Below, one piece after another: positions 1 to 34,794 of a stretch of DNA of 34,794 bases; within the stretch, counting starts at the first letter, position 1, and every line of letters starts with the position of its first letter. The stretch is taken from positions 1 to 34,794 of the forward strand of contig DWXO01000026.1 in the NCBI GenBank assembly GCA_019119165.1, in the 5' to 3' direction. The stretch comes from Candidatus Flavonifractor intestinigallinarum (GTDB lineage: Bacteria > Bacillota > Clostridia > Oscillospirales > Oscillospiraceae). The translations under genes were made by a program, and so were the position numbers. A model generated the notes under the pieces. It was not told where the DNA came from. It did not search any database and worked only from the letters and a program-made list of their open reading frames with translations.

Positions 1-585
1 GCCGGAGACGTTGGAGCTGCTCCAGGCGGCGATCTCGCTGTCCCCGTGTTCACCGATGATGAAGGCGTGGACACTGCGGCTGTCCACATGGAGGTGCTGG
101 CCCAGCTGGTACTTGAGCCGGGCGGTATCCAGCACGGTACCAGAGCCAATCACACGGTGCTCCGGCAAACCGCTGAGCTTGAGGGCGGCATAGGTCAGGA
201 TGTCCACCGGATTGGAGACAATGAGCAGAATACCCTGAAAATCCCGCTTGGCAATCTCGGGGATAATGCTCTTGAAGATGGCCACGTTCTTGTGGACCAG
301 ATCCAGCCGGGTCTCGTTGGGCTTCTGGTTGGCCCCCGCCGTCACAATGACCACGGCGGCGTCCGCCACGTCGTCATAGGTTCCGGCATAGATCTTCATA
401 GCCCCGGCAAAGGGAATGCCGTGGGCGATGTCCTTGGCCTCGCCGTCGGCCTTGTCAAAGTTCACGTCCAGCAGCACCAGCTCGGAAAACAGATGGCTCT
501 GCATCAGGGCGAAGGCGGTGGCGGAGCCTACAAAACCGCAGCCGATGACAGCCGCCTTGCGGGGATTTACGATGGTCTTTTTCAT
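1..585 (-). CDS. ldh: L-lactate dehydrogenase, N-terminal part (runs off the window)
   Basis: Interconverts pyruvate and L-lactate with NADH/NAD+ in the cytoplasm, the usual way a fermenter regenerates NAD+. The first 195 residues are visible; the C-terminal third lies beyond base 1. The protein opens MKKTIVNPRKAAVIGCGFVG, a Rossmann nucleotide-binding loop (GxGxxG). It continues with LLDVNFDKADGEAKDIAHG, VVIVTAGANQKPNETRLDL (the substrate-loop region), IVSNPVDILTY and the active-site segment IIGEHGDSE containing the catalytic His. These together fit LDH better than malate dehydrogenase, since the substrate loop reads QKPNETR. The ATG at 585-583 follows a GAGAGGTG ribosome site. The gene diverges from the response regulator at 833. 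Substrate specificity is inferred from motif similarity. Confidence 0.93.
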   Translation of the reverse strand, partial: MKKTIVNPRKAAVIGCGFVGSATAFALMQSHLFSELVLLDVNFDKADGEAKDIAHGIPFAGAMKIYAGTYDDVADAAVVIVTAGANQKPNETRLDLVHKNVAIFKSIIPEIAKRDFQGILLIVSNPVDILTYAALKLSGLPEHRVIGSGTVLDTARLKYQLGQHLHVDSRSVHAFIIGEHGDSEIAAWSSSNVSG

Positions 586-636
586 ACAATACACCTCTCA
601 TGGTTCCGCGGCTCAGTCGCGGCCTTTTGTTTAACT

Positions 637-681
637 AAATCATATATGATTTTAGCGATTTTGTCCGTTGCAGCTGCAACG
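637..681. promoter_or_regulatory. Two perfect 16-bp palindromes in the ldh promoter region
   Basis: AAATCATATATGATTT (637-652) and CGTTGCAGCTGCAACG (666-681) are each exact inverted repeats, 13 bp apart. A possible minus-strand promoter for ldh lies between and across them: -35 CGGACA (667-662), a 17-bp spacer, and -10 TATGAT (644-639), the last inside the AT-rich palindrome. This is a typical place for a dimeric regulator to bind. Neither palindrome matches the redox-repressor Rex consensus that often controls ldh. The regulator is unknown. Confidence 0.5.
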
Positions 682-730
682 AAACTGCGATTTTCTTTGG
701 GCGGCGGAGCCCATTGGGGCCTCCCCCGCC

Positions 731-799
731 TTAAGATTTGTAAAGGAGCCTCTTTTTTCGAAGGCCGGACTTTTCCAACCGGTCCTTCTCTGTTACAAT
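731..799 (+). promoter_or_regulatory. Promoter and likely self-regulatory site of the two-component operon
   Basis: A 14-nt motif TTAAGATTTGTAAA occupies 731-744. Its exact reverse complement recurs at 3140-3153 in front of the ABC transporter operon. Downstream is a plausible sigma-A promoter: TTTTCC (771-776), a 17-bp spacer and TACAAT (794-799), followed by an AAGGAGG ribosome site at 818-824. The shared motif suggests that the OmpR-type regulator encoded here binds in front of both its own operon and the transporter. Binding itself is inferred. Confidence 0.55.
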
Positions 800-832
800 G
801 GGAGCACCAAACAGCACAAGGAGGCGCTGCCC

Positions 833-1507
833 ATGACACCTGTAATCCTTATTGCCGAGGACGACGCGGACATCCGGGACCTGCTACGGCTCTACCTGGA
901 GGGGGAGGGCTTCCGGGTTCTGGAGGCGGACGACGGCGGCAAGGCGCTAGAGCTGGCCCGGGCCCACAGCCCCGACATGGCCATTCTGGACATCATGATG
1001 CCCGGCCTCAACGGCTTCGAGCTGACCCGTGCCCTGCGCCAGTACAGCCAGCTGCCCATTTTGATTCTGTCGGCCAAAAGCCAGGACAACGACAAGATCC
1101 TGGGCCTCAATCTGGGGGCGGACGACTACATTGCCAAGCCCTTCAACCCGGTGGAGATCGTGGCCCGGGTGAAGGCCCAGCTGCGCCGGGCTGGCCGGAC
1201 GGGCCAGGACGTGCTCACCGTCCGGGATCTGGCGCTGGATACCGTCACCTGCCAGCTGACCAAGCGGGGGGTCCCTGTGGCCCTCACCCCCATGGAGTAT
1301 AAGATCCTGGCCCTGTTCATGCGCTCCCCCGGCCGGATCTTTACCAAGATCCAGCTGTATGAGGGGGCGGTGGGCCCCTATTTTGAGGGGGACGACAACA
1401 CCATGATGGTCCACATCTCCAAGCTGCGGGACAAGCTGGAGGACGACCCGAAGGACCCCCGCTATATCATTACCGTGAGAGGATTGGGGTATAAGCTTGA
1501 AAAGTAA
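833..1507 (+). CDS. OmpR/PhoB-family response regulator
   Basis: This is a cytoplasmic DNA-binding regulator of 224 residues, the usual length for the family. It has an N-terminal receiver domain (about 4-115) with acidic pair D10-D11, phospho-acceptor D53 in ILDIMMPG, and K102 in DDYIAKPF. A C-terminal winged helix follows (about 130-222), with the typical LTPMEYKIL, ISKLRDKLEDDP and ITVRGLGYKLEK segments. The ATG at 833 is chosen because AAGGAGG lies 8 nt upstream; the frame stays open further 5' but has no better ribosome site. The gene overlaps the start of the sensor kinase by 11 nt, so the pair is co-translated. Its likely targets are its own promoter and the transporter promoter near 3140, judged from the shared motif. 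Confidence 0.93.
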   Translation: MTPVILIAEDDADIRDLLRLYLEGEGFRVLEADDGGKALELARAHSPDMAILDIMMPGLNGFELTRALRQYSQLPILILSAKSQDNDKILGLNLGADDYIAKPFNPVEIVARVKAQLRRAGRTGQDVLTVRDLALDTVTCQLTKRGVPVALTPMEYKILALFMRSPGRIFTKIQLYEGAVGPYFEGDDNTMMVHISKLRDKLEDDPKDPRYIITVRGLGYKLEK

Positions 1508-3092
1508 ACCGGTTCCCGGCAGCCTGTTCTCGCTGCTGGTACGCAATTACCTGCTGTTCACCCTCACGCTGCTGGTCATTGCCGGGGGGATCTTCCGCCT
1601 GTGGGACAAACAGCTGGAGCGGCTCTACCAGCCGCCCGACTGGGCCGGACTGATGACCGACGGCGGGCTGGCCTCCGGCGATTACCAGCGCCTGGCCCGT
1701 TATACCGGCGACACCGGCAGTTCCTTTGCCGTCTACGACGGGGAGGGACTGCTGATCTACGCCTCCGGCAGCGGATTTGACCCGGTCTGTACCCCCGACG
1801 AACTATCCTGCGTCCAGCCCTGGGACGCCGATACCGCTGTCACCACCTTCACCCAGTCCAACGGGGACAAGGGTTCCCGCTATCTGGTGATCCGCCAGTC
1901 CATGGCCGACGGCTCGGTGGATACCATGGTGCTGAATTCCTCTTATGAGGTCATATTCGGCGGTCTGGAGGAGGGCAAAACCGTCTATACCCCCCAGGAA
2001 TTTCTCTATCTCTCCGGCAAACGGTTTCCCGACGCCTTTCTCACCCGGGGGAGCTTTGTCAGCCGGGAGGGCGACCCCATGACCGTGCTGCTGCGGGAGG
2101 CCATGATCAGCGACGCCGACTATATGAAGCGCTACCAGGAGTCCTGGAAGGTGTGGCTGCTCTTCATCCCCCTGTTCCTGCTCAGCGCGGGGCTGTTCAT
2201 CTGGTGGCTGAGCCGCCGGATCGGCCGTCCCCTGCGCAGGCTCAACGACGCGGTGGTCTCCCAGTCCGAGGGCCGGATGGTCCGGGTGGGGGACTGCGGC
2301 GGTACCCGTGAGATCCGGCGCATCGGGGAGAGCTTCGACCGCTTCTCCGACCGGCTGGCGGAGAGCGAGGCGGAGCGGCAGCGGCTGGACCAGGGCAGGC
2401 AGAAGCTGATCGCCGACATCTCCCACGACCTCAAGACCCCCATCACCGTCATTGCCGGCTATATCGACGCCATCTGCGACGGCAAGGTGCCCCCCGAGGA
2501 GCAGGAGCGTTATCTCCGGGCCATTCAGGGCAAGGCGGCCGCCCTCACCGAGCTGGTGGATGCCTTCCACGAATACAGTAAGGTGGAACACCCTGAGTTC
2601 GTGCTCCACACCCAGCCCACCGACCTGTGCGAGTTTCTGCGGGCCTACCTGGCGGACAAATATGACGAGATCGATCTGGCGGGCTTCGGGCTGGACATCA
2701 ACCTGCCCGACCGGGCCCTGCGCTGCCAGTTGGATCCCCTGCAGTTCCGCCGGGTGCTGGACAACCTCCTTTCCAACGCCCTGCGGCACAACCGGCTGGG
2801 CACCATGCTCTTCTTCCGGCTGACCGAGACCGAGGGCAAGGCTCTGCTCACCGTGGCGGACAACGGCGCAGGGATTCCCCCGCAGCGGATGAAATCTATT
2901 TTTGAGCCCTTTGTGGTGGGCAGCGACGCCCGCTCGGGCCAGGGAAGCGGCCTGGGCCTGTCCATCACCCGCCGCATCATGGAGCTGCACGGCGGCTCCA
3001 TCGCCCTCTCCCCCCGCCCGGCCGCCGGGAAGGGCACCGAATTTCTTCTCACCCTCCCCCTGTGGCAGCCGCCTTCCTCTCTATCATTTTGA
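1497..3092 (+). CDS. Membrane sensor histidine kinase
   Basis: Partner of the preceding response regulator, 531 residues. It has a short N-terminal tail, a first membrane segment (about 13-33), an extracytoplasmic sensor region of about 180 residues with no recognised fold, and a second membrane segment (about 217-240, VWLLFIPLFLLSAGLFIWWL). These are followed by a HAMP linker, a dimerisation helix with phospho-accepting H310 in ISHDLKTPI, and an HATPase domain with the N box DNLLSNALRHN, G1 DNGAGIPP and G2 GSGLGLSI. The start is a TTG at 1497 preceded by a GAGAGGATTGGGG ribosome region, overlapping the regulator by 11 nt. Its stop codon falls in the first bases of a terminator hairpin. The stimulus is unknown; the linked ABC transporter suggests envelope stress or an extracellular compound. 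Confidence 0.92.
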   Translation: MKSKPVPGSLFSLLVRNYLLFTLTLLVIAGGIFRLWDKQLERLYQPPDWAGLMTDGGLASGDYQRLARYTGDTGSSFAVYDGEGLLIYASGSGFDPVCTPDELSCVQPWDADTAVTTFTQSNGDKGSRYLVIRQSMADGSVDTMVLNSSYEVIFGGLEEGKTVYTPQEFLYLSGKRFPDAFLTRGSFVSREGDPMTVLLREAMISDADYMKRYQESWKVWLLFIPLFLLSAGLFIWWLSRRIGRPLRRLNDAVVSQSEGRMVRVGDCGGTREIRRIGESFDRFSDRLAESEAERQRLDQGRQKLIADISHDLKTPITVIAGYIDAICDGKVPPEEQERYLRAIQGKAAALTELVDAFHEYSKVEHPEFVLHTQPTDLCEFLRAYLADKYDEIDLAGFGLDINLPDRALRCQLDPLQFRRVLDNLLSNALRHNRLGTMLFFRLTETEGKALLTVADNGAGIPPQRMKSIFEPFVVGSDARSGQGSGLGLSITRRIMELHGGSIALSPRPAAGKGTEFLLTLPLWQPPSSLSF

Positions 3093-3130
3093 CGCTCCGG
3101 ACTTTTTCAGTCCGGAGCGTCTTTTTTCTT
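3091..3130 (+). terminator. Intrinsic terminator of the two-component operon
   Basis: GACGCTCCGGACT (3091-3103) pairs perfectly with AGTCCGGAGCGTC (3109-3121) around a 5-nt loop, followed by TTTTTTCTTTCTT. It separates the regulator/kinase transcript from the transporter genes, which therefore need their own promoter. Confidence 0.9.
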
Positions 3131-3139
3131 TCTTCCGCC

Positions 3140-3192
3140 TTTACAAATCTTAAACAAACCCAAACGGGAGATAAAGGGTACCCTGATATACT
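3140..3192 (+). promoter_or_regulatory. Activator site and promoter of the ABC transporter operon
   Basis: TTTACAAATCTTAA (3140-3153) is the exact reverse complement of the motif at 731-744. Here ACAAA recurs 11 bp later (3143-3147 and 3154-3158), the direct-repeat spacing usual for OmpR/PhoB dimers. A -10-like TATACT lies at 3187-3192, but there is no good -35 element 17 bp upstream. This is what one expects of a promoter that depends on an activator. A ribosome site GAAAGGGGG follows at 3201-3209. Confidence 0.55.
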
Positions 3193-3217
3193 GCTCTCCA
3201 GAAAGGGGGCAACACCT

Positions 3218-3952
3218 ATGAATGGGCCTGACCTGCGCAGCCGCCCCATTATTGAAGTGAAAAACGTCCGCAAGGAGTACCCCATCGGCGACGAAACGGT
3301 GGTGGCGCTCAAGCGCATCAATCTAAGCGTGTCCCGGGGGGAGATCTGCTGTATCTTCGGCACCTCCGGCTCGGGCAAAAGTACCCTGCTCAACCAGCTG
3401 GCGGGCATGGAGAAGCCCACCCGGGGGGAGGTCCTCATTGGCGGGGTGCCCATCTCCCGGCTGAACGAGAACCAGCTGGCCGCCTTCCGGCAGCAGCACC
3501 TGGGCTTTGTGTTTCAATCTTATAATCTGCTGCCCAACCTGACCGCCACGGAAAACGTGGCCCTCCCCCTGATGTTCCGGGGGGTACCCAAGGCCCAGCG
3601 GGAGGCCGCCGCCCGCAAGCTGCTCACCCGTGTGGGGCTGGCCCACCGGCTGGACCACTTTCCCCGGCAGATGTCGGGCGGCCAGCAGCAGCGGGCGGGC
3701 ATTGCCCGGGCCTTTATCGCCCGGCCCGATGTGGTCTTTGCCGACGAGCCCACCGGCAACCTGGACTCCAAAACCACGGTGGAGATCATGGATATGATCT
3801 GTACCTTTGCCCGGGACTACCACCAAACCATCATTCTGGTCACCCACGACCCGGAAATGGCCGCCTATGCCAGCCGGATCGTCAAGCTCATCGACGGCGA
3901 GATCGTCAGCAACCAAGTCAATCCAAAGGAGAGATTACCCCATGAAGCATAA
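3218..3952 (+). CDS. ABC transporter ATP-binding protein (MacB/LolD type)
   Basis: This cytoplasmic ATPase of 244 residues powers the permease encoded at 6423. Visible motifs are Walker A GTSGSGKST (48-56), a Q-loop in FVFQSYNLLPNL, the signature MSGGQQQR, Walker B VVFADEPTGNLDS and the switch histidine in LVTHD. The YNLLPNLTATENV stretch and DEPTGNLDS are typical of the MacB/LolD/BceA group, which moves peptides, lipoproteins or antibiotics outward or acts in envelope defence rather than nutrient import. The ATG at 3218 follows GAAAGGGGG and is the only sensible start. The end overlaps the next gene by 11 nt. Order is ATPase, surface protein, permease. The substrate is unknown. Confidence 0.92.
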   Translation: MNGPDLRSRPIIEVKNVRKEYPIGDETVVALKRINLSVSRGEICCIFGTSGSGKSTLLNQLAGMEKPTRGEVLIGGVPISRLNENQLAAFRQQHLGFVFQSYNLLPNLTATENVALPLMFRGVPKAQREAAARKLLTRVGLAHRLDHFPRQMSGGQQQRAGIARAFIARPDVVFADEPTGNLDSKTTVEIMDMICTFARDYHQTIILVTHDPEMAAYASRIVKLIDGEIVSNQVNPKERLPHEA

Positions 3953-6419
3953 AATATTCCGCACCGGCGTTTCTCTGCTCCTGCTGCTGGCCATGCTGGC
4001 GGCGGCGCTGCCGGCGGTCTTTGCCGCCGAGGGAGGCAGCAACCTGTACATCACCGGCTACACCGTCACCGACGCCTCAGGCCGCACGGTGGGCAGCATT
4101 AACAAGGGCAGCACGGTCAATATCACCGTGTCCGTCAAGGATACCGGCGACGGCACCGGCTCCGGCGATCCCACAGCCCTGGACATCACCAAGCTGGAGG
4201 ACAGCTTCACCGGCGGCTCCCTCTCGGTGGAAAAGACCTCCTCTGACTCCGCCCCCCTGGTCTATGCCGTCCGGCTTACCGGCCTGACCTACAAGGGGGT
4301 GGGCCAGAGCCTGAAGCTCCAGGTGGGCACCGCCGGCGACGCCGGCTCCTATCAGACCCTGGAACTCACCATCACCGAAGCCGTGGTGTACGAGGCTCCC
4401 ACGCCCGCCCCCGACACCCCCTTCACCCCCGAGCCCGGTCCCGCTCCCATGGTGCTCATCTCCCGCAGCGACCTGGATAAGCCCCTTGAATCCGGGCAGG
4501 AGGTCAAGCTGAAGGTCACCTTCCAGAACCTGAGCAACACCAAGCTGAAATCCCCTGTGGTCACCTTTACCCCCTCCGACGGCCTGCTGCTGGATGGCGG
4601 TACCTCCTCCTTCCCCCTGGCCGACATCCCCGGGAAAAAGAGCGTCAGCCTGGAGATCACCGTCAAAGGCGCCAGCGCCATTCCCTCCCCTGCCCAGTCC
4701 CTGGGGGTGGAGCTGAAATTCAACTACTACAACAACGTCTCCAATGTCCAGGGCAGCATTACTGACAAGATCTCCATTCCTGCCATCGGCCGGGAGAGCG
4801 TACCTCAGCCGGTGGTCCTGGTCACCCGCTCCACCCTGCCCCACCCTCTGGCCGTGGATGAGACCGCCACCGTCACTCTCCGCTTCCAGAACACCAGCTC
4901 CACCCCCCTGGTCAAGCCGGTGGTGGCTGTAACCCCCTCCGAGTCCCTGATGATCCTCAACGACGCCGCCACCTTCCTGCTGCCCGACATCCAGCCGGGC
5001 AAGACCGCCACCGTGGACGTGCAAATCCAGGTGGCCCGTGGCAACAGCAGTACCAGCCAGACCCTGAGCACCGAGCTGAAATACGGCTACGACAACGGCG
5101 GTATGATGACCCAGGCCTCGGTGTCCGACAAGGTGGTGGTGCCCACCCTGGCCAAGGAGGCCGTACCCCAGCCGGTGGTGCTGGTCACCCGCTCGGCCAC
5201 CGGCAAGCCCATCTCCGCCGGCGAGACCCTGCCGGTCACCCTCACCTTCCAGAACGCCGGCACCACCGCCCTGGTCAAGCCGGTGGTCTCGGTCACCACC
5301 TCCGAGTCTCTCATCCTGATGGACCCCACCTCCACCTTCCTGCTGCCCGACCTGGCGCCGGGAAAGAGCACCTCCATCTCCGTGAAGGTACAGGCCACCA
5401 AGGAGCTCTCCTCCACCAACCAGTCCCTGAACACCGAGCTGAAGTACCTGTATGACAACGGCGAGGCCATGACCCAGGCCACCTCCTCCGACAAGGTGAA
5501 CATCGCCGCCAACGCCTCCTCCAAGTCGGATGCCTCCGTGCCCAACGTGGTGGTGCGCAGCTACTCCTACGGCGAGAGCTCCGTGCCCTCGGGCAGCGCC
5601 TTCCCTCTGAGCTTCACCTTTGAAAACACCGGCGCCGTGCCCATCTCCAACGTGGTGGTCACCGTGGACGGCGGCGAGACCTTCACCATGGACGCCAGTA
5701 CCAACACCTACTACTACAAGACGCTGGCCGCCGGGGCCAGCCAGACCCAGGAGATCCCCATGCGGGCCGTGCCCACCGGCAAGAGCGGCGCTCAGGGTCT
5801 GACCCTCTCCTTCAAGTACGAATATGAGGATGGGGAGAAGCGCACCCAGACCAACTCCGACGTGAAGCTGTCCATTCCCGTCTATCAGCCCGACCGGTTC
5901 CAGATCAACGCCCCCTCCGTGCCGGAGACGGTGAACATGGGGGAGGAGACCGAGCTGCTGCTGGCCTATGTAAACAAGGGCAAGGACGACCTGGCCAACC
6001 TGGAGGCCACGGTGGAGGGCGAAGGGGTGGACACCCCCGCCCGCACCCAGTACCTGGGTAACGTCACCGCCGGGGCCAACGGCAACATCGGCTTCGCCCT
6101 CACCCCCAACACCGAGGGGGACGTGAAGGTGGTGCTGAAAATCAGCTATGAAAATGCCGACCAGCAGGTCCAGACCCGGGAATTTCCCGTCACCCTCCAT
6201 GTGACCGCTCCCCCGCCGCCGGAGGATTTCCCCGACGACTTTGATCCCGACATGGGCGAGGGCGGCTTCCCCTGGCTGCCCGTGGGACTGGCCGTGGGCG
6301 CGGTGGTTCTGGCCGGCGGCGGAGGCCTGCTGATCTGGAAGAAGAAAAAGGGCGGCAAGGCCGACGAAAACAACTGGGACGACTGGGACGACACCCCGCC
6401 TTCCAACGAGGGGGAATGA
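3942..6419 (+). CDS. Large exported, membrane-anchored protein with CARDB-like repeats
   Basis: A predicted cell-surface protein of 825 residues. It has a signal peptide (about 1-27, hydrophobic core then AVFAAEGG) and an N-terminal beta domain (28-147). A Pro-rich linker (148-168) leads to five tandem domains of roughly 120 residues starting near 168, 287, 408, 533 and 652. A single membrane helix (about 778-799) and a short cytoplasmic tail with Lys and Trp-Asp-Asp clusters end it. Repeats 2 and 3 both begin VPQPVVLVTRS and share LVKPVV, TSES or PSES, FLLPD and TELKY segments. These look like CARDB/NEW3-type Ig-like adhesion folds, but the family call is by eye. It overlaps the ATPase gene by 11 nt and is followed 3 nt later by the permease, so it is probably the extracellular partner of the transporter, filling the role MacA has in Gram-negatives. 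Confidence 0.85.
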   Translation: MKHKIFRTGVSLLLLLAMLAAALPAVFAAEGGSNLYITGYTVTDASGRTVGSINKGSTVNITVSVKDTGDGTGSGDPTALDITKLEDSFTGGSLSVEKTSSDSAPLVYAVRLTGLTYKGVGQSLKLQVGTAGDAGSYQTLELTITEAVVYEAPTPAPDTPFTPEPGPAPMVLISRSDLDKPLESGQEVKLKVTFQNLSNTKLKSPVVTFTPSDGLLLDGGTSSFPLADIPGKKSVSLEITVKGASAIPSPAQSLGVELKFNYYNNVSNVQGSITDKISIPAIGRESVPQPVVLVTRSTLPHPLAVDETATVTLRFQNTSSTPLVKPVVAVTPSESLMILNDAATFLLPDIQPGKTATVDVQIQVARGNSSTSQTLSTELKYGYDNGGMMTQASVSDKVVVPTLAKEAVPQPVVLVTRSATGKPISAGETLPVTLTFQNAGTTALVKPVVSVTTSESLILMDPTSTFLLPDLAPGKSTSISVKVQATKELSSTNQSLNTELKYLYDNGEAMTQATSSDKVNIAANASSKSDASVPNVVVRSYSYGESSVPSGSAFPLSFTFENTGAVPISNVVVTVDGGETFTMDASTNTYYYKTLAAGASQTQEIPMRAVPTGKSGAQGLTLSFKYEYEDGEKRTQTNSDVKLSIPVYQPDRFQINAPSVPETVNMGEETELLLAYVNKGKDDLANLEATVEGEGVDTPARTQYLGNVTAGANGNIGFALTPNTEGDVKVVLKISYENADQQVQTREFPVTLHVTAPPPPEDFPDDFDPDMGEGGFPWLPVGLAVGAVVLAGGGGLLIWKKKKGGKADENNWDDWDDTPPSNEGE

Positions 6420-6422
6420 GCC

Positions 6423-7760
6423 ATGAAGCAGAAAGATATGCTGCGCATCTGCCTGCAAAACCTGATGCGCCGCAAATCCCGCACCTTTCTCACCGTGCTG
6501 GGGGTCCTCATCGGCTGCTGCTCCATCGTCATCATGGTGTCCCTGGGCATCGGCATGAAGGAGGCCCAGGACAAGACCCTGGCCCAAATGGGGGACCTGA
6601 CCATCATCACGGTCAACGCCCCCCAGGGAGGCCGTGGTAAGGTCAAGCTGGACGACTCTCTGCTGCGGCAGCTGAAGGCCCTGCCCGGCGTGGAGGCCCT
6701 TACCCCCAAGCTGTCCCTGGAGGCGGAGTCCATCCGCCTCATCGCCGGAACCGGAAAACGCTATCTTGCCGACTGGACCACCGTGGTGGGTGTGGATACC
6801 GCCGCCCTGGAACAGATGGGCTACCAGCTCACCGCCGGCACCCTGCCCAAGCGGGACGGCGAGATCCTGACCGGCCAATACCTGGCCTACAGCTTCAAGG
6901 ACACCCTGCGCCCGGAGGGCCGCAACATGATCGACCGCTGGGCCGGCGAATTTGACGACACCGGCAAGCCCGTGGACCCTCCGCCCCCCTATCTGGACCC
7001 GCTGAAGCAGCCTCTGACCATGGAGATCGAGACCCAGAACGGGAAGGTGACCCTTCCCTTCACGCCGGTGGGCGCGGTGAAGGAGGACTACTCCAAGGGC
7101 AGCGAGACCTCCGAGGGGCTTCTGCTCAATATGCCCGACCTGCTGAAGCTGATGGAAAAGACCCAGGGCCGCAAGGGCAAAAAGCCTGCCTACGACTCCA
7201 TCATAGTCAAGGTCAAAAGCATCGACCAGGTAGAGCCGGTGGAGCGGGAGATCAAGTCCATGGGCTACCCCACCGAGTCCATGGAGAGCATCCGCAAGCC
7301 CATGGAGAAGGAGGCCCGGCAGAAGCAGATGATGCTGGGCGGCCTGGGCGCCATCTCCCTGTTTGTGGCCGCCCTGGGCATCACCAATACCATGATCATG
7401 TCCATCTCGGAGCGCACCCGGGAGATCGGCATTATGAAGTCCCTGGGCTGCTACGTCACCGACATCCGGATCATGTTTCTCTCGGAGGCGGGAGCCATCG
7501 GCCTCATTGGCGGTCTCATCGGCTGCGTCATCAGCTTTATCGCCTCGGTGACCATCAATCTGATCTCACTGGGACCGTCCCTGGAAAATCTCCTGCCCGC
7601 CATCGTGGGCGGCGAGTCGGTAACCCGGGTCTCGGTGATCCCGCCCTGGCTGCTGCTCTTCGCCATCGTCTTCTCCATCCTCATCGGCCTGGGCTCCGGC
7701 TACTATCCCGCCAACAAGGCGGTACGCATACCCGCCCTGGAGGCCATCAAAAGCGAATAA
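6423..7760 (+). CDS. MacB/FtsX-type ABC transporter permease
   Basis: Membrane subunit of the transporter, 445 residues. It has the expected layout: a cytoplasmic N-terminus with NLMRRKSRTFLTVLGVLIG leading into membrane helix 1 (about 20-43), a large extracytoplasmic MacB_PCD-like domain (about 45-300), and three C-terminal helices (about 305-330, 352-382, 405-432). The C-terminal segment includes the family-typical GITNTMIMSISERTREIGIM and NKAVRIPALEAIKS. It is the last gene of the operon, directly before a strong terminator, and forms a complete ATPase/permease pair with the gene at 3218. MacB-like permeases act as mechanotransmission exporters rather than ordinary channels; that it does so here is inferred from the family. 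Confidence 0.9.
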   Translation: MKQKDMLRICLQNLMRRKSRTFLTVLGVLIGCCSIVIMVSLGIGMKEAQDKTLAQMGDLTIITVNAPQGGRGKVKLDDSLLRQLKALPGVEALTPKLSLEAESIRLIAGTGKRYLADWTTVVGVDTAALEQMGYQLTAGTLPKRDGEILTGQYLAYSFKDTLRPEGRNMIDRWAGEFDDTGKPVDPPPPYLDPLKQPLTMEIETQNGKVTLPFTPVGAVKEDYSKGSETSEGLLLNMPDLLKLMEKTQGRKGKKPAYDSIIVKVKSIDQVEPVEREIKSMGYPTESMESIRKPMEKEARQKQMMLGGLGAISLFVAALGITNTMIMSISERTREIGIMKSLGCYVTDIRIMFLSEAGAIGLIGGLIGCVISFIASVTINLISLGPSLENLLPAIVGGESVTRVSVIPPWLLLFAIVFSILIGLGSGYYPANKAVRIPALEAIKSE

Positions 7761-7807
7761 GAAAGAATGGGAACCCCCCGGCATTGCCGGGGGGTTCCCA
7801 TTCTTTC
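7761..7807. terminator. Long bidirectional terminator between convergent genes
   Basis: A perfect 22-bp stem (7761-7782 with 7786-7807) and a 3-nt loop lie exactly between the stop codon of the permease and that of the TetR gene, with no spare bases on either side. On the plus strand it is followed by TTATTTC; on the minus strand the tail is TTATTCGCTTTT. Each gene's final bases thus merge into the stem. Confidence 0.85.
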
Positions 7808-8593
7808 TTATTTCAAGATCCCGTTCAGGAAGATCCCCGTCAGGGTGTCCACGATCTGCTCGTCGGTGTACTGGGGCTGGATGCCCACCACGATCTTGTA
7901 CTGGATGGCAAAGCCGAACAGGGACCCCACATAGGTCTTGGCCGCCAGGTAAAGGTCCAGCCCATCCCGCAGCCGGGTCTGATCGGCATACTGCTTGAGC
8001 ACCGTCTCCAGGCACCGGGCCACATAGCCGATGCCGTTTTTATGGTACATATTGCTGATCTCCGGGTGGCGGTTGGAGTCCCGGATGATAGCCCGGGTAA
8101 AGGCCGTCCGCTCCGGCGTGTTGAAGATGGACAGATAGTCCAGGCCAATGCGCTTGACGGCGGCCTCCAGATCAAAGTCTCCCATCTCCGGCTGGATGCT
8201 CAGGAAATTGAAATGGAAGGGGGTCTCCTGCATCACGGCGGAATAGAGGGACTCCTTGTCCTTGAAATACTGATAGAGCGACGCTTTGGAGTAGCCCGAC
8301 TCCCGGGCGATCATATCCATGGACACGCCGTCGTAGCCATGCTCACCGAACAGGATCAGCGCGGTCTGGAGGATGGAGGCGCGATTTGCATTGTAAACAT
8401 CCTGAAGGGCCTGGTCCTCCGAAATATTCAGCTGCTGAAACAGGTCCTTTTTCCCCTGAAAATAGAGGTAAATGGTGGATGGCGATATCCCCGCCCGTTT
8501 GGCAATGCTGTTGATGGTGGTTCCTTTATAGCCTTCCTGCTGAAAAATCTCCTTGGCGGTCCGCAGGATCTTTTCTCTGACCTCATGCTCCAT
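7808..8593 (-). CDS. TetR-family regulator with two tandem DNA-binding domains
   Basis: A cytoplasmic transcription factor of 261 residues. Unusually, it has two complete TetR-type helix-turn-helix domains in a row. The first is at about 5-52 (EKILRTAKEIFQQEGYKGTT, then IAKRAGISPSTIYLYFQGK). The second is at about 70-118 (ASILQTALILFGEHGYDGVS, then IARESGYSKASLYQYFKDK). A ligand/dimerisation region follows (about 125-261). Ordinary TetR proteins have one such domain and about 190-220 residues. The ATG at 8593 is preferred because GGGAGAAG lies just upstream; upstream in-frame starts lack a ribosome site. It diverges from the decarboxylase and MFS genes at 8947, which it most likely represses. 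Palindromes in the shared intergenic region are candidate operators. Confidence 0.9.
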   Translation of the reverse strand: MEHEVREKILRTAKEIFQQEGYKGTTINSIAKRAGISPSTIYLYFQGKKDLFQQLNISEDQALQDVYNANRASILQTALILFGEHGYDGVSMDMIARESGYSKASLYQYFKDKESLYSAVMQETPFHFNFLSIQPEMGDFDLEAAVKRIGLDYLSIFNTPERTAFTRAIIRDSNRHPEISNMYHKNGIGYVARCLETVLKQYADQTRLRDGLDLYLAAKTYVGSLFGFAIQYKIVVGIQPQYTDEQIVDTLTGIFLNGILK

Positions 8594-8703
8594 GTGCACT
8601 TCTCCCTTCCGTCCGGCCATACACACCGCCGGACCCGGAATCGCAGAGGCGCTTGCGTACAGATGACGCTGCCCCACAGGCATCGTCCATACCAGATAGT
8701 CTT

Positions 8704-8732
8704 AGTTTATCCCGTTATCCAAATGATGTCAA
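8704..8732 (-). promoter_or_regulatory. Near-consensus promoter of the TetR gene
   Basis: On the minus strand, TTGACA (8732-8727), a 17-bp spacer and TAAACT (8709-8704). This gives a leader of about 100 nt before the ATG at 8593. The spacer and -10 contain TTATCC twice, but no clear palindrome was seen here. Confidence 0.7.
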
Positions 8733-8852
8733 GACAATCTGGAGCCCTCCCCCCTCCCCCGGGCGTTCCAGTATTCCGCACAAGGTTTTCCTCCCATTTT
8801 TGTTTAAAACACATATTCTTCCTTTTTTCGTCTGATAATAACAGAATAACAC

Positions 8853-8928
8853 TTGACAGTATGGTGTTGTTATGATACTCTCTAGCCACAGTAATAATTA
8901 TTACCGAACGATTCATTGAAATTATTAC
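8853..8928 (+). promoter_or_regulatory. Promoter and candidate TetR operators ahead of the decarboxylase gene
   Basis: TTGACA at 8853-8858 with a -10-like GATACT at 8874-8879 (15-bp spacer, shorter than ideal). AGTAT (8858-8862) and ATACT (8875-8879) form imperfect inverted arms across this promoter. Just downstream, GTAATAATTATTAC (8891-8904) is a perfect 14-bp palindrome, and its half AATTATTAC recurs at 8920-8928, 24 bp further. The regulator's tandem DNA-binding domains make repeated half-sites of interest. An AAGGAGAGG ribosome site follows at 8929-8937. Confidence 0.55.
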
Positions 8929-8946
8929 AAGGAGAGGATATCTGGT

Positions 8947-9945
8947 ATGAAGCGCATCGACCTGGAAAACCATTTTTACGACCAAAGCCTGATAGACGCG
9001 TTGGCCGGCCGGACCATGCCCCCCCGCTATGACGCCAAAACCGACGTCATCCACTGGACGGACAACATCACCATGCCCCAGGGCGCTCTGCTGCAGAAGC
9101 TGCTGGACGTGGGCGAGAAGCGTCTGGAGCTGATGGACCGTCAGGGCATCACCCAGGCTGTCCTCAACTGTTCCCCCGGCGCGGAGGAGCTGCCCGCCGC
9201 CGACAGCATTGCCGCCTGCCGGGCTACCAACGACGCCCTGTATCAGCTGACCCGCCGCCATCCCGACCGTTTCCTGGGCAGCGCCATCCTGCCGGTGGGG
9301 GATGTGGACGCCGCTCTGGAGGAGCTGGAGCGGTGCGTGAAGGAATACGGCTTTGTCAGCTGGCACACCCACTCCAACTACGGCGACACCTCCGCCGACG
9401 ATCCCCGCTACCGTCCCCTGTTCCATAAGGCGGCCGAGCTGGGCGTCTACGTCTACCTCCACCCCCAGCTGCCCAAGGGCCAGCGGTACGAGGGCTTCGG
9501 CTTCACCTTTGCCGGTCCCGGCCTGGGCTTTACCGTGGATACCGTGACCACCCTGCTGCGGATGGTGGTGTCCGGCCTGTTCGATGAGGTGCCTCAGCTC
9601 AAGCTGGTGCTGGGCCATCTGGGCGAGGGCCTGCCCTTCCTGATGGAACGGATCGAGAACCGGATCAAATTTTTGCCCAACCCCGCTCTTCAATGTAAGC
9701 AGGATCTGCGGTATTATTTCCGTAATAACATCTGGGTCACCACCAGCGGCAATATGTCCAAAGAGGCCTTCCAGTGTACCAAGGACGTGCTGGGGATGGA
9801 CCGCATCCTCTTCGCCAGCGACTACCCCTACGAGTCCGTGGAAGATATGATGACCTTCCTGGGTCAGCTTCCCCTGAGCCAGGAAGAGACGGAACAGCTC
9901 TATTTCCACAACGCCCAGCAGGCGTTGGGTATCCCTCAGATCTGA
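8947..9945 (+). CDS. Amidohydrolase-family decarboxylase (ACMSD/gamma-resorcylate decarboxylase-like)
   Basis: Probably a cytoplasmic metal-dependent decarboxylase of a carboxylic, perhaps aromatic, acid; 332 residues. The amidohydrolase-2 fold is suggested by E7 and H9 in DLENHF (the ExH form of the metal motif used by decarboxylases of this family), H172 in LHPQ, H224 in GHLGEGLP and D292 in FASDYPYESV. The ExH instead of HxH pattern and the GHLGE segment point to the gamma-resorcylate/2,3-dihydroxybenzoate decarboxylase branch rather than to hydrolases. The substrate cannot be read from sequence. It is the first gene after the divergent TetR regulator and is followed 13 nt later by an MFS carrier of the oxalate/formate-antiporter type, suggesting uptake, decarboxylation and export of the product. 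Confidence 0.82.
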   Translation: MKRIDLENHFYDQSLIDALAGRTMPPRYDAKTDVIHWTDNITMPQGALLQKLLDVGEKRLELMDRQGITQAVLNCSPGAEELPAADSIAACRATNDALYQLTRRHPDRFLGSAILPVGDVDAALEELERCVKEYGFVSWHTHSNYGDTSADDPRYRPLFHKAAELGVYVYLHPQLPKGQRYEGFGFTFAGPGLGFTVDTVTTLLRMVVSGLFDEVPQLKLVLGHLGEGLPFLMERIENRIKFLPNPALQCKQDLRYYFRNNIWVTTSGNMSKEAFQCTKDVLGMDRILFASDYPYESVEDMMTFLGQLPLSQEETEQLYFHNAQQALGIPQI

Positions 9946-9958
9946 TCGGGAGGTAACG

Positions 9959-11266
9959 ATGATGAAAGCGCGTAAAAACGACGGCAACAAGTCCTCTGTG
10001 GTCAACTTCGGCCTTCACGGCTGGGTCACCATTTTCTACTGCCTGTTCATGTTCTGGCTGTACGCCGGCATGGTCAACAGCGGCTCCAATGTCACCGCCC
10101 CCGCCATCGCGGAAAAGTTCGGCATCCTTAGCGGCACCGTGCTCACCATGAACACCGTGGCCGGTGTGGTGGGCGTCATCTTCTTTATCATCGTGGGCCA
10201 GGTCAACCGGGCCATCGGCGCCCGCATCACCTCCGGCGTGTGTATGATCCTGGCCGGTATCGCCTACTGGGGCGTGGGCAACGCCGTCAATCTGGCCATG
10301 TACACCGTCTGTATGTGCGTGGTGGTGGGCGGCGTCATGTCCGCAGGCTACATCTCCGGCGGCGACCTGGTGACCCAGTGGTTCCCCAAGAAAAAGGGCA
10401 TCGTCATGGGCTACACCACCATGGGCCATAACCTGGCCTCCGTGGCCTTCGTCCCCCTGATCACCTATCTGGTGGGCACCATGGGCATCGGCAACGGCGT
10501 GCTGCCCATCTCCGCCTGCTGCATCGTGCTGGGCGTGCTGGGTCTGCTCATCGTGCGCAACACGCCCCAGGAGCGCGGCCTCAATCCCGACAACGTGTCC
10601 GACGAGGTCTATCAGAACGAGTATTATCACGGTCCCCAGGACAACACCGGCGGCTGGACCACCAAGAAGCTGCTGTGCTGCAAGGAGACCTGGCTGGTGG
10701 CCATCACCACCGGTATGTTCCAGATCTGCTCCCTGGGCGTGGTGTCCCAGATGGTGCTGCGCAACATGGAGCTGGGCTTCACCCGTGAGCAGGCCACCTT
10801 CACCCTCTCCCTGGTCGCCTGCATCGGCCTGGTGGGTTCCTTCTTCGTGGGCTATATGGACGAGCGGCTGGGCACCAAAAAGTCCATGGTGTTCTTCGGC
10901 ATCTGGTACGCCCTCTCCCTGCTGGCCAACGCCACCGAGAACACCATCCTGGTCTACGTCTCCATCTTCATGATCGGTATGTCCATCGGCGGCTCCGCCA
11001 ACTTCACCACCTCTCTGGTTACCTCCGTCTACGGCCGCCAGGGCTTCAGCAAGGTCAATTCTGTGATCTTCCCCATCCAGGGCGCCGTCTCCGCCCTCTC
11101 CTTTGTGGTCAACGGTGTGGTGTCCAACATCACCGGCGGCAACCTGCGTTACACCTATATCATCTTTGCCGGTGTATCCATCGTCTCCTCTCTGATCGTG
11201 CTGGTCATCGACGAGCACCGCTTCAACCGGGACTGGCAGCAGGGCCAGAGCTCTGCCCGTTCCTGA
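9959..11266 (+). CDS. MFS transporter, oxalate/formate-antiporter-like
   Basis: Polytopic inner-membrane carrier of 435 residues with about 12 hydrophobic segments in two halves. Each half has a family-typical cytoplasmic loop (VGQVNRAIGAR after helix 2; GYMDERLGTKKS in the second half). The GGDLVTQWFPKKKGIVMGYTTMG segment resembles the conserved region of the oxalate:formate antiporter (OFA) group, in which the substrate enters in exchange for its decarboxylation product. The start is ATG 9959 or the adjacent ATG 9962; both sit behind GGGAGGT. Pairing with the upstream decarboxylase supports substrate/product exchange. It ends about 50 bp before a terminator shared with the convergent operon. 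Confidence 0.85.
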   Translation: MMKARKNDGNKSSVVNFGLHGWVTIFYCLFMFWLYAGMVNSGSNVTAPAIAEKFGILSGTVLTMNTVAGVVGVIFFIIVGQVNRAIGARITSGVCMILAGIAYWGVGNAVNLAMYTVCMCVVVGGVMSAGYISGGDLVTQWFPKKKGIVMGYTTMGHNLASVAFVPLITYLVGTMGIGNGVLPISACCIVLGVLGLLIVRNTPQERGLNPDNVSDEVYQNEYYHGPQDNTGGWTTKKLLCCKETWLVAITTGMFQICSLGVVSQMVLRNMELGFTREQATFTLSLVACIGLVGSFFVGYMDERLGTKKSMVFFGIWYALSLLANATENTILVYVSIFMIGMSIGGSANFTTSLVTSVYGRQGFSKVNSVIFPIQGAVSALSFVVNGVVSNITGGNLRYTYIIFAGVSIVSSLIVLVIDEHRFNRDWQQGQSSARS

Positions 11267-11313
11267 TCCCTCCTACTCCCCTCATCTTGTCCGTACAGAC
11301 GGACCATTCCCTC

Positions 11314-11359
11314 AAAAAGGCCCGCCGCAGGCTGTTGCACCTGCGGCGGGCCGCTTTTT
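11314..11359. terminator. Bidirectional terminator between the MFS gene and the redox-lipoprotein operon
   Basis: GGCCCGCCGCAGG (11319-11331) pairs with CCTGCGGCGGGCC (11340-11352) around an 8-nt loop. It is flanked by AAAAA on the left and GCTTTTTG on the right, so it can stop transcription from both sides. Confidence 0.88.
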
Positions 11360-11362
11360 GTC

Positions 11363-11869
11363 TTATGGGTTGTAAGATAATTCCGCACTCAGCCGGAGAT
11401 AGCATTCTTCCCGGTTTTCCGGAGTGATGAGGCACAGCCGTGCCCCCGGCAGGGACCGCACCCGATTTAGGAAGGGAGTTTGCGCCGGTTTGACGGCGGC
11501 CAGGGCCAGACTGCTGCGGCACATCAGCTCCACCACCGCCTGCTGGAAGCGGGGCGCTTCCTCCTCCAGCACCCCCAGCTCATCCAGCACCGTCACCTCT
11601 CCCGGTGGGATGGCCTCCAGCCACACCGCCGCCCGCTGGAAGGCCTCCGGGAAGGCTCGCCGGGGCTGTCCCGGCAGCCGCTGCCCCACCCGGTTCTCGT
11701 CTCCGTATCGGGGTGGCTGCCCCATTGGGTGGATGTAGATGGAAAAGCCCTCCCCCTCCGCCTCCTTGCGAGTCCAGAACCCCCGGGCCTCCGGGAGCCG
11801 GTCTCCCAGCAGGCGGCGGATCAGGGTGGTCTTGCCCACGCCGATCTCACCTTGGATCAGCAGGATCAT
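11363..11869 (-). CDS. Small P-loop nucleoside triphosphatase (THEP1/NTPase_1-like)
   Basis: A cytoplasmic P-loop protein of 168 residues. Walker A is GEIGVGKTT (7-15), near the N-terminus, and a Walker-B-like VTVLDELGVLE lies at about 92-102. This spacing and the DELG(V/P)(L/M)E signature fit the THEP1-type NTPase family (about 170-190 residues). That family hydrolyses nucleoside triphosphates in vitro and has no settled cellular role. It is the last gene of the eight-gene operon and starts at the ATGA overlap with the preceding lipoprotein gene, so it is clearly co-translated with it. A role in loading or processing a nucleotide-containing cofactor is conceivable but only a guess. The family call is by motif only. 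Confidence 0.75.
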   Translation of the reverse strand: MILLIQGEIGVGKTTLIRRLLGDRLPEARGFWTRKEAEGEGFSIYIHPMGQPPRYGDENRVGQRLPGQPRRAFPEAFQRAAVWLEAIPPGEVTVLDELGVLEEEAPRFQQAVVELMCRSSLALAAVKPAQTPFLNRVRSLPGARLCLITPENREECYLRLSAELSYNP

Positions 11870-12444
11870 TCCGCCCCACCTCCGTAATATTTGGCGGTAT
11901 GGTAGGCAAACAGCCCCTGGAGCATGGAGGTGATGTTGCCGGTGGACACCGAGGCCCCGGTGACCGCGTCGGCATCCACCCCTGCGATCTGCGTGCCGTA
12001 GCCCTCCCAGGCATCCAGGTCCGCCTTGGTGGCCTTCACCAGCATCTGGACAAAATGCTCGTCCATGTATTCCTCGGTATACTCGTCAATGTAGTAATTG
12101 GGGTTGCTGTCCCCCCATAAGCCCTGGTTGTTGCCGAAGCTGATGGCCCGGATGGCGGCGTCCTCCGGGTCCTCCTTGTTGTTAAGCAGCTCCACATAGG
12201 CCACCGACATATAGTTGACGATGGAATCCCGGCAGGTGCAGGAGGGGAATGCCACCTGATAGCTGGTAAAGGTGGAGTTGCTCTGCTCAAAGAGGATCAC
12301 CGCCGTCTCCTGGCTGTCCGCCCCGCCGGAGGCATAGTGGGTAAAGGTGAAGGTGGGAAATTCCCCCTCCCCCTGGACATTTTCTCCGCCTCCGCAGCCG
12401 GACAGCAGAAGCAGCAGGGCCAGCACCGCCGCCGCCCGCCTCAT
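11866..12444 (-). CDS. Lipoprotein with a C-terminal covalent-flavin (FMN-binding) motif
   Basis: An exported lipoprotein of 192 residues with lipobox LSGC (C17). A CxC pair (C69, C71 in PSCTC) lies mid-protein. Near the C-terminus D159-A-V-T-G-A-S165 matches the ApbE flavinylation pattern D-x-x-(S/T)-G-A-(T/S), as in NqrC, RnfG and FMN_bind domains, with Ser rather than the usual Thr as acceptor. It is therefore probably an extracytoplasmic one-electron carrier with covalent FMN. The rest of the protein is not recognised. It has ATGA overlaps with the genes on both sides (12441-12444 and 11866-11869). No apbE transferase gene is in the window. Flavinylation is predicted only. Confidence 0.78.
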   Translation of the reverse strand: MRRAAAVLALLLLLSGCGGGENVQGEGEFPTFTFTHYASGGADSQETAVILFEQSNSTFTSYQVAFPSCTCRDSIVNYMSVAYVELLNNKEDPEDAAIRAISFGNNQGLWGDSNPNYYIDEYTEEYMDEHFVQMLVKATKADLDAWEGYGTQIAGVDADAVTGASVSTGNITSMLQGLFAYHTAKYYGGGAE

Positions 12445-13127
12445 GTTCCGTCCTCCAGGGGATGGAGCCGGTCAAAGTCCAGGTAGGCGTAGTCCGCCCG
12501 CCAGGTGGCGTAGATCTTCTCCCCGTCGACGTCCTCGGGGTAGATCACCAGCTCCTGGGCGTGGTCGCCGGTATAGGTCCAGTTGGCCCCCACGTTGTAC
12601 AGCAGCTCCGGGTCCCAGCCCAGGTAGATCAGCAGTTCCTTCATCATGCCCGCGTAACCGCCCCCGCCGCACATGAGGAAAATGGCCTGATCCTTGGGGA
12701 ACAGCTCCTCCAGGATCAGCTCCGACTCCTCATACAGGGGCCTGGCCTGGGCCACGGTGCCGTCCTCCGCCCAGGTCACCTCATAGAGGCACTCCCCCTC
12801 ATAGCCGCCGGACACCGGCAGGGTTTGGAGGGTGGCCAGGTAGGGATAGGGCACAATGCGGAAGCCCTCGATGGTGCGGGTCAGGTCGGCCTCCCCGCCG
12901 ATCTCACCGTAGTTGGCGGGATCGAAGAGCAGCCGCACATCCCGGTAGGCCACGTCCTCCCGGCCTAGGTACTGGTCGATGGTCTCCATATTGATGTTGC
13001 TGTCCACACCGAAGGGGCTGTCTCCCATGGGCTCCGGCGGCGGCAGGCTGGCCTGCCCATCTCCGGCGCAGCCGGACAGGCACAGACACAGCGCCAGCGC
13101 CGTCCCACATACACGCTTGCTTCTCAT
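12441..13127 (-). CDS. Rhodanese-like lipoprotein
   Basis: An exported lipoprotein of 228 residues with lipobox LSGC (C20). The C-terminal part reads FLMCGGGGYAGMMKELL, followed by LGWDPELLYNVGANWTYTG. This resembles a rhodanese active-site loop (C153 followed by a Gly-rich turn and a helix) and the following sheet. The N-terminal part has REDVAYRDVRLLFDP, like the first rhodanese strand. Rhodaneses move sulfane sulfur through the active-site Cys. An exported lipid-anchored one beside flavin carriers and an iron-type importer hints at extracytoplasmic sulfur or thiol chemistry. ATG 13127 is chosen because GGAGGA lies upstream; the frame extends further but without a ribosome site. It overlaps the next gene as ATGA. 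Confidence 0.7.
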   Translation of the reverse strand: MRSKRVCGTALALCLCLSGCAGDGQASLPPPEPMGDSPFGVDSNINMETIDQYLGREDVAYRDVRLLFDPANYGEIGGEADLTRTIEGFRIVPYPYLATLQTLPVSGGYEGECLYEVTWAEDGTVAQARPLYEESELILEELFPKDQAIFLMCGGGGYAGMMKELLIYLGWDPELLYNVGANWTYTGDHAQELVIYPEDVDGEKIYATWRADYAYLDFDRLHPLEDGT

Positions 13128-13152
13128 TTCCACATCCTCCTTTGACCGGCAA

Positions 13153-13181
13153 GGGCCGGGGGCAGACTCCGCCCCCGGCCC
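13153..13181 (-). terminator. Intercistronic GC hairpin
   Basis: GGGCCGGGGGC (13153-13163) pairs with GCCCCCGGCCC (13171-13181), 11 bp with a 7-nt loop. It lies between the tandem-repeat lipoprotein and the rhodanese-like lipoprotein. There is no U-run, so it is more likely an mRNA-stabilising or partial-termination hairpin than a full terminator. Confidence 0.55.
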
Positions 13182-13194
13182 TGTTGGTCCCAGA

Positions 13195-14196
13195 TCACTG
13201 GGCCACGATCTCCACCACCAGCTTGCAGTAGGCTTTGGAGGAGGTCTCCAGGCAGGGAGCCACCCAGACGGTGCCCTCCTCGCCGGTCTCCTTGTCCTTC
13301 TCAATGGCCAGCAGGGTATATTCGCTGTCGGCGCTCTCCAGATCCAGCTCGGTCTCGTAGCCGTCGTTGGCCACCGCCTTCACGCTGGTATAGCCCTCCG
13401 CGCCGCAGGCGGCCAGCACGTCGCTGAGCCGGTAGCCGGTGTAGGTGGAGGTGGAGGTCTCCCCGGCGCTGTTGGTGACGGTGGCGTCGATCTTGTAGAT
13501 GCTCAGCCCCGCCAGGGTATCGTTGGTCACTTCCGTACCGTTCACCAGGAAGGAATAGGGGGCAAACTCCACCTTGTCGGTGCGGTCCTGGATCTCAGGG
13601 ACGCCGCCGGTTTCACCGCCGGATTCGCCGCTCTGAGCGGGCTGCTGGGTCTCGCCGCCGTCCACGGCAATGGCCACCATGCCCTTCAGATAGTCGCCGG
13701 TGGTGCTGGAGGAGCAGGGGGCAAACCAGGGGGAGCTCTTGAACTGCTCCCCGTCCTTGGAGATGGCCACCAATGTGGTGGGCGCGGCGGCGGTGGCCTG
13801 ATCCACCTCCACCTCGTAGCCGTCGTCAGCGGCGGCGGTGACGGTGGTATAACTCTCCACACCGGCGGCGGCCAGCACGTCAGACAGGGCAAAGCCCACA
13901 TAGACGCAGGTGGACTCGGTCCCGGCGCTGTTCACCGAGGTGGCCTGGACCTGATACACCGGATACTCCGCCATGGTCTCGTTGGTGATATCGGTTCCGT
14001 TGACATTGATGGTGAAGGAAGGAATGGTGACCCCCTTCACCTCCTCCGCCGTGGGCTCCCCGCCGGTCTGGGGACTCTCCACTACGGGCGTGGTGCCGGC
14101 GGGGGTCTCGGTGGTGGGCGTTCCGGTCTCTCCGCCGCAGGCGCACAGCACCAGCAGCATGGTAAGGGACAGCAGCAATGCGGTCATTCGTTTCAT
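13195..14196 (-). CDS. Lipoprotein with two tandem domains resembling the sulfite-oxidase fold
   Basis: A predicted exported lipoprotein of 333 residues with lipobox-like LCAC (C20) and a Thr/Pro-rich spacer. Two homologous domains of about 120 residues follow. Each reads F-x-(I/L)-V/N-NGT-(D/E)-(I/V)-TN, then Y-(Q/K)-(V/I)-x-AT, then (G/Y)-x-LSDVLAA-(A/C)-G, then A-x-DGYE, then AP-C near the end. The LSDVLAAxG ... DGYE pattern resembles the oxidoreductase molybdopterin-binding (SUOX-like) fold. No conserved Mo-ligating Cys is visible, so it may bind another ligand or act structurally. ATG 14196 is chosen because AAGGAGAG is 6 nt upstream; ATG 14202 directly abuts that site. It lies 47 nt after the ABC ATPase gene in the same operon. 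Confidence 0.7.
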   Translation of the reverse strand: MKRMTALLLSLTMLLVLCACGGETGTPTTETPAGTTPVVESPQTGGEPTAEEVKGVTIPSFTINVNGTDITNETMAEYPVYQVQATSVNSAGTESTCVYVGFALSDVLAAAGVESYTTVTAAADDGYEVEVDQATAAAPTTLVAISKDGEQFKSSPWFAPCSSSTTGDYLKGMVAIAVDGGETQQPAQSGESGGETGGVPEIQDRTDKVEFAPYSFLVNGTEVTNDTLAGLSIYKIDATVTNSAGETSTSTYTGYRLSDVLAACGAEGYTSVKAVANDGYETELDLESADSEYTLLAIEKDKETGEEGTVWVAPCLETSSKAYCKLVVEIVAQ

Positions 14197-14243
14197 TTCC
14201 ATCTCTCCTTTTCTATTCTCATCCCAATGGGAACGAGTACCTG

Positions 14244-15020
14244 TTAAAGGGGCGGGTAGAGGCACACCCGCCGGCCCAGCTCTTCATTATAGCGCACCAG
14301 CAGCTGGGTATCGTAGATCTGCCGCAACAGCTCCTCGGTGAGCAGCTCCTCCGCCGGTCCGGAGCGCAGGCAGCCCTGCCGGTCCAGCACCGCCGCCGTC
14401 CCGCCCAGCAGGATGGCGTGGTCCGGGTTGTGGGTGGTGACCACCGTGGCGTAGCCCTCCTCCGACAGGCGGCGGACCATCCGCAGCACCCGCAGCTGGT
14501 TGCCGAAGTCCAGGTGGGCGGTGGGTTCGTCAAAGAGCACCACCTTGGGGTGGCGGACGATGGCTCGGGCCACGGTGGCCTGCTGCCGCTCGCCGCCGCT
14601 GATGTCGGTGTAGGGCCGGTGGGCCAGATGGGATAAGCCCATGGCCTCCAGGGCCTGCTCTGCCTCCCGCCGGTCCTCCGGCCCCGGCCGGGCCAGGGGG
14701 GAAAGGAGGGCCGCCCGGCCCATAAGTACAAACTCCAGCACGGAGTAGTCAAAGACCGGGGTGTGGTTCTGGGGCACATAGCCCGCCAGCCTGGCAATCT
14801 CCCGCTCGCTCATGGCGGTGATGTCCCGCCCGCACAGGCGGACGGCCCCCGCCCGGGTGGGCAGCAGGCCCATCATGCAGTTGAGGAGGGTGCTCTTGCC
14901 CGCGCCGTTGGGGCCCAGCACCGTCAAAATCTCCCCCTCCTTCAGGGTGAGACACACCTGCTCCAGCACCGGGGGCCCGCCGGGGTAGGAAAAATTCAGA
15001 TCATGGATTTCATAGAGCAT
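14244..15020 (-). CDS. ABC transporter ATP-binding protein, FecE/BtuD type
   Basis: Cytoplasmic ATPase of a metal-chelate importer, 258 residues. It has Walker A GPNGAGKST (36-44), a Q-loop in GYVPQNHTPVFDYSVLEFVLMGR, signature ISGGERQ, Walker B VVLFDEPTAHLDFGNQ and switch His in VTTHNPDHA. The VLEFVLMGR and HLDFGNQ segments are characteristic of the iron-siderophore/haem/cobalamin (FecE, BtuD) group. The gene overlaps the permease gene by 11 nt. The ligand is most likely an iron complex, haem or a corrinoid, but the sequence does not separate these. Confidence 0.93.
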   Translation of the reverse strand: MLYEIHDLNFSYPGGPPVLEQVCLTLKEGEILTVLGPNGAGKSTLLNCMMGLLPTRAGAVRLCGRDITAMSEREIARLAGYVPQNHTPVFDYSVLEFVLMGRAALLSPLARPGPEDRREAEQALEAMGLSHLAHRPYTDISGGERQQATVARAIVRHPKVVLFDEPTAHLDFGNQLRVLRMVRRLSEEGYATVVTTHNPDHAILLGGTAAVLDRQGCLRSGPAEELLTEELLRQIYDTQLLVRYNEELGRRVCLYPPL

Positions 15021-16029
15021 GGCCCGCCCTCCTTTGCCGCCACAGCAGCCAGCCGTAGAAGGGGGCCCCCATCAGTCCGGTAAGGATGCTCACCGGCATC
15101 TCCTCCGCCCCGATGGTGCGGGTGAGGGTGTCCACCACCAGCAGAAACAGCCCGCCCAACAGGGCGGACACCGGCAGCAGCCTGGTGTGGCCCGGCCCGG
15201 CCAGCATCCGGCCCAAATGGGGGATGGTGAGGCCCACCCAGCTGATGGTGCCCGCCAAACACACCGACGAGGCGGTGAGGAGGGTGGCGCACAGGATCAC
15301 CGTGCCCCGCACCGCGCTCACCGGCAGGCCCAGAGCCCGGGCCTCGGTCTCCCCCATGGACAGCACGTCAATGCGCCAGCCCATGAGAATGAGCACCACC
15401 GCCGGGATAAGCAGGAAGGGCAGGGCGGGCAGCAGGTCCTCCAGGGCCAGATAGTTGAAGCCTCCCATGGTCCAGTAGGTGATGGCGGCCAGCTGGGTCT
15501 CCGGGTCGGCGGTGTATTTGAGAAAGCCCAGCAGAGAGGACATGGCGGATCCCACGATGATACCCGAGAGCACCAGCATCAGGTTGGCCCGGCTGCGCAG
15601 CAGCATGGGCAGGGTTACCGTCAGCCCCACCGCCAGCAGGCCGCCGGCAAAGGCAAAGAGCTGGACCCACCCACTGGTGAGGGAGAGGAGGATGGCCGCC
15701 GCCGCCCCCACGCAGGCGCCCCCCGACACCCCCAGAAAGTCCGGGGAGATCAGCGGGTTTTGAAACACGCCCTGATAGGCCGCGCCGGAAACCGACAGGG
15801 CGGCTCCCACCAGGATGCTGGCCAGGATGCGGGGGACCCGCAGGCCCAGCACTACGTTTGCCGTCATCTGGTCGGCAGCCCCGCCGCCGGTCAGAGCCCC
15901 CCACAATACACTCAGGCTCTCCCAGGGGGTCACCGGATACTTCCCCACGCACACTGCCAGCACCGCACCCACCGGCAGCAACACCGCCAGCAGAGGGATG
16001 AGCCATGGATTTCTTTTCCGTCCCCTCAT
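15010..16029 (-). CDS. FecCD-family metal-chelate ABC permease
   Basis: Membrane subunit of 339 residues, the normal FecCD/BtuC length, with about ten hydrophobic segments. Family hallmarks are LRVPRILASILVGAALSVSG near the first periplasmic loop, FQNPLISPDFLGVSGGACVG, GWRIDVLSMGETEARALGLP (the coupling helix contacting the ATPase) and FVGLTIPHLGR-like SWVGLTIPHLGRMLAGPGH. Its stop overlaps the ATPase gene by 11 nt and its start overlaps the binding-protein gene as ATGA (16026-16029), the tight packing usual for such importers. Only one permease gene is present, so it should act as a homodimer. Confidence 0.93.
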   Translation of the reverse strand: MRGRKRNPWLIPLLAVLLPVGAVLAVCVGKYPVTPWESLSVLWGALTGGGAADQMTANVVLGLRVPRILASILVGAALSVSGAAYQGVFQNPLISPDFLGVSGGACVGAAAAILLSLTSGWVQLFAFAGGLLAVGLTVTLPMLLRSRANLMLVLSGIIVGSAMSSLLGFLKYTADPETQLAAITYWTMGGFNYLALEDLLPALPFLLIPAVVLILMGWRIDVLSMGETEARALGLPVSAVRGTVILCATLLTASSVCLAGTISWVGLTIPHLGRMLAGPGHTRLLPVSALLGGLFLLVVDTLTRTIGAEEMPVSILTGLMGAPFYGWLLWRQRRAGHAL

Positions 16030-17072
16030 GTCAGCGTATACCCCAGGTAGTCCGCATCAAAGGTGCGGCCGAAGAGGAAGGTATAGTAGTCCTCAATCTC
16101 CGCCTCCAGTTCCTGGGTGGAGAAGGCATCCGGATACATGGTGTGGAGCATCCAGAAGGTACCCAGCACACTGGCCACCCCCGGCATATCCCAGGTGTCA
16201 ATACGAGCGGGAATCTGGTACACCCGCCCGTCTTCCACCGCCGCCAGGGCGCTCCAGGCCGGATCGGTAAGCAGCTCCTCCGGCGTATAGTCCAGAGCCG
16301 CCGAGCTGGTACAGAAGAGGTACTGGGGGTTCCAGGAGAACACCGTCTCCACTCCCACGTTCATCCAGTTACTGTCGTTGGTCACCTGGGCAGAGACGCT
16401 GATACCCCCCGCCTTTTCAATCATCCAGGACTGGAGCATATCTCCCCCGGCAATGCGGCCCGGCTCGCTGCCCATCACCAGCGCGGTGACCCGCTCCTCC
16501 TGGGGGATGCCTGCCACAATCTCGTCGATGATCTCAAATTTGCCCTCCATCCAGGCGATGACCTCCTCCGCCCGGTCCTCCCGGCCGAAGTAGGTCCCCA
16601 GCAGCCGGAGGGTCTGGTAGATTCCCTCCAGGTCCTCCCCGGAGATGCACACCACATCGATGCCCAGTCGCTCCACCGCCTCCACCGTCTCCCTGTCGTT
16701 GGCCCGGTGGACCAGCACGGTGGCGCCGCTGGCCGCCAGGGCCTCCAGATCCACCACGCCCCGGCCCACCGTGCCCGCCTCGTCCAGAGCGGGCACCGCG
16801 TCGGTCCAGAAAGAGGACTTGGCATTGACCGCCACCACCTGCTCCGACAGGCCCAGGGCCACCAGGAAGGGCACCGCCGTGCCGTACACCGAGGCGATCT
16901 TCTCCTCCGCCGGGTCCTCCGGCAGGGCCAGGGTCCGGCCCGCGCCGTCGGTAACCGTCTCCCCCGTAGGAGCGGGAGACTGCTGGGACTGGCAGCCGCA
17001 GGCGCACAGGTTCAGGGTCAGCAGGACGGCCAGCAGCAGGGCGCAGAGTGATTTTCCGTTATGCCTGATCAT
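16026..17072 (-). CDS. Lipid-anchored substrate-binding protein of a metal-chelate ABC importer
   Basis: An extracytoplasmic receptor of 348 residues with signal peptide and lipobox-like LCAC (C25). It has the Peripla_BP_2 (FecB/BtuF) arrangement: an N-terminal lobe starting TVTDGAGRTLALPEDPAEEKIAS, then DLEALAASGATVLVH, a long linker helix (LRLLGTYFGREDRAEEVIAWM), and a C-terminal lobe with PEELLTDPAWSALAAVEDGRVYQIP and a final helix. The start ATG at 17072 has GGAGGGAGCGG before it. The ligand is a metal chelate, haem or corrinoid by family; a decision between them is not possible from motifs. It lies 13 nt downstream of the large repeat lipoprotein, so both are on one transcript. Confidence 0.92.
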   Translation of the reverse strand: MIRHNGKSLCALLLAVLLTLNLCACGCQSQQSPAPTGETVTDGAGRTLALPEDPAEEKIASVYGTAVPFLVALGLSEQVVAVNAKSSFWTDAVPALDEAGTVGRGVVDLEALAASGATVLVHRANDRETVEAVERLGIDVVCISGEDLEGIYQTLRLLGTYFGREDRAEEVIAWMEGKFEIIDEIVAGIPQEERVTALVMGSEPGRIAGGDMLQSWMIEKAGGISVSAQVTNDSNWMNVGVETVFSWNPQYLFCTSSAALDYTPEELLTDPAWSALAAVEDGRVYQIPARIDTWDMPGVASVLGTFWMLHTMYPDAFSTQELEAEIEDYYTFLFGRTFDADYLGYTLT

Positions 17073-17085
17073 TTCCGCTCCCTCC

Positions 17086-20000
17086 TTACCCGATGGGGCC
17101 GCTGCCCGGCACCGTCACCACCAGCTTGTTGAAATACTTCACCGACGCCCCCTGCACCGTCTCGGCAATGATGCGCAGAGGCCCGCTGCTGTTGCCCGCG
17201 GTGCCGGTATAGCCCTCGTGGCTCTCCTCATCCACCAGGGGGGCGCCGTTGATGGCGTAGGCAATGATGATCTTCTTCCGCTGGCCCTCCGGGTCCAGCA
17301 CCCCCTGCTCCAGGCCGTCCATGGCAAAGACGCTGAGCAGGTCATTTTTATAGCCGTCAGAGGCATAGGCCGTCACCGACACCGGCTGGTCGATGCCGGG
17401 CACCTCCCCCGCCTCCTGGAGCACCAGCCCCCACAGGTCGATGCCCTCGCAGGTGCCCAGCTCCAGCACGGCATAGTCGTCCCGGACGATAAGGCTGTCC
17501 ATGGCCTCCAGCTGTTCCACCGTATAGTCCCGGGTCCACTCGTGGTCATCGTTGCGGATGGTGAGGGTCATGGTGTCGTCCAAAAACTCGCTGTACACAT
17601 CGCTCATGGCGTGGCTCCAGGTGTCCACCTGGTTGGCCGACACCTGGATGGACACTACATTCTCCACCCACAGCGCTCCGTTTTTCGCGTCCTCCCCGTC
17701 CATGGGCACCACCAGCTTCAGGGGACCGCCGGTCTCCTCGGTCAGGGGGGCTCCCCCCTGGCCGTCCACCGGACCGGTGCCGTAGGCCAGCAGGGCGCAC
17801 ACCGGCTGCTTCTCCGGGGCGGCGTAGTTGGTATAATTGACTCCCTTCAGCAGGGACAGGGGCAGGGTGACGCTGGTGCCGTCGGCAGAGGTCACTGTCA
17901 CTTCCCCGGCGTTGTTGCACAGCCCCACCTCAGTGAGCAGCTGGTACACGGGGATGCCCCGATACCGCTGCTGGGTCAGGCCATCTTGGTCCAACAGGCT
18001 GAAATCCATGGTCTTGGCCTGGGTCTGGTGGCTCTCCAACTCCGCCACGGTGAGAGTCAGCTCCTGGGTCAGGCCGGGGCCGGACAGGGTCACGGTCCGG
18101 TCCGCCAGAGCAGCGGCCTCCCCCTCCAGATGGGCGTAGGGGTCCGGCTCCAGCTCCACCCGAATGGAGGTGACCCCCCGGATCTGCCGGGCCTCCTCCT
18201 CCCCCTGGGCGGGCAGAAGCACCGTCAGCGGACCGCCCTGGTTGTCCACCCAGTAGGTGGCCGGGTCCTGGCTGTCCGTGGGGTACAGGGGCAGGCTCTC
18301 GGTGTAGCCCCCGTCCCCCGCCGTTCCCACCAGGGGAGCGCCGTTTTTGGCAAAGGCCAGTACGCTCAAAAGGCCGCTCTTGCCGGTGACGCTGTTGTAG
18401 CCCGGCAGGAACAGGTCCTCCAGAGACACGGTGACCTCCTCCCCGCCGCCGGAGAAGGTGACGCTTCCCACTGTCCCCGGCAAACCGGCGTAGTCCATCA
18501 GCAGATATTCCAGGCTCACGCCCTCGTAGACGTCGGACTGGTCGGGCTGATCGGGCCGCTGATAGCGGTCCTTTACCGACGCGGAGGCCCGGTCGGCCCC
18601 CTCGCCGTAGACCAGGTTTTCCACCTCGCCCACCGTCAGGGTGCGCTCCAGCAGCTGCTTGCCCGCCTCGTCCACCACCTCCAGCCGGACGGATTCCTCC
18701 GCCAGGGCCCGGCAATCCGGGTCGTCTGCGTACAGGTGGGTCTGATAGAACACGTCCTCCCCCACGATGACCTGGCTTACATACTGCACCTGGTTGGAGC
18801 CGTTGGCGTGGTTGTACTGGGTCTTGCCGAACACCACCCGCATGGGGCCGCCGCTGTTGGCCAGGCCGGACAGATAGCCCTCGTCCCCCCGGTCCACGGT
18901 GTAGGGGTAGCGGTTGACGCCGTAGGCCAGCAGCACCGGGTAGCCGGTATCCACCAGATCGGCGTTGGTGGGCACATAGCTGCCGTCCCCGGGGTCGGCG
19001 GCGTTTTTGTTGTAGAAGCCGAAGGCGTCCGGGTAGGACAGAGCCTCCACCGAGAAGGACTCGGGGGACAGGCGGCCGTCGGCGGCCTGGAAGGTGACGA
19101 TGGTGGTGCGGGACTCCGCCCGTCCCAGCTCCTCGGCGCTGTCCATGCCCAGATAGCACAGCAGCCGGTACAGGTCCAGCCCCTCATACTCGTTGACGTA
19201 CCAGTAGGCGTTGTTGGCCAGGCTGTAGCTGTCCCGCCACCCCAGCCCGCCCTCCTGGGGCTGTCCCTCCTCATCGTAGCGCACCAGCTCCTCCAGCTGG
19301 GACACCGTCAGGTCCAGCTCCGCCCCCAGGGCGTCGCCCCGGAAGGTGAGGATGTACTCTCCGTAGTCGGCGCTGCCGTAGGGGCCGCCGTCGTGCTTGT
19401 AGCCCGGCTCCTCCCCCTCCCGGACATAGAGGTAGGCCACGTTGGAGAAGGTCTTATAGTCCCCCTCCATCTCCCACCGGTCCAGATCATACACCAGCCG
19501 GAGGCAGCCATCCTCATTGTCCAGCTCCTCCACATAGCCCAGAGAGTGCTCCCCCTCGGCCTTGGCGTCAAAGACGAAGGGGGCGGCCAGGGTGCCGTCG
19601 GTCGTACCCACACCGTAGGCCAGCAGGATGGGACGGCCCTGCTGGCTGGCCTGGGCCACCTGGTCCAGCGGAATGACGGCCAGGGTGTTGCGGTTGCAGT
19701 CCTTCAGCTCCACATGGGTGGCGGTATCGGTAAGAAAAATGCCGCTGTCCCCACCCGTCATCTCGTAGAGCACGGTGTACAGGTCCACCCCCTCGTAGAC
19801 CCGCACGCCGCTGCTGTCCTCATAGGCCCCACGGAAGAGGCCCTCCGTCCGGTTCTCCAGTTCCCGGATGGACAGGGGCGTGGAGGATACCACCCCCGGT
19901 CCCTCCACCGTCAGGGTGGCTCCGGTGATGGCGTCCACGTTGTAGGGCAGCTCCTCGTCCTCGGTAATGCCGCCGTTGGTGATGTGCTTGTACGCCGAGG

Positions 20001-20106
20001 TGGAAAAGTCAATGGTGCTGTTGTCAATGTCGGGCAGCTCTTCCCGGCAGCCAGACAGCATTGCCGCCGCCAGCAGCAGCATCCCCACCAGCCAGATCCG
20101 CTTCAT
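17086..20106 (-). CDS. Giant lipoprotein with a flavinylation motif and five SUOX-like repeats
   Basis: Exported lipoprotein of 1006 residues, first gene of the operon, lipobox LSGC (C20). D58-A-I-T-G-A-T64 fits the ApbE covalent-FMN pattern D-x-x-(S/T)-G-A-T, so T64 probably carries FMN. Five homologous units follow. Each has (Y/C)-(E/R)-G-(V/I/L)-x-(L/V)-(Y/E/W) plus helix, then a VTVTSADG-like strand, then (L/I)LAYG or NGAPL, then GGPL+(L/V)VV, then a closing V-x-S-I-x-V strand. This resembles repeated oxidoreductase-molybdopterin (SUOX-like) domains, but the Mo-ligating Cys is not conserved between units, so real cofactor binding is doubtful. ATG 20106 is chosen for GGGAGG 6 nt upstream. 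Function unknown; probably an extracellular redox scaffold or receptor working with the importer. Confidence 0.75.
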   Translation of the reverse strand: MKRIWLVGMLLLAAAMLSGCREELPDIDNSTIDFSTSAYKHITNGGITEDEELPYNVDAITGATLTVEGPGVVSSTPLSIRELENRTEGLFRGAYEDSSGVRVYEGVDLYTVLYEMTGGDSGIFLTDTATHVELKDCNRNTLAVIPLDQVAQASQQGRPILLAYGVGTTDGTLAAPFVFDAKAEGEHSLGYVEELDNEDGCLRLVYDLDRWEMEGDYKTFSNVAYLYVREGEEPGYKHDGGPYGSADYGEYILTFRGDALGAELDLTVSQLEELVRYDEEGQPQEGGLGWRDSYSLANNAYWYVNEYEGLDLYRLLCYLGMDSAEELGRAESRTTIVTFQAADGRLSPESFSVEALSYPDAFGFYNKNAADPGDGSYVPTNADLVDTGYPVLLAYGVNRYPYTVDRGDEGYLSGLANSGGPMRVVFGKTQYNHANGSNQVQYVSQVIVGEDVFYQTHLYADDPDCRALAEESVRLEVVDEAGKQLLERTLTVGEVENLVYGEGADRASASVKDRYQRPDQPDQSDVYEGVSLEYLLMDYAGLPGTVGSVTFSGGGEEVTVSLEDLFLPGYNSVTGKSGLLSVLAFAKNGAPLVGTAGDGGYTESLPLYPTDSQDPATYWVDNQGGPLTVLLPAQGEEEARQIRGVTSIRVELEPDPYAHLEGEAAALADRTVTLSGPGLTQELTLTVAELESHQTQAKTMDFSLLDQDGLTQQRYRGIPVYQLLTEVGLCNNAGEVTVTSADGTSVTLPLSLLKGVNYTNYAAPEKQPVCALLAYGTGPVDGQGGAPLTEETGGPLKLVVPMDGEDAKNGALWVENVVSIQVSANQVDTWSHAMSDVYSEFLDDTMTLTIRNDDHEWTRDYTVEQLEAMDSLIVRDDYAVLELGTCEGIDLWGLVLQEAGEVPGIDQPVSVTAYASDGYKNDLLSVFAMDGLEQGVLDPEGQRKKIIIAYAINGAPLVDEESHEGYTGTAGNSSGPLRIIAETVQGASVKYFNKLVVTVPGSGPIG

Positions 20107-20128
20107 TCCACACCCTCCCAAAGCAAAA

Positions 20129-20229
20129 GGACCTTTGTCACCCAGCGATCCCGCAGTTTTCTCTCACCGCGTCTGCTTGCTGACAAAGGTCCCCATCATA
20201 TGCCCGACCCCTTTTCAAACGAAAAGTCC
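20129..20229 (-). ncRNA. Structured 5' leader with terminator-like and competing stems
   Basis: Within the roughly 130-nt leader between promoter and the start at 20106. In RNA sense, GGACCUUUGUCA (20192-20181) pairs with UGACAAAGGUCC (20140-20129). The stem encloses 40 nt that hold a second hairpin (CGCGGU with ACUGCG). The outer stem is followed by UUUUGCUUU, as in an intrinsic terminator. Further upstream, GGACUUUU (20229-20222) can instead pair with AAAGGUCC, the 3' arm of the terminator stem, giving an antiterminator. GGACUUUU also belongs to a local hairpin (CUUUUC-GUUU-GAAAAG). This is the layout of a riboswitch or attenuator. It matches no riboswitch class I could recognise. Confidence 0.5.
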
Positions 20230-20243
20230 CGGAAATTAAACTC

Positions 20244-20272
20244 ATTGTATCATTTTATTGTTCACTTGTCAA
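20244..20272 (-). promoter_or_regulatory. Near-consensus sigma-A promoter of the eight-gene operon
   Basis: Minus strand: TTGACA (20272-20267), exactly 17 bp, TACAAT (20249-20244). Transcription should start near 20237, giving a leader of about 130 nt that contains the structured element. The -35 box overlaps the end of a degraded gene fragment. Confidence 0.85.
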
Positions 20273-20385
20273 TGTTCCCCTTCCCTCCCGTTTTTGGGGA
20301 ACAGCAGGGTCTGCCTGAGGGAGCTCACGCTGTACAGGCTCACCCCCAGGGTGGAAAGATTGTGCAGGGCGGCGGAGGATACTAT
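20269..20385 (-). pseudogene. Possible remnant of a P-type metal ATPase C-terminus
   Basis: The minus-strand frame reads SSAALHNLSTLGVSLYSVSS, then LRQTLLFPKNGREGEH and a stop. The (A)LHN-x-ST-(L/I)-x-V-S-x-(N/Y)-S pattern is like the last helix of many heavy-metal P-type ATPases, where it normally ends the protein. No upstream portion of such a gene is present; the frame before it is AT-rich and unlike coding sequence. If correct, this is the tail of a deleted metal-export gene, and its end now supplies the -35 box of the operon promoter. Short, so uncertain. Confidence 0.4.
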
Positions 20386-20490
20386 ATTTTTTCCAAAATT
20401 GCAAGAGCGGCCAACCCAGGTTTTTTTCAAGTTCCTCAAAAAAATAAAAAAAAGAGACACATGACCTTTTCTTTTCTGGCAATCTGACGA

Positions 20491-20510
20491 TATAATACAG
20501 CCAAGGAGGT
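20491..20510 (+). promoter_or_regulatory. -10 box and ribosome site of the Crp/Fnr gene
   Basis: TATAAT at 20491-20496 is a perfect -10 element; the -35 position (TTTCTT, 20468-20473) is weak, and A/T-rich tracts lie upstream (about 20385-20460). AAGGAGGT at 20503-20510 is the ribosome site that fixes the GTG start at 20519. The RNA leader would be very short, about 15-20 nt. Confidence 0.65.
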
Positions 20511-20518
20511 GCAGTCTT

Positions 20519-21220
20519 GTGGATATTTTTAAGGAACTCCCTCCGCAGAAACGAAGCTATATGGAGTTTCTGTTCCGGAACTGTACCGAAGAGGTCAAGT
20601 ATTACATGACCCTCATCGACATTGAGGCGGACCGGACCTTCATCAAGGCGGGCACAGACTGTACCCATATCTTCGTGATCCTCTCCGGCAAGGTGACCGG
20701 CGTGGAGTGGCCCATGCACGAGCGCCCCTATTCCTTCAAGGATTTCGGGCCAGGGGACTTTTTCGGCGAGATCGAGTGCTTTGCCGGGCTGCCCCAGTAC
20801 CGCATCAGCATCGTGGCCTCCACCAAGTGCCGGGTGCTCTCCATTCCGGCGGACGCCTACATGGATTGGATGCGGATGGATGTGGACGCCCTCTTTCTGC
20901 GGACACAGGAAAATATGCGCCGGCTCATCACCCAGACCGCCGAGGCCCGGAAGTACCTGTTCATGGAGGGCAAGGACCGGCTGATGGTCCATCTGATCCG
21001 CAAATTCGAGCAGCGTATCCCCACACCCCAGCTGCTGGAGCTGAAACAGACCCGCGCCCAGATCTCGGATGAGATCGGCTTTTCCGTCAAGACCCTGGAG
21101 CGCAGCATCCAGAAGCTGGAGGAACTGGACCTGATCCGGGTCCAGCGGGGCAAAATCATCATCACCCAGGATGGCTACCGCCGCATGAAGGACCATATCG
21201 AGCATCACATCAACGGCTGA
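20519..21220 (+). CDS. Crp/Fnr-family transcription regulator
   Basis: A cytoplasmic regulator of 233 residues. It has an N-terminal cyclic-nucleotide-binding-like beta barrel (about 20-125; FIKAGTDCTHIFVILSGKVTG, GPGDFFGEIECFAG, YRISIVASTKCRVLSIP), a dimerisation helix, and a C-terminal winged helix (about 155-225; QTRAQISDEIGFSVKTLERS, IQKLEELDLI). The barrel lacks an Fnr-type cysteine cluster, so it is not an oxygen sensor of that kind. The phosphate-binding pocket differs from canonical Crp, so the effector is unknown. The start is GTG 20519 behind AAGGAGGT. Only 39 bp separate it from the xanthine dehydrogenase genes on the same strand, so it is probably co-transcribed with and controls them. 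Confidence 0.88.
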   Translation: MDIFKELPPQKRSYMEFLFRNCTEEVKYYMTLIDIEADRTFIKAGTDCTHIFVILSGKVTGVEWPMHERPYSFKDFGPGDFFGEIECFAGLPQYRISIVASTKCRVLSIPADAYMDWMRMDVDALFLRTQENMRRLITQTAEARKYLFMEGKDRLMVHLIRKFEQRIPTPQLLELKQTRAQISDEIGFSVKTLERSIQKLEELDLIRVQRGKIIITQDGYRRMKDHIEHHING

Positions 21221-21259
21221 AGCCAGCACCATCAACGAACAGACAAGGAGGAACGCGCC

Positions 21260-23545
21260 ATGTATGTAGGAAAGAAAGCCACCCGTGTGGACGCCTATGA
21301 CAAGGTCATCGGGCGCACCAAATATACCGACGATCTCTGTGATAAGGGCGCCTATGTGGCCCAGGTGCTCCACGCCACCATCGCAAACGGCCGGGTGAAG
21401 TCCATCGACACCTCGGCGGCGGAGGCCATTCCCGGCGTGGTCAAGGTCTTTACCTGCTTTGACTTGAAGGAGAAGCACTACTTCCCCACCGCCGGACACC
21501 CCTGGTCCACCGACGAGAGCCACCAGGATGTGGCCGACCGACTGGTACTTACCGACCGGGTCCGCTTCTACGGCGACGACATCGCCGCAGTGGTGGCGGA
21601 GGACGAGGTATCCGCCGCCCAGGCCCTCCGGGCCATCAAAGTGGAGTATGAGGAGTATCCCTTCGTGCTGGACGTGCTGGAGGCCATGAAGGATGGCGCG
21701 CCCCAGCTCCACGAGGCCTACCCCAACAACATTCTCAAGCACACCACCATCCGCAAGGGCAACTATGAGGAGGCCATCAAGGAGCCCGGCCTCATCAAAG
21801 TGGAGGGCTGGTATGAGACTCCCACCGTCCAGCACTGCCACATTGAAAACTTCATCTGCTACGCCGAGATGAACGGCGACCGGATCAAGATCGTCACCTC
21901 TACCCAGATCCCCCACATCGTCCGCCGGGTGGTGGGCCAGGCTCTGGGCATCGAGTGGGGCAAGATCCAGGTTATCAAGCCCTACATCGGCGGCGGCTTC
22001 GGCAACAAGCAGGATGTGCTCTACGAGCCCCTGTGCGCCTGGCTGTGTATGCAGCTGGGCGGCCATCTGGTGAAGCTGGATGTGCCCCGTGAGGACACCT
22101 TCGTTTCCACCCGGGTGCGCCACGCCATCCGCAGCCACATCATCTCCTGGGTGCGGCCCGACGGCACCTATGCCGCCCGCAAGCTGGAGGCCTTCTCCGA
22201 CCAGGGCGCCTACGCCTCCCACGGCCACAGCATCTGCGCCAAGGGCGCGGGCGCCTTCCCCCAGCTCTACCCCTGCGACAATGTGGAGGTGGACGCCTAT
22301 ACCGTCTTTACCAACAAATCCGTGGCCGGCGCCATGCGCGGCTATGGTATCCCTCAGGCCATGTGGGCCGCCGAGTGCCACACCGAGGAGGTCGCCGCCA
22401 AGCTGGGCATGGACCCCATCGCGTTCCGGCGGAAGAACCTGATGCCGGTGGGCTACACCGACCCCTTCTCCAAAAACGAGCTGTATGCCGATACCTTCAA
22501 CCAGTGCATGGACAAGGGCATGGAGGTCACCGACTATCTGCGGAAATATGAGGCCTACCAGAACCAGACCGGCGACATCCGCCGGGGCATCGGCATGGCG
22601 GTGTTCTGGTACAACACCGCTGTGTGGCCCATCTCCCTGGAGACCTCCTCCTGCCGGATGGTCCTCAACCAGGACGGCTCCCTCCAGGTCCAGGTGGGCG
22701 AGACTGAGATCGGCCAGGGCGCGGACACCGCCTTCTCCCAGATGACCGCCGACGTGGTGGGCGTTCCCCTGGACAAGGTCCATGTGGTGTCCTGCCAGGA
22801 TACCGACGTCACCCCCTTCGGCACCGGCGCTTACGCCTCCCGCCAGACCTACACCGCCGGCTTTGCCATCCGGCAGACCGGCTCTCTGCTGAAAGAGCGT
22901 ATCCTCAAGTACGCCCATGAGCTGACCCGGATGCCCCCCTATAACCTGGACATCATCGACGGCAACATCGTCCGCATCACCGACGGCCGGGTGCTGATGA
23001 CCCTGGGCGACCTGGCCACCGAGGCCCTGTACAGCCTGACCCACAGCCAGCACCTCACCGCTGAGAGCACCGCCCAGATCAAGTCCAATGCCTACTCCTT
23101 CGGCTGCACCTTCGCCGAAGTGGAAGTGGATATCCCCATGTGCAAGGTGAAGCTGCTGGATCTGGTCAACGTCCACGACGCCGGCACCATCATCAACCCC
23201 GCCCTGGCGGAGGCCCAGGTCCACGGCGGCATGAGCATGGGCATCGGCTTCGGCCTGTCGGAGAAGCTGCTCTTCGATTCCAAGAGCGGTAAGGCTTTGA
23301 ACAACAATCTGCTGGACTACAAGCTGTCCACCTTTATGGACCACCCCCGGCTGCGGGCCTTCTTCGTGGAGAATCCCGAGCCCACCAGCGCCTTCGGCAC
23401 CAAGGCCCTGGGCGAGCCGCCCACCTGCTCGGTGGCCCCCGCCATCCGCAACGCGGTCTATCAGGCCACCGGCGTCTTTGTCAACGAGGCGCCCGTCAAT
23501 CCCCACATCCTCTTCCGCCGCTTCAAGGAAGAGGGACTGATTTGA
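21260..23545 (+). CDS. xdhA: Xanthine dehydrogenase, molybdenum-binding subunit
   Basis: Large catalytic subunit, 761 residues, of a cytoplasmic molybdenum hydroxylase that oxidises purines or related heterocycles with water. It starts with the aldehyde/xanthine dehydrogenase a/b hammerhead (VGKKATRVDAYDKVIGRTKYTDD). Then come the Moco-binding segments IGGGFGNKQ (243-251), AMRGYGIPQ with R360, GETEIGQGADT, and the catalytic Glu E719 in TKALGEPP. Length matches XdhA of the three-subunit type. The nearest relatives by motif are XdhA and the nicotinate/aldehyde branch, so the substrate is not certain; the purine permease downstream favours xanthine or hypoxanthine. Ribosome site AAGGAGG at 21245-21251. 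It is followed 17 nt later by the FAD subunit. Confidence 0.9.
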   Translation: MYVGKKATRVDAYDKVIGRTKYTDDLCDKGAYVAQVLHATIANGRVKSIDTSAAEAIPGVVKVFTCFDLKEKHYFPTAGHPWSTDESHQDVADRLVLTDRVRFYGDDIAAVVAEDEVSAAQALRAIKVEYEEYPFVLDVLEAMKDGAPQLHEAYPNNILKHTTIRKGNYEEAIKEPGLIKVEGWYETPTVQHCHIENFICYAEMNGDRIKIVTSTQIPHIVRRVVGQALGIEWGKIQVIKPYIGGGFGNKQDVLYEPLCAWLCMQLGGHLVKLDVPREDTFVSTRVRHAIRSHIISWVRPDGTYAARKLEAFSDQGAYASHGHSICAKGAGAFPQLYPCDNVEVDAYTVFTNKSVAGAMRGYGIPQAMWAAECHTEEVAAKLGMDPIAFRRKNLMPVGYTDPFSKNELYADTFNQCMDKGMEVTDYLRKYEAYQNQTGDIRRGIGMAVFWYNTAVWPISLETSSCRMVLNQDGSLQVQVGETEIGQGADTAFSQMTADVVGVPLDKVHVVSCQDTDVTPFGTGAYASRQTYTAGFAIRQTGSLLKERILKYAHELTRMPPYNLDIIDGNIVRITDGRVLMTLGDLATEALYSLTHSQHLTAESTAQIKSNAYSFGCTFAEVEVDIPMCKVKLLDLVNVHDAGTIINPALAEAQVHGGMSMGIGFGLSEKLLFDSKSGKALNNNLLDYKLSTFMDHPRLRAFFVENPEPTSAFGTKALGEPPTCSVAPAIRNAVYQATGVFVNEAPVNPHILFRRFKEEGLI

Positions 23546-23561
23546 AAGGAGGCTCCCGGCC

Positions 23562-24449
23562 ATGTATGATATCAAAGCCCTTTACGAGGCGGAGAGCGTA
23601 AATCACGCCATCCAGCTGCTGCTGGAACATCCCGAGGCCCAGATCATTGCCGGCGGCAGCGACGTGCTGGTTCAGATCCGGGAGGGCAAGCGGGCCGGCA
23701 AGGAGCTGGTCAGCATCTACGGACTGGACGAACTGCGGGGCGTGTCCTTCGAGGAGGACGGCGCCATCCGCATCGGCTCCCTCACCAGCTTCTCCCACAT
23801 CACTAAGGACCCCATCATCCAGGCCCACATCAACGTACTGGGTCAGGCGGTGGACCAGGTGGGCGGCCCTCAGATCCGCAACATCGGCACCATCGGCGGC
23901 AACACCTGCAACGGCGTCACCTCCGCCGATTCGGCCTCCACCCTGTTCGCCTGGGACGCCATCATCGAGATCACCGGACCGGAGGGGGTGCGCCGCATTC
24001 CCATCCAGGACTTCTACATCAAGGCCGGCCAGGTGGACCTGCGCCCCGGCGAACTCCAGACCGCCATTGTGATCCCCAAGGCCGCCTATGAGGGCTATGA
24101 GGGCCACTACATCAAGTACGCCATGCGCAACGCCATGGACATTGCCACCACCGGCTGCTCGGTGAATGTGAAGCTGTCGGCGGACAAGAGCACCATGGAG
24201 GACGTCCGCATCGCCTACGGCGTGGCGGGACCGGTGCCCATGCGGGCTGTCACCGCCGAAGCCCGGGCCAAGGGCAAGCCCACCACCAAGGCGGAAATCA
24301 AAGCCTTTGCCCAGGCCGTGCTGGAGGATATCAATCCCCGGGACAGCTGGCGGGCCGCCAAGGACTTCCGTCAGCATATCGCCGTGGCCCTGGCCGAGCG
24401 GGCCCTGACCGAATCCATTCGTCTGGCAGGAGGTGTGATCCATGAGTAA
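23562..24449 (+). CDS. xdhB: Xanthine dehydrogenase, FAD-binding subunit
   Basis: Middle electron-transfer subunit, 295 residues. FAD is bound by the PCMH-type motifs IIAGGSDVLVQIREG (about 29-43) and the conserved RNIGTIGGNTCNG (about 106-118). The C-terminal CO_deh_flav_C domain covers about 180-285. It passes electrons from the Fe-S subunit to NAD+ or another acceptor. The ATG follows AAAGGAGG. It overlaps the Fe-S subunit gene by 8 nt, indicating translational coupling and a fixed 1:1:1 complex. Confidence 0.9.
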   Translation: MYDIKALYEAESVNHAIQLLLEHPEAQIIAGGSDVLVQIREGKRAGKELVSIYGLDELRGVSFEEDGAIRIGSLTSFSHITKDPIIQAHINVLGQAVDQVGGPQIRNIGTIGGNTCNGVTSADSASTLFAWDAIIEITGPEGVRRIPIQDFYIKAGQVDLRPGELQTAIVIPKAAYEGYEGHYIKYAMRNAMDIATTGCSVNVKLSADKSTMEDVRIAYGVAGPVPMRAVTAEARAKGKPTTKAEIKAFAQAVLEDINPRDSWRAAKDFRQHIAVALAERALTESIRLAGGVIHE

Positions 24450-24948
24450 TCAGTATAAGCTGGTCCGCTGCACCATCAACGGCAAACAGGTGGAAAAAAT
24501 GATCGACGTGCGGGCCTCCCTCACCGATATGCTGCGGGACGATTACCGGCTCACCAGCGTCAAAAAGGGCTGCGAGGTGGGCGAGTGCGGCGCCTGCAAC
24601 GTGCTGGTCAACGGGGAGTGCTTCAACTCCTGCATCTACCTGGCGGTGTGGGCCGACGGCAAGGAGATCCTCACCCTGGAGGGGCTGGCCGGCCCCAACG
24701 GCGAGATCTCCGACATCCAGCAGGCCTTCATCGACGAAGCCGCCGTTCAGTGCGGCTTCTGCACCCCCGGTTTCATCATGAGCGCCGCCGAGATCCTGGA
24801 GTCGGGCAGGGAGTACTCCGACGACGAGATCCGCAAGCTCATGTCGGGCCACCTGTGCCGGTGTACCGGATATGAGAACATCTTCCGGGCGGTGAAAAAG
24901 ACCATGCTCCGCCGCCTGGGCAAAAACGCCGAGGCCGACGCCGTGTAA
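24442..24948 (+). CDS. xdhC: Xanthine dehydrogenase, [2Fe-2S] subunit
   Basis: Small iron-sulfur subunit, 168 residues. It carries two [2Fe-2S] clusters: a plant-ferredoxin-type set in CEVGECGACNVLVNGECFNSC (C at about 49, 54, 57 and 69) and a C-terminal set in CGFCTPGF and GHLCRCTGY. These relay electrons from the Mo site to FAD. The ATG lies inside the end of the preceding gene. The three genes together make a complete heterotrimer, the arrangement seen in E. coli XdhABC. Maturation genes (XdhC-type chaperone, Moco synthesis) are not in this window. Confidence 0.92.
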   Translation: MSNQYKLVRCTINGKQVEKMIDVRASLTDMLRDDYRLTSVKKGCEVGECGACNVLVNGECFNSCIYLAVWADGKEILTLEGLAGPNGEISDIQQAFIDEAAVQCGFCTPGFIMSAAEILESGREYSDDEIRKLMSGHLCRCTGYENIFRAVKKTMLRRLGKNAEADAV

Positions 24949-24989
24949 CCCTTCCCCACAGTTCGGTAACCAGTGATTTCTTTGTCAAT

Positions 24990-25055
24990 CCCCTTCGGTC
25001 CTGTCGATTGAAATAATGTGTATTCGCTTTCGGCTCCAGACCGAAGGGGGTTTTT
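24990..25055 (+). terminator. Terminator-like stem with a long loop after the xdh genes
   Basis: CCCCTTCGGTC (24990-25000) pairs exactly with GACCGAAGGGG (25039-25049), followed by GTTTTT. The loop is 38 nt, longer than usual. It is 70 bp upstream of the purine permease, so it could act as an attenuator as well as the end of the xdh transcript. No known purine-riboswitch core was seen between 24949 and 25124. Confidence 0.7.
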
Positions 25056-25124
25056 ACACCCTTTTGTGCAAAAAAATATCTATTTGAAATAATTATTTTT
25101 TATTTTGCAAGTGAGGTGTCAATG

Positions 25125-26537
25125 ATGGAAAACAAGGAAGCGCAAATCAAAACAGTCAGCCAAGACAACATCTACCAACTCAACGGAAGAGTGCCCCTGT
25201 CCAAGGCCATCCCCTTTGGACTGCAGCACGTCCTGGCCATGTTTGTGGCCAATCTGGCCCCCGTACTGATTGTGTGCAGCGCCGCTGTGGTGCGTGGGAC
25301 GGATACCCATCTTACCCCCGCCGAAATCACCCAGCTCCTCCAGTGTGCCATGTTTGCCGCCGGTATCGGCACCTGTATGCAGCTGTACCCCCTCTGGAAG
25401 ATCGGCTCCAAGCTGCCCATCGTCATGGGCGTCAGCTTTACCTTCCTGGGCAGCCTGCTGATGATCTGTACCAACCCGGCGCTGGGCTATGAGGGCATGG
25501 TGGGAGCCGTCATCTTAGGCGGTATCTTTGAGGGCCTGGTGGGTTTAAGTGCAAAATACTGGAAGCGTTTCCTTACCCCCGTGGTTTCCTCCTGTGTGGT
25601 CATCGCCATCGGCCTGTCCCTTCTGTCGGTGGGCATGGATTCCTGGGGCGGCGGCAGCGGCGTGGCCGACTTCGGCGCTTGGTATCACCTGGCCATCGGC
25701 GCCTTTACCCTGGTGGTGTGTCTGGTATCCCGCTACTGCCTGAAGGGCGTCTACAAAAACCTGAACATCCTGGTGGGTCTGGTGGTGGGCTATCTGGCCT
25801 CCGCCATCCTGACTGTGGCCGGAGTGGCCCCTATGGTGGACTTCTCCGGCATCCAGAAAACCATCAGCGAGGTGGGCTTCTTCAGCCTGCCCAAGCTGGT
25901 GTTCTTCACCAGCCATACCCCTGTTTTTGACATCGGCGCTTTCTTTACCATCGCCATCGTGTTCCTGGTCTCCGCTGCCGAGACCACCGGCGCCACCGCC
26001 GCTGTCGCTCAGGGCGCGCTGGGCCGTGAGCTGAAAATCGAGGAGCTCCAGGGCTCTCTGGCGGTGGACGGCTTCTCCAGCTCCATCTCCGGCTGCTTCG
26101 GCTGCCTGCCCCTCACCTCCTTTAGCCAAAATGTGGGTCTGGTGACCATGACCGGCGTGATCAACCGCTTTACCATCCTGATGGGCGCCCTCATTCTGAT
26201 TCTGGCCTCCCTCTTCCCCCCGCTGGGCGCCTTCTTCAACTCCCTGCCCCAGTCGGTGCTGGGCGGCTGCACCGTCATGATGTTCGGCTCCATCATGTAT
26301 GAGGGCATCAAGATGCTCAAGGAGTGCGTGTTCAACGACCGCACCATGATCATTGTCTCCCTCTCCTTCTGCATCGGCATCGGCCTGACCCAGACCTCCG
26401 GCAACTTCTTTGCCGCCTTCCCCTCCGCCGTGGGCGACATCTTCAACGGCAACGCCGTGGCCGGCGTGTTCGTGGTCTCCCTGCTGCTCAGCCTGATCCT
26501 GCCGAAAGACAAGGCGGAAAAAGCCGCGAAGGATTGA
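25125..26537 (+). CDS. NCS2-family nucleobase permease (xanthine/uracil type)
   Basis: Inner-membrane importer of about 470 residues with around 14 hydrophobic segments. NCS2 hallmarks are FGLQHVLAMFVANLAPVLIV at the first helix, the core VSAAETTGATAAVAQGALGR with the substrate-binding Glu, and LTSFSQNVGLVTMTGVINRF, the signature of the xanthine/uracil permease family. Purines are the likely cargo because of the adjacent xanthine dehydrogenase genes, but uracil cannot be excluded. ATG 25125 is preferred for its spacing from GAGGTG (25113-25118); ATG 25122 and GTG 25116 are alternatives. No clear promoter was found in the AT-rich leader 25056-25124. Confidence 0.9.
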   Translation: MENKEAQIKTVSQDNIYQLNGRVPLSKAIPFGLQHVLAMFVANLAPVLIVCSAAVVRGTDTHLTPAEITQLLQCAMFAAGIGTCMQLYPLWKIGSKLPIVMGVSFTFLGSLLMICTNPALGYEGMVGAVILGGIFEGLVGLSAKYWKRFLTPVVSSCVVIAIGLSLLSVGMDSWGGGSGVADFGAWYHLAIGAFTLVVCLVSRYCLKGVYKNLNILVGLVVGYLASAILTVAGVAPMVDFSGIQKTISEVGFFSLPKLVFFTSHTPVFDIGAFFTIAIVFLVSAAETTGATAAVAQGALGRELKIEELQGSLAVDGFSSSISGCFGCLPLTSFSQNVGLVTMTGVINRFTILMGALILILASLFPPLGAFFNSLPQSVLGGCTVMMFGSIMYEGIKMLKECVFNDRTMIIVSLSFCIGIGLTQTSGNFFAAFPSAVGDIFNGNAVAGVFVVSLLLSLILPKDKAEKAAKD

Positions 26538-26553
26538 TCTTCGCCTCCATAAC

Positions 26554-26589
26554 AGACGGGGACCGCACGCAAACGTGCGGTCCCCGTCT
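26554..26589. terminator. Perfect 16-bp hairpin after the permease, no U-run
   Basis: AGACGGGGACCGCACG (26554-26569) pairs with CGTGCGGTCCCCGTCT (26574-26589) around CAAA. Neither side carries the T-run of a standard intrinsic terminator, so it may instead be a repetitive-extragenic-type element, a Rho-dependent stop or an mRNA end protector. Confidence 0.6.
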
Positions 26590-26671
26590 CAGCTTGTCAA
26601 AGGGCCCGATAGATCTTGCATTTATCAGGTTTGACTCCATCTTCAAATTTTGATTTTTTCCTCTTTCTCTC

Positions 26672-26700
26672 TTGCATTTCTGGTTGCAGCCTGCTATTAT
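26672..26700 (+). promoter_or_regulatory. Promoter of the glycerol-3-phosphate operon
   Basis: TTGCAT (26672-26677), a 17-bp spacer and TATTAT (26695-26700). Transcription should begin near 26707, so the downstream terminator at 26734-26768 lies inside the glpP leader. Confidence 0.72.
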
Positions 26701-26733
26701 GAAACTGTCCTCTGTGCAGAAGAGTGATAGAGT

Positions 26734-26768
26734 GCGCAAGGCAGCCGGCGGTTGCTTTGCGCCTTTTT
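26734..26768 (+). terminator. Leader terminator ahead of glpP
   Basis: GCGCAAGGCAGCC (26734-26746), loop GGC, GGTTGCTTTGCGC (26750-26762): a 13-bp stem with two G-U pairs followed by CTTTTT. It sits between the promoter and the glpP start. GlpP proteins act by antitermination at such leaders when bound to glycerol-3-phosphate, so this is a likely site of autoregulation. Confidence 0.72.
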
Positions 26769-26809
26769 ATGTCCTCCCAACCTGCGGGAGCCGAAGCGAG
26801 GCGATGACC

Positions 26810-27379
26810 ATGAATTGCACAAGCTTGCTGGAGCTGCTGGCCGACGGGCCGGTAATCGCCGCCGTTAAGGACGATGCCGGACTGGAGGCCGCGCTGGAGA
26901 GCGATGTGTCCGTGCTCTTTCTGCTCTATGGCGACATCCTGACCATCGGCGAAAAGGTGGCCCGCATCCACTGCGCGGACAAAAAGGCCTTTGTCCACCT
27001 GGACCTCATCGACGGGCTGTCCGCCCGGGAGATCTCCGCCGACTTTATCGCCCGGCACACCGCCGCCGACGGCGTGATCTCCACCAAGGTCGCCCTCACC
27101 AAACGAGCCCGGGAGCTGGGCCTGGTGGCCATCCAGCGGGTCTTTCTGCTGGACTCCATGGCCCTGAAAAATGTGGAGCGCCACTTCTCTCAGGAGTCCG
27201 CCGACCTGGTGGAGGTACTGCCCGGCTTGATGCCCAAGATCATCCGTCAGCTGTGCCAGACCACCGGAAAGCCCATCATTGCCGGCGGCCTGATCTCCGA
27301 CAAGGAGGACGTGACCGGCGCCCTGGGCGCCGGAGCGGTGGCGGTTTCCTCTACCAACCCCGCCGTCTGGGCTATGTAA
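26810..27379 (+). CDS. glpP: Glycerol-3-phosphate-responsive antiterminator
   Basis: An RNA-binding regulator of 189 residues, the usual GlpP length. It carries the typical run of a (beta/alpha)-barrel-like protein: VIAAVKDDAGLEAALESD, LFLLYGDILTI, KKAFVHLDLIDGLS, ADGVISTKVALTKRARELGL, AIQRVFLLDSMALKNV, VEVLPGLMPKII, PIIAGGLISDKEDV and a final GAGAVAVSSTNPAVW. Bound to glycerol-3-phosphate it prevents termination in glp leaders, allowing expression of glycerol-use genes. The ATG at 26810 (or 26804) follows AGCGAGG. It is the first gene of a run that continues with flavoprotein dehydrogenase subunits and glycerol kinase. Confidence 0.9.
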   Translation: MNCTSLLELLADGPVIAAVKDDAGLEAALESDVSVLFLLYGDILTIGEKVARIHCADKKAFVHLDLIDGLSAREISADFIARHTAADGVISTKVALTKRARELGLVAIQRVFLLDSMALKNVERHFSQESADLVEVLPGLMPKIIRQLCQTTGKPIIAGGLISDKEDVTGALGAGAVAVSSTNPAVWAM

Positions 27380-27412
27380 AATCAGATACCGTTGTTTCCG
27401 GAGTATGAGAGT

Positions 27413-27457
27413 GAAACAAAGCGGCCCCGCCAGGGCGGTTTTGTTTTGCTCTTTTTT
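27413..27457 (+). terminator. Terminator-like stem after glpP
   Basis: AAACAAA (27413-27419) can pair with TTTGTTT near 27440, closing a stem that contains CCGC/GCGG and an unpaired GCGGCC. It is followed by GCTCTTTTTT. Probably a regulated terminator between glpP and the downstream genes; structure drawn by eye. Confidence 0.45.
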
Positions 27458-27550
27458 GCTATGCAAAAGCATAGCAAAATTGGCCATGTGCCGCTTTCAG
27501 CGGCACGGCCATGAAATCAAAGCGCATGGGCCGGGACGGCCCATATGCGC
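27454..27550. repeat. Three consecutive hairpins upstream of the glpA-like gene
   Basis: TTTTGCTATGC (27454-27464) is an exact inverted match to GCATAGCAAAA (27469-27479) around AAAA. Next is TGGCC-AT-GTGCCGCT (27481-27495) with AGCGGCAC-GGCCA (27499-27511). Then GCGCATGGGCC (27522-27532) with GGCCC-AT-ATGCGC (27538-27550). Such density of stems without coding potential suggests either a regulatory leader (a GlpP target) or an inserted small repeat element. Confidence 0.65.
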
Positions 27551-27552
27551 AT

Positions 27553-27613
27553 AAACTTCATGCGCCACAAGCCTTTGCCCGTTTTCGTGGTGCGCTCTTG
27601 GCGCATGAAGTTT
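27553..27613. repeat. Perfect 14-bp inverted repeat just before the glpA-like ribosome site
   Basis: AAACTTCATGCGCC (27553-27566) and GGCGCATGAAGTTT (27600-27613) are exact inverted copies, 33 nt apart. The loop contains GTGGTGCGC, able to pair alternatively with the left arm GCGCCAC. The GCGCAT/ATGCGC word occurs four times between 27522 and 27606. The AGGAGG ribosome site starts 7 nt after the right arm. Confidence 0.7.
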
Positions 27614-27632
27614 CATACCAGGAGGTTTTATC

Positions 27633-29069
27633 ATGTATGACGTTCTCATTATTGGCTGCGGCATTACCGGCGCGGCGGCCGCCTTCCAACTCTCCCGCTA
27701 CCGGCTGAATGTGGCTGTTCTGGAGCGGGAAAACGACGTGGCCGACGGCACCACCAAGGCAAACTCTGCCATTCTCCACGCCGGGTACGACCCAGAGCCG
27801 GGCACCCTCATGGCCAGGCTCAACGTGCGGGGCGCCGCCCTGGCCAAGGAGCTGTGCGCCAAACTGGATGTGCCCTACCGGCAGTGCGGCTCCTTTGTGC
27901 TGGCCTTCTCCCCCGAGGAAGAGGCCACCCTCCGCACCCTCCACCAGCGCGGCCTGGACAACGGCGTGCCCGGGCTGGAGCTGCTCACCGGGGAGCAGGC
28001 CAGGGCCATGGACCCTAACCTGTCCTCCCAGGTCACCGCCGCTCTCTGGGCTCCCACCGCCGCCATCTGCTCCCCCTGGGAATACTGTCTGGCCCTGGCG
28101 GAGACAGCGGTACGCAACGGCGCCGACCTCCGGCTGGACACCGCCGTCACCGGACTGGAGCGGCAGACGGAGGGCTGGCTGGTCCGCACCAACCGGGGCG
28201 ACTTCCGCAGCCGGTATGTGATCAACGCCGCCGGTGTGTCCGCCCAGGCCGTCCACGAGCTGGCGGCCCCCGCCAGCTTTACCATCCACCCCTCCCGGGG
28301 CCAGTATTTCCTGCTGGACAAGAGCGAGGGGGACCGGGTGGGCCATGTGATCTTCCAGTGCCCCGGCCCCAGCGGCAAGGGCGTGCTGGTGGCCCCCACC
28401 GTCCACGGCAACCTGATCGTGGGTCCCAACGCCGACCCGGTGCCTGACGACGATGTGGGTACTACTTCCGACGGACTGGCCTATGTGCGGAGCACCGCCC
28501 TCAAGTCGGTGCCATCGGTCAACTTCCGGGAGTCCATCCGCAACTTTGCCGGGGTGCGTGCCTCCACCGACCGGGGTGATTTCATCATTGAATGGGGAGC
28601 CCCCGGCTTCCTGGACCTGGCGGGCATCTGCTCTCCCGGCCTTACCGCCGCCCCCGCCATCGCGGAATACGCCGTCCAGCTGCTGGAGCGGGACGGGCTG
28701 GCCCTGGAGGAGAAACAAACCTTCTGCTGCCAGCGCCGCCGGGTCCGATTCCACGACCTGTCCCCGGCGGAAAAGGCCCGGCTGGTGGAACATGACCCGT
28801 CCTATGGCCGGATCATCTGCCGGTGCGAAACCGTTACCGAGGGAGAGATCCTGGACGCCCTCCGCAGTCCCATTCCGCCCCGCTCGGTGGACGGAGTAAA
28901 GCGCCGGGTGGGAGCCGGTATGGGCCGGTGCCAAGGGGGCTTCTGCGGTCCCCGGGTGGTGGAGATCCTGGCCCGGGAGCAGCACATAAGTCCCGGTGCC
29001 ATTGTGCAGGACAAGGCAGGCAGCTGGCTGCTGGCAGGCCAGACGAAGGGAGGCTGTGACCATGTATGA
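27633..29069 (+). CDS. glpA: FAD-dependent glycerol-3-phosphate dehydrogenase, GlpA-like, with [2Fe-2S] BFD domain
   Basis: Oxidises glycerol-3-phosphate to dihydroxyacetone phosphate at the membrane or in the cytosol; 478 residues. It has an N-terminal FAD Rossmann motif (DVLIIGCGITGAAAAFQLSR), the DAO-family segments TKANSAILHAGYD, GSFVLAF, and RSRYVINAAGVSAQAV. The C-terminal BFD-like iron-sulfur region has C-R-C (RIICRCETVTEGEI) and GRCQGGFCGP. The fold and neighbours match the GlpA/GlpO group of anaerobic systems, shorter than E. coli GlpA (542). The ATG at 27633 follows AGGAGG. It overlaps the next gene by 8 nt. Alternative: a general sarcosine/2-hydroxyacid oxidase-type flavoprotein; the glp neighbours argue against this. 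Confidence 0.85.
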   Translation: MYDVLIIGCGITGAAAAFQLSRYRLNVAVLERENDVADGTTKANSAILHAGYDPEPGTLMARLNVRGAALAKELCAKLDVPYRQCGSFVLAFSPEEEATLRTLHQRGLDNGVPGLELLTGEQARAMDPNLSSQVTAALWAPTAAICSPWEYCLALAETAVRNGADLRLDTAVTGLERQTEGWLVRTNRGDFRSRYVINAAGVSAQAVHELAAPASFTIHPSRGQYFLLDKSEGDRVGHVIFQCPGPSGKGVLVAPTVHGNLIVGPNADPVPDDDVGTTSDGLAYVRSTALKSVPSVNFRESIRNFAGVRASTDRGDFIIEWGAPGFLDLAGICSPGLTAAPAIAEYAVQLLERDGLALEEKQTFCCQRRRVRFHDLSPAEKARLVEHDPSYGRIICRCETVTEGEILDALRSPIPPRSVDGVKRRVGAGMGRCQGGFCGPRVVEILAREQHISPGAIVQDKAGSWLLAGQTKGGCDHV

Positions 29070-30321
29070 TCTGATTGTCATCGGCGGCGGCCCGGCTGGG
29101 CTGGCGGCCGCCTGCGCCGCTTGGGAGAAGGGCCTGAACCGTATCCTCATCGTGGAGCGGGATAAGGAGCTGGGCGGTATTCTCAACCAGTGTATCCACA
29201 ACGGCTTCGGCCTCCACTACTTCAAAGAAGAGCTTACCGGCCCGGAATACGCAGGGCGGTTTATCCAGATGCTGAAGGATACCGGGGTGGAGGTGCGGCT
29301 GGACACCATGGTGCTCACCGTCACCCCGGACCGGCAGGTCCATATGGTGGGCAGAGACACCGGCTACCGCATCGAGGAGGCCCGCGCTATCATCCTGGCC
29401 ATGGGCTGTCGGGAGCGCACCCGAGGGGCCATCGCCATCCCCGGCCAGCGCCCCGCCGGCGTCCTGACCGCCGGAGCCGCCCAGCGGTATGTCAATATGG
29501 AGGGCTGGCTGCCGGGGCGGCGGGTGGTCATCCTGGGCAGCGGCGACATCGGTCTCATTATGGCCCGCCGCATGACCCTGGAGGGGGCCCAGGTGCTGGC
29601 CTGCGTGGAGGTCATGCCCTACTCCGGCGGCCTGAACCGGAATATCGTCCAGTGCCTCCACGACTACGACATTCCCCTCTACCTCTCCCACACCGTCACC
29701 GATATCCGCGGCCGGGACCGGGTGGAGCAGGTGGTGGTTTCTCAGGTGGATGAACGCCGCCAGCCCATTCCCGGCACGGAGATGGTGTTCGACTGCGACA
29801 CCCTGCTGCTGTCCGTGGGCCTGATTCCAGAGAACGAGCTGACCCGCCAGGCGGGTATCGCCATGGACCCCCGCACCAACGGGGCGGTGGTCTATGAGAA
29901 TATGGAGACCTCCCTGCCCGGCGTGTTTGCCTGCGGCAACGTGGCCCATGTCCACGATCTGGTGGATTTTGTCACCGCCGAGAGCCAGCGGGCGGGCCGG
30001 GCGGCGGCGGACTATGTTCTGGGCGGCGCTGTGCCGGACGGTCCGGTGCTGGAAGTCAAAAACGGCGACGGCGTAACTTACACCGTGCCCCAGCACATCC
30101 GGCCCGGCCGGGTGGCAAAAAATTGCGACCTCTTCTTCCGGGTCAACCGCATCTGCGGGGACAGCCAGATTCTGGTGCAGTCGGGAGATACCCTCATCGC
30201 CCGGTTCCCCCGGGAGCATCTGGCTCCCGGCGAGATGGAGCATATCGTTCTGCCCAGGGTCCTGCTGGACCGGGCCTCGGACTCCATCACCGTATCCATC
30301 CAGGAGGTGGCGAGCAAATGA
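29062..30321 (+). CDS. FAD/NAD-linked oxidoreductase, GlpB-like partner
   Basis: A flavoprotein of 419 residues with two dinucleotide folds. FAD is bound at the N-terminus (LIVIGGGPAGLAAACAAWEKG, then ELGGILNQCIHNGFG) and a second nucleotide fold lies at about 150-185 (RVVILGSGDIGLIMARRMTLEGAQV). A C-terminal PGVFACGNVAHVHDLVDFVTAES completes the FAD site. It resembles the NAD(P)/FAD oxidoreductases found between GlpA-like and DUF1667 genes in clostridia, probably passing electrons from the dehydrogenase to an acceptor. The start is ATG 29062 behind GGGAGG, inside the end of the preceding gene. The final stop overlaps the next ATG (ATGA). Confidence 0.85.
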   Translation: MYDLIVIGGGPAGLAAACAAWEKGLNRILIVERDKELGGILNQCIHNGFGLHYFKEELTGPEYAGRFIQMLKDTGVEVRLDTMVLTVTPDRQVHMVGRDTGYRIEEARAIILAMGCRERTRGAIAIPGQRPAGVLTAGAAQRYVNMEGWLPGRRVVILGSGDIGLIMARRMTLEGAQVLACVEVMPYSGGLNRNIVQCLHDYDIPLYLSHTVTDIRGRDRVEQVVVSQVDERRQPIPGTEMVFDCDTLLLSVGLIPENELTRQAGIAMDPRTNGAVVYENMETSLPGVFACGNVAHVHDLVDFVTAESQRAGRAAADYVLGGAVPDGPVLEVKNGDGVTYTVPQHIRPGRVAKNCDLFFRVNRICGDSQILVQSGDTLIARFPREHLAPGEMEHIVLPRVLLDRASDSITVSIQEVASK

Positions 30322-30662
30322 AGGAACTAATCTGTATTGTCTGCCCCAAGGGATGCCACCTGCGGGTGGACGAGGCCCAGGACTACCGGGTGACCGGAAA
30401 TGGCTGTCCACGGGGCGAAGAATATGGTAAAATGGAGCTGACCCATCCCACACGGGTGGTCACCTCCACCGTCCGCTGCACCGGCGGGGCCCATTCCCGC
30501 TGTCCGGTCAAGACAGACGGACCCATCCCCAAGTCGCTGATGATGCAGGCGGTCCGCTGCCTGGACGGGGTGGAGCTGACCGCCCCCGTTCATACCGGCG
30601 ACATCGTGGTGCCCAACGTCTGCGGCACCGGCGTTTCCTTTGTAGCCACACGGGATCTGTGA
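30318..30662 (+). CDS. DUF1667 cysteine-rich protein
   Basis: A small cytoplasmic protein of 114 residues, opening MKELICIVCPKGCHLRVD. Cysteines form C-x2-C-x3-C near the N-terminus, with further Cys in GNGCPRGEEYG, STVRC, SRCPVKT and PNVCGTG. The DUF1667 family occurs in clostridial glp operons directly between the GlpB-like flavoprotein and glycerol kinase. The cysteines suggest a metal or Fe-S site supporting electron transfer, but the role is unproven. ATGA overlap with the preceding gene and AGGAGG at 30302 set the start. Confidence 0.88.
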   Translation: MKELICIVCPKGCHLRVDEAQDYRVTGNGCPRGEEYGKMELTHPTRVVTSTVRCTGGAHSRCPVKTDGPIPKSLMMQAVRCLDGVELTAPVHTGDIVVPNVCGTGVSFVATRDL

Positions 30663-30695
30663 CCGCAGCGCTGCGGAATATGGGGAGGCATTGTT

Positions 30696-32180
30696 ATGGA
30701 AAAGTATATCCTGTCCCTGGATCAGGGTACCACCAGCTCCAGGGCCATTCTCTTTGACGGGGAACAGAACATCATCGGCATCAGCCAGAAGGAATTTACC
30801 CAGATCTACCCCCAGGAGGGCTGGGTGGAACACGACGCCATGGAGATCTGGTCCTCCCAGTACGCGGTGATGATGGAGGTTATTGCCCAGTCCGGCGTGG
30901 ACCCCGCCCACATCGCCGCCATCGGCATCACCAACCAGCGGGAGACCACCATTCTGTGGGACAAGGCCACCGGCCGCCCCATCTGCAACGCCATTGTGTG
31001 GCAGTGCCGCCGCACCGCCTCCATTGTGGATCAGCTGATGGCCGACGGGCTGGGGGACCATATCCGCAAAACCACCGGTCTCATCCCCGATGCCTACTTC
31101 TCCGCCACCAAGATCAAATGGATGCTGGACCATGTGGAGGGAGCCCGGGAGAAGGCCCGCCGTGGGGAGATCCTCTTCGGCACGGTGGACACCTGGCTGC
31201 TGTGGAAGCTCACCGGCGGCGCGGTCCACGTCACCGACGTGACCAACGCCTCCCGCACCATGCTCTATGATATCCACAAGCTGTGCTGGGACGACACCCT
31301 GCTCCAGGCCCTGGACATCCCCAAGGCCATGCTGCCTGAGGTGCGCTCCTCCAGCGAGATCTACGGCTACACCGAGATCCAGGGCGTCAAGGTGCCCATC
31401 GCCGGCATTGCCGGCGACCAGCAGGCCGCCCTGTTCGGTCAGACCTGCTTTGAGCCGGGGGACGCCAAAAACACCTACGGCACCGGCTGCTTCCTGCTGA
31501 TGAACACCGGCTCTGTCCCCTGCGAGAGCCGCAACGGCCTCATCACCACCATTGCCGTGGGCCGGGACGGCGGCGTTCAGTACGCCCTGGAGGGCTCCGT
31601 CTTTGTGGGCGGCGCGGTAATCCAGTGGCTGCGGGACGAGATGCGCTTCTTTACCGAGAGCCGGGACGCCGAATACTACGCCCAGAAGGTGCCCGACAAC
31701 GGCGGGGTGTACCTGGTGCCCGCCTTCACCGGCCTGGGCGCCCCCTACTGGGATATGTATGCCCGTGGCACCCTGGTGGGCCTGACCCGGGGTACCCGGC
31801 GGGAGCACATCATCCGGGCTGCCCAGGAGTCCATCGCCTACCAGGTGGCCGATCTGGTCCACGCCATGGAGTCGGACACCGGCGTGCCCCTCACCCAGCT
31901 GAAGGCCGACGGCGGCGCCAGTCGGGACCAGTTCCTGATGCAGTTCCAGGCCGATATCATTGACCGGGAGGTGCGCCGCCCCGCCATCCGGGAGACTACC
32001 GCCCTGGGCGCGGCCTATCTGGCCGGTCTGGCCGCCCATGTGTGGCAGGACACCGACGAGATCCGCCACCTGTGGATGTGCGACACCGCCTTTGAGCCCC
32101 GCATGGCCGCCCCGGAGCGGGAGCGGCTGCTGGCAGGCTGGCACAAAGCGGTGGGCCGCAGCCGGGACTGGAGCCGCTGA
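30696..32180 (+). CDS. glpK: Glycerol kinase
   Basis: Phosphorylates glycerol to glycerol-3-phosphate with ATP in the cytoplasm, 494 residues, full length for GlpK. It has FGGY-family motifs: the N-terminal phosphate loop [87 protein letters not shown], and the C-terminal [19 protein letters not shown] with the ATP-binding Gly-Gly. The ATG is preceded by GGGGAGG. It ends the glp run. A glycerol facilitator (glpF) is not in the window, so glycerol entry must be coded elsewhere or rely on diffusion. Confidence 0.96.
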
Positions 32181-32200
32181 GGGCCTCCCCCTCAAACCTG

Positions 32201-32256
32201 AAAAAAACGCCCGTCCATACCGTCAAAAGACGATATGGACGGGCGCTGTGTTGTTG
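32201..32256. terminator. Bidirectional terminator between glpK and the membrane-protein gene
   Basis: CGCCCGTCCATA (32208-32219) with TATGGACGGGCG (32234-32245), and an inner CGTC/GACG stem around AAAA. AAAAAAA lies to the left, giving a U-run for the minus-strand transcript; CTGTGTTGTTGTT lies to the right for the plus strand. Confidence 0.85.
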
Positions 32257-32257
32257 T

Positions 32258-32923
32258 TCAGGCCTGGGACAGCTGGCGGCTTTTCAGCATCCCCTGCACC
32301 GGCTCGCCGATGAGCTTGCCGAACAGCCTTGCAATGGTTCCCACCAGCAGGGCGGAAATGAAGGTCCCCTCCCGAACGCCGGTCAGGGTGTGGAACAGCA
32401 GCAGCCCCAGCACCGCCGCCGTAGCCGCCATGGTCACATCCACCGCCACCTTGGTCTTGCCGAAGTTGGTGTTCCAGCGGGTGGAGATGGCCTTCACCGT
32501 ACACTCTCCCGGCAGCATGACCACGTTGGCCGCCACCTCAATAAACACGCCGAAGCCCAGCACCAGGCAGCCCAGCAGCAGCGAGCAGACCTTGGCGGGG
32601 TAGGTCTGGGGGTCCACAAACCAGAACAGGGCCATGGACAGGTCAATGAAAAGGGAGAAAATGGGGATTACCGGCAGTTGGAGCAAAAACTGCTTGGGGA
32701 AGCGCTTGCCCAGAATGATGAGCTGAATGGCAATCAGCAGCAGGCTGAAAAACAGGGTAAACATACCCAGTGACAGGGGAAAACGAATACTCAGCACATA
32801 GGGGACGCTGGTAATGGGTGACGTGCCCAGGTTGGCTCTGGTGGTCAGTGCGATCCCCAGAGAATTGACATACAGTCCGAAGAGAAACAGCACATATCTC
32901 CGGACCAACTCCGCTTTGCTCAC
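32258..32923 (-). CDS. YczE/YitT-type multi-pass membrane protein
   Basis: An integral membrane protein of 221 residues with about five or six hydrophobic segments. The N-terminal run RRYVLFLFGLYVNSLGIALTTRANLGTSPI is typical of the YczE/YitT-like family, in which a Gly-Thr-Ser-Pro motif follows the first helix. The function of the family is not established. The GTG at 32923 is chosen because GGAGGG lies upstream and because GTGA overlaps the stop of the MarR gene (32920-32923), indicating translational coupling. It is therefore probably controlled by that MarR regulator. Confidence 0.85.
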   Translation of the reverse strand: MSKAELVRRYVLFLFGLYVNSLGIALTTRANLGTSPITSVPYVLSIRFPLSLGMFTLFFSLLLIAIQLIILGKRFPKQFLLQLPVIPIFSLFIDLSMALFWFVDPQTYPAKVCSLLLGCLVLGFGVFIEVAANVVMLPGECTVKAISTRWNTNFGKTKVAVDVTMAATAAVLGLLLFHTLTGVREGTFISALLVGTIARLFGKLIGEPVQGMLKSRQLSQA

Positions 32924-33351
32924 TGCAAACCCTCCATATCGGTCATATTGGCGCACACCTTGTAGAGGCAGTCCAGCAGCTGGGCCCGCTGCTCCTCACT
33001 CAGTCCGGCCTGTACCGCCTCCGACTGCCGCTCCATGGTCTGGCGCACCTCTCTCTGTTTGTCCCATCCCTGCTCCGTCAGATAGACGTGGAGGGATCGC
33101 CGGTTGCCGTCCTCATTGCAGCGCCGGATCAGCCCTTTCTCCTCCATGCGGTTGAGCAGTCCGGTCAGGGTGGCCGGGTCGATCTGGCAGCCGGCCGCGA
33201 TATCCTTCTGCACGCTGCCGTCGTGGCGGCCCAGGTAGTCCAGCACCTTGGGCTGCCCGGCCGTCAGGCCCGATCCGTTTAGTTCCGCCATCACACTGCG
33301 CTGAAACAGGGACTGGGTGGCCATCAGCAGATAGTGAAAGCTGCGATCCAT
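32920..33351 (-). CDS. MarR-family transcriptional regulator
   Basis: A cytoplasmic repressor of 143 residues. It has the usual layout: N-terminal dimer helix (SFHYLLMATQSLFQRSVMAEL), winged helix-turn-helix (LTAGQPKVLDYLGRHDGSVQ, KDIAAGCQIDPATLTGLLNR, MEEKGLIRR), wing (NEDGNRRSLHVYLTEQG) and C-terminal dimer helix. MarR proteins often control membrane transporters or stress proteins in response to small aromatic compounds. ATG 33351 follows TAGGAGGAG. It is first in a two-gene operon with the membrane protein. A 14-bp palindrome at its transcription start indicates autoregulation. Confidence 0.92.
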   Translation of the reverse strand: MDRSFHYLLMATQSLFQRSVMAELNGSGLTAGQPKVLDYLGRHDGSVQKDIAAGCQIDPATLTGLLNRMEEKGLIRRCNEDGNRRSLHVYLTEQGWDKQREVRQTMERQSEAVQAGLSEEQRAQLLDCLYKVCANMTDMEGLQ

Positions 33352-33382
33352 GTGGCTCCTCCTAACAGTTTTGTTCCAAACA

Positions 33383-33425
33383 ATTTGTATACAAATATTT
33401 TAACGTGATTTCCTAATGTTGTCAA
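33383..33425 (-). promoter_or_regulatory. MarR operon promoter with overlapping operator palindrome
   Basis: Minus strand: TTGACA (33425-33420), 17 bp, TAAAAT (33402-33397). ATTTGTATACAAAT (33383-33396), a perfect 14-bp palindrome, directly follows the -10 box and covers the expected start of transcription near 33390. This is where a MarR dimer would block RNA polymerase. Confidence 0.8.
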
Positions 33426-33494
33426 CCGTGCATCTTGGACAAAAGGGACCCTTCCGAGCGCGCATTTTTGTGGGCTGTGACTGCAAAAAAATAC

Positions 33495-33523
33495 TTACGA
33501 CAGCAGAGCAAAAATGCTAAAAT
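33495..33523 (+). promoter_or_regulatory. Promoter of the DUF2798 gene
   Basis: TTACGA (33495-33500), a 17-bp spacer and TAAAAT (33518-33523). It is divergent from the MarR promoter, about 70 bp away. The transcript would start near 33530 and immediately run into the leader terminator. Confidence 0.6.
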
Positions 33524-33550
33524 GAACCCATAACAGGCAGTCGCAGTGAA

Positions 33551-33590
33551 GGAAAGTAGCGAGACGGGCGTTTCGCTGCTTTCCTTTTTT
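33551..33590 (+). terminator. Leader terminator upstream of the DUF2798 gene
   Basis: GGAAAGTAGCGA (33551-33562) pairs with TCGCTGCTTTCC (33573-33584; one G-U pair), followed by TTTTTT. It lies between promoter and ribosome site, so the small membrane protein is probably controlled by attenuation. No sensing domain was recognised; only about 20 nt precede the stem in the RNA. Confidence 0.72.
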
Positions 33591-33625
33591 GTTGCTGCCC
33601 AATCTGTTTGGAAAGGAGATCCCCT

Positions 33626-34090
33626 ATGCCCAAAACAAAACTGCAAAATGTCATCTTCACCATCATTATGGCCGTGATCATGGTATACGGCATGATCGTT
33701 TACAACGTGGCCCTCAATACCGGCGGCGTGACCAATCAGACCTTCCTGCTGGCTCTCCATGAGCTGCCCATCATGGTGCCTATCGCCTTCCTGCTGGAGT
33801 TCTTCGTGGTGGAGAAGCTGGCCACCAGACTGGCCTTTTCCTTCATGCGGCCCACCGACCGGCCCCAGTTCATCACTTACGCCATCTCCACCATGATCGT
33901 GTGCATCATGTGCCCCACCATGAGCCTCATCGCCACCCTGCTCTTCAAGGAGCCCAGCTTCGGCACCTGGGTCCATACCTTCGGCTGCAATATGCCCATG
34001 GCCCTGATCTGGCAGCTGCTCTACTGCGGCCCGCTGACCCGGCTGATCTTCCGCACCCTGTTCCGCCGCCAGCTGGCCCGGGCCAACTGA
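33626..34090 (+). CDS. DUF2798-like small membrane protein
   Basis: A 154-residue protein with four predicted membrane helices in two similar halves. The first half includes FTIIMAVIMVYGMIVYNVAL and ELPIMVPIAFLLEFFVVEKLA. The second includes ITYAISTMIVCIMCPTMSLIATLL and FGCNMPMALIWQLLYCGPLTRLIF. This duplicated two-helix unit is typical of DUF2798 proteins, whose function is unknown. The ATG at 33626 follows AAAGGAGAT. The stretch 34091-34156 after it holds no gene. Confidence 0.82.
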   Translation: MPKTKLQNVIFTIIMAVIMVYGMIVYNVALNTGGVTNQTFLLALHELPIMVPIAFLLEFFVVEKLATRLAFSFMRPTDRPQFITYAISTMIVCIMCPTMSLIATLLFKEPSFGTWVHTFGCNMPMALIWQLLYCGPLTRLIFRTLFRRQLARAN

Positions 34091-34156
34091 GTTCAAACTG
34101 CCCCTGATTCCTCAAGGCGCGACGGCGCAAAAAATAAAAAAGAAGGACACGCTATA

Positions 34157-34235
34157 TGAACTGCACCCCATTTGTTAGACAGTATGATATACTGACTAAC
34201 AAGTGGGGTGCTTTATTATGCCAAACTATTCTTGA
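34157..34235 (+). mobile_element. End of an IS3-family-like element, interrupted after five codons
   Basis: TGAACTGCACCCC begins at 34157, like the terminal repeats of some IS3-group elements. 34163-34185 and 34189-34211 form a nearly perfect 23-bp inverted repeat with a 3-nt loop (one G-U pair, one mismatch). An ATG at 34218 then starts MPNYS, the usual opening of an IS3 OrfA, but a stop follows at 34233-34235, where sequence belonging to the recombinase element appears to begin. The IS call rests on remembered family ends and is tentative. Confidence 0.5.
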
Positions 34236-34263
34236 CAAGGGCATAATGCCAAGTGAAAAAGTT

Positions 34264-34794
34264 TTAGATTTTCCAGTGGATTGTAACACTCTCACTGGTA
34301 GCGTCAATCTGTGATATGAGTATATCAACCACCTTGCGCTTATCGTCAAAGCTCACGGACTCCCAATCATCAAGATAGCCCGTAATGCTGTCAATCTGTG
34401 AAGCGGAAACAGAATTAGCGGTGAGGTCTGCGACCAGCCGGAGCTGTTTCTGCCGTTCCGCATCCAGTTCCTCAATGCGGGTGTTTGCGTATTGCAGGAG
34501 AAGCGGATTAGCGCCGGACAAAGTGTCCAGAAGTTTCTCGATCTCGCTTTCCGTCTTTGCAAGGGCGACACGGGCGGCGGTCAGCTTCGGATTGTAGCTT
34601 TGTTCCTTACCGCCTTTCAGCGTGTGGAATTTCCGCATCTTCTTAACCATCTCGCCGTAAACAAACGCCTCCATGCTTTGCGCGGTCAGCGTACCGGCTC
34701 CCTCACAGCTCTTATTGTCTGCCCGTTGTTTGCACCGCAGGTAGGTGACACCATTTCTGGCGTTCAGACTTGCCAGGGCATAGCCGCAACGTCC
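34264..34794 (-). CDS. Large serine recombinase, C-terminal part (runs off the window)
   Basis: The last 176 residues of a site-specific recombinase of the TnpX/phage-integrase serine type; the catalytic N-terminal domain lies beyond the window. Visible are the zinc-ribbon (CGYAL, then YLRCKQRADNKSC) and a long helical/coiled-coil tail (about the last 130 residues, LTAARVALAKTESEIEKLLDTL and IEELDAERQKQLRLVADL). It ends ISQIDATSESVTIHWKI. Such enzymes insert and excise transposons or conjugative elements and usually sit at one end of them with the 3' end outward. The gene's 3' end faces the IS remnant, so the element boundary is probably at 34231-34263. GC content is lower than in the rest of the window, consistent with acquired DNA. 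Confidence 0.88.
   Translation of the reverse strand, partial: GRCGYALASLNARNGVTYLRCKQRADNKSCEGAGTLTAQSMEAFVYGEMVKKMRKFHTLKGGKEQSYNPKLTAARVALAKTESEIEKLLDTLSGANPLLLQYANTRIEELDAERQKQLRLVADLTANSVSASQIDSITGYLDDWESVSFDDKRKVVDILISQIDATSESVTIHWKI

Follow-up and report, generated by a model that had tools for sequence, protein, structure and literature searches.

Introduction

The window analysed here, a stretch of 34,794 nt from Candidatus Flavonifractor intestinigallinarum, contains an operon in which a metal-chelate-type importer is encoded together with lipoproteins of SUOX-like, flavin-type and rhodanese-like character, and this combination raises the question of which compound such a system would capture and import. 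The first-pass annotation of this DNA proposed an extracellular redox system that reduces or frees a metal complex before import, or that uses an imported metal cofactor. The evidence set out below indicates that the operon very probably has a role of some kind in Mo/W-cofactor metabolism. We give an even chance to the more specific reading that Moco/Tuco (or molybdopterin) is captured outside the cell and imported by a system not yet described, of which this operon would be the FecBCD version.

Organization of the operon

The ORF list and translations place eight minus-strand ORFs, running from 20106 to 11363, in one operon, and all eight lie in the order first claimed for them (Table 1). The tight packing stands as well, although overlaps occur at four of the seven junctions (4 nt each at FecB/FecC, rhodanese-like/FMN and FMN/THEP1, and 11 nt at FecC/FecD) and not at five, the remaining three having gaps of 13, 47 and 67 nt. 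The leader of 141 nt has a folding z of -3.3 and its hairpin stem is kept in the related locus L007; no Rfam aptamer was recognised in it, and RF01055, the Moco/W-cofactor riboswitch, was not found there even at E≤10. The plasmid collection searched gave no match.

Table 1. Features of the operon and of its flanking signals, in the direction of transcription
Feature	Position	Strand	Evidence
Sigma-70-like promoter TTGACA-17-TACAAT, TG ahead of -10	20244..20272	-	11/12 consensus positions; 1.3 sites expected by chance in the scanned region
Leader hairpin followed by T-run (terminator-like), possible attenuator	20128..20194	-	Folding z, stem in L007
Large lipoprotein, 1006 aa	17086..20106	-	Lipobox LSGC, DAITGAT aa 58-64, five SUOX-like repeats
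FecB-type substrate-binding lipoprotein	16026..17072	-	Peripla_BP_2 2e-25 (Pfam)
FecCD-type permease	15010..16029	-	FecCD PF01032 2e-79 (Pfam)
Importer ABC ATPase	14244..15020	-	ABC_tran PF00005 3e-32 (Pfam)
Small lipoprotein, two SUOX-like domains without Mo-ligating Cys	13195..14196	-	PF00174 3.9e-12, two stretches
Rhodanese-like lipoprotein	12441..13127	-	Invariant C153 in MCGGGGY
Divergent FMN_bind lipoprotein	11866..12444	-	DAVTGAS aa 159-165
THEP1/NTPase_1 P-loop NTPase	11363..11869	-	NTPase_1 PF03266 1.8e-14 (Pfam); no signal peptide seen
Terminator-like hairpin at operon end	11319..11352	-	14-pair stem, T-tail

The Pfam matches bear out both the metal-chelate-type ABC importer, with binding lipoprotein, permease and ATPase in one operon, and the THEP1-like NTPase. 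Among the profile matches of the FecB-type protein, HI_1472 (3psa/3psh), which we take to be MolA, is fourth (6e-20), and 4hn9 (7.5e-39) is closer. Molybdate itself is the substrate of MolBC-A, an importer belonging to this class (PMC4031551), and the HI_1472 match thus speaks for the main rival reading, namely uptake of an oxyanion: molybdate, tungstate or, in the sulfidic gut, thio-molybdate or thio-tungstate. In that version the rhodanese-like and FMN lipoproteins would strip sulfur or shift the redox state and the SUOX-like domains would bind the oxyanion. We regard oxyanion uptake as rather unlikely, for reasons that lie in the genomic context.

SUOX-like domains

The SUOX-like domains claimed in two lipoproteins are upheld by Oxidored_molyb matches in the large (5.6e-10, one stretch) and the small protein. 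The predicted secondary structure of the large lipoprotein was read as five beta-alpha repeats, which by our reading gives seven such domains in the two proteins. Foldseek matched the fold to SorA, SorT, SUOX and YedY, with E down to 2.8e-8, and the best structural matches for the small domain are PruR chains (TM 0.68-0.72 on target), one of which, 7rkb, holds neopterin. PDB sequence searches with the SUOX proteins returned no SUOX relative; among structures, such relatives were reached by fold comparison only.

Nevertheless, at the places that can be checked these domains lack a hallmark of sulfite oxidases and do not resemble such enzymes. Of 25 SUOX-type proteins examined, 20 gave pattern matches, 31 in all, among them both domains of the small lipoprotein and three repeats of the large one of the window, and the Mo-ligating Cys before W.G..L is missing from every match; the pattern matched neither the other five proteins nor two repeats of the large lipoprotein. 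E. coli MsrP, taken for comparison, has the Cys. In alignment A5 of the small SUOX lipoprotein, which omits the L015 protein (stop within frame), all 12 rows have N-S at the Mo-ligating place of domain 1; the partial L008 and L019 were omitted from the alignments. It is therefore extremely unlikely that the SUOX-like proteins are extracellular Mo/W oxidoreductases that hold a cofactor which the importer recycles, even though their PF00174 similarity exceeds the cut-off and a 2008 paper, in the part available, read such genes of Syntrophomonas wolfei as putative Moco enzymes (PMC2408646).

The resemblance to PruR, which binds pterins in the periplasm without the Mo-ligating Cys (PMC13259868), suggests instead that the operon might import or sense a simple free pterin of the monapterin or neopterin type, and so feed cofactor metabolism or report on it, much as PruR would in a Gram-positive setting. 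Small pterins fit the PruR pocket, which, according to the accessible part of that review, is probably too small for Moco (PMC13259868), a point that counts against Moco as the ligand. We consider this reading improbable for several reasons: first, PruR acts in signalling together with a partner regulator of the DcpA type, and Pfam found no GGDEF, EAL or kinase domain, as in a DcpA/DTB-type partner, in the eight operon proteins of the window, nor was a cyclic-di-GMP or kinase domain found in the scanned proteins of the sister operons described below. Second, the riboswitch that precedes several related operons has the metal cofactor as its presumed ligand (PMC2408646). Third, unless it were a precursor such as cPMP or MPT, a free pterin could not substitute for MoaA and MoaC.

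Flavin-type and rhodanese-like lipoproteins

Both ApbE-type motifs that had been reported, DAITGAT in the large lipoprotein and DAVTGAS in the FMN lipoprotein, are seen in the translations, and counting from ATG starts at 20106 and 12444 confirms the numbering of T64 and S165. Each agrees with the flavinylation motif D-x-x-[S/T]-G-A-[S/T] (PMC12052999). With the window included, the motif is kept in 8 of 11 rows for each of the two proteins; the three exceptions have A at position 4 in the DAVTGAS protein and read DAITSAT in the large lipoprotein. In the proposed check with the FMN_bind profile, both proteins of the window score below the Pfam cut-off (14.9 and 15.5 against 22 bits). At E≤1, FMN_bind matches all 11 aligned DAVTGAS proteins, that of the window among them, with a best value of 3.4e-5, and the DAITGAT of the large lipoprotein falls outside any full FMN_bind match; a PDB search with the FMN alignment gave no match. 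An apbE gene, expected elsewhere in the genome, is present in the host and in all five genomes with a window-type operon that were searched.

For the rhodanese-like lipoprotein, the MCGGGGY loop is invariant, whereas a Pfam Rhodanese match was found in none of 10 orthologues. A weak profile match leads to rhodanese 6mxv (E=0.046), and the model, of low confidence (pLDDT 60.8), has as its weak top Foldseek match the sulfurtransferase 1e0c (E=0.32, prob 0.35).

Riboswitches and tungsten enzymes near orthologous operons

The core of the operon, comprising the large lipoprotein, FecBCD and the small SUOX lipoprotein, has the same order in ten other genomes; the conservation of gene order, proposed as a check in the first-pass annotation, is far beyond chance. 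RF01055 lies directly upstream of the orthologous operon at 4 of 13 loci, and two of these 13 (L008 and L019) are without the upstream region; at gathering score it was not found in L007, L009, L010, L013, L014, L015, L018 or L049. An aldehyde oxidoreductase (AOR), whose metal we take to be tungsten, is near the orthologous operon in four loci, and AOR, ThiF or MoeA genes occur at L010, L011, L014, L016 and L018.

This context argues against the first-pass proposal, taken as an extracellular flavin/SUOX chain by which a chelated metal, of the iron type or another, would be reduced and released ahead of uptake through FecBCD. The FecBCD class suits chelates and flavinylation genes adjoining iron transporters have been described (PMC8238504), but neither an iron regulator nor a siderophore gene is present among the 20 flanking ORFs of the window and 10 scanned flanking ORFs of relatives, and what is seen instead is a Mo/W riboswitch and Mo/W enzymes. 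A metal-chelate reduction system is accordingly very unlikely: RF01055, the SUOX sister operons and the nearby AOR, ThiF and MoeA genes all indicate metabolism of a Mo/W pterin cofactor. Of the original idea, the importer and the flavin-type and SUOX-fold lipoproteins stand and the general or iron-type metal complex does not, and its alternative clause, use of a metal cofactor that is imported, is near to the reading preferred here.

The same neighbours are also consistent with oxyanion uptake, given that the AOR enzymes presumably require tungsten. Molybdate transporters, too, are among the genes under Moco riboswitches (PMC2408646), and modA of the host genome is likewise under a riboswitch of the RF01055 family. 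On the other hand, the host, which has moaA, moaC and moeA, already possesses ModABC.

Sister operons and genomes without MoaA and MoaC

Sister operons, most of which have an ECF-type transporter, were reached with the small SUOX lipoprotein as query. The profile matched at least 96 genomes, many of the listed matches lying only in the first ~50 profile positions; 18 genomes, representing 11 genera and not independent of each other, were chosen by eye for matches beyond the signal-peptide region and low E-values, with G424 added for its rhodanese-like relative. In 16 of these 18, RF01055 precedes the profile match by 90-1711 bases on the same strand, where 0.02 within 2 kb is expected by chance; G955 has SUOX and ABC genes, and RF01055 was not found there. 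The small SUOX lipoprotein and an ECF-type one align with hhalign prob 98 and E=6e-15, signal peptide included, whereas the FMN lipoprotein and an ECF-type FMN_bind protein align at the motif only (hhalign prob 7). In Pfam scans of L096 and L107 the SUOX lipoproteins accompany ECF components and MobB, and several sister operons also carry FMN_bind, ApbE or a phosphodiesterase. L106 shows fusions of SUOX with a PF09819 S component and with a metallophosphoesterase, and L114 one with FMN_bind. To our knowledge, ECF transporters serve vitamins and Ni/Co, not oxyanions, and the phosphodiesterase, MobB and MobA-like partners presumably act on pterin nucleotides or similar compounds; both points disfavour oxyanion uptake.

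In six of the 18 followed genomes (G889, G930, G596, G743, G905 and G611) AOR is present and both MoaA and MoaC are absent. Uptake of an oxyanion would not cure this deficiency, and import of a pterin cofactor is therefore favoured over oxyanion import. In the stretches read, these genomes have the ECF type and not the FecBCD type; G611 has its SUOX gene alone at a contig end, and 7% contamination. The MoaA-less G925 (86% complete) and G311 gave no AOR match, and the SUOX-like protein of G311, without a PF00174 match, is assigned to SUOX by the A5 profile alone. For the window-type operon, MoaA is present in all five genomes searched, so that none of them depends on import.

Absence of MoaE was also considered as an argument for import. 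Of 24 genomes searched, 19 lack it, yet it is present in only 46 of 398 of the phylum sample, in which MoaC occurs in 264 of 398; as its absence is common across that sample and hence not specific, the argument was dropped.

A proposed model for cofactor capture and import

From this context we infer the ligand, the direction of transport and the step taken by each protein. In the proposed capture and import of Moco/Tuco or molybdopterin, the SUOX-fold lipoproteins, which keep the pterin-type fold and not the Mo-ligating Cys, would bind the pterin on the outer side of the membrane. The ApbE-loaded FMN lipoprotein would give electrons, probably holding the pterin/dithiolene or the metal at the right redox state, and the rhodanese-like lipoprotein may handle sulfur, for example a dithiolene or sulfido ligand. 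FecBCD would then bring the compound into the cell, where the THEP1-like NTPase would work at the place that MobB has in the ECF-type sister operons. Points that weigh against this reading are the lack of a recognised riboswitch in the leader of the window operon, the presence of MoaA, MoaC and ModABC in its host, the molybdate substrate of MolBC-A and the finding that the MoaA/MoaC-less genomes have the ECF type in the stretches read.

Beyond the window, and with somewhat less than an even chance, it is suggested that anaerobic Bacillota possess a widespread riboswitch-controlled salvage of the intact Mo/W pyranopterin cofactor (or molybdopterin), in which SUOX capture, extracellular phosphodiesterase trimming of dinucleotides, flavinylated redox control and ECF or FecBCD import would be combined. 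Some lineages without MoaA and MoaC might then live on the cofactor of others, making Moco/Tuco a shared vitamin.

The usual view of Moco and Tuco is that the cell that makes them is also the one that uses them. If the model is right, a cofactor thought to be confined to the producing cell becomes an exchangeable vitamin or nutrient in the gut, a bacterial importer would account for tungsten enzymes in genomes without MoaA and MoaC, and proteins annotated as molybdopterin oxidoreductases would gain a function. Within the literature searched, and as far as the accessible parts of these papers go, the sole demonstrated uptake is that of dietary Moco in C. elegans, whose route is not known (PMC9793310), and there is one bioinformatic suggestion, that some of the outer-membrane proteins of type 11 secretion in Proteobacteria may take up cobalamin or molybdopterin (PMC12282271). 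Import would also offer an answer to an exception noted in 2008, in which putative sulfite oxidase genes of S. wolfei are preceded by cofactor riboswitches lacking P3 (PMC2408646), genes known here from that paper's description only.

Comparison with known systems

The importer has the Peripla_BP_2 protein, FecCD permease and ATPase of the FecBCD/BtuCDF/MolBC-A type II importers, with HI_1472 among the FecB matches, whereas we know of no such operon with SUOX-like, rhodanese-like and FMN lipoproteins. The oxyanion importers TupABC, ModABC and WtpABC serve the same enzymes, and ModABC is under the same riboswitch family; their binding proteins and permeases belong to families other than FecBCD, and they are not known to have SUOX partners. 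The sister operons contain the module of ECF transporters (PF09819-type S, CbiQ T and two ATPases; Pfam, L096, L106 and L107) and differ from known ones in the S component fused to SUOX (L106) and in the attached MobB, phosphodiesterase and Mo/W riboswitch. With the ApbE-flavinylated extracytosolic electron-transfer systems the window operon shares the motif, the weak FMN_bind similarity and ApbE in the genome, and it differs in having no transmembrane electron-transfer gene; the main text of a paper on flavinylation systems, in the part available, makes no mention of molyb, SUOX or pterin (PMC8238504). Finally, PruR and the lipoproteins of the window have in common a SUOX-type fold, secretion and the missing Mo-ligating Cys. 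However, PruR is a single domain of Proteobacteria paired with a c-di-GMP or kinase regulator, whereas the proteins here are multi-domain lipoproteins within importer operons, several of them under Mo/W riboswitches.

Association with molybdenum and tungsten cofactors

Among the loci of window type (those with the FecBCD version of the operon), L011, L012, L016 and L017 carry the Moco/W-cofactor riboswitch RF01055 directly upstream of the operon. In 12/12 displayed RF01055 alignments (5 + 7; two more matches lie outside the displayed set) the P3 stem is either missing or reduced to a few bases, and passages of Regulski et al. (PMC2408646) propose that RNAs without P3 sense the tungsten cofactor. 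Four loci have genes for the tungsten aldehyde oxidoreductase (AOR) nearby: in L011 and L016 upstream, in L018 directly downstream, and in L010 ~2 kb downstream on the opposite strand; ThiF genes occur in L011 and L016, and a MoeA gene in L014. AOR is present in all five searched genomes with a window-type operon, as is apbE. RF01055 also precedes FecC, an ATPase and two FecB relatives in L056 (G087:C12), where nearby genes look nitrogenase-like and NifH-like by eye.

Within the window, xanthine dehydrogenase genes adjoin the operon. The same genome holds one cluster with moeA, moaC, moaA, moaB and modABC. One RF01055 copy sits inside this cluster, upstream of modA, and another at a contig end; in genome G022 the counterpart of the contig-end copy precedes the cluster's moeA part. 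No Rfam aptamer was found in the leader of the window operon, whose hairpin stem is also kept in L007.

Positions and gene content in the window and in loci fetched from other genomes (L numbers)
Locus	Position	Strand	Feature
Window	20272-20244	minus	Promoter-like site ahead of the operon genes
Window	20128-20194	minus	Terminator-like leader hairpin at the place of the relatives' Moco riboswitch
Window		minus	Operon genes in order: 1006-aa lipoprotein, FecB-type binding lipoprotein, FecCD permease, ABC ATPase, 333-aa, 228-aa and 192-aa lipoproteins, P-loop NTPase
Window	11352-11319	minus	Terminator-like hairpin, operon end
Window	20519-26537	plus	Divergent to the operon: Crp-type regulator, three-subunit xanthine dehydrogenase set, then xanthine/uracil-type permease
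L015	12811-13854		Small SUOX lipoprotein gene of this MAG, interrupted by a stop
L096	12122-13585		Aldehyde dehydrogenase downstream of RF01055
L116	7957-9600		Aldehyde dehydrogenase downstream of RF01055
L117	2595-4223		Aldehyde dehydrogenase downstream of RF01055
L111 (G424)	8466-9874		Distant FMN and rhodanese-like lipoprotein relatives side by side
L096			FMN_bind, SUOX, PF09819 S component, PF01663 phosphodiesterase, another SUOX, two ATPases, CbiQ, MobB (Pfam)
L107			SUOX, CbiQ, MobB; second SUOX just below cut-off; S-like protein without Pfam match (Pfam)
L106			SUOX, metallophosphoesterase-SUOX fusion, S component fused to SUOX
L114			ApbE, SUOX, FMN_bind-SUOX fusion, Fer4_5/FMN_bind membrane protein
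L098			Phosphodiesterase
L115			Riboswitch, S-like protein just below PF09819 cut-off, 156-aa protein without PF00174 match, MobA-like transferase

Folds and conservation of the window-type operon

Overlapping gene junctions exist as described in the first-pass annotation, but they number four of seven and not five; the overlap is 4 nt at three of them and 11 nt at the fourth. Pfam bore out the importer and the NTPase, and both SUOX-like lipoproteins match Oxidored_molyb. FMN_bind falls under the Pfam cut-off in the window proteins; 11/11 aligned DAVTGAS proteins (in the window, the 192-aa FMN lipoprotein) match it at E<=1, the best at 3.4e-5. An invariant cysteine loop, together with weak fold and profile matches, hints that the 228-aa lipoprotein may be rhodanese-like. 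The 1006-aa lipoprotein, as we read its predicted secondary structure, has five beta-alpha repeats, and fold comparison of its structure model (pLDDT 71.6) gave matches to sulfite dehydrogenases, to sulfite oxidase and YedY, and to the pterin-binding PruR. In MsrP the cysteine immediately ahead of the W.GF.L motif is the Mo ligand. Of 25 SUOX-type proteins checked, five gave no match to the pattern and 20 yielded 31 matches, some probably at false domain positions, with the MsrP-type cysteine absent at 31/31; three repeats of the large window lipoprotein were among those matched.

With one genome scanned per species, a FecB relative turned up at 13 loci, in nine of which (L007, L009-L016, with the small SUOX gene of L015 split) the order large lipoprotein-FecB-FecC-FecD-small SUOX lipoprotein is identical; L049, obtained outside the scan, is a tenth genome with this block. 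L008 and L019 are truncated by contig ends, and L017 and L018 hold FecBCD with the small SUOX lipoprotein. L014, L017 and L018 lack the rhodanese-like gene, and L017 and L018 also lack the FMN gene. THEP1 stands behind the block in L007, L011, L012, L016 and L017. Given that the DAVTGAS protein occurs in just 5/200 genomes of the family, the window's own counted, the operon is sporadic.

Sister operons

The profile of the small SUOX lipoprotein hit 96/398 phylum genomes among the matches listed, many through the signal peptide only, and 18 of these genomes, from 11 genera, were followed for sister operons, mostly of ECF type. In 16/18 genomes (9/11 by genus) a same-strand RF01055 precedes the profile match by 90-1711 bases, against a chance expectation of 0.02 within 2 kb, calculated with rounded genome sizes; the two exceptions are G611, with a cut contig and a genome without RF01055, and G955. 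ABC ATPase match pairs lie close to the SUOX gene in most of the followed loci. Pfam was run on part of the sister loci, the remainder being judged similar by N-terminal sequence. L102, in which the riboswitch is followed by SUOX and by FecCD, ATPase and FecB relatives, is a bridge between the FecBCD and ECF types. The THEP1 family recurs in L107 (Pfam) and, judged by similarity, L108 and L109, in each case divergent to the SUOX-ECF operon.

RF01055 occurs 26 times in the single genome G957. The aldehyde dehydrogenases downstream of RF01055 (Pfam on L116; missing P3 seen in L096) are perhaps a pterin-free substitute for AOR at cofactor shortage. FecBCD and SUOX relatives gave no match in 19 kb of L111.

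Possible pterin auxotrophy and the oxyanion alternative

MoaC is absent from 8/18 followed genomes (G889, G930, G596, G743, G905, G925, G311 and G611; for five of them, read from their not being on the complete list of 264 genomes with a match), and these eight lack MoaA too. AOR occurs in all of these except G925 and G311, in three genera, with a partial match in G905. The riboswitch, SUOX operon and AOR of G889 all lie on the one contig of its assembly (97% complete, 5% contaminated). A cell that has a pyranopterin enzyme but does not make cPMP must take the pterin from elsewhere, or use an unrecognised route. MoaE absence was dropped as a sign of import, being uninformative: MoaE was found in 46/398 genomes of the phylum sample versus 264/398 for MoaC, and most MoaC-bearing genomes seem to be without the canonical large subunit of molybdopterin synthase.

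Given that importers of this class are able to carry oxyanions, as passages on MolBC-A describe (PMC4031551), import of tungstate or molybdate by the operon remains the main rival to cofactor capture and import; the window's host, with its own MoaA and MoaC, could use either cofactor or oxyanion. For capture and import of the cofactor, we infer both the ligand and the order of steps.

Comparison with known systems

No bacterial system for uptake, salvage or import of Moco or molybdopterin appears in the literature searched, which includes few subscription papers; the literature there on ECF transporters with molybdenum or tungsten and on Moco riboswitch regulons shows none either. Passages of PMC3766115, PMC11477304, PMC13328260, PMC11980592, PMC9495176, PMC13119186, PMC12998232 and PMC8238504 do not mention such an import system, and one in PMC9495176 says that no transport protein takes part in the action of the MoCo RNA motif. 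According to a gap-filling study, Moco uptake as modelled for E. coli is unrealistic (passages of PMC3423039). Elsewhere, passages describe C. elegans taking Moco from its diet (PMC9793310) and suggest a role in molybdopterin uptake for type 11 secretion proteins (PMC12282271). PruR, a pterin binder of the periplasm, is likewise without the MsrP-type cysteine according to passages of PMC13259868.
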